Shown: positions 1 to 64,000, counted from the stretch's first letter. The stretch is 64,000 bases of DNA from Bacteroidales bacterium (GCA_017642535.1 JAGCOW010000048.1:1-64000), one strand, 5' to 3'. Program-made: numbers and translations. Notes: a model not told the origin generated them from the sequence alone.

Positions 1-122
1 ACAATGAAAGCAGATTTTTACTCATTTTCTTAAAAATGCTGTAAATATATAAATTTCAATTTATTACAAGGATTTCAGGTCTCATTTTGACCATTAAGCC
101 GAAAAATTAATCCAGCATCCAT

Positions 123-154
123 AAAAAAAGCACCCACATTTTCTTGTGAGTGCT
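123..154 (-). terminator. Terminator of the CAT tRNA gene
   Basis: On the minus strand a 10-bp stem (AGCACTCACA / TGTGGGTGCT, one G-U pair, loop AGAAAA) is followed by seven T residues. It lies 4 nt beyond the 3' end of the minus-strand tRNA. The sequence from 1 to 122 left of it shows no gene. Confidence 0.85.
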
Positions 155-158
155 TCCG

Positions 159-232
159 TGGGCCCTGCTGGGCTTGAACCAGCGACCACCTGATTATGAG
201 TCAGGTGCTCTAACCAGCTGAGCTAAGAGCCC
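159..232 (-). tRNA. tRNA with CAT anticodon (Met elongator or Ile2)
   Basis: The minus strand folds into a full cloverleaf. The acceptor stem is GGGCTCT / AGGGCCC, the D-arm contains TTAGCTCAGCTGG, the anticodon arm is CCTGA-CTCATAA-TCAGG, and the T-arm is GCTGG-TTCAAGC-CCAGC. The CCA end is not encoded. CAT could mean elongator Met or the lysidine-modified Ile2. The T-arm and acceptor resemble E. coli ileX more than metT, so Ile2 is somewhat favoured, but the sequence alone does not decide. Confidence 0.93.
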
Positions 233-279
233 TACTTTTATTTCTAAAAGTTTTCGAGTGCAAAAATAGGTATTTTGTC

Positions 280-287
280 TAATTTTG
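280..287 (+). promoter_or_regulatory. Bacteroidota -7 box for the HAD gene
   Basis: TAATTTTG matches the TAnnTTTG consensus of the Bacteroidota primary sigma factor exactly. It lies 21 nt upstream of the ATG at 309. A weak TTTTC-type -33 element sits near 250. Confidence 0.55.
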
Positions 288-308
288 CAAATCAAATGAT
301 AATTTATT

Positions 309-938
309 ATGCAAAACACAATAAAGAACATCATATTCGATTTTGGCGGCGTGGTGTTTCACATTGAAGAAAAACGGACGATTGACGCGTTTGCCCAATT
401 ATATCACTGTTCTGGCAAGCAAGCGTTGGAGTACTTGTTTGCCAACGATTTGTTCTTCTCTTTTGAATGCGGAAAAATCTCCGTGCCTGACTTTATAGCT
501 CATTTACAGTCCATTGCACCGCAACCTATCACGAAAGAACAGATTCTTGCTGCTTGGAACGCTATTCTTGTGGGCTACCCTCCCGAACACATTCCGCTGT
601 TGCTTGCACTCAAAAAAAAATATCGAACGTTTTTGTTGAGCAACACGAATGAAATTCATACTGGCGAGTTTCCCCATATAGCACAACGGCAACAACTTGG
701 CATTCAGTCAAACCACGACCTTTTTGAGAAAGTGTGGTATTCCAACGAAATTGGTATGAGGAAACCTAATCCCGAGATCTTTGAATTTGCATTGCGTGAT
801 GCGAATCTCAAAGCCGAAGAAACCTTGTTTGTCGATGACTTGGCGGAAAATGTGGCGGCAGCGGCAACAGTAGGCATACATACCATACAAATAACCAAAG
901 ACAAAGGTATTATGCAAATCTTTGGAAACTGGATTTAA
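309..938 (+). CDS. HAD-superfamily phosphatase (subfamily IA, YihX-like)
   Basis: This 209-residue cytosolic protein belongs to the haloacid dehalogenase superfamily. Motif I is IIFDFGGVVF near residue 10, with the nucleophile Asp. The usual second Asp is Gly, as in the YihX/DLGNV group of sugar-phosphate phosphatases. Motif II is LLSNT near 110, motif III is the Lys in GMRKPNPEIF near 150, and motif IV is VDDLAENV near 177. The helical cap lies between motifs I and II. The likely reaction is hydrolysis of a small phosphate ester such as a hexose phosphate, but the substrate cannot be read from sequence. It is a single gene with its own promoter and is followed by proC 71 bp downstream. Confidence 0.85.
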   Translation: MQNTIKNIIFDFGGVVFHIEEKRTIDAFAQLYHCSGKQALEYLFANDLFFSFECGKISVPDFIAHLQSIAPQPITKEQILAAWNAILVGYPPEHIPLLLALKKKYRTFLLSNTNEIHTGEFPHIAQRQQLGIQSNHDLFEKVWYSNEIGMRKPNPEIFEFALRDANLKAEETLFVDDLAENVAAAATVGIHTIQITKDKGIMQIFGNWI

Positions 939-1009
939 AAAGAAAAAACGCAAACACAATCTCGGTTTAAAAAAAAGGTTGTATTTTTCGCAAACTTTAA
1001 AAATCGGTT

Positions 1010-1816
1010 ATGGATTTTAATGAAACAATAGCAATCATTGGTGGTGGAAACATTGGGATGTCCATTGCTCAAGGGCTTGTAAACGCAGGAAAATACAAGC
1101 CGGAACAGATTATCATCACTCGTAAGAAGTCTGATTTGCCAAAAGACAGACGCGAAGGAGGTTTTGTTTTCCAAGAAGATAACGCCGACGCTGTTTCAAA
1201 GGCAAGAATCGTCGTTTTCTCGGTTGTTCCCCACATCTATGAAAGCATTTTGAACGGTATAAAAGATGCTTTTACCGAAAAACACACGCTTATCACGATT
1301 GTTACAGGTGTTGAGATTGCAAAATTCCAAGAAAAAATCAAGAAAGACATTTGTATTGCACGTGCAATGCCCAATACGGCCATAAAAATCCGTCAGTCAA
1401 TGACGTGTATTGCCACAAACAAACCTGATTCCCCTCAGTTTGCAGAAGTTACCGACATATTTAATATGTTAGGTAAAACGCTGTTGATTGACGAAGAACT
1501 GATGTTGTCGGCAACAGCTCTCGGTTCTTGTGGTATTGCATATTTCCTTCGTGCCATTCGTGCGGCTTCGCAAGGTGGAATACAAATTGGTTTCCACGCC
1601 GAAGAAGCTCAATTGATAGCGGCCCAAACGGCAAAAGGTGCGGCTGACTTGCTTCTCCAGCTCCATTCACATCCCGAAGATGAAATCGACAAAGTGACTA
1701 CTCCGCAAGGAATCACGATTGCCGGACTTAACGAAATGGAACACAACGGATTAAGCTCAGCGTTAATTAAAGGAATTGTTAAATCATACGATAAAGCAGC
1801 TAATAAAGATGAATAA
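1010..1816 (+). CDS. proC: Pyrroline-5-carboxylate reductase
   Basis: ProC catalyses the last step of proline biosynthesis, the NAD(P)H-dependent reduction of 1-pyrroline-5-carboxylate. The N-terminal Rossmann fold shows IAIIGGGNIGMSIAQG (GxGxxG form). The C-terminal dimerisation domain carries the family signature TTPQGITIAGLNEME near residues 228-242. At 268 residues it is the normal family length. A -7-like TATTTTTC box lies at 982-989. Its stop codon overlaps the start of the downstream lipoprotein gene by 8 bp, so the two are probably cotranscribed. Confidence 0.95.
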   Translation: MDFNETIAIIGGGNIGMSIAQGLVNAGKYKPEQIIITRKKSDLPKDRREGGFVFQEDNADAVSKARIVVFSVVPHIYESILNGIKDAFTEKHTLITIVTGVEIAKFQEKIKKDICIARAMPNTAIKIRQSMTCIATNKPDSPQFAEVTDIFNMLGKTLLIDEELMLSATALGSCGIAYFLRAIRAASQGGIQIGFHAEEAQLIAAQTAKGAADLLLQLHSHPEDEIDKVTTPQGITIAGLNEMEHNGLSSALIKGIVKSYDKAANKDE

Positions 1817-2393
1817 AAATTTAATTATTTATGTAATTGCAATTGTTGCCCTTCTTTCTTCATGTGGCAACAAAAAACAAAATGTTTCTTTGGCAATCTA
1901 TGCCGATACGGCAAGTTATTTTGCAGAACGAATCGAAAATTTTGAATCAAAGGCAAAAAGCGATATGGACAATATCGATTTGTATTTTCAAATGGAAGAT
2001 TCTGCCTCGGCACAAAAGAAAATTGCCAACGAGGTGTTGACAAAACTATTTGCCGACGTAAAAGACACATTGTATCTCCCATTTGAACAGACAAAGAATT
2101 TCGAAAAAATTAAAATTTTAAGCGTGTGGGTTACAGGAATGGAATTTGACAAAATTCTTCTTGAAGCTCGTGTGGAAGCAATTGACAACAGCTCGTTTAT
2201 GGGTCCTCACGCTGGATTGGTCATAAAAGACAAAGACAAGAAATTGTTGGAAGTTGGCGGAGGCATACAAGGTCCAACCGACGAGAAACTTGAAGCAGGA
2301 AGCGTTTATACGTTCTCGGGACAAATTGAGCATCTTCATCTTTTGTCTGATTTCAAGTCTATCGTGTTCAACGAAGACATAAAAATGTGGTAA
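1809..2393 (+). CDS. Putative lipoprotein of unknown function
   Basis: I place the start at ATG 1809, which gives a clean lipoprotein signal (MNKNLIIYVIAIVALLSSC) with a lipobox ending at Cys19. The in-frame ATG at 1776 would add 11 residues before this signal and lie deeper inside proC. The mature ~175 residues are mixed alpha/beta with many Asp and Lys and contain a glycine turn (LEVGGGIQGP) near 155. I recognise no family. It overlaps proC by 8 bp and is followed by a strong terminator, so it ends this operon. It is predicted to be anchored in the periplasm or outer membrane. Confidence 0.75.
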   Translation: MNKNLIIYVIAIVALLSSCGNKKQNVSLAIYADTASYFAERIENFESKAKSDMDNIDLYFQMEDSASAQKKIANEVLTKLFADVKDTLYLPFEQTKNFEKIKILSVWVTGMEFDKILLEARVEAIDNSSFMGPHAGLVIKDKDKKLLEVGGGIQGPTDEKLEAGSVYTFSGQIEHLHLLSDFKSIVFNEDIKMW

Positions 2394-2400
2394 TCATCTG

Positions 2401-2428
2401 AAGGTTAAGGATTTCCTTAACCTTTTTT
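2401..2428 (+). terminator. Rho-independent terminator after the proC-lipoprotein pair
   Basis: A perfect 10-bp stem AAGGTTAAGG / CCTTAACCTT with loop ATTT is followed by four further T residues. It begins 7 bp after the stop codon at 2393. Confidence 0.88.
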
Positions 2429-2439
2429 AGTAATTCCGA

Positions 2440-3297
2440 ATGCGACAAACACGGTTTTTTCTTATTTTTTGTTTAGCACTTGGTTGCCAGTTATTTTCGT
2501 TCGCACAAAATAACCAGACAAAAGAGATGAAATATCTCAATCCGGAAGGAATGACCGTTGGTTCCCGCTATGCTATTGAACAAGCGGGCGACGGCTATTA
2601 TCGAAAAAATGTCACTTATGGTAGTTTTGAGCATTATCTGCTCAATCTTCCCATGAAACCCATCGGTTACAAGACGCATTTTCATGATGGCGAGGAGAAA
2701 TCGTTTGACGTTCAAATTGGCGTTTTGGACGTAAAAATCAAGAATAGCACGAACGTGTGCAGTGCCGAGCCGGCAATAAAACTTCGCGCAGAATATCTGT
2801 ATTCATCGAAATTATACGGTCGTATTCACTTCAACTTCAACAATGGTTTTAACTGCACGTATGCCAAGTGGGCTGCGGGTTTCAGGGTAAATGACTCGAA
2901 AAATGGCTGGGACCATACCAGCGAGCAAGATTATAGCAGAAAGAATTTCTTGGAATATCTGGATGTCGTTTTTCAAAATGCGACCGTTCCTTCGCTTGCC
3001 CGTGAAATGTCGAAAGTGGAATTGAAAGACGTGAAGGCAGGCGATTTACTCATTCAGAGCGGTTATCCCAATCACATGGCAATCGTGTTGGACGTGCTGT
3101 ACAACGACAAGAACAATACAATAAAAATAATGCTTGCACAAGGTTTTTCTCCAGCGCAAGATATTGAAGTGCTGAAAAATTATCAGGACGATTGCAGTCC
3201 ATGGTTCACAATCTCGCTCGACAGCGATGAAAACACAGAGATACTGACGCCCCAATGGACGTTTTATGTAAAAGATTTTAAGCGATTTACAAATTAA
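2440..3297 (+). CDS. DUF4846 family secreted protein
   Basis: This 285-residue protein has a signal peptide (MRQTRFFLIFCLALGCQLFSFAQ). It matches the conserved order of the DUF4846 family: an invariant RAEYLY segment near residue 113, a GFNCTYAKWAAGFR block, a DYSRKNFLEYL block, the sequence GDLLIQSGYPNHMAIVLDV with Gly and His (near 208-225), and LAQGFSPAQDIEVLKN. The Gly-His-rich core resembles NlpC/P60-like folds, but the biochemical role is not established. The first ATG sits 12 bp after the upstream terminator, with no obvious promoter of its own, so weak read-through is possible. Confidence 0.85.
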   Translation: MRQTRFFLIFCLALGCQLFSFAQNNQTKEMKYLNPEGMTVGSRYAIEQAGDGYYRKNVTYGSFEHYLLNLPMKPIGYKTHFHDGEEKSFDVQIGVLDVKIKNSTNVCSAEPAIKLRAEYLYSSKLYGRIHFNFNNGFNCTYAKWAAGFRVNDSKNGWDHTSEQDYSRKNFLEYLDVVFQNATVPSLAREMSKVELKDVKAGDLLIQSGYPNHMAIVLDVLYNDKNNTIKIMLAQGFSPAQDIEVLKNYQDDCSPWFTISLDSDENTEILTPQWTFYVKDFKRFTN

Positions 3298-3338
3298 CAC
3301 AGGTTTTAATCCACATTTTTTTTTTCGGGAAAAATCAT

Positions 3339-3346
3339 TATTTTTG
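3339..3346 (+). promoter_or_regulatory. Bacteroidota -7 box for the lpxC-fabZ operon
   Basis: TATTTTTG is an exact TAnnTTTG match 20 nt before the ATG at 3366. A long T-run at 3316-3325 occupies the -33 region. Confidence 0.6.
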
Positions 3347-3365
3347 CATCACAAAAAAACGTCTT

Positions 3366-4757
3366 ATGACAAAGCAAAGGACAATTTCTCAGAAGATATC
3401 GTTTTCGGGCAAGGGTTTGCATACCGGAAAGGTGGTAACAGCAACGGTCTTGCCAGCAGAGCCAAACACAGGCATTCGTTTCAAACGAATTGACTTGGAA
3501 GGAAATCCTATCATTCCTGCATTGGCTGAAAACGTGGTTGACACAGCTCGCGGAACCGTCATAGGCATTGCGGGAGCGGTGGTTAGCACCATAGAACACA
3601 TGATGGCTTCGTTTCACGCACACCACATCAACAACGCCCTGATTGAGGTTGATGGTCCCGAAGTTCCTATCTTGAATGGTAGCGCCAAACCATTTTTTGA
3701 CGAGATTCAGAGAGTTGGCACAACAGAGCAAGATGCAGAGATAGAATATCTTGAAATCACAGAAAAGACAACATATACTGAGCCAGAACGCGGCGTGGAA
3801 ATCATAGCTTATCCGTGCGATACATTCCGCGTCGATGTAAAAATCAGCTACGATTCCTTTATGCTTCGTAACCAGTTCGCAAGTTTGAGCGACTTGAACG
3901 ATTTCGGGAAAGAAATTGCTTGCTGTAAGACGTTCTGTTTCTTGCGTGAAATAGAAATGATGCTTGCCGCAAACTTGATTAAAGGTGGCGATTTGGACAA
4001 TGCTTTGGTATTTGTTGACCGCAAGGTTTCCGACGAGGAAGTTGCTCGTTTGTCGGCAATCTTTAATCGTCCCGATGTGAAAATCGAGAAAGAAGGCGTG
4101 CTAAACAACACTCCCCTTTCATTTGAAAACGAACCTGCCCGTCATAAACTGCTTGACTTGATTGGCGACTTATGGTTGGTTGGTCGTCCTATAAAAGGAC
4201 ATATCATTGCAACAATTCCAGGTCATAAAGCCAATACGGAATTTGCGAAAATTCTTCGCAAACAGCTCAAACCGACGACAAAGATTCCTGCACCGAAAAT
4301 TGACTTGAACGCAGAACCGATATACGACACTCAAAAGTTGAAAAACTTGCTGCCTTATCGTTACCCGTTCCAATTGGTTGACAAAATTATGTCGTTAACC
4401 GACACCGAAGTTATTGGTATCAAGAATGTTACGAACGACGAACCATTCTTCCAAGGACATTTCCCTGAAGAACCCGTCATGCCGGGCGTTCTCATGCTTG
4501 AAAGCATGGTGCAATGTGCAGGCGTGTTTGCGTTGTCGCACGTGGAAAATTCAACCGATTATCTGGTGTATTTCTTAAGTGTTGACAATGTTAAATTTAG
4601 AAAAAAAGTATTTCCGGGCGACACGCTCATCTTCAAATTACAATTGATTACGCCTATACGAAGAGGTATTGTCTATATGAAGGCATATTCTTTCGTGGCG
4701 GGACAACTTGTTGCCGAAGGTGAAATTAAAGCTCAAATAACTAAAAAAACGAATTAG
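3366..4757 (+). CDS. lpxC-fabZ: Bifunctional UDP-3-O-acyl-GlcNAc deacetylase / 3-hydroxyacyl-ACP dehydratase
   Basis: The protein is a natural fusion known in Bacteroidota. Residues 1 to about 305 are LpxC, the committed zinc-dependent deacetylase of lipid A synthesis. It shows the start SFSGKGLHTG, zinc-ligand region IEHMMASFHAHH and later ligand motif RHKLLDLIGD. Residues from about 320 to 463 are FabZ, with LLPYRYPFQLVDKI and the catalytic GHFPEEPVMPGVL, His near residue 365. FabZ dehydrates 3-hydroxyacyl-ACP, the branch point that LpxC/LpxA compete for, so the fusion links phospholipid and lipid A supply. lpxA follows after 3 bp. Confidence 0.97.
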   Translation: MTKQRTISQKISFSGKGLHTGKVVTATVLPAEPNTGIRFKRIDLEGNPIIPALAENVVDTARGTVIGIAGAVVSTIEHMMASFHAHHINNALIEVDGPEVPILNGSAKPFFDEIQRVGTTEQDAEIEYLEITEKTTYTEPERGVEIIAYPCDTFRVDVKISYDSFMLRNQFASLSDLNDFGKEIACCKTFCFLREIEMMLAANLIKGGDLDNALVFVDRKVSDEEVARLSAIFNRPDVKIEKEGVLNNTPLSFENEPARHKLLDLIGDLWLVGRPIKGHIIATIPGHKANTEFAKILRKQLKPTTKIPAPKIDLNAEPIYDTQKLKNLLPYRYPFQLVDKIMSLTDTEVIGIKNVTNDEPFFQGHFPEEPVMPGVLMLESMVQCAGVFALSHVENSTDYLVYFLSVDNVKFRKKVFPGDTLIFKLQLITPIRRGIVYMKAYSFVAGQLVAEGEIKAQITKKTN

Positions 4758-4760
4758 AGT

Positions 4761-5537
4761 ATGGATACATCTCTTTGTTTCATCCACCCAGATGCGAAAT
4801 TGGGAAAAGACGTTGTTGTAAAACCTTTTTCTTACATATATGATGACGTTGAAATTGGCGACGGCACAATCATAGAACCAAATGTAACCATTATGCCTGG
4901 TGCAAGAATCGGCAAAAATTGCCATATCTTCCCTGGCTCGGTCATTTCGGCCATTCCACAAGATTTGAAATTTGTGGGAGAACATACCACAACGGAAATT
5001 GGTGACAATACGGTCATCCGTGAATGTGTAACTATTCACCGCGGTACTGCCGACAAAATGAAAACGGTTGTCGGAAGCAACTGCTTGCTGATGGGATATG
5101 TTCACATTGCACACGATTGCATCGTTGGTAACAACTGTATATTCGCAAACTACGCTGCTCTCTCTGGTCATTGTATTATTGGCGATTATGTAATAATTGA
5201 AGGCAAGTCGGGTGCACAACAGTTTATGGTTGTTGGCGACCACGCATTCATCGCTGGTGGCACATTTATTCGAAAAAATGTACCTCCGTTTGTAAAAGCG
5301 GCACAAGAACCAATCCAATACATTGGCGTGAACTCCGTAGGTCTTTCTCGTCGCGGTTTTCCAGAAGAAAAGATTCGTGAAATCCAGACTATCTACAATC
5401 TGATTTTCTTACAAAAAGGTGTCCTTATGAAAGACGCTCTTGAAATGGTTCGTCAGCAAGTGCCACAATCAGCTGAACGTGATTCAATACTGACGTTTAT
5501 TGAGAATTCACCGAATGGCATTATCAAGAAACCTTAA
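4761..5537 (+). CDS. lpxA: UDP-N-acetylglucosamine O-acyltransferase
   Basis: LpxA transfers a 3-hydroxyacyl chain from ACP to UDP-GlcNAc, the first step of lipid A synthesis. The N-terminal two thirds are hexapeptide repeats of a left-handed beta-helix (IGDGTIIEPNVTI, IGKNCHIFPG and similar). The catalytic His lies in YVHIAHDCIVGNN. The C-terminal helical domain carries IGVNSVGLSRRGF. At 258 residues it is normal in length. It is translated directly after lpxC-fabZ and overlaps apbE by 23 bp, forming one operon. Confidence 0.97.
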   Translation: MDTSLCFIHPDAKLGKDVVVKPFSYIYDDVEIGDGTIIEPNVTIMPGARIGKNCHIFPGSVISAIPQDLKFVGEHTTTEIGDNTVIRECVTIHRGTADKMKTVVGSNCLLMGYVHIAHDCIVGNNCIFANYAALSGHCIIGDYVIIEGKSGAQQFMVVGDHAFIAGGTFIRKNVPPFVKAAQEPIQYIGVNSVGLSRRGFPEEKIREIQTIYNLIFLQKGVLMKDALEMVRQQVPQSAERDSILTFIENSPNGIIKKP

Positions 5538-6534
5538 ATTCGTCGTTTTTCTTGCCTGTCTTTGTATCTCGTTTTATTCTTGTAAGAGTGCTTCTCCCAA
5601 GAAAAAATATATCGAGGTAAATGGAATAGCCCAAGGTACGTATTACCGTGTGGTTTACGAAGACACTGTTATGCGAAAAGCCGAATTTGATTCTCTGTTG
5701 CACAACTTTGATAGCACATTCAGCATTTATATTGAGGAATCACTCATTTCCAAGATAAATCGCAATGATACAAGCGTGCAAATCAACCCTGAGTTTTGTT
5801 ACTTCTTTGAACAGTCAAAGCGTATCTCCGCTATGACTGACGGACTTTTCGACATCACTGTTGGACCACTCGTAAGTGCGTGGAAATTCGGCCCCGACAC
5901 AATTGAACATCCGTTACCTACTCAAAATCAGATAGATAGTATTTTGCAGTTTGTCGGTATGCATAAAATCAACATAGTGAACGGGAAATGCGTGAAAGAC
6001 GACCCTCGTATTCAAATTACAGGAAACGCCAATGCACAGGGCTATTCCAGCGATATACTTGCTCAATATCTGGATTCTTTAGGTGTGGAAAATTATTTGG
6101 TCGATGTGGGGAGCGAAATGCGTGCGAAAGGAGTAAACGCAAAAAATAACATTTGGAGAATTGGCATTACTCGTCCCGAAGAAGGAATAGACTCGTTGCC
6201 AATCGAAAAGCAAAGCGAGATAGCCATTCAACTGAATAACAGATCGCTGGCTACGTCGGGAAATTATCGGAAATTCTTCTATTCCAACGGAAAAAAATAT
6301 GCTCATACGGTCAATCCACATACTGGTCAGTCTATTCCTACCGATTTGTTGAGCGTTACAGTTCTTGCAAAGGAATGTATTGATGCCGACGCGATTGCAA
6401 CAGCGTGTATGGCAATGGGCGTTGAAAAATCGAAGGAGTTTTTCAATAAGCACCCCGAATTTGACGCCGTGCTCATTTATTCGGAAGGTAATTCCCTTGC
6501 AACCTACAAGACGAAAGGTGTTGTCGTAAAATAA
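5515..6534 (+). CDS. apbE: FAD:protein FMN transferase, lipoprotein form
   Basis: ApbE-type enzymes attach FMN covalently to Thr residues of exported proteins such as Nqr and Rnf subunits. I chose ATG 5515 because it begins a lipoprotein signal (MALSRNLKFVVFLACLCISFYSC). An upstream in-frame ATG at 5500 adds five residues. Family motifs are DGLFDITVGPLVSAWKFG, the flavin-binding NANAQGYSSD, and YAHTVNPHTG followed by the metal-binding DADAIATACMAMG. It overlaps lpxA by 23 bp, so it is translated from the lipid A operon. No Nqr or Rnf genes lie nearby, so its client proteins are encoded elsewhere. Confidence 0.92.
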   Translation: MALSRNLKFVVFLACLCISFYSCKSASPKKKYIEVNGIAQGTYYRVVYEDTVMRKAEFDSLLHNFDSTFSIYIEESLISKINRNDTSVQINPEFCYFFEQSKRISAMTDGLFDITVGPLVSAWKFGPDTIEHPLPTQNQIDSILQFVGMHKINIVNGKCVKDDPRIQITGNANAQGYSSDILAQYLDSLGVENYLVDVGSEMRAKGVNAKNNIWRIGITRPEEGIDSLPIEKQSEIAIQLNNRSLATSGNYRKFFYSNGKKYAHTVNPHTGQSIPTDLLSVTVLAKECIDADAIATACMAMGVEKSKEFFNKHPEFDAVLIYSEGNSLATYKTKGVVVK

Positions 6535-6612
6535 TAAGCGACAATTGTTTATCTGTTGATAACTGACTGAAAACTCTCACCCGTCAATAGAATTTCTACG
6601 CTTCGGAGCGAA

Positions 6613-6620
6613 TAAATTTG
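6613..6620 (+). promoter_or_regulatory. Bacteroidota -7 box for the HU/SPOR gene
   Basis: TAAATTTG is an exact TAnnTTTG match 19 nt upstream of the ATG at 6639, in the gap after apbE. Confidence 0.5.
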
Positions 6621-6638
6621 TAATCGTAACAAACGATT

Positions 6639-7673
6639 ATGGATTTAGAAACTCTCATACGTTCAATTCTGTATCAAAAGAAATCCGTTTCTGTTCCTTT
6701 TTTAGGCACATTTGCCATCGTCACCAAACCTGCACGGCTTATACAAGAGGAACAAGTTACATTCGTACCTCCACAATCATTTGTTACCTATTCGGCACAA
6801 TGCGACGAAAGCGACAACACCTTGCAACAACACTATGCTAAATGTGCAAACATATCAGAAGCCGAGGCATTGGCTGAAATAGCACAATTCTCGAATGCCA
6901 TACTTACAGAAATTGAAACACAAGGGACTTTGTACCTCAACGGTATTGGCACGCTCACACAAAGCAAAGAATTTACATCGACAACGTATGGCGGTATTTC
7001 GCCCGAAAACTTTGCACTCCCAACATTTGTTCTTGACACTTGTTCCGATGCTGAAAGCAAACGAGCAAAAGCAAGACCGTTGAATATAGCAAAAACAGCA
7101 GGAAAAGCGTTGTTCATATCATCTCCTATTGTTTTTGGAGCATTGTTAATTCCCAACATACTCCAGATTTCGCACGATGCACAATTGGCTTCGCTGTTTC
7201 GGGACACCAAGGTTACAATGAATTTTAACCACCCCGAAGTTCCTCGTCCCCAAGAATATAAACAAATTGCAGAAGTTGCACAAGCAACTCCTATGGAAAC
7301 AGAAGATAAAGCGATAGTTTCGAAACCAGTTAAAAAAGAAAAAGTTAGTAAAGCGAAAAAAGAAAAGGTAAAAACTGCAAAAGTTACAAAACAGAAAAAA
7401 CAAGAAGGAAATGCCACGCCAAAAGCAGCTCCTGCCGACAACAATGCAAAATACTTCATCATCGTTGGTACTTTTTCAGTTAAATCAAACGCAGAAAACT
7501 ATTCCGAAAAGTTAAAAGACAAAGATTTCAATTCGGGCGTAATTAGTGACAATGAGAAAAATCGCGTATATCTCTCCGCTTTTGCCGACAAATCCGAAGC
7601 ACAACAATACATAAACGAATTACGTAACGGTTCCGAGTATAACAATGCTTGGTTGTACGTAAAACAATCGTAA
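6639..7673 (+). CDS. CCDC81-like HU-domain and SPOR-domain protein
   Basis: This 344-residue protein has a cytoplasmic N-terminal half matching the paired prokaryotic HU domains of the CCDC81-like family (SVSVPFLGTFAIV, TLYLNGIGTLTQ). One membrane segment follows near residues 157-175 (ALFISSPIVFGALLIP), then a Lys-rich linker and a C-terminal SPOR domain (YFIIVGTFSVKSNAENY to the end). SPOR domains bind denuded peptidoglycan at division sites, while HU-like domains suggest nucleoid contact. The protein could therefore bridge DNA and the septal wall, which is an inference from domain order. It converges with the minus-strand gene ending at 7689. Confidence 0.88.
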   Translation: MDLETLIRSILYQKKSVSVPFLGTFAIVTKPARLIQEEQVTFVPPQSFVTYSAQCDESDNTLQQHYAKCANISEAEALAEIAQFSNAILTEIETQGTLYLNGIGTLTQSKEFTSTTYGGISPENFALPTFVLDTCSDAESKRAKARPLNIAKTAGKALFISSPIVFGALLIPNILQISHDAQLASLFRDTKVTMNFNHPEVPRPQEYKQIAEVAQATPMETEDKAIVSKPVKKEKVSKAKKEKVKTAKVTKQKKQEGNATPKAAPADNNAKYFIIVGTFSVKSNAENYSEKLKDKDFNSGVISDNEKNRVYLSAFADKSEAQQYINELRNGSEYNNAWLYVKQS

Positions 7674-7688
7674 TAAATAAGAAATTGC

Positions 7689-8687
7689 TTATAACGCCGA
7701 CAACTCCATCTCTGGAAATATCTGCACCAATACTGTAAATGCAAGAATAAGGACAAATAAAACTTCTTGCCAGAACTTGCTACGCATGTTTATCATAAAG
7801 TTGGCAATAAATACCGATACCGAGATTCCACCGAAAAACAAGAAGTCATAGGTTACGTGTGGTACGAATATATACAACGCCAATACCAACATCAAGAAAA
7901 ACAAAAGCAACGTGTAGTACTTCCGAGTAGAAACCTTACGAGTTCCGCCAAGATATACATAAATAACAGAACGTATAAACAACAATGCTAAAAATACCGA
8001 GAACGCAATGGGGAACAATTTTGTAAAAGGAGGTGCATTCACTGCCATCACATTTTCATAAAATGTCGTTACTTGCAACATAAAGTTGTCAAAACAAAAA
8101 GCTATTGACAAAACCAATATAAAGGGTAACAACAATCCTACCAGGGCCGACAACCATTGTCGCCAATAAAAAGGAACAAACATTCCCAAACCGATAAAAA
8201 TCAAGATTGCAAAATAGATTGCTGGTGCATAAAACAACGAGGCGATAGCGAAACAAAAACCTGCCTCAAAGATTTTTTTCAGTTCGTGTTCGTTTTTATA
8301 CATATTAAAAAGCAACTGCACCCCAATCATCAGGAAGGTCAGTGCTGGTTGCATCGGATTCAATTGTTTATAATCTTGTAAACTTGCAGAAAGAAAAATG
8401 AACAAGAAAATAAAAAACATCGACTTATTCTCAATCAATCGAGTAACGGAGTTGACTCTGATAATGATTATGACATTTATCAGCAATATCACCAACGACA
8501 CAATTTGCCCTGCAAGTGCATTCCAATTTTGAATCGCCATCAATGGCTTATACAAGACCATAGGATTCGTGTCGTAATAATGCGAGACGAATTGCGGATT
8601 CAATAGATTTGTTCCCCATAATAAAATAACAACTATAGGGAGCAAAATAAAATTGATTGTTGTGTTCTTTTGTAGAAATTGGAACAT
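7689..8687 (-). CDS. Polytopic membrane protein, DUF6427-like
   Basis: This 332-residue protein is almost wholly hydrophobic, with about nine predicted membrane helices. The N-terminus (FLQKNTTINFILLPIVVILL) and overall layout resemble the DUF6427 family of Bacteroidota inner-membrane proteins. No catalytic motif is visible. It starts 5 bp after the purD stop and is therefore the last gene of the SPOR-purD operon. Function is unknown. Confidence 0.7.
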   Translation of the reverse strand: MFQFLQKNTTINFILLPIVVILLWGTNLLNPQFVSHYYDTNPMVLYKPLMAIQNWNALAGQIVSLVILLINVIIIIRVNSVTRLIENKSMFFIFLFIFLSASLQDYKQLNPMQPALTFLMIGVQLLFNMYKNEHELKKIFEAGFCFAIASLFYAPAIYFAILIFIGLGMFVPFYWRQWLSALVGLLLPFILVLSIAFCFDNFMLQVTTFYENVMAVNAPPFTKLFPIAFSVFLALLFIRSVIYVYLGGTRKVSTRKYYTLLLFFLMLVLALYIFVPHVTYDFLFFGGISVSVFIANFMINMRSKFWQEVLFVLILAFTVLVQIFPEMELSAL

Positions 8688-8692
8688 TACGA

Positions 8693-9961
8693 CTATAAAT
8701 CTTGACCAATATCGCGTCGATAATACATCTTATCAAAATGAATCTTGGTGATGTTTTTATATGAAATTTTTAATGCTGCATCTTTGTTTTCGCCCAACGA
8801 AGTAACTGCCAACACTCGTCCGCCCGAAGTTTTCACTTCGCCGTTTTCCAATTTCGTGCCTGCGTGGAACACAATGCTGTCGGAGAATTGTTCACTGAAC
8901 GTAATCGTCTTTCCTTTCTCGTATGCTTCGGGATAACCACCAGAAACAGCCATTACCGTCGTTGCCGAGAATGGATTTATCTCTATCTTTTCTTGTGACA
9001 ATTTTTTATTTGCCGCAGCAACAAATAATTGCAACAAATCAGATTTTATACGAGGAATGACAACCTCGGTTTCTGGGTCACCCATACGAACATTGTATTC
9101 AATGACTTTCGGCGTTCCGTTGTCGTTCATCAAACCAAAGAAAATGAAACCACAGTATGGAATATTGTCTTCCTTCAAACCTGCTATTGTCGGTTTAATA
9201 ATCTCACTTTCAATTCTCTCCATGAGTTTTTTGTCAGCGAATGGTACTGGCGAAACGGCCCCCATACCACCAGTGTTCAAACCCGTATCGTGCTCTCCCA
9301 CTCGTTTATAATCCTTCGCTTCTGGCAAAATCACATATCCTTCGCCGTCGGTCAAAACAAAGACTGACATTTCAATGCCTTTCAAACATTCTTCAAGCAC
9401 TACCGTCTTACTTGCTGCGCCGAATTTGCCGTTTAGCATATTTTCCAATTCCGACTTCGCCTCGTTCAAATCATTAAGAATCAACACACCTTTGCCAGCA
9501 GCCAATCCGTCTGCCTTCAACACATACGGAGCAGTTTGCTTTGCAAGGAAATCAAATCCTTCCTGAAGATTTTCGGCAGTTACCGTGAAATGTTTTGCCG
9601 TAGGAATATTATGACGATTCATAAACGCCTTGGCAAATTCCTTGCTACCTTCCAACGTGGCAGCATATTTTTGAGGACCAATCACTGGAATAGACTTCAA
9701 TTCGGCGTCGTTAAGGAAAAAGTCGTGTACTCCTTTCACAAGAGGGTCTTCGGGACCAACGACAACAAGATTTATTGCATATTCTTTAACGGCTTTCTTT
9801 ATCTCGTCAAACGCCGTTGCCGAAATAGGCAAATTCGTTCCTACTTGTGCCGTACCAGCATTTCCTGGTGCGATGTAGAGTTTATCTAATAAAGGACTCT
9901 GAGCAATTTTCCAAGCCAATGCGTGTTCGCGTCCGCCTGAACCTAACAATAAAACATTCAT
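8693..9961 (-). CDS. purD: Phosphoribosylamine-glycine ligase
   Basis: PurD is the ATP-grasp enzyme that makes glycinamide ribonucleotide in purine biosynthesis. The N-terminus MNVLLLGSGGREHALAWK is the family hallmark. The ATP-grasp core shows KADGLAAGKGV near 167 and the C-terminal part YNVRMGDPETEVV near 289. The length of 422 residues is normal. Its ATG shares one base with the stop codon of the upstream SPOR-like gene (TAATG), so translation is coupled. Confidence 0.97.
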   Translation of the reverse strand: MNVLLLGSGGREHALAWKIAQSPLLDKLYIAPGNAGTAQVGTNLPISATAFDEIKKAVKEYAINLVVVGPEDPLVKGVHDFFLNDAELKSIPVIGPQKYAATLEGSKEFAKAFMNRHNIPTAKHFTVTAENLQEGFDFLAKQTAPYVLKADGLAAGKGVLILNDLNEAKSELENMLNGKFGAASKTVVLEECLKGIEMSVFVLTDGEGYVILPEAKDYKRVGEHDTGLNTGGMGAVSPVPFADKKLMERIESEIIKPTIAGLKEDNIPYCGFIFFGLMNDNGTPKVIEYNVRMGDPETEVVIPRIKSDLLQLFVAAANKKLSQEKIEINPFSATTVMAVSGGYPEAYEKGKTITFSEQFSDSIVFHAGTKLENGEVKTSGGRVLAVTSLGENKDAALKISYKNITKIHFDKMYYRRDIGQDL

Positions 9962-10839
9962 TACTTTTCTTCTACTTCTGCTGTATAAACTTTCTTTTGT
10001 TGATTATATTCTTGTTGCATCGTAGCATTCTCCGAGAAGATATGAGCATCGGGAACCTTTGCCTTTATGGTCGGGAACACAGCTTCCACTTCCTCGCGAG
10101 TCTTATAAGGACCAACATATACTTTGAACAACGGTTTGCCCTTACGAGCATCGTTTATCCAATAATATCCACACGGAAGACCATCAACATACGACATTTC
10201 GGCAACAATCTTGATGGCTTCAACTTCATCAGCTGTTGCCTTATAGCCAATCAACCATCCCGTTGTAGGAACTTTGTTCTTCGTTGCAACACGTGCAGGA
10301 GTATACACCTTCTTTGGTGCGGGTGCTTCTACAACCGTATCCTCCACAACTTCAGGAATAGTATCTATCACTGGCTCTGGCTCAGGTTCTGGTTGTGGCT
10401 CTTCTTTCACCGTGTCTTGAACAGCAACGACAGGAGGTTCTACGGGTGCTTGTTTCACTTTTGTAAAATAATACCAAATACCGCCACCCAAAAGAAGAAG
10501 CAACAACAAAAGCAACAGAATAATCCATAACCATTTGCGTTTTTTCGTTTCCTCTTCTTCCTCCTCGTCGGAAATTTCATCTATCTCATCTTGCTCTGGC
10601 TCAGATGCTTGCACGGGTGCACTCTTGGGTTCTTCAACCACAGATTTTTGAGAAACCTCATTTTGTACTTCTTCCTTACCTGTTGAAGCAACATTTGAAG
10701 GTTCCCCTATTAACTGAAACAATGGTTCTTCGTTGTCTGCAGAAGAATTACCATTATTGTTGAAAGTCTTTTCACTTTCATTCGGAGAAAAATCCAAATC
10801 ATCATTTAGATTTTCGTTTGCATCTGAATCTTTTCGCAT
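9961..10839 (-). CDS. Single-pass membrane protein with SPOR-like C-terminal domain
   Basis: I start the gene at ATG 10839. The longer reading from 10863 begins with TTG inside the -7 box and would precede transcription. The 292 residues contain an acidic, low-complexity cytoplasmic N-terminus ending in an Asp/Glu run, a membrane segment (WLWIILLLLLLLLLLGGG), a Pro/Glu/Val-rich periplasmic linker, and a C-terminal SPOR-like domain (LFKVYVGPYKTREEVEAVF). It probably binds septal peptidoglycan. It is the second SPOR-type protein in 4 kb and is coupled to purD. Confidence 0.78.
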   Translation of the reverse strand: MRKDSDANENLNDDLDFSPNESEKTFNNNGNSSADNEEPLFQLIGEPSNVASTGKEEVQNEVSQKSVVEEPKSAPVQASEPEQDEIDEISDEEEEEETKKRKWLWIILLLLLLLLLLGGGIWYYFTKVKQAPVEPPVVAVQDTVKEEPQPEPEPEPVIDTIPEVVEDTVVEAPAPKKVYTPARVATKNKVPTTGWLIGYKATADEVEAIKIVAEMSYVDGLPCGYYWINDARKGKPLFKVYVGPYKTREEVEAVFPTIKAKVPDAHIFSENATMQQEYNQQKKVYTAEVEEK

Positions 10840-10860
10840 AAGAAGAGTTTTTGAACGATA

Positions 10861-10868
10861 CAAATATA
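10861..10868 (-). promoter_or_regulatory. -7 box for the SPOR-purD operon
   Basis: TATATTTG on the minus strand is an exact TAnnTTTG match. It lies between serS (ending 10874) and the ATG at 10839, which decides the start codon of that gene. Confidence 0.65.
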
Positions 10869-10873
10869 AAAAA

Positions 10874-12148
10874 TTATTTAATCATCGTCAAACCACCCAT
10901 ATAAGGAACCAAAACTTCAGGAACTTTAATGCCTTCAGGAGTCTGATAATTTTCAATAATTGAAGCCACAATTCGAGGCAATGCCAACGCACTTCCGTTC
11001 AAGGTGTGAGCAAGCACAGTCTTTTTCGTTGCTTCGTCTTTATATCTTAATTTTAATCGATTTGCTTGATATGTCTCAAAATTTGAAACAGAACTTACTT
11101 CCAACCAGCGTTTCTGACCAGCCGAGAATACTTCAAAATCGTAAGTCAATGCCGAAGTGAAACTCATATCGCCACCACACAAACGAACAATTCTATATGG
11201 CAATTGCAATGCTTGTACCAACGATTCCACATGAGCAACCATTTCGTCCAATGCTTGGTATGAACGAGCCGGATGTTCTATACGAACGATTTCCACCTTG
11301 TCGAATTGGTGAAGACGGTTCAAACCACGCACGTCTTTTCCGTACGAACCTGCCTCACGACGGAAACATGGCGTATAAGCAGTACATTTAATCGGGAAAT
11401 CGCTTTCCTTCACTATTACGTCACGGAAAATGTTAGTAACAGGAACTTCCGCAGTCGGAATCAGATATAAATTGTCAAGGCCAACGTAGTACATCTGACC
11501 TTCCTTGTCAGGCAACTGACCTGTTCCATAACCAGAAGCTTCGTTCACCATGATTGGTGGTTGATATTCCTTGTAACCAGCCGCGATTGCACGGTCAAGG
11601 AAGAACGAAATCAACGCACGTTGCAATTTTGCACCAACGCCCACATACACGGGGAATCCAGCACCAGTCAACTTGTTTCCGAGTTCGAAATCAATCAAAT
11701 TGTATTTTTCAGCCAAATCCCAGTGACATTGTAGATTGTCGTTTTCGGGAATCGTACCTCCCATTTTTACAACAACGTTGTCTTCAGCTGTTTTACCTTC
11801 GGGAACAATCTCAGCAGGAATATTTGGCAACAACACAAGCACTTTTTGCAATTCGGCAAGAGTGTTTGTCATTTCTTGATCCAAATTTTTAATGGATTCT
11901 TTCAAGACACCCGTCTTTTCTTTTGCCGCATTTGCTTCATCAACTTTCTTTTGAGCGAACAACGCACCAATTTCTTTTGACAAAGCATTTATCTCTGCTT
12001 GTTTTGCATTCAATTCTTGTTGAATTGACACACGTTTTTCATCTAAGGAAATTATTTTTTCGACTGCCTCTTTTGCGTCGAAGTGCTTGATAGCAAGTCT
12101 TTTAACTACAAATTCGGGATTTTCCCGAATCAATTGAAGTGTAAGCAT
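10874..12148 (-). CDS. serS: Seryl-tRNA synthetase
   Basis: SerRS charges tRNA-Ser. Residues 1 to about 110 form the long antiparallel coiled-coil arm that grips the tRNA-Ser variable arm (QQELNAKQAEINALSKEIG). The class II core follows, with YQPPIMVNEASGYGTGQ, motif 2 region TPCFRREAGSYGKDVRG, and motif 3 region LNGSALALPRIVASIIENY. The length of 424 residues is normal. It has its own promoter and is separated from the downstream SPOR gene by only 34 bp. Confidence 0.97.
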   Translation of the reverse strand: MLTLQLIRENPEFVVKRLAIKHFDAKEAVEKIISLDEKRVSIQQELNAKQAEINALSKEIGALFAQKKVDEANAAKEKTGVLKESIKNLDQEMTNTLAELQKVLVLLPNIPAEIVPEGKTAEDNVVVKMGGTIPENDNLQCHWDLAEKYNLIDFELGNKLTGAGFPVYVGVGAKLQRALISFFLDRAIAAGYKEYQPPIMVNEASGYGTGQLPDKEGQMYYVGLDNLYLIPTAEVPVTNIFRDVIVKESDFPIKCTAYTPCFRREAGSYGKDVRGLNRLHQFDKVEIVRIEHPARSYQALDEMVAHVESLVQALQLPYRIVRLCGGDMSFTSALTYDFEVFSAGQKRWLEVSSVSNFETYQANRLKLRYKDEATKKTVLAHTLNGSALALPRIVASIIENYQTPEGIKVPEVLVPYMGGLTMIK

Positions 12149-12173
12149 TTTGATATATATATTTTTGTCGTTA

Positions 12174-12181
12174 CAAATATA
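12174..12181 (-). promoter_or_regulatory. -7 box for serS
   Basis: TATATTTG on the minus strand is an exact TAnnTTTG match 25 nt upstream of the serS ATG at 12148. Confidence 0.6.
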
Positions 12182-12212
12182 TATAAAAATATCTATTCTT
12201 ATAAAAATGTAA

Positions 12213-12232
12213 GGGCGAATAATTATTCGCCC
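12213..12232 (-). terminator. Hairpin after the aldehyde dehydrogenase gene
   Basis: GGGCGAATAATTATTCGCCC is a perfect 20-bp palindrome that can form an 8-bp stem with loop AATT. It sits 8 bp beyond the stop of the minus-strand gene ending at 12241. The T-run after it is short (CATTTTTAT), so termination strength is uncertain. Confidence 0.6.
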
Positions 12233-12240
12233 TCACCAAA

Positions 12241-13635
12241 TTAAATTATGTTCTTGACCAATTTGAATAAGCTATATGGCATATAACGGAACGGCAAGTC
12301 AAAACTCGTTGGCGTTGCTATAACGGATCGTCGATGAGTAAATGCCTCAAAACTCTCCTTTCCATGATAATGTCCCATACCAGAATTTCCCACTCCGCCA
12401 AACGGCACATTGGGATTCACAATGTGCATAATCGTATCGTTTATGCATGCTCCACCCGAAGAAGTATTTCCGATTGCCTTCCACGCATCTTTTTCTTTTC
12501 CAAAATAGTAAAACGCAAGTGGTTTCTCTCGTTTCGTCACAAAATCAGTAACTTGTTGTAAGAAAGACTGTTCTGGCGTTTCCGTTATGGTAATCACAGG
12601 AAACAATGGTCCAAAAATCTCTTCCGTCATAATTTTCGAATCAACGGAAACATTGTCCAACAATGTTGGTTCAATAAAACGTGTCTCTGCATTCGTTCTT
12701 CCACCACAAAGGATAGTACCTTCTTGCAGATAGCTTGTGACACGGGCAAACGCCTTGTCGCTAACGATACGAACGTAATGTTTGCTTTCTTCAATATTGT
12801 CACCGTACAATTCCTTCAAACTCTTTTGAAATGCAGTGACAAAGGCATCTTTCACTTCGGAATGAATAAGAATATAATCGGGTGCGATGCACGTCTGACC
12901 CGAATTCAATGCCTTGCCCCACGCTATTCGTTTCGCCGCTACGGCAATATCGGCCGACTTGTCAATAATACACGGCGATTTTCCTCCAAGCTCCAACACA
13001 AGTGGTGTCAGATTTTCGGCGGCTGCCTTCATCACCGTGCGTGCCAAAGCAGGACTACCAGTGAAGAAAATCAAGTCGAATTTTTGTTGGAACAAATAGC
13101 CGTTCACATCTCTATTCCCTTGTACAACAGCAATATAGTTTTCTTCAAACGTGTCTTGTATCATATGCTCTATCACTTCGGAAACATGAGGCACGTATGG
13201 AGACGGTTTCAATACGGCAGTACAACCTGCCGAAATAGCTCCCACAAGCGGATTCAACAGCAATTGAACTGGGTAATTCCAAGGAGAGACAATCAATGTC
13301 GTACCAAGTGGTTCTTTTACAATATAACTACTTGAACCAAAGATTGTTAATGGTGTTCTACGACGTTCTTTCTTCGCCCACGACTTCACCGATTTAATAT
13401 GGTCACGAATCTCGCCTTTCACCAATGAGATTTCGGTCAAATATGCTTCCTCGTACGATTTATGTAAATCCGTCCAAAGTGCGTCAGCCAACGGTTTCTC
13501 CCATTTTTCAAGAGCTGATTTCAGTTTTTTCAAACTTGCGATTCTATACGCAACAGACTTGGTATTGCCTTCGTGAAAGAATTGTCGTTGCTGTGCTAAA
13601 ATAGCGTCAATTCTGATATTTGCCGTATTTTCCAT
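12241..13635 (-). CDS. NAD(P)-dependent aldehyde dehydrogenase (class 3-like)
   Basis: I use the ATG at 13635 (MENTANIRID), one base after the stop of the upstream SDR gene. The longer reading to 13704 would overlap that gene. The 464-residue enzyme has the ALDH fold, with the cofactor segment VSPWNYPVQLLLNPLVGA, the general base Glu in LELGGKSP, and the nucleophile Cys in SGQTCIAPDY. The short length and C-terminal hydrophobic, basic tail (RYMPYSLFKLVKNII) resemble class 3 or fatty aldehyde dehydrogenases. Together with the SDR it could oxidise an alcohol through the aldehyde to an acid. The substrate is not evident. Confidence 0.92.
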   Translation of the reverse strand: MENTANIRIDAILAQQRQFFHEGNTKSVAYRIASLKKLKSALEKWEKPLADALWTDLHKSYEEAYLTEISLVKGEIRDHIKSVKSWAKKERRRTPLTIFGSSSYIVKEPLGTTLIVSPWNYPVQLLLNPLVGAISAGCTAVLKPSPYVPHVSEVIEHMIQDTFEENYIAVVQGNRDVNGYLFQQKFDLIFFTGSPALARTVMKAAAENLTPLVLELGGKSPCIIDKSADIAVAAKRIAWGKALNSGQTCIAPDYILIHSEVKDAFVTAFQKSLKELYGDNIEESKHYVRIVSDKAFARVTSYLQEGTILCGGRTNAETRFIEPTLLDNVSVDSKIMTEEIFGPLFPVITITETPEQSFLQQVTDFVTKREKPLAFYYFGKEKDAWKAIGNTSSGGACINDTIMHIVNPNVPFGGVGNSGMGHYHGKESFEAFTHRRSVIATPTSFDLPFRYMPYSLFKLVKNII

Positions 13636-13636
13636 A

Positions 13637-14443
13637 TTATTTTCTTCCTGTAAAATGATCCATTGTATGATAAATTCCGAACACTTCGCCGAAAAACCAG
13701 TCAAAAACCTTGGTTGGAAGCAAACCTTCCATCAATCGAATGAAGTGGAAACTCCACGGAATGCCTTTAAAATCCACATTTTTCTCAATCGCCTTAATAA
13801 TCTTCTTTGATGTTTTTTCAGGTTCAAGTATAGGGAAAATCTTTGACGAAACACCATCAAACATTCCTGTATTGATATAGTACGGAGCAACCGTGGTTAC
13901 GTGTACATTGGATTTCATCTTCTGCAACTCTATTCTCACCGAATCGGACCAACCGATCACCGCCCATTTGCTTGCCGCATACACGCTCATATTTGGATTC
14001 GAGAGCATTCCCGCTGCCGAAGCTATGGTGCAAATATGACCTTTGTCGCGTGAAAGCATACTTGGCAAAAACGCGTGAGCCACATACATCGGTGCAATCG
14101 CATTGATAGTCATAGTACGGTCAATGTCGGTAACCGTATTTTTGTCAAATGTCTTGTTGCTTGTAACAACACCTGCACATTGAATCACAATATCAACATT
14201 GCCACATTCCTTGGTAACAGTTTCAAACGCAGCCATCACAGCATCGTGCGATGACACATCGACTTTATATCCAGCAACCTTACCTAATTTGCTATGTTCT
14301 GCGACAACAGCATTGATATTCGCTTCGTTTATGTCCCAAATAATCAATTGTTCAGCACCTTTTTCGAGTGCCATTCTACCCATAATTTTCCCAATACCCG
14401 ACGCTCCGCCAGTAATGAGAACCGTATTTCCTTTACATTTCAT
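13637..14443 (-). CDS. Short-chain dehydrogenase/reductase
   Basis: This 268-residue SDR has the cofactor motif LITGGASGIGK at the N-terminus, NAG-equivalent QCAGVV, catalytic Ser in CTIASAAG, and YAASK (Tyr-Lys pair). The layout resembles the retinol-dehydrogenase-10-like group acting on lipid alcohols. I start at ATG 14443, preceded by a perfect -7 box. The upstream in-frame start at 14485 lies within that promoter. It is in an operon with the aldehyde dehydrogenase gene, separated by 1 bp. Confidence 0.9.
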   Translation of the reverse strand: MKCKGNTVLITGGASGIGKIMGRMALEKGAEQLIIWDINEANINAVVAEHSKLGKVAGYKVDVSSHDAVMAAFETVTKECGNVDIVIQCAGVVTSNKTFDKNTVTDIDRTMTINAIAPMYVAHAFLPSMLSRDKGHICTIASAAGMLSNPNMSVYAASKWAVIGWSDSVRIELQKMKSNVHVTTVAPYYINTGMFDGVSSKIFPILEPEKTSKKIIKAIEKNVDFKGIPWSFHFIRLMEGLLPTKVFDWFFGEVFGIYHTMDHFTGRK

Positions 14444-14467
14444 TGTATCTGCTTTTAAATTGCGACA

Positions 14468-14475
14468 CAAAAATA
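14468..14475 (-). promoter_or_regulatory. -7 box for the SDR-ALDH operon
   Basis: TATTTTTG on the minus strand is an exact TAnnTTTG match 24 nt upstream of ATG 14443. Confidence 0.6.
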
Positions 14476-14618
14476 TACGTACCAATCCACATCATCGTTC
14501 AAAAAGTGATAATTGACCACCCTTTTGGGGTGAAAAATCCAAAAACAAGACGTAAAATTCCGTTTTATGTGGTGAAATTTTTGAATAGAAAGATATAAAA
14601 AGGGGTAAAAAACGCTTT

Positions 14619-15788
14619 TTATTCCAAAATCAACGACAAGGCAATTCCCAAATATGTTCCCACTGCATATCCAACCAAACCGATAGCCAATCCACTGACC
14701 AAAACTTTTTTGTTGCCCATAGCACCCACAACGGGCGGAATAAATGGCGGAGAACAAAGCAATCCTATATTTGCCACTACGAACAAATCTCCTTCAACCT
14801 TTGCTAACCGACAAAACAACAAATGAAGCGTTGTGGCGACAATCAACACCAACAATACAAATTCTATCAAAATAATTGCCGATGACTGCAAGGTGTAGAA
14901 ATTGAACTGCGAAGCCACGACAATGCTGAACATCAGTATCAGAATCATACCCAATTCGAATGTTTTGGGAATAGCACGTATTTTTTCAGAAAACGAAGCA
15001 ACAATTGCCATCGTGGTAACCGATAGGATGATAATCATTTCGTTCAATGCACCCGCCACAAGCAAAGAAATCCCTGCCGCAGCGGCAACGAAAATAATCG
15101 CTAATCCCAATCCAATCAAGGTTTTAGGGAATGTTTCACGACGAAGCATTCCATCATAATTTTCCACATCGGTAATCGCCACTGCAACATCGGCACCAGC
15201 GTTCAAGTCCTTTTCCTTGAAAGGGAGCAAACGACGAAACAAACAAAAACCGCCACCTACAATGAACACAATCAATGGAAAAGTTACAAGCATTTCTATG
15301 GTAAGCAGACTTGTCATAATGGTAGAGTCCACGTGCAAAGCAGTGCCAAGGGCGGCAAAGTTCATAGTTCCGCCTGTGTAAATGCCTATCATCAAAGCCG
15401 AGAGATTCGAGAAGTTGTCAATGCCACTATTGCGGAAAGTAAAATAACCCACGATTACGGCAATCACAACGGAAACTAAACCACCAATCAAAACGACAAT
15501 AGTTTTGGGCAAGGAATGAGCCCAAAGACGAAAATCGCAACTTAACAGCATCAAAGGAATTGCCAAAGGAACCGTAACGTTCATAAACCATTTTTGTATG
15601 GCAAGCATTGTCGCCGCATCGTTACTGCCACTTTCAAATACTGATACTCCCGAAAGAGAAAGTACTATGCCCACCGCATAGGCAATAATGACAGAACCCA
15701 CTTTTTGTACCCACTTCCATTTTTGAAATGCCATTGCAATCAAAATAGGGAACAATATATATATCGCTGTTATAAAACTGATACGCAT
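14619..15788 (-). CDS. DUF819 family membrane protein
   Basis: This 389-residue protein has about eleven hydrophobic helices. It matches the DUF819 (YjcL-like) family, with an N-terminal TAIYILFPILIAMAFQKW and the conserved GIYTGGTMNFAALGTAL segment near residue 150. The family resembles sodium-dependent transporters, but the substrate is unknown. I start at ATG 15788. A TTG at 15809 further upstream is part of the -7 box and would not be transcribed. Confidence 0.85.
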   Translation of the reverse strand: MRISFITAIYILFPILIAMAFQKWKWVQKVGSVIIAYAVGIVLSLSGVSVFESGSNDAATMLAIQKWFMNVTVPLAIPLMLLSCDFRLWAHSLPKTIVVLIGGLVSVVIAVIVGYFTFRNSGIDNFSNLSALMIGIYTGGTMNFAALGTALHVDSTIMTSLLTIEMLVTFPLIVFIVGGGFCLFRRLLPFKEKDLNAGADVAVAITDVENYDGMLRRETFPKTLIGLGLAIIFVAAAAGISLLVAGALNEMIIILSVTTMAIVASFSEKIRAIPKTFELGMILILMFSIVVASQFNFYTLQSSAIILIEFVLLVLIVATTLHLLFCRLAKVEGDLFVVANIGLLCSPPFIPPVVGAMGNKKVLVSGLAIGLVGYAVGTYLGIALSLILE

Positions 15789-15806
15789 ACTATTTGTCTC
15801 ACTTTG

Positions 15807-15814
15807 CAAAGATA
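15807..15814 (-). promoter_or_regulatory. -7 box for the DUF819 gene
   Basis: TATCTTTG on the minus strand is an exact TAnnTTTG match 18 nt upstream of ATG 15788. Confidence 0.6.
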
Positions 15815-15844
15815 TAAAAGATATTGTTGATGTTATCCCCTTTT

Positions 15845-16063
15845 TTACCTCACCTCAACCTTCTCCGGTTTTTTGTTTTTGTCGTATGTCAGGTATGGGT
15901 CTTCACTTTTACGTTGTACGTTATATACATTGCCATGACGTATCGAATAGTGTAATGTATCATTGCAAGAATTATTACAATCGTCACAAGACGATACAGT
16001 AGTAGGTTTTGTCATTGTAATCCATGTTCTATAAAAAGACCATTCGCTGTTACTTGGTGTCAT
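15845..16063 (-). CDS. Small hypothetical protein
   Basis: The reading frame is 72 residues from ATG 16063 (MTPSNSEWSF). It can be extended in frame to a TTG at 16099, but that lies upstream of the -7 box. The protein is polar, with four closely spaced Cys (SSCDDCNNSC) and no signal peptide. I do not recognise a family. It could be a real small gene or the remnant of a larger surface protein. The perfect promoter box in front of it is the main argument for expression. From 16096 to 16273 I see no further gene. Confidence 0.4.
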   Translation of the reverse strand: MTPSNSEWSFYRTWITMTKPTTVSSCDDCNNSCNDTLHYSIRHGNVYNVQRKSEDPYLTYDKNKKPEKVEVR

Positions 16064-16087
16064 ACTCCAAAATTCGCCATCTTGATA

Positions 16088-16095
16088 CAAATATA
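16088..16095 (-). promoter_or_regulatory. -7 box for the small hypothetical gene
   Basis: TATATTTG on the minus strand is an exact TAnnTTTG match 24 nt upstream of ATG 16063. Confidence 0.45.
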
Positions 16096-16273
16096 GCAAA
16101 AAATCACTATGTGGTTTAGGGAAAATATCTTATATTGTTAAATGCCCTAATCTTGATTCTATCAATTGCTCATACGTCAGTTTCATTTCGTTGTTAACGA
16201 AACAAAATCTTACGTGTAATGTAACTTTTTGATGATTAAACAGGTCTTATTTTAGAACCTAAAAAATACTGAT

Positions 16274-18604
16274 ATGAGAACCTATGCCTTATTTTTAGCA
16301 GCATTGTTGGTGAGAACAGCAAGTTTGTTTGCACAAACCAACTACACATGTACATTTTCTGCCAATGTGGCAATGGATAGTGTCAAGATAAAAAACATCG
16401 CTTCAAACGAAACTAAAATATTACACTACCCCGACAATATCATTACATTACAGAAATTTGAAAAGACAACAGTGCCTGTGGTGAAAAACACCATGCAAAC
16501 AAGAAAAATTGCCAATGACAAGGTAGCGATAAACGTGGGAAAAACAACGCAATTAAACGTAATAATGTTTTCTATCGACGGAACTGTTGTTACACGTTAC
16601 ACAAACTATATGAACGCTGGACAATACGTATTCCAGATTGGCGCATCTGCAGGAGTATACGTAGTTATGTTTTCTACCGATGAACAAACAGCTTCTGTAA
16701 AACTTTCGTTGCAAGAAAACACATCAACTGGTATTTTTGAGATAGAAAACAACGAGCAAATACCGTTTTTGAAATCTGCTGATGATATTATCACGTTTTA
16801 CGAAGGTGATGAGTTCGAGTTTACGGGATATTATAAAAAGCAGACAGAGATAAAATCGTGTACAATTGCAGAGGACAAAGAAATAATTTTTGATTTTGGT
16901 ACGGTTGAGATTGAAAATGGGGCAATAAAAGCGGCTTTTTCCATTTCGGCAAATAATCAGGTGTACTTTAGTCAAGGAAACCTCCAATATCAAGCAACTA
17001 CAAATACGTGGCGCTTTGCCGAGCATCAATGGGATTTCATAGGAACTCACTCTGTCACCACTGATGATCCAAGATATGGGGGAACAGTGGAAGGGAGCGA
17101 CAATTTAATGGTTTCTCCAATATATAATGGTTGGATAGATTTGTTTTGTTGGGGCACAAGTGGTTGGTATAGTGGTGCAAACCAATATAAACCATGGGCA
17201 AGCTGTCGCAATAATCCGAAAGATTTTAATGTTGGTGGAACAATTTGTAATAGTTTAACTGGCGCATACGCAAAAGCAGATTGGGGATATTACAATGCTA
17301 TTTCCAATGGAGGAAATTCAGCACGAATGTGGCGTACACTTACTAAAGCCGAACTGACATATTTAATTAAGGAAAGACCTAATGCCTCAAAATTACGTGG
17401 CGAGGCAACAGTAAACGAAGTGAATGGGATAGTTATTTTACCTGACAATTGGATCACACCTTCTAATATTACGTTTAATCCAGATTATGGATACGACAAG
17501 AACACCTATACTGTATCAGAATGGGCAAGAATGGAGGCAAACGGAGCTGTTTTCTTGCCATCTTCAGCAGATCGCGATCATGGTGTTCGGGAAACAGTTG
17601 ATAAATATGGAATCTATTGGCTTTCAACAAGAGATGGACGCTATGATTTTGGTAATTCATATGCGTTTTATTTTGACCGTAACCATATTTACGACTGTTA
17701 TAGTATTTTCCGTTGTCTTGGGGCTGCGGTACGGGTTGTGCAAGATGTGGACTTAACTGAAAGTCATACCTCCGGGGAAAGTTATGAAAATGAAATTCAA
17801 ACTGTAACCATTGAAAATGGGGCAATAAAAGCCTACTTTACTGGTGAATACGGGAAAAAAATTTACTTTTCGAAAGGGAATTTGCAATATCAGGCAAGTA
17901 CAAACACGTGGCGTTTTGCTGAACACCAGTATGACATTATTGGAGAAGATAACTCAAATATTTCCCCAACCTATGACGGTTGGATAGATTTGTTTGGTTG
18001 GGGGACAAGCGGTTGGAATAGCGGCGCTAATTCATATTTACCTCATTCTACAAGCACCAACGAATCCGATTACTTTTCTGGTGACACATGCGATAACGAC
18101 TTTACAGGAAAGTATGAAAACGTGGACTGGGGAATATTCAACAATATTTCCAATGGAGGAAACACCATAGGAATGTGGCGTACGCCAACTTTCAGAGATT
18201 GGTGTTATATAATATATAACAGGACGTATGCATCGTGTCTGCAAGGTGAAGCAACAATAAACGGCATCCCAGGACTCGTTCTATTACCAGACGATTGGAC
18301 AATGCCTTCCGGTATGACGTTTAATTCAGGTTATGGATTCGATAAGAACACATATACTGTATCAGAATGGGCAAAAATGGAAGAGTATGGAGCAGTGTTT
18401 CTACCTGCCTCAGGTTCTCGCATAGGTACTAACCTTAGATTTGTTGATAATAAAGGTGTTTATTGGTCAGCGTCAGATTATGACCAATCAAAATTATTAT
18501 ACCATTATGTCTTTTCATTTTCTTTTGACAATAAAAGTGGTGATACTGACTACTCCTTACCTCATGTAGGGGCATCTGTTCGCCTTATTCAAGATGTAAA
18601 ATGA
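16274..18604 (+). CDS. Secreted protein with two tandem C-type-lectin-like (DUF1566-like) domains
   Basis: The 776-residue protein starts with a signal peptide (MRTYALFLAALLVRTASLFAQ). A beta-rich region to about residue 150 follows, including a segment like a T9SS sorting domain (GVYVVMFSTDEQTASVKL). Two related domains then begin at residues ~210 and ~510. Each contains GNLQYQA-TNTWRFAEHQ, GWIDLF-WGTSGW, MWRT, LPDDW and EWA-ME--GAVFLP in the same order, ending in a VRVVQDV-type strand. This pattern fits the FGE/C-type-lectin-like folds common in Bacteroidales surface proteins. The second copy is about 30 residues shorter. Function is probably ligand binding at the cell surface. Confidence 0.75.
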   Translation: MRTYALFLAALLVRTASLFAQTNYTCTFSANVAMDSVKIKNIASNETKILHYPDNIITLQKFEKTTVPVVKNTMQTRKIANDKVAINVGKTTQLNVIMFSIDGTVVTRYTNYMNAGQYVFQIGASAGVYVVMFSTDEQTASVKLSLQENTSTGIFEIENNEQIPFLKSADDIITFYEGDEFEFTGYYKKQTEIKSCTIAEDKEIIFDFGTVEIENGAIKAAFSISANNQVYFSQGNLQYQATTNTWRFAEHQWDFIGTHSVTTDDPRYGGTVEGSDNLMVSPIYNGWIDLFCWGTSGWYSGANQYKPWASCRNNPKDFNVGGTICNSLTGAYAKADWGYYNAISNGGNSARMWRTLTKAELTYLIKERPNASKLRGEATVNEVNGIVILPDNWITPSNITFNPDYGYDKNTYTVSEWARMEANGAVFLPSSADRDHGVRETVDKYGIYWLSTRDGRYDFGNSYAFYFDRNHIYDCYSIFRCLGAAVRVVQDVDLTESHTSGESYENEIQTVTIENGAIKAYFTGEYGKKIYFSKGNLQYQASTNTWRFAEHQYDIIGEDNSNISPTYDGWIDLFGWGTSGWNSGANSYLPHSTSTNESDYFSGDTCDNDFTGKYENVDWGIFNNISNGGNTIGMWRTPTFRDWCYIIYNRTYASCLQGEATINGIPGLVLLPDDWTMPSGMTFNSGYGFDKNTYTVSEWAKMEEYGAVFLPASGSRIGTNLRFVDNKGVYWSASDYDQSKLLYHYVFSFSFDNKSGDTDYSLPHVGASVRLIQDVK

Positions 18605-18836
18605 CCTGATTTAAGCAAATTGCTATTTAAAATTCTTTACTATTTATTGTCTGTTTGCAGCTCCAATTCATATTCTTCCGCATTGAAATATACGACTTCT
18701 CTGTCGGAATATATTTTGTTACTATGCAATACGAGGGAAAAATGTTGATAGTAGAGATACACATCTTTTCTACGATTCTTTCCCCGAAAAAAAGAACAAA
18801 AAAATATTCCGATTTTACAGATTGGGCTTTTTTTTC

Positions 18837-18844
18837 TATATTTG
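18837..18844 (+). promoter_or_regulatory. -7 box for the GH8 gene
   Basis: TATATTTG is an exact TAnnTTTG match 28 nt upstream of ATG 18873. The rest of 18605-18836 shows no gene. Confidence 0.6.
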
Positions 18845-18872
18845 AAAGTTTCAAAAATATATTGTTATTATT

Positions 18873-20513
18873 ATGAAATTATTTTATCAATTCCTAGCAG
18901 CACTTATTTTTTGTGGAACTTTCTCGTTGTTTTCGGAAGCACAAAGCATTACATACGGAAGTGGCTATTCCGGACCATTATGTGGCGAAACAGGAAACGG
19001 AACTGGTGCTTACTACACAGGAGAATATCGAAACTTGTTTGTCGAAATTTTAGGAAAGTCGGAAAAACAAGTTCAAAACAAAATCAACAAAATCTGGGAG
19101 CATTTTTTCACCGTAGGTTCTTCATCGGCGGTCTATTACGAGGACGAACGAGACCACAACATGGCATATATTTATGATGTTGGCAACAAGGATGTGCGTA
19201 CCGAAGGACAATCGTACGGAATGATGATTGCCGTGCAACTTGACCACAAAACTGAATTTGACAAACTCTGGCGATGGGCAAAAAAATATATGCAACATCA
19301 AAGTGGCGTTTGGGAAGGATATTTTGCGTGGCAATGTAAAACCGACGGTTCAAAAATAGATGTTGGTTGTGCACCCGACGGCGAAGAATACTTTATCACA
19401 GCTTTGTTGTTGGCTTCAAACCGATGGGGCAACGACGGCGACATTGATTATAATGCCGAGGCACAATACATTTTGAAAAGCATTAGAAACAAAGTAGGCA
19501 ATGGCAGCGTTTACAATATGTACAACAGTGACAACCACATGGTTGTTTTTTCTCCTCTGGGTGAAAATATAAAGTTCAGCGACCCGTCGTACTGTTTGCC
19601 TGGTTTTATGGAACTATGGGCTCGTTGGGCTGAAACCGACAATGAATTCTGGTACGAAGCGGCAGAAGCGTCACGTGAGCTTTTACGATTGTCCTGCCAC
19701 AACGAATCAGGATTGTTCCCCGAATATAGCTTATTTGACGGAACACCATATCGCCCCAGTTGGCAACAATATGACACAAAACAATTCAAATTCGACGCTA
19801 TTCGTTGTGCATTGAACGTGGGCATGGATTACAACTGGTTTCGTACCGACAGCGTAAATCAAGTGGCAATGATGACCCGTCTGCTCAAGTTTTTTGAAAA
19901 AGACGAAATGCAACATGGATATTTTGACTGGAACGGAGACAATCCTTCGGGACCGTATAATGAAGGACTTGCAGGGACAAACGGCGTTGCTTGTTTTGCC
20001 GTTGACGACACAGAACTGACAAAACAATTTCTTCAAAAACTTTGGTTTACAACTCCTCCAACAGGGGAATGGCGTTATTTCAACGGCATGGTGTATTTCC
20101 TTTCAATGCTCAATATCTCGGGAAATTTCAGAATTTACAAACCTACTACGGGAATGGAAATAATTGACACAACCGTCAACGATACATATAATAATGTAAT
20201 CTATACGAAATCGACGGAATTTTCATACAACGAAGGATGTAAAATCTATCACGTCCACGTGAATGTAAAAACAAACCTTGCTCCCACATCAGACTGTGGA
20301 ACAATTTTATACCCCAACCCGGCAGAAAAAACGACAACAATAGCAACCAACAAGGAAATATCGTCGGTTAAAGTTAGAAATACCATAGGAAAAATCGTAA
20401 CAACCTCAACGACCAAAAGCATTGACGTGGCAAATCTGCCCAAAGGCACATACTTAGTCACAATACAATTCCTTGACAAAAGCAGAGAAATTGTGGAATT
20501 GGCAATCAATTAA
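18873..20513 (+). CDS. Secreted glycoside hydrolase family 8 enzyme with T9SS sorting domain
   Basis: The 546-residue protein begins with a signal peptide ending near EAQ. It carries a GH8 (alpha/alpha)6 catalytic domain at residues ~30-430. The GH8 signature is RTEGQSYGMMIAV, with the putative proton donor Glu111. The conserved CAPDGEEYF segment contains Asp169. The last ~75 residues form a type IX secretion sorting domain (TILYPNPAEK, then GKIV, then LPKGTYLVTIQF). GH8 members act on cellulose, xylan, chitosan or related beta-glycans, and I cannot choose between them. The enzyme is predicted to be secreted or surface attached. Confidence 0.92.
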   Translation: MKLFYQFLAALIFCGTFSLFSEAQSITYGSGYSGPLCGETGNGTGAYYTGEYRNLFVEILGKSEKQVQNKINKIWEHFFTVGSSSAVYYEDERDHNMAYIYDVGNKDVRTEGQSYGMMIAVQLDHKTEFDKLWRWAKKYMQHQSGVWEGYFAWQCKTDGSKIDVGCAPDGEEYFITALLLASNRWGNDGDIDYNAEAQYILKSIRNKVGNGSVYNMYNSDNHMVVFSPLGENIKFSDPSYCLPGFMELWARWAETDNEFWYEAAEASRELLRLSCHNESGLFPEYSLFDGTPYRPSWQQYDTKQFKFDAIRCALNVGMDYNWFRTDSVNQVAMMTRLLKFFEKDEMQHGYFDWNGDNPSGPYNEGLAGTNGVACFAVDDTELTKQFLQKLWFTTPPTGEWRYFNGMVYFLSMLNISGNFRIYKPTTGMEIIDTTVNDTYNNVIYTKSTEFSYNEGCKIYHVHVNVKTNLAPTSDCGTILYPNPAEKTTTIATNKEISSVKVRNTIGKIVTTSTTKSIDVANLPKGTYLVTIQFLDKSREIVELAIN

Positions 20514-20616
20514 ATCTATAAAAAACGAATGTTCGTCTATAAATGCAAATTTTGGCAAGATATATGAAATAATCAATTGCAATTAACGTTTTATCTATAA
20601 ACTAAATTTTAATGTT

Positions 20617-21045
20617 ATGAATGTAAAAGATTTCTTAATTGGAGCTTGCACAGCGATAGTTGGAGCAGCTGTTGGGGTTGTACTTTGTTGCACACTCTGT
20701 TGTAAAAAATGTGATAAACCTTGTGACAAACAAATGCCACCGTGTTCTACAGAACAAGTCCGTGGTCCACATCACGATTTTGACGGTCGCAAACATTTTG
20801 GGAAATGTGCAATGCAAATGGCTGATGAACTCAATTTGAGCGATGAACAAAAAGCACAAATCAAAACATTTGCTGACACGCAAAAAGAAGAGTTGAAACA
20901 AATTCACAAAAAATTTGACGAATCGTTCCAATCAATTTTGACAGACGAACAGAAAGCAAAATTCGAGGAATTGAAAGCTCAGAAAAAATGCCCGAAAGAC
21001 AAGAAATGTCCAAAAGACAAACCTCAAGATGAGGAAGAAGATTAA
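20617..21045 (+). CDS. Spy/CpxP-like Cys-rich membrane-anchored protein
   Basis: This 142-residue protein has an N-terminal hydrophobic helix (ACTAIVGAAVGVVLCCTLCC), followed by a cluster of Cys and Lys. A helical segment then follows (LNLSDEQKAQIKTFADTQ and SILTDEQKAKFEELK) that repeats the LTxxQ pattern of Spy/CpxP and heavy-metal-resistance proteins. The tail is Lys/Asp/Glu-rich with CPKDKKCPKDKP. It could be a periplasmic stress chaperone or metal-binding protein. The Cys pairs favour metal binding, but this is inference. It is followed directly by a terminator. Confidence 0.7.
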   Translation: MNVKDFLIGACTAIVGAAVGVVLCCTLCCKKCDKPCDKQMPPCSTEQVRGPHHDFDGRKHFGKCAMQMADELNLSDEQKAQIKTFADTQKEELKQIHKKFDESFQSILTDEQKAKFEELKAQKKCPKDKKCPKDKPQDEEED

Positions 21046-21050
21046 ACCTA

Positions 21051-21080
21051 AAGGGCTGCCTAAAACGACAGCCCTTTTTT
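21051..21080. terminator. Bidirectional terminator between convergent genes
   Basis: The stem AAGGGCTG / CAGCCCTT has a 10-nt loop and is followed by T residues on the plus strand. It lies between the plus-strand gene ending at 21045 and mnmD ending at 21084. Confidence 0.82.
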
Positions 21081-21083
21081 GTA

Positions 21084-21743
21084 TCACAATTTTACCGCCC
21101 GCAACATTTCCCGCTTTCCTGGCGGACCATCGGTTCGTTCAACCGAATATCCAACAGATTGCAAAGTTCGACGAACATCGCCTTTGGCACAATAGGTTGT
21201 TAGAATACCATTATTATTTGTATGTTCAAATAAATAGGCAAATATCTCCCTTGACCACATCGATTCTTGTTTATTCGGAGCAAACGCATCAAAATAAATC
21301 ACGTCAGCTATAGGAATTTCGGGTAACAAAGTCAAATCGGCACGAAGTTTCTGTAATGAAAACCACGGTGATATTTCCACCAAACTATCCCACTTTGCCG
21401 TATGCAGTTTTTCAAACAGAGCAACTGCACTCTCTCCTATCAAACTCGCATAATTCAGTTGAGAATATTCATCTGGTCCAAGTGGATATTTTTCTATGGA
21501 AACATAGGTAGTCTTTCGTTGAGATTTTTCTGTTTCCAAGGCCGTCAGCAAAGCGTTCAGACCAGTTCCAAATCCAACCTCAAACACCGTTGGTTGAGAA
21601 ACCTGTGAAAACTGATATGCTTTTGAAATGTATATATGCAGTGCTTCTTGAATAGCCCCGTTCGTTGAATGATAATGTTCGTCCAGTTCTGGAATATAAA
21701 TGGTATGAGAACCATCGAGCGTATATTGTAAGATATGCGTCAT
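21084..21743 (-). CDS. mnmD: tRNA (5-methylaminomethyl-2-thiouridine)(34) methyltransferase, MnmD type
   Basis: The 219-residue protein is the stand-alone methyltransferase half of MnmC. It methylates the aminomethyl group of the wobble uridine in mnm5s2U. The SAM motif is VFEVGFGTGLNALLT, the family-specific segment is IYFDAFAPNKQESMW, and the C-terminus is DGPPGKREMLRA, which matches the MnmD signature. The upstream gene overlaps it by 4 bp (ATGA), so it is translationally coupled to the LRR gene. Confidence 0.92.
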   Translation of the reverse strand: MTHILQYTLDGSHTIYIPELDEHYHSTNGAIQEALHIYISKAYQFSQVSQPTVFEVGFGTGLNALLTALETEKSQRKTTYVSIEKYPLGPDEYSQLNYASLIGESAVALFEKLHTAKWDSLVEISPWFSLQKLRADLTLLPEIPIADVIYFDAFAPNKQESMWSREIFAYLFEHTNNNGILTTYCAKGDVRRTLQSVGYSVERTDGPPGKREMLRAVKL

Positions 21744-23077
21744 TCGTTTTCGCCCTCGTTTTGCTCCATCGTTCCGTTTTCAGTTGTTTCTGCATTGGAT
21801 TTCACATAATTAATAATGATAAGCGGCGAACGGCGTTTGAGCGCGTCAGTATGAACCGACAAAACATCTTCATCTAAAATGATTTCCTTTATCTTTTTTG
21901 CGGCATAAAACGGCTGCAAATGCTCTATTGGCGTATAACCAATGTTGATTCTCGATAATTTTTCACAATGTTCCATTCCTTCGATTGATGAAATCTGCGT
22001 GTGAGAGCAATCAAAATCCGTCAATGAAATACAGCCAGCCAATGGCGAAACGTCTGTAATCAACGTGTGAGAAATGTTCAACCGTTTCAGTTTATCCATA
22101 ACCGACAACACCGAAATATCGGCAACATTGGTGTAGGAAATATCCAACTTCTCAAGATTGACGCTTGGTTCAAGTTCTGCAACAGAAGATACCTGCGTAT
22201 GCGACGCATTCAATTCCTTCATATTGACCTTATTTTTCAAGAATGCGACATTTTTTGCCGAGCTATGCGAAATATCAACTTTTTTCAGTCGTGTAGCACG
22301 AATCAACATATCAAAATTGCCAATAGAATCGCACCCTATGGCATAAAATTCCTGCAAACGCGACGTACTACTATACAAAAATCCCAACGATTTCAATCTG
22401 TCACATTCCGAAACGTTCACTTTGGTAAATGTGGCAACGTCGGAAAACACGTCCAAAGTAGCATCAGTTGCCTGAGGATTGTACGAAACGTCCAACAGTG
22501 TAAGTTGATTGAGAGCAGCCAACGTATCATAATTTATAAACGTATGCGAACTTCCCGATATGTTTAACTTTTTGAGTTGTTTCATCTTAGCCAAAAATCC
22601 CAACGAAGCCAATGGAGATTTTTCAAACGACACACTTTCCAAGTTTTGCAATTCACTCAATGACTCATAGTCAATTACATCGGTCGATATTACTAAAAGT
22701 TCTTTGAGCGAGGCGACCTCAGCCAGCGGAGCAAGCGAAATCGGCTCCTGCGTATGACATTTTTTCAATTGAAGAGACTCCAATTCCTTCAGTTTTTTCA
22801 CTGATGACAAGTCGGTTATTTCTTGCGTGTTTTCAACAACTAACTTCTTAATCCACTTAAATTTAGAGCATACCGCATCAAAATCCGACTGCGAAATATC
22901 GGTTCCAAACTGTACAAGACGATTTTCTATCTCGGGTATTTTCTGGATTTCGTTCAGCACCGAAGCCGATGCGTCATAAATTCGCACACTCACCGTAGAA
23001 AGCGAATATCCATTGTATTGTGCGGAACACACGAAAACCGAACAGATTAGAACAATTACACTGAAAAATTTTCTCAT
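21740..23077 (-). CDS. Secreted leucine-rich repeat protein
   Basis: This 445-residue protein has a signal peptide (MRKFFSVIVLICSVFVCSAQ) and then about fourteen leucine-rich repeats of ~22-23 residues. Examples are LKRLNISHTLITDVSPLAG and MKELNASHTQVSSVAELEP. The repeats are of the short bacterial internalin/BspA-like kind. The C-terminus is polar and acidic, without a T9SS sorting signal. The role is probably protein or glycan binding in the periplasm or at the surface. The coupling to mnmD is conserved only in layout and does not suggest a shared function. Confidence 0.82.
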   Translation of the reverse strand: MRKFFSVIVLICSVFVCSAQYNGYSLSTVSVRIYDASASVLNEIQKIPEIENRLVQFGTDISQSDFDAVCSKFKWIKKLVVENTQEITDLSSVKKLKELESLQLKKCHTQEPISLAPLAEVASLKELLVISTDVIDYESLSELQNLESVSFEKSPLASLGFLAKMKQLKKLNISGSSHTFINYDTLAALNQLTLLDVSYNPQATDATLDVFSDVATFTKVNVSECDRLKSLGFLYSSTSRLQEFYAIGCDSIGNFDMLIRATRLKKVDISHSSAKNVAFLKNKVNMKELNASHTQVSSVAELEPSVNLEKLDISYTNVADISVLSVMDKLKRLNISHTLITDVSPLAGCISLTDFDCSHTQISSIEGMEHCEKLSRINIGYTPIEHLQPFYAAKKIKEIILDEDVLSVHTDALKRRSPLIIINYVKSNAETTENGTMEQNEGENE

Positions 23078-23091
23078 CGAAAAAGTTTTTT

Positions 23092-23121
23092 CAAAGATAA
23101 TTAGTTTTAGGTAATAACAAA
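23092..23121 (-). promoter_or_regulatory. Promoter of the LRR-mnmD operon
   Basis: The minus strand has TTTG (23118-23121), an 18-nt spacer and TATCTTTG (23092-23099), close to the TTTG-N19-21-TAnnTTTG consensus. The box lies 14 nt upstream of ATG 23077. Confidence 0.7.
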
Positions 23122-23135
23122 AAAATGATTTTGTA

Positions 23136-23166
23136 TTTGCATAAAAAGAAAAGAATTGTACATTTA
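23136..23166 (+). promoter_or_regulatory. Promoter of the four-helix membrane protein gene
   Basis: TTTG (23136-23139), a 19-nt spacer and TACATTTA (23159-23166) fit the Bacteroidota consensus with one mismatch. It is divergent from the LRR promoter and leaves a ~53-nt 5' UTR before ATG 23227. Confidence 0.6.
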
Positions 23167-23226
23167 CACGATGTAAAATTTATTAATCACGCACGGGCTT
23201 TGTTTCGTGCATAAAACGTAAAATCT

Positions 23227-24081
23227 ATGGCAGAAAAAAAAGAACACAAAATCATTACGAGTGATGCTGCGAAAACAGCAAGTAGCAAGGGTGTAGCGGC
23301 ACAACAAATCGCCCAATCGACAGTAGGCCTTCGTATTGGCTCAGTAGTACTTTGGATTGTAGCTCTTGTAGCGGAATTTCTTGCAATCAAGGCAAGTTTC
23401 ATCCCAGCTCCGGCAGAAGACGAAGAAGCAACTTTATTTATGGGAATGGCTCCATTCACTGCTCTCATCGTTTTCTTGGTAATTGACCTTATTTGCGTCA
23501 TTGGAGGTTCATTGTTGTGGAAGAAAGCTAACCACATTCACCCTGCTTCCGAAAAGAATGCTCTCACATTCTGGTTGTGGAACAACTTGGGCGTGATTAT
23601 GGCTGCTGTAGCATTCATTCCATTCATCATCTTATTGCTTACTAACAAAAACGCCGATCAAAAGACAAAAACAGTCGGAACAATCGTTGCCGTTGTTGCA
23701 ATGTTGATTGCCGGATTTAGCAGTTATGACTATAATCCATATTCAGCAGAAGAACAACAAGAAATCTTGAAAATGGAAGAAGCTACTTCAACAGTATTTT
23801 GGACTGAAGGAGGAAAAGTATTCCACATTTATGAAGATTGTCAACATTTGAACCAATCAGAGGAATTGCACCAAACAACAACCCAAGAAGCAGAACAAGC
23901 TGGTAAGGAACGTTTGTGCAAGACCTGCTTGAAACGTCACGAAAAAGAAGTTGCCGAAACTCCTGCAGAAGTTTCAGAAGAAGGTCAATCTGCACTTGAA
24001 GAAGCCTCAGAAACAGTAAATGACGCTGTTGAAGATGTAAAGGAAGTAAAGAACGAAGTTGAAGAAGCAGTTGAAGAATAA
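23227..24081 (+). CDS. Membrane protein with C-terminal Cys/His motif and acidic tail
   Basis: The 284-residue protein has four predicted membrane helices between residues ~35 and 165 (SVVLWIVALVAEFLAI and others). A soluble segment follows, with VFWTEGGKVFHIYEDCQHL, then GKERLCKTCLKRH. The Cys/His spacing (CxH then CxxC) resembles a small zinc-binding module found at the end of other membrane proteins. The last ~45 residues are a Glu/Val-rich helix. I do not know its function. It is monocistronic, between a divergent promoter and a terminator. Confidence 0.7.
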   Translation: MAEKKEHKIITSDAAKTASSKGVAAQQIAQSTVGLRIGSVVLWIVALVAEFLAIKASFIPAPAEDEEATLFMGMAPFTALIVFLVIDLICVIGGSLLWKKANHIHPASEKNALTFWLWNNLGVIMAAVAFIPFIILLLTNKNADQKTKTVGTIVAVVAMLIAGFSSYDYNPYSAEEQQEILKMEEATSTVFWTEGGKVFHIYEDCQHLNQSEELHQTTTQEAEQAGKERLCKTCLKRHEKEVAETPAEVSEEGQSALEEASETVNDAVEDVKEVKNEVEEAVEE

Positions 24082-24101
24082 TCTTACTCTGTAAAACCCA
24101 A

Positions 24102-24134
24102 AATCCTTCCCCGCGATGCGAGGAAGGATTTTTT
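24102..24134. terminator. Bidirectional terminator between the membrane protein gene and fabI
   Basis: The 9-bp stem AATCCTTCC / GGAAGGATT has a GC-rich 11-nt loop and T-runs on both strands. It lies between converging genes and overlaps the fabI stop by 2 bp. Confidence 0.85.
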
Positions 24135-24981
24135 ATTTTGTATCCTCTGTATCAATTGATTTACGGAAACTATTGATGAGCGACGGTGTAAGCAATGTAT
24201 TAGAAAAACCGCCGTCGTTATAAATGGTCTGCATAGTTACTCGTTTGGTGTAGTCGGAAAACATCATCACGCACACATCAGCAAGATCGTCGGCAGTCGC
24301 ATTGCCCAATGGAGCAAGTTGATTCGAATACGAGAAAAAGTAAGATTCTTCGTTCCAATGACTACCAGCTTTTGTCGGTACAGGCGACTGTGAAATCGCA
24401 TTTACACGAATTTGTTTCTGTTCGCCGAGAATACGACCAAAGTTCCGAACGATAGATTCCAAAAGAGCTTTCGCGTCCGACATATCATTGTAGCCAGCCA
24501 TACTTCGTTCCGATGCTATGTATGTGATAGTCAGCACCGAAGCCCCCCTCTTCAAAACATTAAGACGATGAGCGGTCTGGAGCAACTTATGGAACGACAA
24601 AGCAGAAATATCAAGTGTTTTTTGAAAATACGAATAACAAAGATTATCGTATGATTTACGACGACGCAAATTTAAAGACTGAGCAACAGAATGGAGTATG
24701 AAATCTATTTGACCGCCCAGTAATTTCTGCGATTCGAGCAATAAATGTTCCAAATCATCTTCATTCGTCGCATCACACGGTATAAACGGCATATTGACTG
24801 AAGAAGCCAATTTTTCGGAAGATCCGAGTTTTGCGGCAGCTTTCGTATTAGTGATGACAATATTTGCACCTTCGTCAACACAATGTTTTGCAACAGCCCA
24901 TGCAAGGGATTTCTCATTAAACACTCCGAAAATAATACCTCTTTTCCCTGCTAAAATATGTTTTGATTCAGTCGTATCCAT
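24133..24981 (-). CDS. fabI: Enoyl-[acyl-carrier-protein] reductase (NADH)
   Basis: FabI reduces trans-2-enoyl-ACP in the last step of each fatty acid elongation cycle. The start is typical (LAGKRGIIFGVFNEKSLAWAVA). Further motifs are DFILHSVAQ and YNDMSDAK, which gives the Tyr-x6-Lys catalytic spacing. The latter reads MAGYNDMSDAK rather than the usual YNVMGxAK, a small deviation. The substrate loop region is SQSPVPTKAG. At 282 residues it is slightly longer than the ~260 typical, through a C-terminal tail. It probably shares the aspartokinase transcript, with a 39-bp gap. Confidence 0.9.
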   Translation of the reverse strand: MDTTESKHILAGKRGIIFGVFNEKSLAWAVAKHCVDEGANIVITNTKAAAKLGSSEKLASSVNMPFIPCDATNEDDLEHLLLESQKLLGGQIDFILHSVAQSLNLRRRKSYDNLCYSYFQKTLDISALSFHKLLQTAHRLNVLKRGASVLTITYIASERSMAGYNDMSDAKALLESIVRNFGRILGEQKQIRVNAISQSPVPTKAGSHWNEESYFFSYSNQLAPLGNATADDLADVCVMMFSDYTKRVTMQTIYNDGGFSNTLLTPSLINSFRKSIDTEDTK

Positions 24982-25020
24982 TACTACTTAATCACAAGGT
25001 CGTTATTTTCTTTTTTGGGG

Positions 25021-26334
25021 TTATTTAAAAAGATTGTCATTGAGAGCTATCAACGCCTTTTCCTTGTTGGCATTATCAATCAAAACGGAAATATTGTGCT
25101 CGCTACCGCCATAACTAATCATTCGTACCGGAATGTCTTTCAACGCGTTAAGAACCTCAGCCGCGTGACCTTGCTCTTCAGCAATCATATTTCCAACGAT
25201 ACAAATAATAGTCTGATCCTTGTCAATCTCAACAGTACCAAGTTTTTTGAGTTCATCGGTAATTTGAGCCAAGTAATCGGTTTTGTCAATCGTGAGCGAA
25301 AGAGCAACTTCCGAAGTGGTAATCAAGTCAATCGGTGTCTTATATTTTTCAAAAACCTCGAACACTCTGCATAAGAAACCGTATGCAAGCAACATTCTGC
25401 CAGATTTGATTTTAATTGCCGTCAATCCTTCTTTTGCCGCGATGGCTTTTACGCCCGTACCCGTTGTCTTATTCGTGATAATTGTTCCCTTTGCTTGTGG
25501 TTGCATAGTGTTTTTCAACAAGACAGGGATATTTTTCACTTTTGCGGGAAGCACTGTCGAGGGGTGAAGAATTTTCGCTCCAAAATAGGCCAATTCTGCT
25601 GCTTCGTCAAACGACATTTCAGCAATTGGATGCGTATCTTTCACGATACGAGGGTCGTTATTGTGAATACCGTCAATATCCGTCCATATTTCTACCGCTT
25701 CGGCATTGATGGCTGCACCAATAAGCGATGCGGAATAGTCGCTACCGCCACGTTTTAAGTTATCAACCTCGCCTTTGTCGTTCGTACAAATAAAACCTTG
25801 CGTAATGAACAACGTAGTGTTGGCGTATTGACTTAGAACCTTTTTCAAACGAGTTTCAATTTCTGACAAAACAGGTTCACCGTCGGCATCTACAATCATA
25901 AAATCCAAAGAGTTCAACAAAACCGAAGAAATGTTGTTTTCCTCGTGATATAACTGAACAAGATTTGTTGACATGATTTCGCCACGAGCCAAAATCATTT
26001 TTTCTGCCTGAATGGAGAAAGGTTTATGAGCAAACGAACGGACAACGTCGCATTCGCGAGCGATTATGGCAGCGGCCTTGTCGCGATATTCTTGTGTATT
26101 CAGCAAGCCCTCAATCACGCCAGCATACTTTTTCTCAAGAGCAGAAATGAGATTTGATGCACCGTCGTCATTCCCTTTTTTATAGTAATCTGCTATTTCA
26201 ACAAGATTGTTTGTCGTTCCCGACATTGCAGAAAGGACAACTATTTGTTGCGTTCCGTCAGTAATGAGTTTCGAAACGCTTTTCATTCTTTCAGGAGAAC
26301 CAACCGAGGTTCCTCCAAATTTTAATACTTTCAT
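25021..26334 (-). CDS. lysC: Aspartate kinase (monofunctional)
   Basis: Aspartokinase phosphorylates aspartate as the first step of the Lys/Thr/Met pathway. The N-terminus MKVLKFGGTSVGSPE holds the catalytic Lys and the family signature. GFICTNDKGEVDNLKRGGSDYSA is the nucleotide and aspartate region (written here in part), and two ACT domains occupy residues ~300-437 and provide allosteric control. The length of 437 residues fits a stand-alone enzyme without a homoserine dehydrogenase domain. It is followed by fabI. Confidence 0.95.
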   Translation of the reverse strand: MKVLKFGGTSVGSPERMKSVSKLITDGTQQIVVLSAMSGTTNNLVEIADYYKKGNDDGASNLISALEKKYAGVIEGLLNTQEYRDKAAAIIARECDVVRSFAHKPFSIQAEKMILARGEIMSTNLVQLYHEENNISSVLLNSLDFMIVDADGEPVLSEIETRLKKVLSQYANTTLFITQGFICTNDKGEVDNLKRGGSDYSASLIGAAINAEAVEIWTDIDGIHNNDPRIVKDTHPIAEMSFDEAAELAYFGAKILHPSTVLPAKVKNIPVLLKNTMQPQAKGTIITNKTTGTGVKAIAAKEGLTAIKIKSGRMLLAYGFLCRVFEVFEKYKTPIDLITTSEVALSLTIDKTDYLAQITDELKKLGTVEIDKDQTIICIVGNMIAEEQGHAAEVLNALKDIPVRMISYGGSEHNISVLIDNANKEKALIALNDNLFK

Positions 26335-26354
26335 ATTGTATGTTTTAAGACGTG

Positions 26355-26362
26355 CAAAAGTA
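26355..26362 (-). promoter_or_regulatory. -7 box for the lysC-fabI operon
   Basis: TACTTTTG on the minus strand is an exact TAnnTTTG match 20 nt upstream of ATG 26334. Confidence 0.6.
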
Positions 26363-26413
26363 TAAAAATATCATCAGATTGCTAAAATCAATGTGATATT
26401 GTTGCACAAAAAA

Positions 26414-27142
26414 CTATTTCTTCAATTCAAAATTGCTTCCCAAATATACACGACGAACGTCAGGGTCGTTTGCCAAATCCTCGGCTGTTCCCGATTTGAA
26501 GATAGTTCCTTCAAACAAAATGTTGGCATTGTCGGTAATTGAAAGCGTTTCGTCAACATTGTGGTCGGTGATGAGAATACCGATGTTTCTATCCTTTAAA
26601 TTTCGCACAATACGCTGAATCTCCTCAACAGCGATAGGGTCAACGCCAGCAAAAGGTTCGTCAAGAAGAATGAATTTCGGATCACTTGCCAGAGCACGAG
26701 CAATCTCCGTTCTACGACGTTCACCACCAGACAATTGAATGCCGAGGTTTTTACGAATATGAAGCAAGTTGAAATCGGTGAGTAACTCCTCCAATTTTTC
26801 TTTTTGCTCCTTTTTCGTGCGATTGGTCATCTCAAGAATGGCCATAATATTATTTTCAACCGAAAGCGAACGGAATACTGAAGCTTCTTGGGCAAGATAC
26901 CCGATACCGTAACGGGCGCGTTTATAAACAGGTTCCGATGTGATATCAATGTCATCGAGGAAAATTTTTCCACCATCGGGATTGATAAGCCCCATAACCA
27001 TATAAAACGACGTAGTTTTTCCCGCTCCATTAGGACCGAGCAAACCAACAATTTCGCCTTGTTTCACACTAAATGAAACATTTTGTACGACAGTTCTGCT
27101 GCCGTACTTTTTCATAATATTTTCCGTTCTTAAAATAGACAT
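26414..27142 (-). CDS. lptB: LPS export ABC transporter ATPase
   Basis: LptB powers extraction of LPS from the inner membrane with LptFG and passes it to LptC/A. This 242-residue protein has Walker [12 protein letters not shown]-loop YLAQEASVF, signature LSGGERRR, Walker [14 protein letters not shown] and H-loop ITDHNV, all close to E. coli LptB. It transcribes divergently from the SprB-like gene. LptFG and LptC are not in the window. Confidence 0.95.
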
Positions 27143-27262
27143 CGCTCAAAAAATGTGTGCCGAAATTAGATTTTTTTTCAAAAAAGTCAAAGTAAAATGA
27201 AAAAATTCCGTGAAAAACATTTACTTTGCAATAATAGCTATTATAAGAGGTATAAAAAACGT

Positions 27263-30200
27263 ATGCGTTCGTTTATTCTAAAATGTACTATTTGTATTGG
27301 GTTACTCTGCAGTTCCCTTCTTACTTTTTCCCAAGATGACTGGGATGAATGCGAAGATAGTCATGGAATAAATGTTTGCTACAAACAAAACAACCCTCTT
27401 TGTCCTGACCCACCTGACGGTAGTTATGTCGTAAAAGTATCGGGAATACCTCCAACAGCAAACGATATCGTTGTCATTCTTTACAATTTTGACACAAAAG
27501 AATATGAGAAGAAGAACATTCCTACGGGAATGAGCACATGCGTAGTAACATTTTCAAATCTTGCTTTCAATAATCTTTATCACCCATTGGTAAACATTGA
27601 CGGTATCGCAAAATGGGAAGGCATGTCTTTTCAATTAAAAGTGCCTGAATACTCCGCAAAACTTACGAAAGAGCGAGAAGCTGGCTGTACTGGGCAACCT
27701 GTCGGTGTTGCTTCAGTAGAATTTAATGCAGGTATTGGGCCATATACTTGGGAATGGAATAAGAAAGATGACGCTTCTTTTGCAAAACATTCCAACCAAG
27801 CACAAATAACTGATATGACTCCAGGAGATTATTTTGTGCGTGTAACCGATCAGAATGGGTGTACTATTAATTCCGATACACTCACAATTGCAACGCAAGA
27901 TATTTCCATTTCTGTTACAAACACAAAAAACGTTTCGTGTAAAGACACTACGGATGGTGTTATTGAAGTAGCTGTTTCGGGAGCATATGGTGATTACAAT
28001 CTCTATTGGAACGGCGACAAAAATCATCTCATCGACAAAAACGCATTAGGGAACAACAGTCTTGCAGCCGATACTTATATGATTCAAGTAGAAGACGAGA
28101 TTGGCTGTACCGACGAAACTGGTCCCGTTGAGATTACAGAGCCAGCTAAAAAAATCGAGCTAAATCTTACCGATTTCAAAGATTTGGATTGCAAAGATAT
28201 CCCGAACGGACAAGCTACATTTTCGGTTGAAAACGCCAACGGAGCGGTATCATATCTTTGGTCCGATGGTGCAGGAAGCGGTTCCTCAAGAAACGACCTT
28301 GCCGCCAATATTTCTTATTCTTTGACAGTGACCGACGCCAAAGGATGCAAAGCAACGAATTCTGTAAAACTTTCCCAACCCGATACCGAAGTTTCCGTAT
28401 CAGTGCAAGATTTCAAAGAGCCAAGTTGTTATGGATATTCCGATGGAAGTATCACCGTAACAGCAATAGGCGGAAATTCTGGCGTTTTCGATTACAAATG
28501 GAATTCAACATTAGGAGAAGCCACAAAAAATAATATATCTGCTGGCGATTATGAAATCATTGCCATTGACGGCCTTGGTTGCACCGACACGATACAGTTC
28601 AACTTAGAACAACCGAACCCATTGGATGCATTGTTTACCCTTACTGGTGGTACAGCAGCTAATCCCAATGTACTGCCTTGTAACGGCGAGACACTTTCCG
28701 TAGCAATCTCCGTAGAAGGTGGCATTCCCCCTATTTCATATAAATGGTTCGACGAAGATTATGGTACGAAAACTTCAATGGAAGTGGGAGCCGGGAATGT
28801 GAATGTAATGATAAAAGATGGTAATGGATGTGAACAACCTGCAACTACTACAATCATTGAACCAGAAAAAATCACAGCTACCATAAGCGAAAAAACGCCA
28901 ATAAAATGTAACGGAGATTATGGAGAATTGATAGTTTCCGTTACCGGAGGTACAGGAAATTACTCGTACAACTGGTCAACTGATTCAAAAACGGAAACTT
29001 CTGGTCAAGTTGGAGAAGGAACGTATTCCATTGAAGTAACAGACGAATATGGCTGTTCCGATAACCAATCGTACAATCTAAAACAACCGGAAACTTTGAA
29101 TGCTCACATCGTTGTTTCTGAAGAAGCTTGTAAAGACATTACACAAGGAAACATAACTGTTGAAGTAATAGGAGGTACAGAACCCTTTGAATACCAATGG
29201 AATACAGGTGCAACTTCCGCATCGATAGATAATTTGACTGAAATAGTGTATAAGGTAACGGTAACCGATCAACATGGCTGTACCTCCATTGACTCGGTAA
29301 GTATGACAAATGAGAAAAAATTTACAATAAAACCAAGTAAATCTAACGTGACATGCCCTGGTCGTGAAGATGGAACAGCAAGAATTCAAACTGTCTATGG
29401 AGAAACACCATATACCTTTAACTGGTCAAATGGGGAATCAATTCAAAACATTAAAAATCTTGCTGTTGGGACATATACAGTTCGCGTTACCGACTCTCGA
29501 GGTTGTGAAAAAAATGCAACAATTGAAATTGGACTAATGCCACCAATGGTAGTTACTTCGTTAACTACTGAGCCAACTGCATGTTCGTTTCCAACAGGAA
29601 CGGCGACCATTAAAGTAACTGGTGGACAATCAAAGCTTAAATACGCATGGACCAAAGGTTCGGAAACACTGAGCACCAAAAATAAAGTGGAAAAGATTTC
29701 TGAAGGAACATACAATATACAAGTCACTGATAGAAACGGTTGCGTGTTAGATACGAGTGCCACTATAGAAAAAGAAGCGAACATAAACATTGCCGTATTC
29801 AGCGAAGACACAATCATTCACTGCGTAAACGGACAATCGGGAGTGGCAAAAGCCATAGCAAAAAATGGAGTTGAACCATATCAATTTCTGTGGTCTGATG
29901 GACAAACAACTGAAACAGCAACCAACTTGTCTGCCGGAACGTACAACGTTACCGCCACCGATGCCGATGGTTGCGATGTGACAACATCAATAAAGTTTTA
30001 TGAAGATGATGTGTTAACCATCATTACTTTAGAGCATAAAGACGCATCTTGCTTTGGTGCCGCGGACGGATATTTAGCCATAGACATTGAAGGTGGTGTG
30101 GCTCCATACACTATTTCTTGGAGTAATGGACCAACAACCTATACAAATCAAAAATTAGCAGCAGGAACATATACCGTAACTGTCGAAGATTCAAAAGGTT

Positions 30201-33200
30201 GTAGTGTAACTCAAGAATACACCATCACACAACCCAATGCATTGACAATCGCAATTGAAAACCAAACGGGAATAACCTGCGAAGGCGATTGCGACGCATC
30301 TGCCGATGTTATTGTCACAGGTGGAACAATGCCTTACACAATACAATGGTCTTCGGGCGAAACAGGTTCTAACGCAACAGCATTATGCATAGGAACACAA
30401 CAAGTGACCGTTGAAGACGCAAAAAAATGTATTGAGACCATTTCATTTGATGTGAATAGCACGCGAGATCGATTGATGGTAAATAATACGATAAAAAAAT
30501 CCCCTATTTGTAGCGAAATTGTACCTTCGGGCGAAATAACAGTGTCCCCTTCGGGTTCTTCAACGGGAGATTATTTCTACGAATGGAAAAATGACGGAAC
30601 TATTATCTCAACAGCAAATTCGGTTACCGGAGTGGAAGCTGGAGCTTATTCCTTACACCTTACCGACGGAACTTGTGCATTCGACACAACAATCACACTC
30701 AGCCATGTATTAGACGTAACTTCTGAATTTGAATACATAGAATCAACTTGTGACGGAGAATCTTATAAACTGACAATCTCAAACGAAGACATTGCCAACT
30801 ATTCATACGTATGGGATAATGGTAGCACCACCCAAACAGCAACAGGATTAGACAATGGATTACATAGTGTAAAAGCAACCGACAAAGATGGTTGCATACT
30901 AACAACGTCGCTTCAAGTTGAAGAAAAGTATTTAAACTCTCAAGTTTCCGTAACAGATGTAAATTGTTTTGGAAAATCGAATGGCTCAGCTACGGTAACG
31001 GCAGAAAACACCAAAGGAGAGGTTCATTATAATTGGTACAAAAAATCATCAGACGAACTAATCGGTTCTGGAACATCGATTTCAGGATTATCAAAAGGCG
31101 ATTACTACGTTGAAGTCTATGACGATAATCATGCTACATGTGCCGACATAGTTGACGTTACAATTAACGAGCCAGTTGAAATGCAATTGATTATTGCAGA
31201 AGAAATGCCCTCGTATTGCCAAATGCCTAACGGAAGAATTATCGTTGAAATCATAGGTGATCCTATTCTACCTGTAACGTATGAATGGAAAGACAATGAA
31301 TCCAATATATTGGGAGACAAAGCTTCGTGTACCGTCGTTCCTGCTGGAGTTGACATCACTATTACTGCCACCGACGCTGTTGGTTGCTCCGCCACCAAAC
31401 TGAAACAAATTTCCGACATATCAAACTTCTCACTACAAATAATGCCAACCGCTGACATTAAATGTTTCGGGGGAAATGACGCAGCTTTAGAGGTGTTTAC
31501 TATCAATGGAGAACCTCAATTCACATATGCGTGGGATGGGTATCCTGACGTTAATTCCAATACGCTTACAGGACTAGCTTCTGGAACATATAGCGTTACC
31601 GTTACTGACGCGAAAGGATGTAAAGCAACCGAAAGCTATTTCGTCCCCAATCCACAAGAACTACACGTTGAATTTGACGAAACACCACGTATAGAATGTA
31701 AAGGTGGCACTGGCACATTGACAGCCGTTGCTACTGGTGGTTGGCCTTCTTACACGTACAATTGGTACGATACAAATGACAACATACTCCAATCTTCTTC
31801 GCAATCTGATCTAAATTGCAAAAAAGGATTGTACAAAGTGAAAATCTCCGACAAATACGGGTGTGAAAGCGAAGTATTCTCCTATGAAATGACCGAACCC
31901 GACACATTAACAGCCATTTTCACTGTTGATGTTACCGAATGTGGAAACAACTCAGAAACTGGAAAAATAACGATTGACAAGATTTCTGGTGGGTGGGAAA
32001 ATTCTCCATATCGTTACAAATGGGGAAAACTCTCTGATGACAAGACATGGTTCGACTACGATTCATTAGAGACACAAGCATTGACGAACTTACCTGCAGG
32101 AACGTTTGTCTGTACCATAACATATACCAAAGATTCCTCGGAATGCTACATTGAAAAGGAACTTTTCACAAACCCGCTTATGCCTGAATCTATAGAAACA
32201 GTATCTCAGCATACTCGTTGTAGTTACTATACTGATACGGAAATAGGAAATGGCGTAACCGACGGTAGCATTGAGGTTACAAAACTAATTGTATCAAAAG
32301 GGAATTATGACGATTCTATGCAAAGTATCGCCAACATTGCAGATTACACCTTTACGTGGAATGATGCGAAACGACAGACTGGTCCTCTTGCAACTCATTT
32401 AAATACAGGTTCGTATGAGGTTACGGTAACTGGTGCGAACGAATGTTCTAAAACCTTCCAGACCGATACCATCGATTCCTATGTAAAATTGGACGCCGAG
32501 ATTTATGCAACAGAAGACAATACGCTGATTCGAAAACAAATCTGCTTGGAAGACTCATTGAACGTATCGGCTACGTTACGCCCGACATACGACTATGGGT
32601 ACACTCCTACCGACAATACAGTCTCGTATGCATGGTCAATTCTCGAAACGAATAGTTCCGCAACCATTAATACACCCGACGAACCTTCTACGTGGGTTAC
32701 CCCACAAGCACAATACTACGCCGATAGCAGTCAAGTCTTATTCTCTTACAGCATCGACGGATGTACTTCTAAACCCGTCAGTTACACCATCCTCCATTAT
32801 GATTCCGTGAATTTTGCAATCGAGATGTACGATACATTGGGCGTTTACATTGGAATGGACTCCGTTTCGGGATTACAAGGACTGCGGTACCTCTTCATGC
32901 CTATTGATGATCCATGGTTTGTTGACAAAACAGGCGAAAATGGTGTTACATCCATTTTGTGGCGTTCATCCAAACCGAATAAAATGGAAAAAGGATTGTT
33001 GGCTGACACTGTCACGAACGAAAAGACCTATACCCGTTCTGGCAACACTGGCTTACTGATTCGACTTGAAGAATCCGAATATTTGTATGCAACTGCTACA
33101 ACAATACACGGCTGTAAAGAACACGCACAAATCTATGTTGACGTAATGTCAAGTAACTTTGTACCTTCTGGTTTTTCACCTAACGGAGACGGAATCAACG

Positions 33201-33430
33201 ACGAGTGGGTCATCCCCTATTTAAATAATTGTCCAGAAGCCAAAATTCACATCTACAATCGTTGGGGCGTACTTGTATATGAAAATAACGTTGAATACAA
33301 GACGCAACCTTGGAACGGGACATCGATGAACGGAAGCAAATTGCCTATGGGTACATATTATTATGTAATAGAATACAACGATATAAAAAATACTCCAACA
33401 AAAACAGGATCGGTTTCAATTATACGATAA
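27263..33430 (+). CDS. Giant SprB-like repeat adhesin with gliding-type C-terminal domain
   Basis: I start at ATG 27263, which opens a signal peptide (MRSFILKCTICIGLLCSSLL). The in-frame ATG at 27197 adds 22 basic residues before it. The 2055-residue protein contains about twenty SprB-type repeats of ~75-80 residues. Each has a DGS/NGxI-like turn, Y-W-NG or NW sequence, LxAGTYTVTVTDxxGC and a following strand. The final ~90 residues are a CHU_C gliding-associated domain (PSGFSPNGDGINDEW, IYNRWGVLVYEN, GTYYYVIEYND). Such proteins are exported by T9SS and anchored at the surface. It is followed at once by PorP/SprF, the usual partner. Confidence 0.92.
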   Translation: MRSFILKCTICIGLLCSSLLTFSQDDWDECEDSHGINVCYKQNNPLCPDPPDGSYVVKVSGIPPTANDIVVILYNFDTKEYEKKNIPTGMSTCVVTFSNLAFNNLYHPLVNIDGIAKWEGMSFQLKVPEYSAKLTKEREAGCTGQPVGVASVEFNAGIGPYTWEWNKKDDASFAKHSNQAQITDMTPGDYFVRVTDQNGCTINSDTLTIATQDISISVTNTKNVSCKDTTDGVIEVAVSGAYGDYNLYWNGDKNHLIDKNALGNNSLAADTYMIQVEDEIGCTDETGPVEITEPAKKIELNLTDFKDLDCKDIPNGQATFSVENANGAVSYLWSDGAGSGSSRNDLAANISYSLTVTDAKGCKATNSVKLSQPDTEVSVSVQDFKEPSCYGYSDGSITVTAIGGNSGVFDYKWNSTLGEATKNNISAGDYEIIAIDGLGCTDTIQFNLEQPNPLDALFTLTGGTAANPNVLPCNGETLSVAISVEGGIPPISYKWFDEDYGTKTSMEVGAGNVNVMIKDGNGCEQPATTTIIEPEKITATISEKTPIKCNGDYGELIVSVTGGTGNYSYNWSTDSKTETSGQVGEGTYSIEVTDEYGCSDNQSYNLKQPETLNAHIVVSEEACKDITQGNITVEVIGGTEPFEYQWNTGATSASIDNLTEIVYKVTVTDQHGCTSIDSVSMTNEKKFTIKPSKSNVTCPGREDGTARIQTVYGETPYTFNWSNGESIQNIKNLAVGTYTVRVTDSRGCEKNATIEIGLMPPMVVTSLTTEPTACSFPTGTATIKVTGGQSKLKYAWTKGSETLSTKNKVEKISEGTYNIQVTDRNGCVLDTSATIEKEANINIAVFSEDTIIHCVNGQSGVAKAIAKNGVEPYQFLWSDGQTTETATNLSAGTYNVTATDADGCDVTTSIKFYEDDVLTIITLEHKDASCFGAADGYLAIDIEGGVAPYTISWSNGPTTYTNQKLAAGTYTVTVEDSKGCSVTQEYTITQPNALTIAIENQTGITCEGDCDASADVIVTGGTMPYTIQWSSGETGSNATALCIGTQQVTVEDAKKCIETISFDVNSTRDRLMVNNTIKKSPICSEIVPSGEITVSPSGSSTGDYFYEWKNDGTIISTANSVTGVEAGAYSLHLTDGTCAFDTTITLSHVLDVTSEFEYIESTCDGESYKLTISNEDIANYSYVWDNGSTTQTATGLDNGLHSVKATDKDGCILTTSLQVEEKYLNSQVSVTDVNCFGKSNGSATVTAENTKGEVHYNWYKKSSDELIGSGTSISGLSKGDYYVEVYDDNHATCADIVDVTINEPVEMQLIIAEEMPSYCQMPNGRIIVEIIGDPILPVTYEWKDNESNILGDKASCTVVPAGVDITITATDAVGCSATKLKQISDISNFSLQIMPTADIKCFGGNDAALEVFTINGEPQFTYAWDGYPDVNSNTLTGLASGTYSVTVTDAKGCKATESYFVPNPQELHVEFDETPRIECKGGTGTLTAVATGGWPSYTYNWYDTNDNILQSSSQSDLNCKKGLYKVKISDKYGCESEVFSYEMTEPDTLTAIFTVDVTECGNNSETGKITIDKISGGWENSPYRYKWGKLSDDKTWFDYDSLETQALTNLPAGTFVCTITYTKDSSECYIEKELFTNPLMPESIETVSQHTRCSYYTDTEIGNGVTDGSIEVTKLIVSKGNYDDSMQSIANIADYTFTWNDAKRQTGPLATHLNTGSYEVTVTGANECSKTFQTDTIDSYVKLDAEIYATEDNTLIRKQICLEDSLNVSATLRPTYDYGYTPTDNTVSYAWSILETNSSATINTPDEPSTWVTPQAQYYADSSQVLFSYSIDGCTSKPVSYTILHYDSVNFAIEMYDTLGVYIGMDSVSGLQGLRYLFMPIDDPWFVDKTGENGVTSILWRSSKPNKMEKGLLADTVTNEKTYTRSGNTGLLIRLEESEYLYATATTIHGCKEHAQIYVDVMSSNFVPSGFSPNGDGINDEWVIPYLNNCPEAKIHIYNRWGVLVYENNVEYKTQPWNGTSMNGSKLPMGTYYYVIEYNDIKNTPTKTGSVSIIR

Positions 33431-34335
33431 TGAAGAAATGGTTACTTTACATAGTGTTTTCTCTTGCTGCAGCGATGTCGTATGCACAACAGACCCCGTT
33501 GTATTCCATGTACACCTTCAACGAATTTGCATATAATCCAGCCGTTGCCGGTTTGAAAGATTATTATCAGGCACAAGTCAACAATCGCTATCAATTCGTC
33601 GGCATTGAAAACGCTCCCATTACAGCAACCATTTCGTTGACGGGAAAACTCAGCTCGCATCCTATGGGCTGGGGAGGAATGATTTATAACGATAGTCAGG
33701 GGGCCTTCAGCAAATTTGGAGTTTACGGTGCTTATGCATACCATCTCAGAATAGGCACGTTCTCAAAATTGTCATTAGGATTGAATGTCGGCGTAATACG
33801 ATATGCAATTGATATGACAAAAATTCAATTCTTAGACACAGAAACAAATCTTAACGAATCACTCTATCAAAGTACTCGTCCCGATGCATCGTTTGGTGTA
33901 TACTATGATATGCGACACTATTTCATAGGCGTTTCGGTTGACCAATTGTTCAACAATAGAATTGAAATTTACAACGACACACTTGCATTGGACAACACAT
34001 TGAATCGTTTCAAAAGTCATTTGAACATTATGGCAGGCGGGCGATACAAAATGATGCAACATCTTGAATTTGACCCAACCATCTTCGTTAGAAAAGTATA
34101 TGCATCACCTTGGCAGATAGAATTATCGGGGCGCATTACGTATAGAGATGCCATTTGGGTAGGAGCTTCGTACCGAAGCCAAGATGCCGTTGTATTATTT
34201 CTTGGCTATACCTACCGTGATATGCTCTCATTTGGTTATTCCTACGACATAACGTATTCTAAACTACGAAACGGTTCACGAGGAGCTCACGAATTCTTCC
34301 TTGCAATTAAATTCAAACAAACGGAAAAAGAATGA
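33430..34335 (+). CDS. PorP/SprF family type IX secretion outer-membrane protein
   Basis: I start at ATG 33430 (MKKWLLYIVFSLAAAMSYAQ). Its first base is the last base of the upstream stop (TAATG), and it supplies a signal peptide. The 301 residues match PorP/SprF: QQTPLYSMYTFNEFAYNPAVAG at the start (a family hallmark, written in part), alternating beta-strands of an outer-membrane barrel, and a C-terminal strand ending HEFFLAIKF. SprF is needed for SprB secretion in gliding bacteria, so the pair is likely a dedicated adhesin and its outer-membrane anchor or exporter. Confidence 0.92.
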   Translation: MKKWLLYIVFSLAAAMSYAQQTPLYSMYTFNEFAYNPAVAGLKDYYQAQVNNRYQFVGIENAPITATISLTGKLSSHPMGWGGMIYNDSQGAFSKFGVYGAYAYHLRIGTFSKLSLGLNVGVIRYAIDMTKIQFLDTETNLNESLYQSTRPDASFGVYYDMRHYFIGVSVDQLFNNRIEIYNDTLALDNTLNRFKSHLNIMAGGRYKMMQHLEFDPTIFVRKVYASPWQIELSGRITYRDAIWVGASYRSQDAVVLFLGYTYRDMLSFGYSYDITYSKLRNGSRGAHEFFLAIKFKQTEKE

Positions 34336-34703
34336 AAATAACATCTGTTTACATACTATTTTTACTTGCTTTATCCCTGATTTCTTGTTCTTCGCGTAAA
34401 CCAAAACTCACCGACGAGGGCATTTTAACAAAAGAATCAATGACCTCTGTTCTTGTAGATATGCATTTAACTGATGCTCTGATATTTACACACAATGCAA
34501 ACACAAAGTCAGAACTGAAATTATCTCAAGAATGTTATGATTCCGCACTTTTCGCAAAATATGACTGCAACGATTCCATCTTTAAGAATAGTTTGGAATA
34601 CTACACGTTAAACGGCGAAATCAAGGACATTTACGACAACGTGCTTGATTCATTGAACAAACAAAAGGTTTTGTTGGAGCGAGGCGAGAAAAAAAATCAA
34701 TAA
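34332..34703 (+). CDS. DUF4296 lipoprotein
   Basis: This 123-residue protein has a lipoprotein signal (MKITSVYILFLLALSLISC). The helical body fits DUF4296, with ILTKESMTSVLVDMHLTDAL, YDSALFAKYDCNDSIFKNSLEYY and a C-terminal helix. The family is widespread in Bacteroidota near T9SS or lipoprotein genes and has no known function. It overlaps the PorP gene by 4 bp (ATGA), so it is part of the same transcript. Confidence 0.85.
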   Translation: MKITSVYILFLLALSLISCSSRKPKLTDEGILTKESMTSVLVDMHLTDALIFTHNANTKSELKLSQECYDSALFAKYDCNDSIFKNSLEYYTLNGEIKDIYDNVLDSLNKQKVLLERGEKKNQ

Positions 34704-34707
34704 CTCT

Positions 34708-34974
34708 ATGCGAAAATTATCGGCACACTATATTTATGACGGTTCGCAATTCCATAAATTGGCTGTGTTGATTTTGAATGAGAAAAACGCTGTCATTGCT
34801 CTTGAAGAATCCCCCAAACCCTACGTGGAACATTCGGGTGTAGAGTTTTACAACGGAGTGATTTGCTATGATCAGACGAAACAATCCAACATTATATTGC
34901 TTGAAAATTATGATTTAATCAATTTTCAGAAAAACCAAAACACAAAAGAAACCATTTTGATTCATAGAGAATAA
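34708..34974 (+). CDS. Small conserved-looking hypothetical protein
   Basis: This 88-residue, soluble protein starts MRKLSAHYIYDGSQF. The first half resembles the N-terminal beta-sandwich that precedes the metal centre in amidohydrolases of Bacteroidota, including GVEFYNGVICYD at residue ~46. No HxH or other catalytic segment follows, so it is either a small stand-alone protein or a fragment of such an enzyme. It follows the DUF4296 gene by 4 bp and ends the operon. Confidence 0.5.
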   Translation: MRKLSAHYIYDGSQFHKLAVLILNEKNAVIALEESPKPYVEHSGVEFYNGVICYDQTKQSNIILLENYDLINFQKNQNTKETILIHRE

Positions 34975-35013
34975 ATTTTCTCGAATATGAAGCTGATTAT
35001 CTAAGAATTGTAA

Positions 35014-35021
35014 TACATTTG
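35014..35021 (+). promoter_or_regulatory. -7 box for trpB2
   Basis: TACATTTG is an exact TAnnTTTG match 28 nt upstream of ATG 35049. Confidence 0.6.
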
Positions 35022-35048
35022 TACAAAATAATTTAGAAATATAAGACA

Positions 35049-36413
35049 ATGGAACAACAAAAAAGATTTATTTTACCAGAAAACGAGATTCCTACTCAAT
35101 GGTATAATATTGTTGCGGACATGAAGAATAAACCGCTGCCAATGTTAAACCCACAGACAAAAAAACCAATCACGGTTGACGAAATGTCAGGTCTGTTCAA
35201 TCGTGCGTGTTCAGAACAGGAGTTGAACCAAACCGATGCTTGGTTCGATATTCCAGAGCAAGTGCGCGACTTATACAAATCGTATCGTTCAACGCCGTTG
35301 GTTCGTGCATACGGATTGGAAAAAGCACTCGACACACCAGCTCACATCTATTTCAAAAACGAAAGTGTGAGTCCTGTGGGTTCCCACAAATTGAATTCCG
35401 CTTTGGCACAAGCATATTATTGCAAACAAGAAGGTGTAACTAACATTACAACTGAAACAGGTGCTGGACAATGGGGAGCTGCACTTTCGTATGCGGCAAA
35501 AGCATTCGGATTGGAATTGGCTGTGTTTATGGTAAAAGTAAGCTATAACCAAAAACCATATCGTCGTTCGATTATGCAAACATTTGGCGCACAAGTGATT
35601 GCTTCGCCAAGTATGAGTACAAAAGCAGGACGACAAATCATTACCGAAAATCCTAATTATCAAGGTAGTCTTGGTACTGCAATTTCCGAAGCCGTGGAAT
35701 TGGCAATGCAGACACCAAACTGCAAATATGTGCTTGGAAGCGTGTTAAATCACGTTACGTTGCACCAAACCGTTATCGGTCTTGAAGCAGAGAAACAAAT
35801 GGCTATGGCTGGCGAATATCCTGATATGGTGATTGCTTGTTTCGGTGGCGGTTCGAACTTCGGTGGATTGTCATTCCCATTTATGCGCCACAACTTGGTT
35901 GACGGCAAAAAGACAGTGTTCCTTGCCGCTGAACCAGCTTCGTGTCCGAAATTGACACGCGGTGTTTTCCAATATGATTTTGGTGATGAGGCAGGTTACA
36001 CGCCAATGTTGCCTATGTTCACTTTGGGACACAACTTTGCTCCTGCGCACATTCACGCTGGTGGTCTTCGTTACCATGGTGCGGGAACAATTGTGAGCCA
36101 ATTGATTAAAGACGGAATGATGAAAGGTGTTGACATTCCACAGTTGGAGTCGTTCCAAGCAGCTTCGTTGTTCGCACAAACTGAAGGAATCATCCCTGCT
36201 CCAGAATCGGCACACGCAATTGCCGCTACTATCCGCGAAGCAAACAAATGCAAGGAAGAAGGCGTTAAGAAAACAATCTTGTTCAACCTTTCAGGACACG
36301 GATTGATTGATATGACGGCTTACGACCAATACCTTGCGGGCGATTTAACCAACTACGAATTGCCAGACGATATCATCAAAGAAAATGTTTCAAAACTTGA
36401 AAAAATAGTATAG
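35049..36413 (+). CDS. trpB: Tryptophan synthase beta subunit, TrpB2 type
   Basis: This 454-residue PLP enzyme belongs to the TrpB2 branch (longer, with an N-terminal extension and usually not beside trpA). Residues 1-80 carry the TrpB2-specific N-terminus. The PLP Lys lies in VGSHKLNSALAQ, followed by TETGAGQWGAALSYAAKAFG, the phosphate-binding GGGSNFGG and the C-terminal NLSGHG. The reaction joins indole and serine. A lone trpB2 without trpA may scavenge indole or act on phosphoserine. It has its own promoter and a strong terminator. Confidence 0.93.
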   Translation: MEQQKRFILPENEIPTQWYNIVADMKNKPLPMLNPQTKKPITVDEMSGLFNRACSEQELNQTDAWFDIPEQVRDLYKSYRSTPLVRAYGLEKALDTPAHIYFKNESVSPVGSHKLNSALAQAYYCKQEGVTNITTETGAGQWGAALSYAAKAFGLELAVFMVKVSYNQKPYRRSIMQTFGAQVIASPSMSTKAGRQIITENPNYQGSLGTAISEAVELAMQTPNCKYVLGSVLNHVTLHQTVIGLEAEKQMAMAGEYPDMVIACFGGGSNFGGLSFPFMRHNLVDGKKTVFLAAEPASCPKLTRGVFQYDFGDEAGYTPMLPMFTLGHNFAPAHIHAGGLRYHGAGTIVSQLIKDGMMKGVDIPQLESFQAASLFAQTEGIIPAPESAHAIAATIREANKCKEEGVKKTILFNLSGHGLIDMTAYDQYLAGDLTNYELPDDIIKENVSKLEKIV

Positions 36414-36440
36414 GAACAATTTTTAGTTTTCAATTTTATA

Positions 36441-36479
36441 AGAAAAGATGCCACTATTGTGACATCTTTTCTTTTTTTT
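36441..36479 (+). terminator. Rho-independent terminator after trpB2
   Basis: The perfect 10-bp stem AGAAAAGATG / CATCTTTTCT has a 12-nt loop and is followed by a run of eight T. Confidence 0.92.
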
Positions 36480-36485
36480 CATCAT

Positions 36486-36858
36486 TAAACGTAAACCCCG
36501 GCACAATATAATTCTTTAACTTCCCAATGCCCTTGTTTCTTACCACCGACACGGATTATTAGCCCTTCTTTTTCAGTTTTCGAATATTCCAATTCAGTCC
36601 GTCACGTGTAAGTCCGCATATTTCGCACAATTCTTCTATTGTAATAGACGGATTCTATTTCATTAAAGAAAGGATTTTACGTGTAGTTTTATGTGTAGTT
36701 TTATGTGTAGCCAAAAATTGTGGGTGGCAGGGAATATCTATCAAGAAATACGTTCTATTCTCATCTGTTTCTATTGTGGCACGTGGAGAACCATTTTCTT
36801 GTAATTTCTGTTGTATGGTTGGAATACCTGTTGCCCAACCTTCCGACAGGTAAAAAAG
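36486..36858 (-). pseudogene. C-terminal remnant of an AlbA_2-family DNA-binding / ATPase-like protein
   Basis: The minus strand reads LSEGWATGIPTIQ, ENGSPRATIETDENRTYFLI and PCHPQF, typical of the C-terminus of AlbA_2/divergent-AAA proteins. It then continues through KILSLMK, a nonsense codon (TAG at 36655-36657, expected CAG), NPSITIEELCEICGLTRDGL and a one-base deletion near 36563-36570. The frame then resumes with LIIRVGGKKQGHWEV. All but ~120 residues of the ~450-550 expected are missing. The 5' end stops at the terminator beside the tRNA-Lys fragment, so the gene was cut at or before that junction. It is probably a relic of an older mobile element. Confidence 0.78.
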
Positions 36859-36894
36859 AAAGGCGTTTATGATTTTTAGTCTCATAAACGCCTT
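36854..36894 (-). terminator. Terminator of the tRNA-Lys gene interrupted by the element
   Basis: On the minus strand a 13-bp perfect stem (AAGGCGTTTATGA / TCATAAACGCCTT, 9-nt loop) is followed by TCTTTTTTA. It lies 21 bp beyond the 3' end of the tRNA-Lys fragment, where a tRNA terminator is expected. The open reading frame that appears to start inside it (ATG at 36885) is accidental. Confidence 0.85.
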
Positions 36895-36915
36895 GAAATC
36901 AAGGTTTTACCCTTG

Positions 36916-36957
36916 TGACCCCGGAGAGGCTCGAACTCTCGACCCATTGATTAAGAG
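36916..36957 (-). other. Attachment site: 3' fragment of tRNA-Lys(CTT)
   Basis: The minus strand carries exactly the part of a tRNA from the anticodon loop onward: CTCTTAA (anticodon CTT), TCAAT, variable GGGTC, T-arm GAGAG-TTCGAGC-CTCTC, acceptor CGGGGTC and discriminator A. Upstream of the loop the matching ATTGA stem, D-arm and acceptor 5' strand are absent, replaced by AT-rich DNA. This is the signature of tyrosine-recombinase integration into a tRNA gene. The restored full gene should be at the far end of the element, right of 64000. Confidence 0.88.
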
Positions 36958-37044
36958 GAAATGTGTGTTATAATGTAACATACTAAAAATCAATTATTTA
37001 ATAAATTATATATTATATCCTACTCACGTTTGCTCACGTTTGAT

Positions 37045-37079
37045 AAAAAAAAGACCTAATAACTTTTGGTTATTAGGTC
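37045..37079 (-). terminator. Terminator at the left end of the element operon
   Basis: On the minus strand the 11-bp perfect stem GACCTAATAAC / GTTATTAGGTC (loop CAAAA) is followed by eight T. It begins 11 bp after the stop of the RecA-like gene at 37090 and closes the long minus-strand transcript. The gap 36958-37044 is AT-rich with the direct repeat CTCACGTTTG (twice, 37023-37042) and no gene. Confidence 0.92.
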
Positions 37080-37089
37080 GCATTGAAAA

Positions 37090-38466
37090 CTATACATTGA
37101 TTTCCTCATTGCCACCAAATCGGTTTTTGACCGTTTTTGCTTTGAATGATTCAACTTCGATTGTTGTATCGACATCGTGTTCAAATTCTTGCGAGCCACG
37201 GAAATTACCATCCTTTGTGCATTGAAATACATATACGTATGATTTGCTGTTGTCGAGTTTCTTCAAATCTTCGGGTTCGTATTTTCCTGCTGTTACGGAA
37301 TCAATAAAGATTACGTCATAATCCTTAAAACTCGTAGGAAGTGTATCAGTGACGAATAAATTTCGGTGTGCTATGTTATAACGACGCATTTTTTCCTGCA
37401 ACGTATAACCAAACTTTTCCTCGTGTGCCACGTAAAGAACTTTTTTACCAAGTTCAGCTAAATGCTGTGCGAATTGAAGAGACAAAGAACTCTTACCGTT
37501 ACCGCCCTTTCCGTAAATCATTATTTTGAATGGTTCCGATGGGTCGCCAATCAATTTTTTGAACTTTCCTTTCAAAGGCAAAATTTTGAACTTTGCTGCA
37601 AGAAATTCCGCACTACCAACGGCTGAACCACTTTTACAACCTTTTAATTCGATACCACACAATCCGTACAAACCAGCCAACGATTGTGCCGATATTTCGG
37701 GAGCGTTACTTTTACCGTCGATATATTTGTTAAGACTGCGTTTTATTTCTTCTATTTCAGATTTGAAATGGTCGTCTTTAGACGCTTCAATCTTCTTTAA
37801 CAGGTCTTTCGCTTTCTCTTTTACGTTTTCTTTGCCTTGAATTGCAATAAACGACTTAACAAGACGAATGTTTGGCATTACGGCAAATCCCTTTACAAGA
37901 GTTTTTAGCTCTTCAGCATTTTGTATGTTAATTTCGCTATTGCCAGGAGCGTCAAGAATTTTTATGAGGTTTGACTGTAGTTTCATAACTTCGTCTGCAT
38001 ACGGCGATGTTTTCCGTATTTTCTTTTCGACTATAGCTTTTTGAAGCGACGCAAGAATACGACGTGCTGTTTCACGTGCCTCGGAAACTTTTTTGCCGTT
38101 CAACGCACAATATCTCTTAATATGTGCAAGTTCGGGACAAAGTGCCTCTACATATTCTCCCGAAAATTCTTTTTTTACTTTCGGTTGTTTTGGAGCTTTT
38201 GACTTCGGCTGTTTCTGCGTTTTTTGCTTTGATTCTTTTTTCTCCTTTGGTGTTGAATCTGTTTTTTTTGCTTCGAGTTCCTTGTTAACACGGTCGATAA
38301 ACTTATTCAACAGGTCTTTTGCCTCGTCGTCGAAAAAGTCTTTCAAATCTTCCCAGTTCTGTGCGGATTCAAGAAAACCATTATCGGTTGCAATCTTGAC
38401 CGTTTCGGGACTTAATATTAATTTAATCTCGTCCCATTTTTCGTTGATGTTAGTTATTGTAATCAT
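37090..38466 (-). CDS. RecA/RadA-like P-loop ATPase with long N-terminal extension
   Basis: This 458-residue protein has a Lys-rich, partly helical N-terminal ~300 residues of unknown fold, including a K/Q/P tract at ~65-100. A C-terminal RecA-like ATPase core follows. Walker A is GKGGNGKSS at ~319-327, a candidate catalytic His-Glu-Glu lies in VAHEEKFG, and Walker B is YDVIFIDSV near 383-391. The C-terminus FRGSQEFEHDVDTTIEV resembles the end of DnaB/RadA-type domains. It is the last gene of the operon, after the helicase and methyltransferase. It probably acts in element DNA recombination or replication. Confidence 0.75.
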   Translation of the reverse strand: MITITNINEKWDEIKLILSPETVKIATDNGFLESAQNWEDLKDFFDDEAKDLLNKFIDRVNKELEAKKTDSTPKEKKESKQKTQKQPKSKAPKQPKVKKEFSGEYVEALCPELAHIKRYCALNGKKVSEARETARRILASLQKAIVEKKIRKTSPYADEVMKLQSNLIKILDAPGNSEINIQNAEELKTLVKGFAVMPNIRLVKSFIAIQGKENVKEKAKDLLKKIEASKDDHFKSEIEEIKRSLNKYIDGKSNAPEISAQSLAGLYGLCGIELKGCKSGSAVGSAEFLAAKFKILPLKGKFKKLIGDPSEPFKIMIYGKGGNGKSSLSLQFAQHLAELGKKVLYVAHEEKFGYTLQEKMRRYNIAHRNLFVTDTLPTSFKDYDVIFIDSVTAGKYEPEDLKKLDNSKSYVYVFQCTKDGNFRGSQEFEHDVDTTIEVESFKAKTVKNRFGGNEEINV

Positions 38467-38495
38467 ATCTTAAAAATTTATGGTTAATACTTTTT

Positions 38496-41400
38496 TTAGA
38501 TTTTTGCTTTTGCCATTTTCATCTTCAACATAAGTGCCAATGCACGCTTGCGTTTTGTGTCGGCAGAATCGCTACTGTTAGGTTGCTGTTTTCCTGTCGG
38601 AATTTTCGATTTATCTACTTTTAGCGGTTTCCATTCCCCTTTGTTTGCTTTCGTGTCTTCATTGTCGAAATCATTAGGGAAATAGTGTGCTGCCTGTTGT
38701 GCGTCCAATTCCACGTAGATATTGTTATTTTCCAAATCCTGTAAGAAATCGTCAAGACTATCGTTAGGGAAACAACCAATAGCCAATACACGCTTGTAGC
38801 GATAATATGTTTGCTCAAATCCACGACCAGTACCATATTTCAACCAAACAGAGTTTGTTGTTATTTGTTTGAGTTCCTTTTTCTTGGCAATATCGTTGTC
38901 TATGTAAACAATCAATTGTTCTCCTACGCATATCAACTTAAATCCAAAGCTCAATCCAAGTGCAGGTTCTTTTATGCTCTCATTGCGGTATTCCTCAAAA
39001 ATCTTTTTACATCTCGTTGGTTTGTATCTTTTGAATGCAACCACAACACCGCCACCGTTTTTGTTTTCCGTGTCTTTCGGCAACAAAACCCCCTTGCGGA
39101 TAGAGCCGTCTTTCATTGTAAACGAAATCAGTCTCGATTTTTCGGGTGCTTTCCCAAAACCTTTTAGTATGTTGCCTGTGATAATGTCACGGAGTTCACG
39201 GTTTGCAGACGCTTCTTTGGTAATCTTGTCCCAATCATCGAGAATACGTTTGTCGAGGTCTATGGAACTGCTATTGTTACGCCACAAATCTTCGGTGTAG
39301 TTTTGTATTGCCATAAGTTTTTCGTGTCCCTCGTTGGCAATATTGTAGTCGATTGAACGTGTAGAATTGGCAACGGCAAACGAAATGGTAATGTTGCTCG
39401 GAGCCATAGGGTTGTTTGCCTTTCGGTTCACGTCAGCACCAAGACATATCGCCTTTGTGTTCAAGTCAATCAAGCAACTGCGACCTGCATAGAAATACTC
39501 AATGATACGTGACTTATAGTTCTTTGTGTTCGTTTCGTTCTGCTTGCGTTCCGCCTGTTCCACGTACTTTTGCTCAACCTCACGTTGGATTTCGTCCCAA
39601 GTGCGTTCGCCAGATTCCACAAGTTTTTGGAATTTTGGCGAGTTACGCATTGATTCAACAGCACGAACCTTTTGTTCCTCTATTTCGGCAAGTCGTTTGT
39701 CGCATTCCTTGCGTACTGCGTTTCTAAACTCGTCAGCAAGTTTCTTTGCCGTTTCCTTTGGCTCGTCCCCTGCTTTTGCAATAAGCGACAAAACAATCTC
39801 TTTTGTATATGGCTTGCGAAGTACATCGCATTCGTACACGCCCTTATATGCTGCATCGGCAAAAACTGACTGCCCACTCGTACGTGCAAGCAACGGAGTC
39901 TCACGGACAAACTCGGCATTGAGTTTCATCGCTTCCACTTCCAAATCGTATTCGCCACGATTCTTCAACTGATTGATTTTCTGTTTGTAGTTTCCAATCA
40001 CGTTGTTGTAAAAGTCCTCTTGTTTGCTCGATTCAAGAATAGCCACACGTCCTGTAACTTTCTTTGCAATATCCTCGTCGGGGACTGATTTTGCAACGGG
40101 TTTCGGAGTAAACAAATAGCAAGGGTCGCCAACTGCCATAGTAAATTCCTCGTTGTCACGCATATATGCTTTTACGACCTCGTCGCCATACTTGTTGATG
40201 AAATCGTCTGTGTCAATCACGCTCGTCGAGTTCTTTTGGTTTGAAGCCGTATTTGCGTCGAGCGAACGGAGTTTCTTCTGTAACATCATCATCATACGTC
40301 GTTCGGCAGGAATAGCCGAAATAAGGTAGTCGTATGACGGTGGAATTTCGGGGAACTGACCTGTACGGTTGATTCGACCACGTTTTTGAACTTCCGTAGA
40401 TACGTTCAGTTCATATTGTGCGATAACCATAACACGTGGCTTCACTTCCTCTCGTTTCAAGTTTGTCCCTTTATTGGTTGCGTGTGCCGACGCTCCTGTC
40501 GAGCCACTTGTGTTAATCAAAAGCACGTCGGATTGAGTGTTTTGGAACTTGGCAAATGCCACGTTTGCCTTTTCACGCTTACGGTTTACGATTCTTCCCC
40601 TCGTTCCCTGTTCGTTGGTAAACTCAATTTTACGTGAACGACCTGTAACTTCGGAACAAGTGAAGCCCTCACGTTCAATCTTACGGATTATTATGTCGAT
40701 TGGAGAACAAGTGATTCCTGTCGTTGTGTTCTTTATCTTACGCTCAATGCGTAGATATTCCTCTTGTGCTTCGGGAATGAGTTCATCGAAATTCAAAATT
40801 TGCAGTTCCGATTTACCTTTTGCCACTTTCTTTTGATAGCGTAAAGTAGATTCAAGTCCACGCAACAAAGCAACAGAATAGTCGGTGTTGATTTCCTCGT
40901 TTTCAAGCGAATGGCGACCGTCATCAGCGTGTAAATCGCTAATCATTGATTCAAACGTGGAAGCGAACGCCACAACAACCTTTTTCCCTTCTTTCAATCT
41001 TCGTATAGTGTGGTCGGCAACGGCTTCCGCCTTGATAGCGAACAACACTTGGTTTACTATGTTGAACACTTTCGAGAAATACGAAGCACGGCTAACGCCC
41101 AAATCCTTGTTGGTGCTGTCGGCTTTTTCTCCCTCGTCGGCAAGTTCCTCGTTCATATCGTCCATTATCGGACTGATGTACGCTTTCTCAAAGCCGATGA
41201 TTTCGCGAATTAGTTCCGTAATGTTGTCGCTCATAATTCGGTGTTCTTTTTCGAGATTGGGAACGCCAAATTCCTTTTCTCCGTTCTCGTCGAGGTAAAT
41301 GTAATTAACCTTGATACCGTCGTATGTGCGTTCCCGACGGAGCATTTGCCCCTCGTGTACCAATTCCGACGAAATGATTTCCTGTAACGCTTCGCCACCT

Positions 41401-42509
41401 TTTGAAATGGATTCAATCAGTTCAGCGTCGGGAAGTTCGGCTTCGGAAATACAGGTACGCAAAGCGAACAACGGCATATTGTCGGGGCGTTTTGCAAACG
41501 TAGCCGACAAGAAACACACGTTTTTAGCAAGTTTAACGGCTTGTGCGAACGCTTGGAACGTGTTAGAGCCGACAACCGTAGATTTTCCACCTCTGTCAGT
41601 CCCTTTGGAACTACCACCTGCGTTGTGTGCTTCGTCGAGTATCAACGTGTTCGGCTCACAAATGGCGTGCAAGAAATCAATCTTTGCACCGTCACGCTTT
41701 GGCGTTGTGAACTGCGAATATGTTGCAAGCACGTAGTCGTAGCCGTCGGGAACACGCTTTGAGTTGATGATTGAATCGAACTGCTTTTTGTCGGTCATAT
41801 ACTTGTAAACCGTTACAATTTCGTCGTTGTCGCCAACTTCTGTAATGTTCGCTTTCGGGTCGTTGTTGATGATGAACGGTTTTAACGAAGCACAGCCAAT
41901 ATCTTTCAAGTCACGGTAGATGTCGGTAAACAAGTTCGGTTTTTCCGTTACAAAAACGGCTTTCTGTCCCTGTACGTGTGCGTAGCGGATAAGACACGCC
42001 GCCATACGACCTTTACCAATACCTGTTTGGTCGCCAATGATGATTGCCTGTTTGCGTGCTTCCATATTGTAGATTGCGAGTGCAACCGAATCAACCTGTT
42101 CGGCAAACAGACGGTTTACAATATCTTCCTTTGACCATTGCAGACGTTCACAAACAAAGTCGGTAACGTCGCCACCAACGGCAGTTTTCAGTTTAGCCAA
42201 CGCTTCGTGTGTATCGTCGCCCATACTGTCGGGGACTTGCGTGTCGAGTTTCGTGATTTGTGACGCTGGTCGGTATGCCATACCAAGTCCTTCTTCAATT
42301 TTCTCTATCTTGTTGATTTCCTTGCCACGTAATTCCTGCGTTTTGGTTGTTTGCCAATTTTCGGGCAATGTCATTGACTTGCTTGCACGGATATAACGGA
42401 CAACCGTCACGTTCAGTTTCATATCTGTTTCGGCTTCGGTGCAGAACCAAACCTTGTTCGGTTCTCCTTTAAGACGGAAAAAATGTCTTTGTATTTCAAT
42501 TAACTTCAT
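38496..42509 (-). CDS. Giant superfamily 2 helicase of the strawberry-notch type
   Basis: The 1337-residue protein contains a DEAH-box NTPase domain at residues ~130-480 (Walker A IGDQTGIGKGRMA at ~158-170, DEAH at 292-295, motif III FLSATF). A strawberry-notch-like C-terminal helicase domain follows at ~640-790 (VLLINTSGSTGASAHATN, QKRGRINRTGQFPEIPPS). These domains occur in large helicases of phages and conjugative elements and probably remodel DNA for replication or packaging. The rest is helical with unknown role. The C-terminal tail KRKRALALMLKMKM matches the tail of the neighbouring methyltransferase. It follows that gene by 11 bp. Confidence 0.88.
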   Translation of the reverse strand: MKLIEIQRHFFRLKGEPNKVWFCTEAETDMKLNVTVVRYIRASKSMTLPENWQTTKTQELRGKEINKIEKIEEGLGMAYRPASQITKLDTQVPDSMGDDTHEALAKLKTAVGGDVTDFVCERLQWSKEDIVNRLFAEQVDSVALAIYNMEARKQAIIIGDQTGIGKGRMAACLIRYAHVQGQKAVFVTEKPNLFTDIYRDLKDIGCASLKPFIINNDPKANITEVGDNDEIVTVYKYMTDKKQFDSIINSKRVPDGYDYVLATYSQFTTPKRDGAKIDFLHAICEPNTLILDEAHNAGGSSKGTDRGGKSTVVGSNTFQAFAQAVKLAKNVCFLSATFAKRPDNMPLFALRTCISEAELPDAELIESISKGGEALQEIISSELVHEGQMLRRERTYDGIKVNYIYLDENGEKEFGVPNLEKEHRIMSDNITELIREIIGFEKAYISPIMDDMNEELADEGEKADSTNKDLGVSRASYFSKVFNIVNQVLFAIKAEAVADHTIRRLKEGKKVVVAFASTFESMISDLHADDGRHSLENEEINTDYSVALLRGLESTLRYQKKVAKGKSELQILNFDELIPEAQEEYLRIERKIKNTTTGITCSPIDIIIRKIEREGFTCSEVTGRSRKIEFTNEQGTRGRIVNRKREKANVAFAKFQNTQSDVLLINTSGSTGASAHATNKGTNLKREEVKPRVMVIAQYELNVSTEVQKRGRINRTGQFPEIPPSYDYLISAIPAERRMMMMLQKKLRSLDANTASNQKNSTSVIDTDDFINKYGDEVVKAYMRDNEEFTMAVGDPCYLFTPKPVAKSVPDEDIAKKVTGRVAILESSKQEDFYNNVIGNYKQKINQLKNRGEYDLEVEAMKLNAEFVRETPLLARTSGQSVFADAAYKGVYECDVLRKPYTKEIVLSLIAKAGDEPKETAKKLADEFRNAVRKECDKRLAEIEEQKVRAVESMRNSPKFQKLVESGERTWDEIQREVEQKYVEQAERKQNETNTKNYKSRIIEYFYAGRSCLIDLNTKAICLGADVNRKANNPMAPSNITISFAVANSTRSIDYNIANEGHEKLMAIQNYTEDLWRNNSSSIDLDKRILDDWDKITKEASANRELRDIITGNILKGFGKAPEKSRLISFTMKDGSIRKGVLLPKDTENKNGGGVVVAFKRYKPTRCKKIFEEYRNESIKEPALGLSFGFKLICVGEQLIVYIDNDIAKKKELKQITTNSVWLKYGTGRGFEQTYYRYKRVLAIGCFPNDSLDDFLQDLENNNIYVELDAQQAAHYFPNDFDNEDTKANKGEWKPLKVDKSKIPTGKQQPNSSDSADTKRKRALALMLKMKMAKAKI

Positions 42510-42520
42510 AGTTTTGAGAA

Positions 42521-44677
42521 TTAGAGTTTTATTTTAGTCATTTTCATTTTGAGCATTAGTGCTTTAGCCTTTTTGCGTTTATCGTCTGAATTGTCTTGTT
42601 TCGTTTCAATAAACGGATAAAGGCGGTCAAAAAGTTGGTCGAATGTCGTTAAAATAGTGTCTTGATATGGGTCGAAAACGTAGCGAGGTTTGTTTGATTC
42701 GTCGTATTCGTGCCTACCGTCAATCAAAATAACGACTATTGGATAGGTAGTACCTTGCTTTTGATAGATGTGGTCGCCGTCGATATAAATAACGTCAACC
42801 ACGTTGTATTGGGCATACAGATACCCAAGAAATGTTTTCCATTGACCAAACAACACCTGTTTGCTTGACCTTTCATTAAGCGGTTTCCAATAGGCATTCC
42901 AAAGTTTACCGCCGACAATTACAGCCGCCTTTCCGTCGTTGTGCATTTTGTCGAGTGCGAGAACCGCCATTTTATAGTCAAGCGTGTTTATTTTCCAACC
43001 GTGACGCTCTATCTTGTCGTTTTCGTTTAGTTTTGCAAATGGTGGGTTTGTCATTATTCCCCGAAACGCCTTGTCGGGAAATATGGCTAACTCCAAATTG
43101 CTTGACGCATTTTGATTGGTCACGCTTGAGAAGCCAAGATTTTTTAGGTTTGCCACACGAATTTCGTCAAGTTCGTTCACACAAACCTGTTGTGGTGGAA
43201 ATGCAATGGTAAGCAAGCCGTTTCCTGCCGACGGTTCCAAAATTTTGCCATTACAAAATTTGTCATTCTTACCGACAAAACGCCCAAGCAGATACGACAA
43301 TGGGCAGGGCGTTGAGTATTGCTGAAGAACTTTGCTTTTTGTATCGAGTGGGCGAATTGTTACCTGTCGCTCGTACAGGTCTTTCATTTCCTCGTATTGC
43401 TGACGGAGAGAGTTACCGTTATTTGCTATACGACGTGCTTCGAGAACAACGCCCAATTCGCACGCCTGCATTATTTCTGTCTCGGTTTCAATATCGAAAT
43501 CCTTTGCTATCTTCTTTGCTTTGAGCCAATCAAGTTTTTCGCCTTTGCTGTAAAGTTCTGATAGGTGTTGTGCAAATTTGAATGTGCCAGTTTCTGTTAA
43601 TTGTTTTGGTTCATTGTTATCTTTGTAAACTTTTTTGATAGTGTCAAGTAATTCATTTTCTATATCTAAAAGGTCTATGCCTTTTATGATTCTATATTTT
43701 TCAACAATTATGTGAAAATCATTACGTATATCATCTTCGTTAAATGCTTTAGTTTTGCCTCCATAAACTGATTTGATTTTCGAAATGAGTCGAGATTCAT
43801 TCTTTGCTATATAATTGAAAAAACTTTTTTCGTTAATCAATTTCAATCTCTCATTGTCGTTTTTATCGTATGAGCCTAAATTTTCTTGTGAATCTGTTTG
43901 ATTTTCAGAATCTTTTTCTATATTTGCATTGTCAATCAATGACAAAAGGTATTCAGACTGCACGGAATTGAACCGAGAGCCCCTGAATACCTTTTTTGCT
44001 TTATCTTGATTTGCCATTAGCAAGAATCCATCTTCAACCCATTTAGTAATTTGATTTACTCTTCGTCCGTGAATACTTGCTATTTCGTTGATTAAAATTT
44101 TATTCGCTGATTTATTGGTATGTAAGGAAACACATAAAACACCCTCGTCATTTGATTTTTCAACAATAATGTTATATGCACCAGCAATTGTTTCTGACTT
44201 AAATACAAATATTGGCGAATTTATATCTGTATTAAGGTTTTTAAGATGTTCTTTTTTTAATGAATGTAATTCAATTTTCTCAAACAGAGTTCTTTTGTTT
44301 ATCATTATTGGCAAATTTGGAATACCGCAATCAAGTAAAATCTTTTTGGGCATTGTTACTCCAATAAATCTTCCTACAAATGTATTTGCAAAGAACTGGT
44401 TTAATTGATTTCTAAAATTGAACTTTATCTTTTCATCAGTTTTCCCCAAATCGCGTGATAACAAGTAGTCATCGTACTTCATTCCGTGTTCTTTCAACGA
44501 ACACTTGTCACGTTTTGCTTTTAATTTTTCTAACCGATTGTACAGGTATAGTGGTCTTTTTTTATGCTGCCCATCGTACCTGTCGAAGGCTTCAAAAATT
44601 TCATCTATGCCATCATTACAGTCTGTAATATCGGTACAATTGGACGCTATGGTATATGGAGATAGTTTTCTTTTCAT
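42521..44677 (-). CDS. N6-adenine DNA methyltransferase, Eco57I/helicase-associated type
   Basis: This 718-residue protein has a C-terminal class I methyltransferase: motif I LEPSAGNGLL at ~480-489, motif IV TNPPF at ~543-547, then the target region to ~700. The NPPF motif indicates methylation of an exocyclic amine, usually adenine N6. The N-terminal ~450 residues are helical and unassigned. No restriction endonuclease gene adjoins, so it is more likely an orphan protecting the element from host restriction. The tail KRKKAKALMLKMKM is shared with the next gene's product. Confidence 0.85.
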   Translation of the reverse strand: MKRKLSPYTIASNCTDITDCNDGIDEIFEAFDRYDGQHKKRPLYLYNRLEKLKAKRDKCSLKEHGMKYDDYLLSRDLGKTDEKIKFNFRNQLNQFFANTFVGRFIGVTMPKKILLDCGIPNLPIMINKRTLFEKIELHSLKKEHLKNLNTDINSPIFVFKSETIAGAYNIIVEKSNDEGVLCVSLHTNKSANKILINEIASIHGRRVNQITKWVEDGFLLMANQDKAKKVFRGSRFNSVQSEYLLSLIDNANIEKDSENQTDSQENLGSYDKNDNERLKLINEKSFFNYIAKNESRLISKIKSVYGGKTKAFNEDDIRNDFHIIVEKYRIIKGIDLLDIENELLDTIKKVYKDNNEPKQLTETGTFKFAQHLSELYSKGEKLDWLKAKKIAKDFDIETETEIMQACELGVVLEARRIANNGNSLRQQYEEMKDLYERQVTIRPLDTKSKVLQQYSTPCPLSYLLGRFVGKNDKFCNGKILEPSAGNGLLTIAFPPQQVCVNELDEIRVANLKNLGFSSVTNQNASSNLELAIFPDKAFRGIMTNPPFAKLNENDKIERHGWKINTLDYKMAVLALDKMHNDGKAAVIVGGKLWNAYWKPLNERSSKQVLFGQWKTFLGYLYAQYNVVDVIYIDGDHIYQKQGTTYPIVVILIDGRHEYDESNKPRYVFDPYQDTILTTFDQLFDRLYPFIETKQDNSDDKRKKAKALMLKMKMTKIKL

Positions 44678-44689
44678 ATCTTTGTATTA

Positions 44690-45232
44690 TTACAACCACC
44701 CATCTTGTTTCAGTTCGTCATAGGACACTTCCGACATAATAGTTTCTATTATCCATATACGAGCATTAGGCTTTTTGCTACTATGTAAACACTCATATAG
44801 ATAATTTGCACATACTGATTTTTCAAAATACCTAAATAGTATATCCAACAATTTCGCAACATCAAGTCTGCTCAATGCTTTTTTTAATGTTGTCGAATTA
44901 GTTCCCGCCAGCCCTTTCTTTGCCAACGTCTTTTTAGTAGCGTCAAGTGCCTTTTTGGTTGTTTTATTCGCTTTTTTCTTTGCGTCGTTGAAAATCTTTG
45001 TGGTTGCCTTGCGAACTTTCTTTTTTGTTTCGCTTAATTGCTTGCGTACGGCTTTCTTGGCCGTGGCAGTTGCTTTTGACGATTTTTTAACGGTTTTCTT
45101 AACCGTCTTTTTTGCTTCTGTCGGTTTGTCTTTCTTGCTTTTGAACAAATCTTTCAATCCGTTCAACTTACGTGATTTTGCAAGTTTTTCACGTCCCTTT
45201 GCCAATGCAGCTAATTGTTTTTTTGTTGTCAT
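44690..45232 (-). CDS. Histone-H1-like basic protein
   Basis: This 180-residue protein has a start TKKQLAALAKGREKLAKSRK and a Lys/Ala/Thr-rich middle (residues ~35-110) with PAKK-like turns missing but AKKxVKK and TKKA repeats as in histone H1 tails. The C-terminal ~70 residues form an ordinary helical domain (LLDILFRYFEKSVCANYLYE). The N-terminal opening is of a type seen in phage virion proteins. It probably binds and compacts element DNA. It follows the lysozyme gene and precedes the methyltransferase by 12 bp. Confidence 0.65.
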   Translation of the reverse strand: MTTKKQLAALAKGREKLAKSRKLNGLKDLFKSKKDKPTEAKKTVKKTVKKSSKATATAKKAVRKQLSETKKKVRKATTKIFNDAKKKANKTTKKALDATKKTLAKKGLAGTNSTTLKKALSRLDVAKLLDILFRYFEKSVCANYLYECLHSSKKPNARIWIIETIMSEVSYDELKQDGWL

Positions 45233-45264
45233 AGTTGTTAATTTTTAGTTAGTATTGTGTTTAA

Positions 45265-45798
45265 TTATGCAAAATAGTAGTTTGCCTCTGCTGTTCTACG
45301 ACGTGTCAATCCGGCAATTACTTGTCCGCCCGATTTGTTCCATTTTGCACATTCAGAACGTATTGACGTGTCGTTAGGGTTTGCGAGAACCTTTCTCAAC
45401 AAAGTTGATTTTAGAAATGCCCCTTGACCAATGTTGTAACAAAAACATACAAGTGCGTCGAATTGGTTTTGTTTCAAGTCTTTTGTTATAGTTGCAGTTG
45501 CAACCGTTGCCTCATATTTTGCCAAATCGTTTCTGAACATATTTTCTGCCTGTTCTTTGGTTATCTGCATACCAGCCTTTACGTCGGAGCCATAGTGCCC
45601 ATAACCGATTGTGTAATATTGCTCTGTCGGTAATGCTTTGTATGCCGTAAGTTTCAACGCCTCGAATGATTTAATCAAATTCGCCCCTGCCTCTGAAACT
45701 TTCTTGCTGCTAATTGTATTTGCTACTTTCATTGTTAAACCTATTAGTGTTAAAGAAAAAGAACATAATAAAAGCCCTATTGTCGTTGATTTGTCCAT
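45265..45798 (-). CDS. Membrane-anchored GH24 (T4-type) lysozyme
   Basis: This 177-residue endolysin has an N-terminal hydrophobic helix (TIGLLLCSFSLTLIGL), either a signal-arrest-release or membrane anchor. A GH24 domain follows at residues ~38-177. The catalytic Glu is in IKSFEALKLTAY and the Thr in YYTIGYGHYG. Where T4 lysozyme has Asp after AYK, this protein has Ala, and the loop is two residues longer with a Glu (ALPTEQ). This variant pattern occurs in other phage lysozymes. The enzyme cuts peptidoglycan glycan strands for host lysis or entry. Confidence 0.9.
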   Translation of the reverse strand: MDKSTTIGLLLCSFSLTLIGLTMKVANTISSKKVSEAGANLIKSFEALKLTAYKALPTEQYYTIGYGHYGSDVKAGMQITKEQAENMFRNDLAKYEATVATATITKDLKQNQFDALVCFCYNIGQGAFLKSTLLRKVLANPNDTSIRSECAKWNKSGGQVIAGLTRRRTAEANYYFA

Positions 45799-45800
45799 AA

Positions 45801-46088
45801 CTAAAATTGTTCGTTGAATTTATAGTTTTGGCTTGTGTCGTGTCCTGTCCACGCTTGGTCGAACTTGCGGCTACCTGCCAAATACTTGATTGTTTGTACT
45901 GTGCCAGTTGTCCCGGATACGGTTTCTGTTTTTATGCGTTTCACAAGCCATTTCTTGTCGTCGAATGACTGTGTGTCGGGCAAACAATAACCAACGTACA
46001 TTGTGTTATCATCTACCTCGTGAATGATTGACGGTGCAACACCTTCGTCGTGCATCGCCGTGATTAGTTGATTTACTGCTGGGTTCAT
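45801..46088 (-). CDS. Small hypothetical protein
   Basis: The 95 residues start at ATG 46088 (MNPAVNQLITAMHDEGVAPS). The in-frame ATG at 46118 lies in the inverted-repeat region and is less likely. A compact mixed fold is expected from the alternation of hydrophobic residues and a DDNTMYVGYCLPDTQ segment. No family recognised. It ends 2 bp before the lysozyme gene, so it may belong to a lysis or entry module. Confidence 0.6.
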   Translation of the reverse strand: MNPAVNQLITAMHDEGVAPSIIHEVDDNTMYVGYCLPDTQSFDDKKWLVKRIKTETVSGTTGTVQTIKYLAGSRKFDQAWTGHDTSQNYKFNEQF

Positions 46089-46105
46089 AATCGTAAATTT
46101 TATTA

Positions 46106-46171
46106 AAATAAACCGCAAGACACTGTTAGAGAAGAATTAAGCAAGCACCCTGTAAGGCTCACGGTTTATTT
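46106..46171. repeat. Inverted repeat flanking a possible structured RNA
   Basis: AAATAAACCG (46106-46115) pairs with CGGTTTATTT (46162-46171), enclosing 46 nt that contain further short complementary segments. It fills most of the only noticeable gap in this part of the operon (46089-46175). It could be an attenuator or a processing site. A normal T-run is absent, so a standard terminator is unlikely. Confidence 0.45.
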
Positions 46172-46175
46172 AGGG

Positions 46176-46706
46176 TTAAAACAATTTTTTAATTCCTTTT
46201 TGTCGCAATATTGAGTTAATGTAGGTCTCTCGGTCGCTCGCCGATTTAACGTCGTTTTGAATCCACTCGGAAAGCGTTTGTCCGTCGCCGAAAAACGACC
46301 ACGATGATTTTCTCTTGCCGAATTTAAGTATGATTAGATTCAAATCATCTTCGTTAACGACAAGTTGCATAACTTCCTTTATTTTTGTTAAGTTAGTACC
46401 TGCACCGTCCATTGCTGCAAATAATTTGTCGGCAGCGGCTAACGCTTGGTCGCCGCTCATAGTAGCATATTTTGTACTGCCTGCTATTTTTTGCACGTCG
46501 TTATTGTCTTTCCAACGCTTATATATCTTTCGCCCGAAAATAATTCCTACTACGACACCGCCTGTAATAAGCAAGTTACGGAATGTTTTATCCACACGGC
46601 GTTCGGCACGGTCGAGCAATTCGGGATTTTTAAGTACCTCGATGGCTACAACTGCTGCTGCTGGGTTGCCAAGACCTTTTTTAGTAGTTTTTTTTCTTGT
46701 TGCCAT
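46176..46706 (-). CDS. Membrane protein of unknown function
   Basis: This 176-residue protein has a basic N-terminus (MATRKKTTKKGLGNP), a membrane segment near residues 45-62 (LLITGGVVVGIIFGRKIY) and a soluble helical region. The start is preceded by a perfect Shine-Dalgarno sequence AAGGAGG (46711-46717), 4 nt before the ATG, which is unusual for Bacteroidota. No family recognised. The basic-start plus single-TM layout is shared with the products at 58195-58734 and 58760-59221. Confidence 0.65.
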   Translation of the reverse strand: MATRKKTTKKGLGNPAAAVVAIEVLKNPELLDRAERRVDKTFRNLLITGGVVVGIIFGRKIYKRWKDNNDVQKIAGSTKYATMSGDQALAAADKLFAAMDGAGTNLTKIKEVMQLVVNEDDLNLIILKFGKRKSSWSFFGDGQTLSEWIQNDVKSASDRETYINSILRQKGIKKLF

Positions 46707-46718
46707 AGCTCCTCCTTT

Positions 46719-46895
46719 TTATAAGAAATTCAATGCCGTTTTTATGAGTGACGGTTTTTTGATTGCAGCGTTAACCAACTTAACCAAATCGTCGTGATTG
46801 ATACAATTTGCCGCATTTTGCAAGGCACATCCTACTGTTTTAACCTCTTCTGTCGTTTCTGCCTCGATTTTGATTTTTACCTCGTATTTAGCCAT
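46719..46895 (-). CDS. Small (58-residue) hypothetical protein
   Basis: The short frame reads MAKYEVKIKIEAETTEEV at its start and continues to KTALNFL. It is amphipathic, with a beta-strand followed by helices, and has HDDLVKLVNAAIKK near the middle. It sits exactly between two neighbouring genes with 12-bp gaps on each side, which argues it is real. Its stop codon lies 2 bp before the Shine-Dalgarno of the next gene. No family recognised. Confidence 0.6.
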   Translation of the reverse strand: MAKYEVKIKIEAETTEEVKTVGCALQNAANCINHDDLVKLVNAAIKKPSLIKTALNFL

Positions 46896-46907
46896 AGTGA
46901 TAAAGTT

Positions 46908-47255
46908 TTATTTGTTATTATTTTTTTCTGCCGACGCTTTACGTGTTGCACGTGGAGAAGTTGTTTTGAATTTGATAGAAGAAAGACGACGCATCAATTC
47001 TTCCTGTCCTTTCTTCAGTTCTGCATTTTCGTTTCTTACGGCCACAAGTTCCGTTTTGAGTTGCGAGTTTTCAGAACGGAGTTCTGTGACTTGGTTGATT
47101 AGGTCGCTGTTTTTGGCAACAAGCATATCAATTGTTTCCTGCAATTTGTTAAGTGTTTCGTTGTTGCGTACTCTTTTGGCGGCAAGCCACGATACCACAC
47201 CTGTAACTGGTGTGAGCAAATAACCGCCGATTGTTAGTAATGTTTCAATTTCCAT
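46908..47255 (-). CDS. TM plus coiled-coil protein (holin- or spanin-like layout)
   Basis: The 115 residues begin with a hydrophobic helix (LLTIGGYLLTPVTGVVSWLAA). A long coiled coil follows with heptads of Leu and Asn (NETLNKLQETIDMLVAKNSD onward to ~90) and a basic tail. The single N-terminal TM with coiled coil resembles small phage membrane proteins. It follows the reverse transcriptase gene by 12 bp. It does not look like the four-helix Avd accessory protein of DGRs. Confidence 0.55.
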   Translation of the reverse strand: MEIETLLTIGGYLLTPVTGVVSWLAAKRVRNNETLNKLQETIDMLVAKNSDLINQVTELRSENSQLKTELVAVRNENAELKKGQEELMRRLSSIKFKTTSPRATRKASAEKNNNK

Positions 47256-47267
47256 ATCTTTATTATT

Positions 47268-48563
47268 TTATTCGTAACACATATAATTTTTCTTTTTAAT
47301 GATTCGTGCCGAAAATGGCATCAGTTCTTTGTCGTTACTCAATCTGTCCATAATCACTGCAGATTTCGTAATGAATGTATGGAACGTCGGATTATCACAG
47401 TTTTCGTCGGCATATATGTATTTTACAACAACCTTTTTCTCTTTTTTAATCTCAACTTCCATATAGTCAATAAAAACTATCTCACGTCCCGATTCGCAAA
47501 GTGCCATTATACTTTCTCTTTGCTCCTTGGGTACATCAAACCACGATGGGCGTGGTCTCTTTTCTGATAATTTTTTATATTCTATCATTCTGTCACCTTT
47601 TATGGTTTTCAATAAATTTTTACCGTCGCAGTGCTTCAACCAACCGTAGTAACTCGCCATTTGCATTTTCCACGTATCATCGTCGGCGTTTTTAAGGCGG
47701 TTCGACTTCTTCTTGATGTTCATTTTGATACGCTTACGCAACAAAGTATGCGTAGGATAGAACTTGTAACCTATGAAATCTAAACCACATCTGAACGGAA
47801 CTATTCTCGCATTTTCCTTTACCGTCAATCCAAGTGATTCAATCTTATTCGATAGTGTTTCCAATACACTATGTGCCGACTGCTTATCTTTGGCAAAACA
47901 CACTATGTCGTCCATATAACGATAATACCATTTCAAATGAATCTGCTCCTTTGCGAAATGGTCAAGCTCCGACAAAAACAGGTTGCTCAAATATTGACTT
48001 GGGAAAACTCCGATTGCAAGTCCACGACCTTTGGAATCTTCGTGGCGGTCAATGATTTTATCGAGATGTTTCAGAAGCGTTTTATCTTTGAACACACGCC
48101 GTATTGTCTGTTTCAGCTTGTCGTGCGGTATAGACTGGTAAAACTTTTTGCAGTCTATCTGAATATAATACCAATCGGCGAACTTGTGGCGGTTTGTCTT
48201 GATTCTATTCGCACACATCTGCAATCCACGCCCCTTGATGCTCCCGTATGTGTCGTTAGTCATTTTGGAAATTATGTACGGTTTGCAAACGTCCATAATT
48301 GCGTGGTGTGCAACCTTGTCGTACAACGTAGGACAGTGGATAATTCTTTCTTTTGGCTCGTACACCTTGAACTCATACAATTCAGAAAAATCGAACGTGC
48401 CTTCCTGCAGCTTCCTGCAAATTTCGTCAGTATAAAACTCACGATTTTCAATAAACTCACGTTTCTGTGCATTGTTACGCTGGTGTGCGAGTGCGGCACA
48501 CACCGCTTTCTCTACATTTCCTCGTGACGCTATTTCGCTCCAAAGATTTCCAAACCGCTTCAT
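47268..48563 (-). CDS. Reverse transcriptase of a diversity-generating retroelement
   Basis: The 431-residue enzyme copies the template repeat RNA with adenine-specific errors into cDNA that replaces the variable repeat. Motifs: RT3 YIQIDCKKFYQSI (~133-145), GVFPSQYLSNLF (~185-196), and the catalytic YMDD (~216-219). The fourth motif reads IGxxxSQ rather than the QGxxxSP of retroviral and group II intron enzymes, which is the diagnostic DGR form. There is no maturase or HNH domain. The C-terminal ~130 residues are longer than in compact DGR RTs and may hold the thumb plus an extra domain. Confidence 0.93.
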   Translation of the reverse strand: MKRFGNLWSEIASRGNVEKAVCAALAHQRNNAQKREFIENREFYTDEICRKLQEGTFDFSELYEFKVYEPKERIIHCPTLYDKVAHHAIMDVCKPYIISKMTNDTYGSIKGRGLQMCANRIKTNRHKFADWYYIQIDCKKFYQSIPHDKLKQTIRRVFKDKTLLKHLDKIIDRHEDSKGRGLAIGVFPSQYLSNLFLSELDHFAKEQIHLKWYYRYMDDIVCFAKDKQSAHSVLETLSNKIESLGLTVKENARIVPFRCGLDFIGYKFYPTHTLLRKRIKMNIKKKSNRLKNADDDTWKMQMASYYGWLKHCDGKNLLKTIKGDRMIEYKKLSEKRPRPSWFDVPKEQRESIMALCESGREIVFIDYMEVEIKKEKKVVVKYIYADENCDNPTFHTFITKSAVIMDRLSNDKELMPFSARIIKKKNYMCYE

Positions 48564-48672
48564 AACCTAACTAATTCAACCAATTTTCACTATTACGTTA
48601 CTCACAAGTCCTGTCATATCGTGATGTTCTGCCTTTCGGCAAAGTCACGGCAACAATTTATACTTCGTTATT

Positions 48673-48757
48673 TGCGGACGCCACGCCGTACACGTTGTTA
48701 GCATTGCTGACGTTGTTGTTGTTGGCACGCCCGACCCCATCGAGACCACCCCCAGCG
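48673..48757 (-). repeat. DGR template repeat (TR)
   Basis: This 85-bp segment lies 110 bp upstream of the RT start, in the non-coding region 48564-48810. Read on the minus strand it begins CGCTGGGGGTGG and contains four consecutive AAC codons, GTCAGC, AAT, GCT, AACAAC, GTGTAC and ends GGCGTGGCGTCCGCA. Its adenine-rich AAC codons are the positions mutated in the VR at 50631-50718. The GC-rich ends are unchanged between TR and VR. Confidence 0.95.
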
Positions 48758-48810
48758 TGGCATTCTGTCGCCGTAACTTTCAAGTTACTACTATGTCAAA
48801 GAACTCTCTA

Positions 48811-49152
48811 TTACTCAATTCCGTGGAACAGACTTGCCGAACCTTTGGAATCTGATGCTTTTGTACCTGCACTTGTCGAATGCAACAATACGTTTGATTC
48901 GTCAAGCACCTCACTTTCTGCTATTCTCGCACTCGTTGAGTGAACAAGAACATTTGCCTCGTCCAAAACTTCCGAATCCGCAACCCGAATACTCGATGAG
49001 TGAACGGCTATCGTATATGTTGCGTTCCAATTCGTTCCGTCGTACTCATAGTATGATTCGCCACAAACAACACGTGCCGTTTCGTTCGCCGTAGGTATAA
49101 GTAACAGCAAATCATCGTATGTGTTAACCGTATATGTCGGATTCAATACCAT
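48811..49152 (-). CDS. Small protein with 20-residue tandem repeats
   Basis: The 113 residues contain an N-terminal segment of beta type (TYTVNTYDDLLLLIPT, SYYEYDGTNWN). Two full and one partial 20-residue repeat follow (HSSSIRVADSEVLDEANVL, HSTSARIAESEVLDESNVL, HSTSAGTKAS), encoded by 60-bp DNA repeats. The DGTNW turn is typical of phage fibre tip proteins. It lies between the variable gene and TR, the usual place for avd, but it does not resemble Avd. It could be a small fibre protein cotranscribed with the variable protein. Confidence 0.6.
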   Translation of the reverse strand: MVLNPTYTVNTYDDLLLLIPTANETARVVCGESYYEYDGTNWNATYTIAVHSSSIRVADSEVLDEANVLVHSTSARIAESEVLDESNVLLHSTSAGTKASDSKGSASLFHGIE

Positions 49153-49154
49153 TT

Positions 49155-51041
49155 CTACTCGTTATAATATTCAACAAACACCGCAAACTGAACGAACGGC
49201 ATATCAATTATAGACTTGCGTAGTCTATCGGAATAACCGCCCTGCGAAACTGGCTGCCAAGCCAAGTAGTTACCGCTTGAAATTGGCACGTTATAGTCGT
49301 CGTGTGCTATTGCACCGTTCGTCTTGCCGACAAAGTACTCTCCGAACTGCTGTGCTGGAATCCATTCGGCGTTCTGCACACGTGTATCGTCGAACATCAC
49401 GCCAATCTCATAATCGGGATCCGAATGACTGAAATCGTCTGTGCTGTTCATTGCGACAAAACTTTCGCCTGGCACTATCGTGCGTGAACGATACGTTATG
49501 TTTTCATTGCCGACGTTCAAATATGTAGCACCAGCTTGCAAGCCGTCTCCTTGCTTGATTTTAACCGTTACGGAACGACGGCAGCGGCAATATATCACAT
49601 CGTTAGTGTTCGATTCGACAACAGGTACAAGATATGAACCAGCGTCAATGTCGGTGAACTGCGTTCCTGTTGCCGTAACCATTATGTTTTCGTCTCCGTA
49701 ATACGTTACGTTGTTGTATTTGATTGTTCCGTGAACCTTGTACCAGCTAACTGGAATGTCGGTATTTTGGCTGATATATTCAGAGCTGTCACGAGAAAAC
49801 ATTGTTGTAAGTCCAGTAAGGTGGATTCTTTTTCGGTTCATCGGTTGTGTAGGCAGTGCGAATATGCCGTTCAACTGAACCTGTGACGGATTTATGCGTA
49901 CAATCTTCGAATAGATTGCACCGCCATTTTCTATGTTCGCTTCGTTCAAACAAATCTTGCCGTTCACAACCTCGATACAGCCCTCTATGCTTCGTTCGTC
50001 CCACGTTCCTGCCACACCAGTTGAATCGTCCATAATCGGAATCGACAGAGCTGGCGGCAAAGCACCCAAATAGAAACAACCCGAACCAGTCGCCGTGTCA
50101 CGAATAGCGTCACAATCGGGTTTCAACGTGAAATCCAACTTTTCTGCGTCGTTGAAAATTTCGTCGCTTGTATGCGTAGAAAATATGCAGCCAAAGAACT
50201 TGACGCTCAATGTGCCACCAAGAGCGGCGACACGTTCTACAAGACTTGCATAGCGTTCCTCGCTCGTGCTGCCTGTTATACCTGTAACTTCCGTATATGT
50301 GCTGTCGGCGTTGCCGTTGGCAAAAATGTACCATTTCGTGTCGGCAGTGAATAAACATTCTGTAAATTCATTCGTGTCGTTCACAATCATAGCCGTTTTT
50401 GCAAAAATCGTCGTGTGGATTTTCGGCGTTCCGTAGCGAACTTTCATTATGTTCGTCACATCAATGTCGTACACGGTGGATTGTCGCAACGTAGGATTGT
50501 AGTTGCCGTTTCCATACCAAATCTTATATGCCGCCGAGTTTGGTATGATTTTGCTGTACACGATTTTTTCGACGGTGGTAAAGCCACCTAAGCATCCAAA
50601 ATGCAAACAGCAGTTGTGAATGAAGTTAGGTGCGGACGCCACGCCGGACACGCTGGCAGCATTGCCGACGAAGTTGCCGCTGATGGCACGCCCGACCCCA
50701 ACGAGACCACCCCCAGCGAGAGCCGTGACGTTAATGATTATCATATCGGTCATAGTAACGCCCCAAGTGGTGTATTTGAACTGTCCGTCGAAAACCGAAG
50801 CTCCGTAAAAATCGCCGATGATTTCTGAACCGTTAGAACCATAATATCCTTGGCCGTTCATATCTTCTGCAAAATAACCGATGCAAACCGCTTTCTTTTT
50901 GTTAGTCAATACGCCTGCCTTTGTAAGCGTCTTGAAAGGTTTTGCCTGTGAACCGTCGCCAAGCGTGTCGGAACCAAGCACGCTGTGAACGTACATAGCA
51001 CCCGAAATCGTCTTTCTCCATTTAATTGGTCTTGTAGCCAT
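49155..51041 (-). CDS. DGR-diversified beta-helix-like surface protein
   Basis: This 628-residue protein starts MATRPIKWRK. The region ~15-330 has the features of a right-handed parallel beta-helix: DGSQAKPFKTLTKAGV at ~29-44 and repeated short strands with G/N turns. The variable repeat covers residues 108-137 inside this part, so about eleven codons of a surface turn are diversified. The region ~330-628 holds further beta-rich modules (GQTY-like strands, YVVPVVES, VMFDDTRVQNAEW). I infer a receptor-binding protein. The scaffold is not a C-type lectin fold by sequence. Confidence 0.8.
   Translation of the reverse strand: MATRPIKWRKTISGAMYVHSVLGSDTLGDGSQAKPFKTLTKAGVLTNKKKAVCIGYFAEDMNGQGYYGSNGSEIIGDFYGASVFDGQFKYTTWGVTMTDMIIINVTALAGGGLVGVGRAISGNFVGNAASVSGVASAPNFIHNCCLHFGCLGGFTTVEKIVYSKIIPNSAAYKIWYGNGNYNPTLRQSTVYDIDVTNIMKVRYGTPKIHTTIFAKTAMIVNDTNEFTECLFTADTKWYIFANGNADSTYTEVTGITGSTSEERYASLVERVAALGGTLSVKFFGCIFSTHTSDEIFNDAEKLDFTLKPDCDAIRDTATGSGCFYLGALPPALSIPIMDDSTGVAGTWDERSIEGCIEVVNGKICLNEANIENGGAIYSKIVRINPSQVQLNGIFALPTQPMNRKRIHLTGLTTMFSRDSSEYISQNTDIPVSWYKVHGTIKYNNVTYYGDENIMVTATGTQFTDIDAGSYLVPVVESNTNDVIYCRCRRSVTVKIKQGDGLQAGATYLNVGNENITYRSRTIVPGESFVAMNSTDDFSHSDPDYEIGVMFDDTRVQNAEWIPAQQFGEYFVGKTNGAIAHDDYNVPISSGNYLAWQPVSQGGYSDRLRKSIIDMPFVQFAVFVEYYNE
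50631..50718 (-). repeat. DGR variable repeat (VR)
   Basis: This 88-bp copy of the TR lies inside the 628-residue gene. All 12 substitutions relative to TR fall at template adenines (A to T, G or C on the coding strand), for example GAT to GTT, AAC to GGC, TAC to TCC. No other base differs. It also has five NNC codons (ATC AGC GGC AAC TTC) where the TR has four AAC, one extra codon. Directly after it, CACCTAA / TTAGGTG (50585-50591 and 50626-50632) can pair, like the hairpins often found after VRs. Confidence 0.95.
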
Positions 51042-51056
51042 ATCTTTTGTTTTTTA

Positions 51057-53786
51057 TTATTCTACGTATCTTGTTGATTCTAACCACCACGTTCCGTCAC
51101 CGTCGTACAGCAACGTCGCAACACACGACTGGTTAGCCTCTCCTGTCGAAAAATCAAACTCGCTTGGATTCTTAACGGCAACGGTAGAACCGTTTCCGTC
51201 GTCCATAACGATGTAGAGATTTCTTCCGCCTGTGGAATCCTGCACGATTTTGAGTTGACAAGAAAATGCGTTGCTTTTCAATGTTTGTATGTTTGGCAAT
51301 ACGATTGTATTGTTGCTGCCTGTGAGCGTAAATTTCATCATCTTCTTTATGTCGCTCAATACAAGTGTGCCGCTCACATTCACATTGCTGACGTCTGAAC
51401 TTTTGAATACGCCACCTGTAGTTATTCCCGTAGGGTCGAATGTCGCACCGCTCTTTGCTATCCAACGCAAAACGTCACGTAAGTTTACCGAATAGAGGAA
51501 TGTTACTGAATAAGGCGGTATATGCTGTGCCAAACCTGTATAAGGATTTTCACTGTATATGGTTGTTCCGAATATGTGCATATCTCCGAAATCCCATACG
51601 TTCAACAATCCGTTGAAAGCAACGTCGCTCGTCTCATATTGAGCAAGCTCGTACATCAGATTCACACCGTCGGTCAGTTGTGCGAGAACTTCGGGGTCTT
51701 CATAATCTGCCGTGAAGTACAACACGCCATTTTCGTCGGTCTGTGCGTTACGCAAGTGTGATAGAGTGTCGTGTGTGATTGTCGTCGTGCTGCGTTTTAT
51801 CACGCTTGAAAGCGACGATGTTTTATAACCCATAAACTGTTCTTCGTCAGTTTGGGTAGAAGGGTTATACACCGTTTGTGTCCAACGTGACCATTGCAAA
51901 TCAGCCGTATTCGCAACGCCTATGCGTTTAATATACTTGCCGTCGCTATTGATTTCATCACAAGCAGAGCCAATGCCATACAATCCATATTCGGAGCATA
52001 CGGCAGGAAGATTCAACACGCTTTCCTCATAATCCACGAAAGAGAATTGGCTCTCTCCATACGACCACGCAAACTGAATAGACAAACAATCTTGTTTTGC
52101 GGTAAGTAGTGAAAATACAATCCAACCGTTATCGGGAGCGATGTATGTAGAAGCGTTTCCGTGCGTTCCACGTGTAAGAATTGTAACTTCGTCGGTCTCG
52201 TCAGTCGGTTGCGGTATCTGAAATCCAAGATACTCGAATCCTATTCCCGACAATGTTTCGCCACTTTTTACGACTGGTACATATCCATTGTTACCGCCGT
52301 CCACGCCTTGCAACACATTTACAAAAAACAACGTGTACGACGAATCGCTTGTTATTGTTCCGTCGCTATTGAGTTTCTTTCCGACAATGCGTTTTGCTTC
52401 GTCTTGGTAATTGAATAGATTTGTTCCACGGCTCACAATGTGAGTTGCTGTAAACGGCTTTAATTTGCCGTCGTCTTCGCCAATTAGCGACAAAATAAGA
52501 TTACCTGTAATCTTTTTCAGAATGCCTGTTGAAGATTCTGCAATACTGACTTCGCCACCGCTCGTTTGCCAAACAAATGCTGTGTTGTCAATAACAGCGT
52601 CGTCCTCGTTTGGCGTTATGTCACGTGCAAATCCAACGGACAATGCCGAAAAATAGCCTGCAAGTTCTCCTATAAGCGGTTGCCATTTTTCGCCATCGAA
52701 ATAATAATGTGTACCAGCAGGAATGTTGCCGTGTCTGTCCGTAACCTTATATGTTCCGTATGTCGTTTCATTTTCGGGCAATTCTGCGTATTCACATTCC
52801 CCTTTGTAACTAAACAAGTTTGCGATTGCACGGCTTATTTCGCCGCCTATCATCGAATATACGTAGTCTTTATGTATTGTAACATATCCTGTCGTGCTTG
52901 AAATCAACGTCTCTGAAACGTATGTAGTCACAAAACGACCGTGTATGTGCAATGTAGGCGACGCTAAATTCGTGATTGTGCCTACTGGCACGTGCGAATA
53001 GTAGTTATAAATGTTGCAAGCCTTATCAACGTTTGTTGTAAGAGGGTTTGCTATTGTCGTTCCACCATACGGATTGAATGTAACGACAAAAGACACTTCG
53101 TTGTCGAAACGTATGTTCAACTCTTTTGAACGATTAAGACTTGTGATTTTCAACTGCCAAATATCCTTAATCGGTTGCCCCGAAATGATTATATCCTTTA
53201 CATTGGGATTTATATTCCATTCCGTATAAGTTTCGGCAGTATGTTCTACGGTCGGTGCGACAATAGGAGTGGAGCAAAATATCTTTATGCTGTCGTCTGC
53301 TACTGACAACGCCTGTATAAGTTCCTCCCACGATTCAACACACACTTGCATACGACCAATGTCATATTTGTATTTTTGCTCTCCATACGCCTGTCTTGCA
53401 ACTGCAATTTCGTCGCCGTGTTTTGTGACCGTAGGTAATGGAGACAAACCACTAATTGAATCGTTATACGCTGACACATCGAGAATTTCCTCGTAGCTCC
53501 ATTCTTCCTCGTTCCACATCAACGCACAGAGCGAAGTTGTCGGGAAATTCAACTCGTCGAAATTCACATACACGCCACGCTCCAAGCCCCAAGCAAGATA
53601 ATACACTTTGCCCTGTGTCGTGTCGGGAACGGTGTTTTGTTCTGCCATACCCATATACGTATAGCCGTCAAGTATTTCGCTCTTCGCTTCAATCGCCTCT
53701 TCAATGTCGGATTCGCTTACAGTTGATTCGACAGTTATAATGTCGAATTTTCCCGTAAATGGATTGTATGTGACTTTCTTTTTCAT
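51057..53786 (-). CDS. Large fibre or adhesin protein
   Basis: The 909-residue protein opens with KKVTYNPFTGKFDII, a start widespread in fibre proteins of Bacteroidota phages. A segment follows (TYMGMAEQNTVPDT, QGKVYYLAW, GVYVNFDELNF, LCALMWNEEEW) also typical of phage-fibre heads. The middle and C-terminal parts are beta-rich with many G, N, S and T and several TNLFNYQDEA-like strands. It probably forms part of a host-contact structure with the diversified protein encoded next. Confidence 0.78.
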   Translation of the reverse strand: MKKKVTYNPFTGKFDIITVESTVSESDIEEAIEAKSEILDGYTYMGMAEQNTVPDTTQGKVYYLAWGLERGVYVNFDELNFPTTSLCALMWNEEEWSYEEILDVSAYNDSISGLSPLPTVTKHGDEIAVARQAYGEQKYKYDIGRMQVCVESWEELIQALSVADDSIKIFCSTPIVAPTVEHTAETYTEWNINPNVKDIIISGQPIKDIWQLKITSLNRSKELNIRFDNEVSFVVTFNPYGGTTIANPLTTNVDKACNIYNYYSHVPVGTITNLASPTLHIHGRFVTTYVSETLISSTTGYVTIHKDYVYSMIGGEISRAIANLFSYKGECEYAELPENETTYGTYKVTDRHGNIPAGTHYYFDGEKWQPLIGELAGYFSALSVGFARDITPNEDDAVIDNTAFVWQTSGGEVSIAESSTGILKKITGNLILSLIGEDDGKLKPFTATHIVSRGTNLFNYQDEAKRIVGKKLNSDGTITSDSSYTLFFVNVLQGVDGGNNGYVPVVKSGETLSGIGFEYLGFQIPQPTDETDEVTILTRGTHGNASTYIAPDNGWIVFSLLTAKQDCLSIQFAWSYGESQFSFVDYEESVLNLPAVCSEYGLYGIGSACDEINSDGKYIKRIGVANTADLQWSRWTQTVYNPSTQTDEEQFMGYKTSSLSSVIKRSTTTITHDTLSHLRNAQTDENGVLYFTADYEDPEVLAQLTDGVNLMYELAQYETSDVAFNGLLNVWDFGDMHIFGTTIYSENPYTGLAQHIPPYSVTFLYSVNLRDVLRWIAKSGATFDPTGITTGGVFKSSDVSNVNVSGTLVLSDIKKMMKFTLTGSNNTIVLPNIQTLKSNAFSCQLKIVQDSTGGRNLYIVMDDGNGSTVAVKNPSEFDFSTGEANQSCVATLLYDGDGTWWLESTRYVE

Positions 53787-53790
53787 AGTT

Positions 53791-54906
53791 TTATTGTTGT
53801 AAGAGTTCTATCTTCTGAATGAGACTGTTGTCGTTGTGGAACGCACCCATAAGTTGCCAAATACGTTCAAAATCTTCGTCGGAAAGTGTTTTTAGGAATT
53901 TACCGATTTCAGCAATCTTTTGTGAACGCTCATCGTCGGCTACTGGTTCTACTTCAACGTCTGTCACGGGTGCTGCAACTGTTTGTTGAGCAACTTCGTT
54001 GTCATCGTTATCAAGCATTTTCTTGAAATCCTCGCCGTTCATACCTGCAAGACTTCCGACAAACGATGCGTGTTTGCGTGCAAGATTCTCGACGATTTTT
54101 GTACCAACTCCTATTAGAGAAACACCTGCGAATGAATGTTCTGGTTTTAGTTTCTCCAATTCCTCTATTTGCTCGTTGAGTTCGTCAATTTCATCTTCAA
54201 GTTTTTCAGAATATGCCTGTTCGTCGGCAAGCTCTTTCTTTACACCCTCAAGTTCAGATTCGAGTTTGGTTTTCTCTATTAGAAGATTGTCGTATCTTTC
54301 TTTTTCTTTCTCTCGTTTGAACTCTTCCCGGATATTATTTTCACGCACAGCCATAATAGTTCCGAAAAGCCCCATATTTTTGTTCTCAAAACCTTCAAGC
54401 GACGTATTGACGTCGAATCCCATTAGTTTGAACACGTCGTTCATTCCTGCCATACTCATACCGTTCTGCGGTTGCTCTTGTTGTGGTTGCGGTTGGGGTT
54501 GTGGCTGAACTGGATGTTCTGTCGTTTCCTCATACCGTTCCTGTTGAATGATTATATTAGTCGGCGTAGTGGCACGTTTGGTTATAATCATCCATTTGCT
54601 GTTTTTTAACGGCTGGCCAGTGGTTTTTTTAATGAGTACTTGTATTGCTATGTTATTGGGATTGCTTAATATAGTCGAAATTGTATTGTCGTAAGACGAC
54701 ATAATTTCGGATTCTTTCGCTCCTTTTGTCACCATAATGGTGTCCCTCGATTGGAATCCACTACCAATCGTCTCGTTCAAAAATTCAATGTCGATTCTGA
54801 TTTCTTTTCCTGTCGAAATTGCATTCGACACACGTTGTGAGATAACCGAACGTACTTCATTTTTTCGGTTCTCAATTTCTGTAATGCTTAATTCTTCTTG
54901 TGCCAT
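53791..54906 (-). CDS. Coiled-coil structural or regulatory protein
   Basis: This 371-residue protein has a soluble N-terminus (~130 residues, with NRKNEVRSVISQRVSNAIS), a Gln/Pro-rich linker (PQPQPQPQQEQPQ) and a long predicted coiled coil at ~190-255 (EREKERYDNLLIEKTKLESE, ELADEQAYSEKLEDEIDELN). A C-terminal domain follows. It has no enzyme motifs. A scaffold or structural role is plausible given its place between small structural genes and fibres. Confidence 0.55.
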   Translation of the reverse strand: MAQEELSITEIENRKNEVRSVISQRVSNAISTGKEIRIDIEFLNETIGSGFQSRDTIMVTKGAKESEIMSSYDNTISTILSNPNNIAIQVLIKKTTGQPLKNSKWMIITKRATTPTNIIIQQERYEETTEHPVQPQPQPQPQQEQPQNGMSMAGMNDVFKLMGFDVNTSLEGFENKNMGLFGTIMAVRENNIREEFKREKEKERYDNLLIEKTKLESELEGVKKELADEQAYSEKLEDEIDELNEQIEELEKLKPEHSFAGVSLIGVGTKIVENLARKHASFVGSLAGMNGEDFKKMLDNDDNEVAQQTVAAPVTDVEVEPVADDERSQKIAEIGKFLKTLSDEDFERIWQLMGAFHNDNSLIQKIELLQQ

Positions 54907-54928
54907 AATTCTAATTATTTAGATCTGT

Positions 54929-55291
54929 TTATGTTTTCAGTACCGGGGAGACACGAATAAAATCGAGCCGAAAGTCGGGAACATTCTCATATTTAGTTTT
55001 TACTTTAATTATGAGAAATGTTTTGAACAGCTTATTGATAGACGTGCCCATTTGCGAAAGTTCCCTTTGTGTACATTCAATAGATTCAGTAGGCGATATG
55101 AGTTGCACCGTTGTAGTGTCTGCTACAAGGTCGTTGTTGCCAATACGGATTCCTGTCATTATAAGGCTTTCGTTAGCAAGTGACAAAACTTTTTCTTTCT
55201 CGTCAACTACTATGCTTGACGGAGTTACAACAGTGTCATATCCAAGCGAATGCAAACGCTCCTGTTCTATCTGTACAAGTCTATCTATCAT
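54929..55291 (-). CDS. Small structural-type hypothetical protein
   Basis: These 120 residues (MIDRLVQIEQERLHSLGYDT) contain helix then several beta-strands, with SIVVDEKEKVLSLA and RLDFIRVSPVLKT at the end. No family recognised. The start overlaps the end of the gene at 55281-55826 by 11 bp, so translation is coupled. Confidence 0.6.
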   Translation of the reverse strand: MIDRLVQIEQERLHSLGYDTVVTPSSIVVDEKEKVLSLANESLIMTGIRIGNNDLVADTTTVQLISPTESIECTQRELSQMGTSINKLFKTFLIIKVKTKYENVPDFRLDFIRVSPVLKT

Positions 55292-55826
55292 ATTCTATGT
55301 ATATTTTTACTTTGTAGTTGTTGCTAACATAGCCCGATTCCATTGGGTGATAGGCACTACGTTTCAAGTTTGGTTCAGAATCACGCTCTTCAACAATAAT
55401 CGTTAGCGTGCTTCCACCTTTGAGTTCAATAGATTCAGACAACTCTATTTTGTTGTTGGCGAACGTGCTGTCGTATCGTAGGTTGTTCGCTCCAAGTGTT
55501 GTCGATGAGTTCATATTCAATGCGACAAGCGGTGTTCCTGCGAGAATTGTCTTTGTGTTGTTTACAGAAATCGATACGTTTCCAATCTGTATGCTGTAGA
55601 AATCGTTCCACTCAATAGTAGTTCCTCCTTGACCGCTCTCCACTTTTTTTCTGTTTCTGTCGGGAAGCATTCTTTTATCGTGCCCCTTTGCCGTTAGACC
55701 ATTGAGAACGGCGAAACAGCAAATCGACTTGATATTGCGTACTTTCGACGGAATATTCACAGTGCGTTGGAACACGTTGCCCCACTCACTTCTATTAGGA
55801 ACTTCTATTTCTGCTATGTACAACAT
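55281..55826 (-). CDS. Beta-rich structural-type protein
   Basis: The 181 residues are rich in beta-strands and short turns (MLYIAEIEVPNRSEW, KGGSTLTIIVEERDS). They end in VKIYIEYDR, a last strand like that of the neighbouring small proteins (VNIYVVLENE, VDLYLCFIY). A jelly-roll or beta-sandwich virion protein is a reasonable guess. The next gene overlaps its start by none and precedes it by 5 bp. Confidence 0.55.
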   Translation of the reverse strand: MLYIAEIEVPNRSEWGNVFQRTVNIPSKVRNIKSICCFAVLNGLTAKGHDKRMLPDRNRKKVESGQGGTTIEWNDFYSIQIGNVSISVNNTKTILAGTPLVALNMNSSTTLGANNLRYDSTFANNKIELSESIELKGGSTLTIIVEERDSEPNLKRSAYHPMESGYVSNNYKVKIYIEYDR

Positions 55827-55831
55827 ACTTT

Positions 55832-56212
55832 TTATTCGTTTTCAAGCACAACGTATATATTTACTTTTATAGCTTCCGAAGAGCTGTTTGACAACACCAG
55901 TTCAAATTCGCTTGAACGTGCTGGAATGTTATCTTTTGAGAAATCGTACACTACTTTGTCACGTTCCACGTTGCCGTTGAATGTTACAATTGATGCGTCA
56001 GTTCCTTTTGGCAATATCTCGTTTCCTGCAATTTTTAGAAACAAACTGATTGGCGACAAGTCCTTTTTGTTTGCAGCAAAAGGCACGATGAAGAATCCTG
56101 TTGCTTTTGCATATTGTTCTTTCAATTGGTCAGAAATCACAAGTTCGCCGTCGTTGCCGTCGGCACGTGCTGGAACTTCTTGTCCACGCCATATTTGGTA
56201 ACTCTTTTTCAT
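55832..56212 (-). CDS. Small beta-rich protein, related to the C-terminus of the 417-residue protein
   Basis: This 126-residue protein (MKKSYQIWRGQEVPAR) contains NEILPKGTDASIV, matched by GEILPPNTDVCLY in the 417-residue protein. In both, a DF segment follows and then a final strand V-[ND]-[IL]-Y-[VL]. The two are therefore likely paralogous domains. It starts 1 bp after the stop of... the next upstream gene at 56214, so they are translationally coupled. Probable virion component. Confidence 0.6.
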   Translation of the reverse strand: MKKSYQIWRGQEVPARADGNDGELVISDQLKEQYAKATGFFIVPFAANKKDLSPISLFLKIAGNEILPKGTDASIVTFNGNVERDKVVYDFSKDNIPARSSEFELVLSNSSSEAIKVNIYVVLENE

Positions 56213-56213
56213 A

Positions 56214-57467
56214 TCAACTTAATTTTTTATAGATGAAACACAGGTATAAATCCACGTTTGCGTATTCCAAATCTTTTTCGGTTGCAAGTTCGTCGTCGTT
56301 TTTGTTAAGAGTGATGAGCAATGATTTCTTAACATTACCCTCGAAGTCAAGCAATGCTTTACGCCACGATATTTTTTCGGTAGCTGCATACAGGCATACG
56401 TCGGTATTTGGTGGTAGTATTTCGCCCTCGGTTCCCGAAAGCGACATATTATAATGTATATCGCTATTGACTACACGTTCAAATTGTTCCAACCAACTGT
56501 CGTTGTATTTAGGAGCTACGGAGTAAATCGGGAAAGCGAACATTTTTTCCACTATTCCGTCGAATTGCAATGCCTGCTCTACGCCGAACGCAACCTGTGA
56601 ATTGTCCATTTGTTCGTATAAAAGACGATAATCGCTATCTTTATACATATTCCCGCTACCTACTGGTATTTCCAACTCGTAACCGTCGGTGTATGGGTCA
56701 ACTGGTTCGTCGTATGGTTCTACGGCTGGTGCAGTTGGTTCTTCGGGTTCTGTTGGTTCTTCGTAGCGTGGAGTTTCGGGTGGTTGCGGCTCTTCGCCCT
56801 GTTCTCCTCCTTCTTCCCACTCTTGGTGTGCAGTTTCGTAGTCAGCCCACGCTTGTTCGTTGTCAGCCCACGCTTGGTGGTCTATTTCCCATTGTGCGTG
56901 TGCAGTTTCCCATTGTGCGTGTGCAGTGTTGTAATCTTCCCACGCCTGTTGGTTTTCTTCCCACGCTTGGTGGTCAACAACCCATTGTGCGTGTGCTTCA
57001 CGAAATTTATTTTGTAGATACGTTAGTGCCTCACGTGCCGTATCGAAATATTTTCCTTTAAGTTTGATTTTTCGGGTTTCTACAAATTCGTAACCCGTAG
57101 CTTCGTCTATTGTTTTGTCGGAACAAACGAAAACAATGTTGAAATCGTTTGCGTTTACTTTCGACAGACTATTCTTGACGAAATCTATTTTTATTTCCGA
57201 AAAGTTCACATTCAAATTAACTTCGAGTGCTACATCTTCCCAACGATGCTTGTGTGTGCCGTATGGCTGGCTCGTCATAAACGGGAGAATCGGAAGATTG
57301 CGGCAAATCTGCTTGCCGTCTATAAGTATTGATACCATATCGATTATTTTCTTGTATTCAAACACAGAATCATTTTTACTCTCGAAAAACACGTGAGTTA
57401 TTGACTTTGCACCTGCTGGTGTCTGCGTCAGAATTGTGTCGGTATCGCTTGGTATCGTATAGAACAT
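56214..57467 (-). CDS. Structural protein with tryptophan-heptad repeat stalk and Pro/Glu linker
   Basis: The 417-residue protein has an N-terminal beta domain (1 to ~150). A repeat region at ~155-215 follows in which Trp recurs every seven residues (AHAQWVVDHQAWEENQQAW and similar). A Pro/Glu-rich linker follows (EPQPPETPRYEEPTEPEEP), then a C-terminal beta domain (~270-417) similar to the 126-residue neighbour. Trp heptads of this kind form a trimeric or higher coiled coil, so it is likely a stalk or fibre base, encoded just downstream of a terminator. Confidence 0.65.
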   Translation of the reverse strand: MFYTIPSDTDTILTQTPAGAKSITHVFFESKNDSVFEYKKIIDMVSILIDGKQICRNLPILPFMTSQPYGTHKHRWEDVALEVNLNVNFSEIKIDFVKNSLSKVNANDFNIVFVCSDKTIDEATGYEFVETRKIKLKGKYFDTAREALTYLQNKFREAHAQWVVDHQAWEENQQAWEDYNTAHAQWETAHAQWEIDHQAWADNEQAWADYETAHQEWEEGGEQGEEPQPPETPRYEEPTEPEEPTAPAVEPYDEPVDPYTDGYELEIPVGSGNMYKDSDYRLLYEQMDNSQVAFGVEQALQFDGIVEKMFAFPIYSVAPKYNDSWLEQFERVVNSDIHYNMSLSGTEGEILPPNTDVCLYAATEKISWRKALLDFEGNVKKSLLITLNKNDDELATEKDLEYANVDLYLCFIYKKLS

Positions 57468-57493
57468 TTTTTCAGTCGGTTTGTTGAATTGAT

Positions 57494-57531
57494 AAATAAA
57501 AAAGGGCGTGCGGCGTAATCCTCACGCCCTT
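57494..57531 (-). terminator. Internal terminator after the 196-residue gene
   Basis: On the minus strand the 9-bp stem AAGGGCGTG / CACGCCCTT with a 12-nt loop is followed by TTTTTTATT. It lies 37 bp past the stop of the gene ending at 57568, so that gene can be expressed at a higher level than those below it. Confidence 0.88.
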
Positions 57532-57567
57532 TTCGTAAAAACCTAAATTTATTATTATGACGGAAAA

Positions 57568-58158
57568 TTAGGCTTTGTTGGTTTTAACACCGTAGAATAC
57601 ACATTTGATGAATGTGTTATTCGTTGTTTCGTCGCAAGGTGCGGCTAAATACAATGTAGGAATAATATCCGACAACGGAGTTACCATTTTTGGAGAATCG
57701 AATGCTACATATCCAACCAACTTGTCAGAATACTGACTTGTGCGGAATGCTTCGCAAGACGAACGAGGCATTAAAATGCGGTCGCCTTGTTTCAGTTCGA
57801 TTTCACCATTTGCAATCGTTTGGTCGATTTTACCGTAATCAGCTGCGGCAACAGCTTCGTCAGTTGTTCCACGTGTTTTTGCAGCTGAAGATTGAAGCAA
57901 CTGCATACCTGTGAACAAGGCATATTCGTTAGCTTCCAATTTACGGCTGTTTACGTTAGTTACACCTACTTTCTTTTTGTCGGCGGACTGCATCAACTCG
58001 ATAGTTGTGTTAGTGCCGATGTAACGTGCAGCATACATAGAGTAATCTACGAGTTGCACAACCTTGTTTTTCAATGCCGATTGCATTTCGACCGAAACTT
58101 GACCGATACGTGCTGCGAATTCTTCTTTTGCAGCTGCTATTTTTACTACGTTTTCCAT
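57568..58158 (-). CDS. Candidate major coat protein
   Basis: The 196-residue protein starts MENVVKIAAAKEEFAARIGQ. It is mixed helix then beta, with SMYAARYIGTNTTIELMQ, LEANEYALFTGMQLLQ and a C-terminal beta region ending FIKCVFYGVKTNKA. No signal or TM. I have no homology evidence. The case for a coat protein is its position in the structural block, its size, its isolation by an efficient terminator just after it and the small spacing before. It could equally be another abundant virion or DNA-binding protein. Confidence 0.4.
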   Translation of the reverse strand: MENVVKIAAAKEEFAARIGQVSVEMQSALKNKVVQLVDYSMYAARYIGTNTTIELMQSADKKKVGVTNVNSRKLEANEYALFTGMQLLQSSAAKTRGTTDEAVAAADYGKIDQTIANGEIELKQGDRILMPRSSCEAFRTSQYSDKLVGYVAFDSPKMVTPLSDIIPTLYLAAPCDETTNNTFIKCVFYGVKTNKA

Positions 58159-58194
58159 TGTTTTCTTATTTTTTTGTTTATACTTTTTTTTCTT

Positions 58195-58734
58195 TTACAC
58201 GAAGTCAAATCCATTAACCAATGAATAGTCAGCATCACCGACCACGCCCATCATATTGCTTGGGTCGGGATGAACGACCTGCAACTCGTTGTTGTCAGGT
58301 AATTGGTCGTAGTTTGTGATTTCCACAGTTTCGCCAACACCCGGCATAATCGGAGTTAATGGTTTATCATCATCATTACCGCTCAAAGCGATTTTAGTTT
58401 CACCAGCGATTGCGTTTACAAGGTTTACACCACCTGCTGCGCCAATGCCAAGAGCAACCGTTTTCAAAGTGTCGTTCTTAACTGCTGCGTGAGTAACCAA
58501 GCCAACACCAATCATTGCTGCTGGAACCACAAACTTCGATGATGTTCCGTCCAAGCCCAAAAGGTCAGTTCCCGAAACAGCATCTTTCTTTTGCACGAAT
58601 TTTTGTACCATAGTACCGACTGCGATACCTGCTACAAGTGCAGCACCTTTTTTAGCATAGTTTGCTACGCCACCCATAGAGAAAGTCTTCGGGCTTTTAG
58701 TGCTGCGTCTTTTACGTTTTTTAGACTCTGCCAT
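58195..58734 (-). CDS. Basic-start membrane protein
   Basis: The 179-residue protein begins with a strongly basic segment (AESKKRKRRSTKSPK). Two to three hydrophobic stretches follow (GAALVAGIAVGTMVQKFV, FVVPAAMIGVGLVTHAAV, TVALGIGAAGGVNLVNAIAG), then an acidic C-terminus with Asp/Pro-rich stretch to DYSLVNGFDFV. No family. The basic start plus TM layout recurs in the 153- and 938-residue neighbours, so they may be members of a group of virion membrane proteins. Confidence 0.55.
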   Translation of the reverse strand: MAESKKRKRRSTKSPKTFSMGGVANYAKKGAALVAGIAVGTMVQKFVQKKDAVSGTDLLGLDGTSSKFVVPAAMIGVGLVTHAAVKNDTLKTVALGIGAAGGVNLVNAIAGETKIALSGNDDDKPLTPIMPGVGETVEITNYDQLPDNNELQVVHPDPSNMMGVVGDADYSLVNGFDFV

Positions 58735-58759
58735 TTTTGTAAAAATTTTATGTTAATAA

Positions 58760-59221
58760 CTATTGTAATGCGAGCACTTTCTTGCCCGATTTCTTACTTT
58801 TCTTACTTGTTTTTTTAGATTTTTTTGGCTTCTTCGTACCGTTCAATGCAGCCGTTGCTGTTTTGCCCGATGCAGATGAAACACTTTTCTTCTTGTTGCC
58901 GTCAATTAACGAGTAAATGAGACAACCGCCAGCAACAACACCCAAGCAAATTGCTCCGATTTTGATGCCTCTCTTTGCCTTTTCTGATAGATTGATGTTC
59001 ATAAATCCTTTCTTTTTAGTTTGACCTGTTATTTGTTTGAATAATTCTTCCGAACAAGTTGTTACATTGTACAGATTCTTCAACGCTGTTTCGGTTGCAT
59101 TCCAAAACTTTCCGTCTGCCTCAACGCCTAATGCGGTCTGCAAGACCTTGATGTTTTCGCCCTGCATTCCCTTTGCAAGTGGAAAACTTTCTGCCGTGTA
59201 CGATGTTGGTGTATTTGCCAT
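58760..59221 (-). CDS. Peptidoglycan-binding-like domain plus membrane segment
   Basis: This 153-residue protein has an N-terminal segment LAKGMQGENIKVLQTALG, then VEADGKFWNATETALKNLY, which matches the repeated helix motif of peptidoglycan-binding domain 1. A TM helix follows near residues 88-106 (KIGAICLGVVAGGCLIYSL), then a Lys/Ser-rich tail (KKPKKSKKTSKKSKK). It may tether the particle or a membrane to the cell wall. It starts 12 bp after the 938-residue gene's stop. Confidence 0.65.
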   Translation of the reverse strand: MANTPTSYTAESFPLAKGMQGENIKVLQTALGVEADGKFWNATETALKNLYNVTTCSEELFKQITGQTKKKGFMNINLSEKAKRGIKIGAICLGVVAGGCLIYSLIDGNKKKSVSSASGKTATAALNGTKKPKKSKKTSKKSKKSGKKVLALQ

Positions 59222-59233
59222 AGTTATAATGTA

Positions 59234-62050
59234 TTAGTTATCTTTATTTCGAGTTAGTAAAATCGCACCACCAATCAGAACCGCAGCACCTATACCTATT
59301 CCTAAAATAAGTTTTGTATTGTCTTTCGTTGCCGAGTTGTCGGTTTGCTCATTGTTGCCCTGCGTAGCGTCGCCGCCCGAATATCGTTGCGACATATTAG
59401 CAACCGCCGTCGTGACGAGTGCCTTTCCTGTCTCCTTGATGTTCTGAGCCGCTTGGCTGCTTGCTATATTCTTGACTGTATCTTTTGCGTTCGATGTAAA
59501 GTTCTTAACACGTTCCTTCAACGGAGTTTTTTCTCCACTGGCAATCTTCGCTTGTCGGTTTTCCTTGAAATTCTGTATTCTGTTTTTCAAAGGAACTTTC
59601 TCGCCACTTGCTATTTTTGCCTGTCGGTTATCTTTTATTTTTTGTACGGTGTTCTTAACGGCGTTCTTAATCTTGCCGCTTGCAAACACTTTTTTCAAAC
59701 CACCGAGGATTTTTGCCAAAATTCCACCTGCCGAAGCTGCACCGCTCGCTACCGTAGCTTCGGTTACAACTCCAAGACCATTTACAATGTAACCGTTCTC
59801 GATTAGTCCGAGGATTCCCTCTACTGCAACTTCAACCTCTTCACGTGTTTCGCTGTACGTAACATTCGGGTCGTTGCTCGATGTTGCACCTGCCTTTTTC
59901 AATTCGGCTTCGTCTTGGTCGTATTCAGAATCAATTGATTTTTTGTTTTTAAGAGCGGCTGCGGTAAGTTCCTTTACAGACAATTCGTCGCTTCCTTTCC
60001 AAACTTTTTTAGAACCTTTTTCGAGATTTTTTTTCAGCTTCGATTCCTTACCGCCTATTTTGGTAAAACTCTTTACAAGTTTATCGTAAGCATCTTTCGA
60101 CGCTTTATATTGTTCAGAGGAAAGACCGAGTTTCGCCGCATCCGATTCACTCATAGTTCCCGGATACATACGTTCCGCCATTTTGAACATATTGAGCGAA
60201 CAAGCCATAAGGATTATGGCACGTGCCACAAGTGTAACGGGATTGTACTTAACAACAAATTTCACTATCTTCTTTACGGCTTTCTTAACTGCTTGTGCAG
60301 TTTTCTTTGCCGCAGTTGCGACTGCCTTTCCTGTTTTCTTTGCAGCTGTCTTTACAGCATTTCCAGTTTTTTTAGCGGCCGTCTTTATGGCACTGCCTGT
60401 CTTTTTTGCTGCTTTCTTTACTGCATTTCCAACCTTTTTGAAAAATTTCTTTCCAAGAGAATGTTTTTCCGCTTCGGCAATACGTTGTGCAAGTTTCGCC
60501 TTGAGCGTAGTATTTTTAGCAGCTTTCTGCAAAGATGCTTTCATAGCCGAAAGTTTCTTCGTCTTTTTAATACTTGCCTTACGTGCTTTCTTTACTGGCA
60601 ATGATATTTTTGCAACGGCAGCACCAAGACTGTCGGCAAAATTCTCGTATTGCTCGTAATTCATTCCTGTACCGCATAACTTTTCAACGGCATCTGCGTT
60701 GTCCCAGTTGTTGATTGCGTAGCCAAGCAAACCACGAACATTCTCCAATTCGTCGGTGTCTTCAACATACAGTGCTGGATTTTCGTTAACTATTGCAAGC
60801 GTGTTTGCAAGAAGCTGTTTTGTGTCGTCGGTAGAACCGAGACCAACGCCGTTGAGCGTGCGTTTGATTACAGCTTTCTTTACCGCCGCATTGTTATTTA
60901 CAGGTTTTACCATCGGATTGATTTTAGCAGCCGTTGGCAACGATTTTCCACCGTCTTTCTTCGATTTCTTCAATGCTTTGAAAAACGAGCGGATGCGACC
61001 TTGACGCTTCATAGCTCCAAGTCCCTGCATAAAATCATAGTATTCGTCATCGTTCATTCCGTCGCCCGAAAGTTGTGAAATCACAACGTCGAACGCTGGA
61101 GTTCCGAGATTCAACAACGCATATTCCAACGCACCAACCGTAACATCTTCGTTGTTGCGTGTCGCAAACAATTCATCGGAATGACGTTCAACGGCACGTG
61201 TTGTAGATTGTAGGTAGTTTTTAATCGAATCTCCGTCAACTCCGTTCAAGTTTTCGTAGAAATCGAGACCAAGCAAAACCGACTGAACATCGTCGTCGAA
61301 ACCGTTGAGACCGCTCACGGCAGTTGCTACGTTTTGCGTAATAACCTTTGATTGTTTTGTAGCCTTGTCGGTTACAAGCGATTTCTTTGCTTTGCGGCTT
61401 TCCGCAATTTTTTTACGGAGATTGTTTTTTATCTTGTTAAGATACGGATTCGAGTTTACCACCTCGTTGGCATCTTTCGATATGTTTGCGTTGTTGTTAA
61501 GTTTCTTGATATTACGGAAGAAACCTGTCTTGCCTTTCTTTACCTTAATTGCTTTCTTTATTCCTTCTGTGGTTGCAACCGTACCAATTTCCTCGTATTC
61601 ATCATTGTCGATAGGTTCATCAACGCCAACCAAATCAACATCGTCGGCATCGTCGGCAAGATTTACCTTGATTGCACCAAGTCCAATCAATCTTTCTTCC
61701 TCTGCAACCATAGCGTCTAATGCAGCCTCACGGTTTGCCGTGTCCCAATGTTGAAGCACGTAGCCCAACATTTTAGAGAAATCCTGCGGATTTTGGTAGT
61801 CGCGAATCGACTGCGGGTATTTGTCGGCAACAATTTTTGTACGCACCAAATATGAACGGAGTTTTTCGGAATCTTCAACACTTCCGTCGCCTTGGAAACC
61901 TGCAAGGTCGTAGCCGTTAACCAACGTGTCGATATTCTCTATCGTGTCGTTGTCGTATCCACGCAACACATCGGCAACAAGTTGAACCGTGTTGTCGTCA
62001 TTATCAACGCCGTGAAGAAATTCCAATGGTATGCCGTTTAATTCTTTCAT
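59234..62050 (-). CDS. Large protein with three related domains, H1-like repeats and C-terminal TM
   Basis: The 938-residue protein has three similar ~100-residue helical domains (about 1-130, 255-345, 400-480). They share LNG--DD, GYxLxxWDxA or GxALxxLGTPA and GLGA elements and alternate with basic linkers. Residues ~543-590 hold four 11-residue units of AAKKTGxAVKT, like histone H1. A hydrophobic stretch (TLVARAIILMACSLNM) and two RQAKIASGEKxPLK units follow. A C-terminal TM helix (LILGIGIGAAVLIGG) ends at the terminus. It probably binds DNA and the inner side of a membrane, possibly packing the genome. Its start overlaps the transglutaminase gene by 4 bp. Confidence 0.65.
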   Translation of the reverse strand: MKELNGIPLEFLHGVDNDDNTVQLVADVLRGYDNDTIENIDTLVNGYDLAGFQGDGSVEDSEKLRSYLVRTKIVADKYPQSIRDYQNPQDFSKMLGYVLQHWDTANREAALDAMVAEEERLIGLGAIKVNLADDADDVDLVGVDEPIDNDEYEEIGTVATTEGIKKAIKVKKGKTGFFRNIKKLNNNANISKDANEVVNSNPYLNKIKNNLRKKIAESRKAKKSLVTDKATKQSKVITQNVATAVSGLNGFDDDVQSVLLGLDFYENLNGVDGDSIKNYLQSTTRAVERHSDELFATRNNEDVTVGALEYALLNLGTPAFDVVISQLSGDGMNDDEYYDFMQGLGAMKRQGRIRSFFKALKKSKKDGGKSLPTAAKINPMVKPVNNNAAVKKAVIKRTLNGVGLGSTDDTKQLLANTLAIVNENPALYVEDTDELENVRGLLGYAINNWDNADAVEKLCGTGMNYEQYENFADSLGAAVAKISLPVKKARKASIKKTKKLSAMKASLQKAAKNTTLKAKLAQRIAEAEKHSLGKKFFKKVGNAVKKAAKKTGSAIKTAAKKTGNAVKTAAKKTGKAVATAAKKTAQAVKKAVKKIVKFVVKYNPVTLVARAIILMACSLNMFKMAERMYPGTMSESDAAKLGLSSEQYKASKDAYDKLVKSFTKIGGKESKLKKNLEKGSKKVWKGSDELSVKELTAAALKNKKSIDSEYDQDEAELKKAGATSSNDPNVTYSETREEVEVAVEGILGLIENGYIVNGLGVVTEATVASGAASAGGILAKILGGLKKVFASGKIKNAVKNTVQKIKDNRQAKIASGEKVPLKNRIQNFKENRQAKIASGEKTPLKERVKNFTSNAKDTVKNIASSQAAQNIKETGKALVTTAVANMSQRYSGGDATQGNNEQTDNSATKDNTKLILGIGIGAAVLIGGAILLTRNKDN

Positions 62051-63114
62051 AAATCAAGATATTTTGATGTTGTTTTTTCGGTGAAACAAGTGTCGAGAAC
62101 AGGGTCGCACACGTAGTAACCGCCAGTGTATGGGACAATCACATACACGTGCTGGTAGTATGGCTTACCGTTGTATGCCGCAATACGGAACTTGAACGGT
62201 ATGTTAAGATTCGTTAGTATAGACCCAATAAGCGTAGCGTAGCAGTCGCAATCGCCTTTTTGGTCGTAGAGAGTACGCAACGGACGGCGGACTTGTTCTT
62301 TCAGTTTGTTATCGGGAACATATTGGATATGCTCGTACACAAAATCGAAAATCGCCTGTATTGTATCTTTCAGATTGTCACGTTTCAAAGTCTTTGCCAA
62401 TTCCGCTGTGTCGGATGCGTAGTTTGTTGCTACCTTGTGCATAAGTGCCACGGTGTCGTTCACGGTTGCATCGGGAATAACAATCAGACCTTGCTGTTTA
62501 AGTTCCGACTGCGGCGGAATAAGGTGCTGGTACTCTTTGAGTGATTTAAGCGTACGCACCTTGTTCGCCACCAATCCCAAACCCGAAACTGTTTTACCGT
62601 TATTAGGATTTACCTTGTTGGTTTCTCCAAATTTCTCTGTAAATTCATACACAAGTGTATTGTTGATTATGCAAGTAACATCAGCGGTTATTTTCTTTAC
62701 TATCTCGTTGTAGTTTTGAGTAGTAATGAGCGATTGAACCATTGCACCTGCGACTTGGACAAGATTCGAAAGTGGAATAGACACAACAATGTTCGACAAC
62801 GTGCTTTTTGCGTTCTTCTTAATAAGAACCTTTTGCGTATTTGGTTTAAGAGAGCCAACTACTACATTGTTGTACTTTAATATTACATTGGATATTGATA
62901 TTGTTACTTCCTGTTCGGTATTATTCTCGAAATCGAGAGCTACAGGAATATTGAGTGCGGAATTTTTGAAGTTGATTCGTTTTACACCTCCGTCAATACG
63001 TGGAGTAATCATCAATTGCTCTACAAAAGAAACAAGAGACTTGCCTTTGAGTAGCAACCAACCGCCAGCTAATCCAGCTGCCAAAAACAATATTGTTTTA
63101 ATTCCTTTCCCCAT
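62047..63114 (-). CDS. Membrane-anchored transglutaminase-like protein
   Basis: The 355-residue protein has an N-terminal TM helix (TILFLAAGLAGGWLLL). A beta-sandwich of LEA14/WHy type (residues ~35-140, with RINFKNSALNIPVALDFEN) follows, then a transglutaminase-like fold at ~210-355. The catalytic triad is Cys in GDCDC (C289), His in QHVYVI (H322) and Asp in CDPVLD (D337). Such domains act as peptidases, amidases or cross-linkers. In a virus they could act on cell-wall peptides, or on virion proteins. The ATGA overlap with the 938-residue gene suggests a coupled pair. Confidence 0.78.
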   Translation of the reverse strand: MGKGIKTILFLAAGLAGGWLLLKGKSLVSFVEQLMITPRIDGGVKRINFKNSALNIPVALDFENNTEQEVTISISNVILKYNNVVVGSLKPNTQKVLIKKNAKSTLSNIVVSIPLSNLVQVAGAMVQSLITTQNYNEIVKKITADVTCIINNTLVYEFTEKFGETNKVNPNNGKTVSGLGLVANKVRTLKSLKEYQHLIPPQSELKQQGLIVIPDATVNDTVALMHKVATNYASDTAELAKTLKRDNLKDTIQAIFDFVYEHIQYVPDNKLKEQVRRPLRTLYDQKGDCDCYATLIGSILTNLNIPFKFRIAAYNGKPYYQHVYVIVPYTGGYYVCDPVLDTCFTEKTTSKYLDL

Positions 63115-63150
63115 ATCGGGGGCAATGTTACAACTCCCGATTTTGGCGAT

Positions 63151-63220
63151 TTACCTTTTTTTACCTTTTCTTACCTCTTTTTACCTTTTCTTACCTTTTT
63201 GGAACTTTTTTTACCTTTTA
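63151..63220. repeat. Seven phased 10-bp T-tract repeats
   Basis: On the plus strand seven consecutive 10-bp units read TTACCTTTTT or close variants (unit 6 is GGAACTTTTT), with no gap between them. T-tracts repeated once per helical turn give intrinsically curved DNA. It lies in the 110-bp gap between the HNH gene (starting 63572, ending 63225) and the transglutaminase gene (starting 63114), upstream of the structural operon. It may be a promoter or operator region or an origin. Confidence 0.85.
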
Positions 63221-63224
63221 CAAA

Positions 63225-63572
63225 CTAAAGTTTCTCAAAGTAAAATTTTCCACACCATTCATTATGTTTTATTATTCCATATTTCATTGCAAGCCGAGAT
63301 TGAAATGAATCTACGCACGTTCTTTGTAATTGATTGAAAATTCGTTTTCTGAAACCTGCAATATCGTTTGTCCCTTTGTAAAAATTACATTGTCGGCAGG
63401 AAGGATTTAAGTTTTCAACTGAATTATCTATCGGCTTGCCATTTATCATACTTCGGTATTTGGGATTTATGTGGTCTATCTGCATATCCTCAATACGCAA
63501 CTCGCAACCACAATACGCACAATGTCCGTTGTATTTGTCAAATATGGTTTGTCTAACATTCTTGTTTGCCAT
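63225..63572 (-). CDS. HNH endonuclease
   Basis: This 115-residue protein has a zinc-binding HNH fold: CAYCG (Cys pair 1), IDHINPK (the catalytic His), ENLNPSCRQCN (Asn and Cys pair 2). The rest is a helical tail. It could be a homing-type endonuclease or a packaging-associated HNH nuclease found with terminase in many phages. No terminase is seen next to it in the window. It starts after a 61-bp gap from the gene to its right. Confidence 0.82.
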   Translation of the reverse strand: MANKNVRQTIFDKYNGHCAYCGCELRIEDMQIDHINPKYRSMINGKPIDNSVENLNPSCRQCNFYKGTNDIAGFRKRIFNQLQRTCVDSFQSRLAMKYGIIKHNEWCGKFYFEKL

Positions 63573-63633
63573 TGTTCAAATCTTTCGTTCAACAATTCTT
63601 CAATCATTGTGCCTTATGTACCTTCATAACCAA

Positions 63634-64000
63634 TCAAATCAATTTTTCCTCAAAAAGATAACAAATCACATTATATACAGAATCAATAAGTTTTTGTTCA
63701 CAATATCCAATACCATTTTCGTTTTTATCTAAATACCGAACATACCAATAACTTTCATATTTATCTATTTTTAGGCATAGTTTATCAACACCCACTTCGA
63801 TTTCATTTGGTAATAAATCCATCAATGCTGACAAACTCCACGAAGGAATTGATTTTTCTTGCAATTTGGAATCGGTTGGTATAACTGACGGATATTTGGC
63901 AAAACCAAATTTATGCCCAAAGTGTTGGTATTGCATATCTGCCGTATCGGCACTCAATCCAAATTCTAACAACCTATAACTTTGTTCTATAGTTGTACTT
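63634..64000 (-). CDS. Partial phage-type hypothetical gene, 5' end beyond the window
   Basis: The frame is open to the right edge (STTIEQSYRLLEFGLSADTADM at the visible start, read in part), so the start lies outside. The visible ~120 residues include YPSVIPT, PSWSLSALMDLLPNEI and LCLKIDKYESYWYVRY. This series of motifs is common to a hypothetical family in Bacteroidota phages and conjugative elements. Function unknown. Confidence 0.7.
   Translation of the reverse strand, partial: STTIEQSYRLLEFGLSADTADMQYQHFGHKFGFAKYPSVIPTDSKLQEKSIPSWSLSALMDLLPNEIEVGVDKLCLKIDKYESYWYVRYLDKNENGIGYCEQKLIDSVYNVICYLFEEKLI

What the first reader, a model, noticed from the sequence alone, without database searches (positions are those of the whole stretch)
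47268..51041. A complete diversity-generating retroelement inside the element
The minus strand contains RT (GxxxSQ, YMDD), a template repeat 110 bp upstream of it and a variable repeat inside a fibre-like protein gene. TR and VR differ at 12 positions, all of them adenines in TR; no C, G or T of TR has changed. That is the unique mark of adenine-specific mutagenic retrohoming. The diversity lies in ~11 codons of NNC or similar type.
Basis: partly seen in the sequence, partly recalled or inferred. Interest (0 to 1): 0.95.

Follow-up and report, generated by a model that had tools for sequence, protein, structure and literature searches.

The report
Phage hypermutation cassette with mid-gene target
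A prophage in a gut-type Bacteroidales genome carries a complete diversity-generating retroelement, a device that rewrites one short stretch of a gene at random; unusually, it writes into the front third of a tail protein that looks like a beta-helix, not the C-type lectin tip that almost all known examples use.

Summary
On the minus strand lie a DGR-type reverse transcriptase (47268-48563; IGVFPSQ, YMDD), a template repeat (TR, 48667-48757) and a variable repeat (VR, 50625-50718) inside a 628-aa tail-protein gene. All 12 substitutions fall on TR adenines (P about 2e-9). The cassette sits in a ~40.5-kb prophage with 47-bp att repeats at tRNA-Lys.

What is unusual is the target. A homologous cassette in rumen MAG RUG14538 (target 51%, RT 56% identical) has its own TR/VR pair, also 12/12 at adenines. 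In both, the VR lies 17-22% along the protein, with about 490 residues after it; in the other DGRs examined with complete targets it ends within 26 residues of the C-terminus. No C-type lectin or other domain is detected. The N-terminus matches the N-cap of right-handed beta-helix proteins, and relatives lacking a DGR are shorter at the VR. My best reading: a DGR diversifying an internal beta-helix coil. The fold is inferred; two AlphaFold runs failed (pLDDT 34, 32). Both RTs share a C-terminal extension found in no other genome searched. Activity could not be tested. Verdict: a real DGR, and a new variant by its target.

The parts
47268..48563 (-). DGR reverse transcriptase, 431 aa (IGVFPSQ, YMDD)
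   Evidence: 56% identical homolog beside its own TR in G093
47268..47573 (-). C-terminal extension of the RT (about 85-100 aa), shared only with the RT of the homologous cassette; function unknown
   Evidence: 44% identity; no other credible match in 198 and 393 genomes, phages, Pfam or PDB
48667..48757 (-). Template repeat (TR), 91 nt, non-coding, 22 adenines
48630..48780 (-). Predicted TR RNA fold: stem enclosing the TR (about 48780-48766 with 48654-48641), then a TGCC-GAAA-GGCA hairpin (48641-48630); suggestive only
   Evidence: G093 has a stem of different sequence and TGCG-GAAA-CGCA
48811..49152 (-). 113-aa repeat-containing protein conserved in the cassette (28% to G093); no Avd-like features seen by eye; function unknown
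49155..51041 (-). Target gene, 628-aa phage tail protein; residues about 16-334 resemble a right-handed beta-helix
50625..50718 (-). Variable repeat (VR), 94 nt, target residues 107-138; internal
51057..53786 (-). 909-aa protein upstream of the target, 29% homolog in the same place in G093; probable tail or fibre partner
36911..36957 (.). Left att repeat (47 bp) of the prophage; exact copy at contig 77445-77491 inside tRNA-Lys, outside the window

Best explanation
This is a phage DGR of the order target(VR) - TR - RT without a recognisable avd, carried in an integrated prophage. The TR is transcribed and copied by the RT with errors at adenines. The cDNA replaces the VR inside the tail-protein gene, changing up to 12 codons (about 2.5e12 possible proteins, no stops). 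Unlike ordinary DGRs, the VR encodes one extended internal coil or loop near the front of a right-handed beta-helix tail spike or fibre, and the long C-terminal part stays constant. The likely use is to vary surface recognition of Bacteroidales hosts. Shown: RT, TR, VR, adenine specificity, internal position, a homologous second case, and the prophage boundaries. Inferred: the beta-helix fold, receptor binding, present activity, and any role of the RT extension.
For: 12/12 adenine substitutions here and 12/12 in G093/RUG14538 with a different TR. Target 51% and RT 56% identical, with two further linked genes conserved. VR at aa 107-138 of 628 and 105-132 of about 622, against 0-26 residues from the C-terminus in the DGRs of L001, L004, L005, L033, L035, L036, L040, L042, L043, L053, L054, L055 and L057. 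N-cap match of the family profile to bona fide beta-helix proteins: hhalign 82% (L110), 67% (L118), 42% (L123), against at most 0.6% for shuffles. Ten-member family alignment: VR-coded columns hold 32-34 residues in DGR members and 6-13 in eight relatives with no DGR found near them. phrog_4577 tail protein matches 6 of 7 members. Att repeats and integrase.
Against: AlphaFold2 on the full target and on the N-terminal half gave unusable models (mean pLDDT 34.2 and 31.8). Pfam and NCBIfam detect no beta-helix in the target itself. Alignment around the VR is at about 20-28% identity, so insertion against expansion is uncertain. Only two DGR-bearing members were found. No population data show activity.
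Confidence: 0.68

Rival explanations
1. The target has a cryptic N-terminal C-type lectin domain carrying the VR, followed by other domains, as in the tentaclins. It would then be an ordinary DGR in an uncommon domain order.
For: VRs near the 5' end are known but rare, and in tentaclins they lie in an N-terminal C-lec domain (PMC10743442). The TR-coded Gly/Asn-rich pattern loosely resembles C-lec VRs. Several ordinary targets also gave no Pfam lectin hit, so absence of a hit is weak evidence.
Against: Residues 16-66 align with beta-helix N-caps. Relatives without a DGR keep the N-terminus and the region after the VR but have far fewer residues between, which does not suit a lectin whose core contains the VR. 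Repeated rung-like motifs continue directly after the VR (by eye).
Confidence: 0.22
2. The cassette is a dead remnant: it diversified the VR in the past and no longer works. The AAC-number difference between TR and VR would be decay.
For: TR (4 AAC) and VR (5 codons) differ by 3 nt. No second copy exists to show turnover. No perfect hairpin of 6 bp or more follows the VR; such hairpins help retrohoming in BPP-1 (PMC3240598).
Against: RT, TR and target are all intact; no C, G or T of the TR differs in either system. The indel keeps the frame and lies in a repeat prone to slippage. Several ordinary Bacteroidales DGRs examined also lack a clear hairpin.
Confidence: 0.25
3. The TR/VR similarity is a chance or ordinary duplicated repeat beside an unrelated RT (for example a group II intron or defence RT).
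For: The RT also matches group II intron and DRT models below their cut-offs.
Against: Adenine-only pattern at P about 2e-9 and 6e-9 in two systems. The RT's best solved match is 8ub7 (7.7e-29, against 1.2e-15 for a group II RT), and its closest phage RTs are crAss-like phage RTs, at least one of them (LMMB) from a published DGR.
Confidence: 0.01

Closest known systems
DGR of crAssphage LMMB and related crAss-like phages (lineage 3)
   Same: Order target(VR)-TR-RT, no avd; RT about 40% identical over 336 aa
   Different: There the VR is at the 3' end of the tail-collar fibre gene and its lineage is assigned to C-type lectin class CLec3 (PMC7290462). Here the VR is internal and no lectin is detected. 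The RT here has a C-terminal extension beyond the matched part.
Tentaclin DGR targets (phages nd4, nd12; FP_Mushu and FP_Brigit Hoc-like)
   Same: VR near the 5' end of a phage target gene, constant C-terminal part
   Different: Tentaclins are an N-terminal C-lec domain plus Ig domains (PMC10743442). Here no Pfam domain is found and the N-terminus resembles a beta-helix N-cap.
Bordetella phage BPP-1 DGR (Mtd, avd, bRT)
   Same: Adenine-specific TR-to-VR transfer; RT similar to 8ub7 at 7.7e-29
   Different: BPP-1 has avd, a C-terminal C-lec VR and a hairpin just after the VR. None of the three was detected here.
Cassette in RUG14538 (CADCCZ010000001.1; G093, L046, L061), unpublished as far as I could find
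   Same: Four linked homologous genes, internal VR in the homologous target, RT extension
   Different: TR sequence differs and the surrounding phage is otherwise mostly unrelated

Membership tests
Diversity-generating retroelement | RT with [I/V/L]GxxxSQ in place of QGxxxSP, and an intact YxDD | tested here: met
   IGVFPSQ and YMDD in 47268-48563(-)
Diversity-generating retroelement | TR next to the RT and a near-identical VR in a coding gene | tested here: met
Diversity-generating retroelement | TR/VR differences confined to TR adenines | tested here: met
   12/12 here, 12/12 in the homolog; plus one 3-nt indel
Diversity-generating retroelement | GC-rich block at the 3' end of TR and VR (IMH-like) | tested here: met
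   GGCGTGGCGTCCGCA shared by TR and VR; G093 GGGGTGTGCGGT
Diversity-generating retroelement | Accessory gene (avd or HRDC); present in most but not all DGRs | tested here: inconclusive
   None recognised. The 113-aa gene matches no Pfam family. About a quarter of DGRs lack one (PMC7290462).
Diversity-generating retroelement | Hairpin or cruciform just downstream of the VR (BPP-1 and other phage DGRs) | tested here: inconclusive
   No stem of 6 bp or more within 70-80 nt here or in G093; best is GGTGG-CTTTA-CCACC here. Several ordinary DGRs also lacked one.
Diversity-generating retroelement | Mutagenic retrohoming demonstrated | not testable with these tools
   Needs reads, isolates or an assay
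C-type lectin DGR target | VR at the C-terminus of the target | tested here: not met
   VR 107-138 of 628
[quoted passage not shown]
   No Pfam or NCBIfam lectin match; structure prediction failed
Right-handed beta-helix tail protein | N-cap motif YVxS-x-GSDxxGDGSxxxPFxTxxKA | tested here: met
   Present; hhalign up to 82% to beta-helix proteins
Right-handed beta-helix tail protein | Beta-helix coils in a structure or a significant repeat-family hit | tested here: inconclusive
   No significant hit; models unusable
Temperate phage / prophage | Integrase plus att repeats at a tRNA | tested here: met
   47-bp repeat at contig 36911 and 77445, tRNA-Lys 77449-77522, integrase 76041-77246

The most novel reading that the evidence does not exclude
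DGRs are not tied to the C-type lectin fold or to gene 3' ends: this lineage diversifies an inserted internal coil of a right-handed beta-helix tail spike, with all target-site signals inside coding sequence and an RT bearing a lineage-specific C-terminal extension that may replace the missing accessory protein or help recognise the target.
Probability: 0.5. Interest if true: 0.78.

Novelty: new variant of a known kind. Interest (0 to 1): 0.6.

Why it matters
A survey of more than 30,000 DGRs reported VRs typically at target C-termini and annotated VR regions systematically in C-type lectin folds. It suggested that C-terminal placement lets the retrohoming signals lie outside the gene, and that the C-lec fold may be uniquely able to bear such variation (PMC8144416). 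Two homologous cassettes with different TRs place the VR in the front third of a protein that looks like a beta-helix. If the fold is confirmed, a second scaffold tolerates massive variation, and the retrohoming signals can be fully coding. That would also give a new scaffold for directed evolution of binding proteins.

Tried and rejected
Structure prediction of the full target with its homolog, and of residues 1-334 with two homologs: both unusable, so no fold search was run. Homologs from the genome search were not sent to the structure tool because its rule does not list them. Searches for target relatives in IMG/VR and the phage collection: none, apart from one distant relative (L085). Other VRs in the host genome: none. 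A stem around the TR: 22 flank-flank pairs against 5.5 in shuffles here (4 of 100 shuffles reach it), but 14 against 11.9 in G093, so not claimed. The missing hairpin after the VR is not distinctive, since ordinary relatives also lack it. The RT extension as a common stand-alone phage protein: the one weak hit (G074) lies beside a hemerythrin-like ORF and is probably chance. A rival based on a group II intron or defence RT was rejected on the adenine pattern and RT ranking.

Full report
OBSERVATION. The minus strand carries, in transcription order, the target gene (51041-49155, 628 aa), a 113-aa gene (49152-48811), the TR (48757-48667) and the RT (48563-47268). The RT has IGVFPSQ and YMDD. It matches RVT_1 at 2.5e-20, phrog_1423 reverse transcriptase at 2e-96, and among solved structures PDB 8ub7 best, at 7.7e-29 against 1.2e-15 for a group II intron RT. 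That 8ub7 is the BPP-1 DGR RT is my own knowledge; the tool names it only 'reverse transcriptase'. TR and VR differ by 12 substitutions, all at TR adenines, spread evenly over T, G and C. With 22 adenines in 91 positions the chance is about 2e-9. Either the TR lost a unit or reverse transcription slipped in the repeat. The adenines sit so that 12 codons can vary (nine with 15 residues, three with four), giving about 2.5e12 sequences and no stop codon.

SURROUNDINGS. The window is part of a 91-kb contig of a 2.78-Mb Bacteroidales-type assembly. Positions 36911-36957 are repeated exactly at 77445-77491 inside tRNA-Lys(ctt), with a tyrosine integrase at 76041-77246. The element is therefore a prophage of about 40.5 kb. 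It carries a phage lysozyme (45265-45798) and a MuF-C protein (42521-44677), a Strawberry-notch-type helicase (38496-42509), and a C5 DNA methylase at contig 64932-65921. To the left lies host sequence with type IX secretion cargo. Only one VR was found in the assembly.

A SECOND, HOMOLOGOUS SYSTEM. Searching relatives gave one close homolog, in G093 (the same contig as CADCCZ010000001.1, rumen MAG RUG14538). Four linked genes are conserved: the upstream 909-aa protein (29%), the target (51%), the small gene (28%) and the RT (56%). Nearly all the rest of the element is different. The G093 phage has a capsid-E protein and an SPP1-type portal nearby. Between its small gene and RT lies a TR of different sequence, and the homologous place in its target holds a VR: 84 columns, 12 substitutions, all at adenines, P about 6e-9, no stops. 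Two cassettes with different TR sequences in different phages therefore show the same rule at the same internal site.

POSITION OF THE VR. In the window the VR covers residues 107-138 of 628, and in G093 105-132 of about 622. The same script found TR/VR pairs beside related RTs in other loci. In those with complete targets, the VR ends within 0-26 residues of the protein's C-terminus (L001, L004, L005, L033, L035, L036, L040, L042, L043, L053, L054 twice, L055, L057). The closest of these RTs (L053, L054, L055, at 39-41% identity) have ordinary C-terminal VRs. Published work agrees: VRs are typically C-terminal, annotated VR regions are systematically C-lec folds, and C-terminal placement may be needed so that cis signals can lie outside the gene (PMC8144416). 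VRs near the 5' end are described as rare; in tentaclins they lie in an N-terminal C-lec domain (PMC10743442). So internal position alone has a precedent. The combination with a non-lectin scaffold is what I could not find in the papers searched (open-access papers only).

WHAT THE TARGET IS. No Pfam family matches it; phrog_4577 'tail protein' matches its N-terminus and five relatives. Distant relatives occur in other Bacteroidales prophages (G042 in four copies, three in tandem; G155; G092; G206) and in one IMG/VR contig (L085). None has a DGR RT in the fetched neighbourhood or on the same contig among the RT hits. L085 lies in a run of phage tail genes (by reading). A profile of the ten-member family aligns at its N-terminus (columns 12-67) with the N-cap of several Pfam-defined beta-helix proteins (hhalign 82%, 67%, 42%, 36%; shuffled controls at most 0.6%). 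After the VR the sequence shows repeated rung-like motifs (IHNCCLHFG, EKIVYSKII, RQSTVYDID, IHTTIFAKT, FTECLFTAD), spaced about 18-27 residues, which suits a right-handed beta-helix (by eye). VR-coded columns hold 32-34 residues in the two DGR members and 6-13 in the eight others. The whole interval G86-C229 is 143-145 against 95-132. I read this as an added or extended coil that carries the variation. This is inference: AlphaFold2 with two or three sequences gave mean pLDDT 34 and 32, and alignment near the VR is weak.

OTHER DISTINCTIVE FEATURES. Both RTs carry a C-terminal extension of about 85-100 aa (44% identical) found nowhere else credible in 198 plus 393 genomes, the phage collection, Pfam or PDB. 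It could stand in for the missing accessory protein or aid target recognition; there is no evidence for either. Downstream of both TRs is a short GAAA-loop hairpin with a compensated closing pair (TGCC-GAAA-GGCA, TGCG-GAAA-CGCA). A GRNA-loop hairpin of 4 bp or more arises in about 2% of shuffles of the window's stretch. In BPP-1 and other phage DGRs a GRNA-loop hairpin follows the VR (PMC3240598); none of 6 bp or more follows either internal VR, but several ordinary relatives lack it as well.

VERDICT. That this is a DGR is near certain (about 0.98). That its VR is internal is a direct fact, repeated in a second system. That the scaffold is a beta-helix is likely (about 0.65-0.7). That it is active now is plausible but untested. 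It is a new variant of a known kind.

Noticed in passing
L047 and L063 (G093:C1:535116-575000+): An open frame of at least 13,294 aa running past the fetched stretch, starting near the capsid genes of the homologous DGR phage.
   Followed up: no
window 48733-48710 and 50695-50670 (TR/VR, AAC run): TR and VR differ by one AAC-type codon, so repeat number in the TR may add length variation to the target loop, besides substitutions.
   Followed up: partly
L051:5218-10808 (G042:C89) and L060 (G042:C24): Three tandem paralogs (and a fourth on another contig) of the target family without an RT; they differ most in the region matching the VR, so other phages may vary this site by carrying several gene copies.
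   Followed up: partly
window 27197-33430 (+): 2077-aa host protein with eight SprB repeats and a type IX secretion signal, in the chromosome beside the prophage.
   Followed up: no
window 38496-44677 (-): Strawberry-notch-type helicase (1337 aa) beside a 718-aa protein with a MuF-C domain and a methyltransferase-like region in the prophage.
   Followed up: no
L057:4768-6567: DGR target in G013 that joins an AbiH-type abortive infection domain (aa 9-328) to an FGE-sulfatase/C-lec domain with the VR at its C-terminus.
   Followed up: no
L054:2847-3554 (G119:C267): One TR with two VRs in two small adjacent target genes (137 and 156 aa).
   Followed up: no
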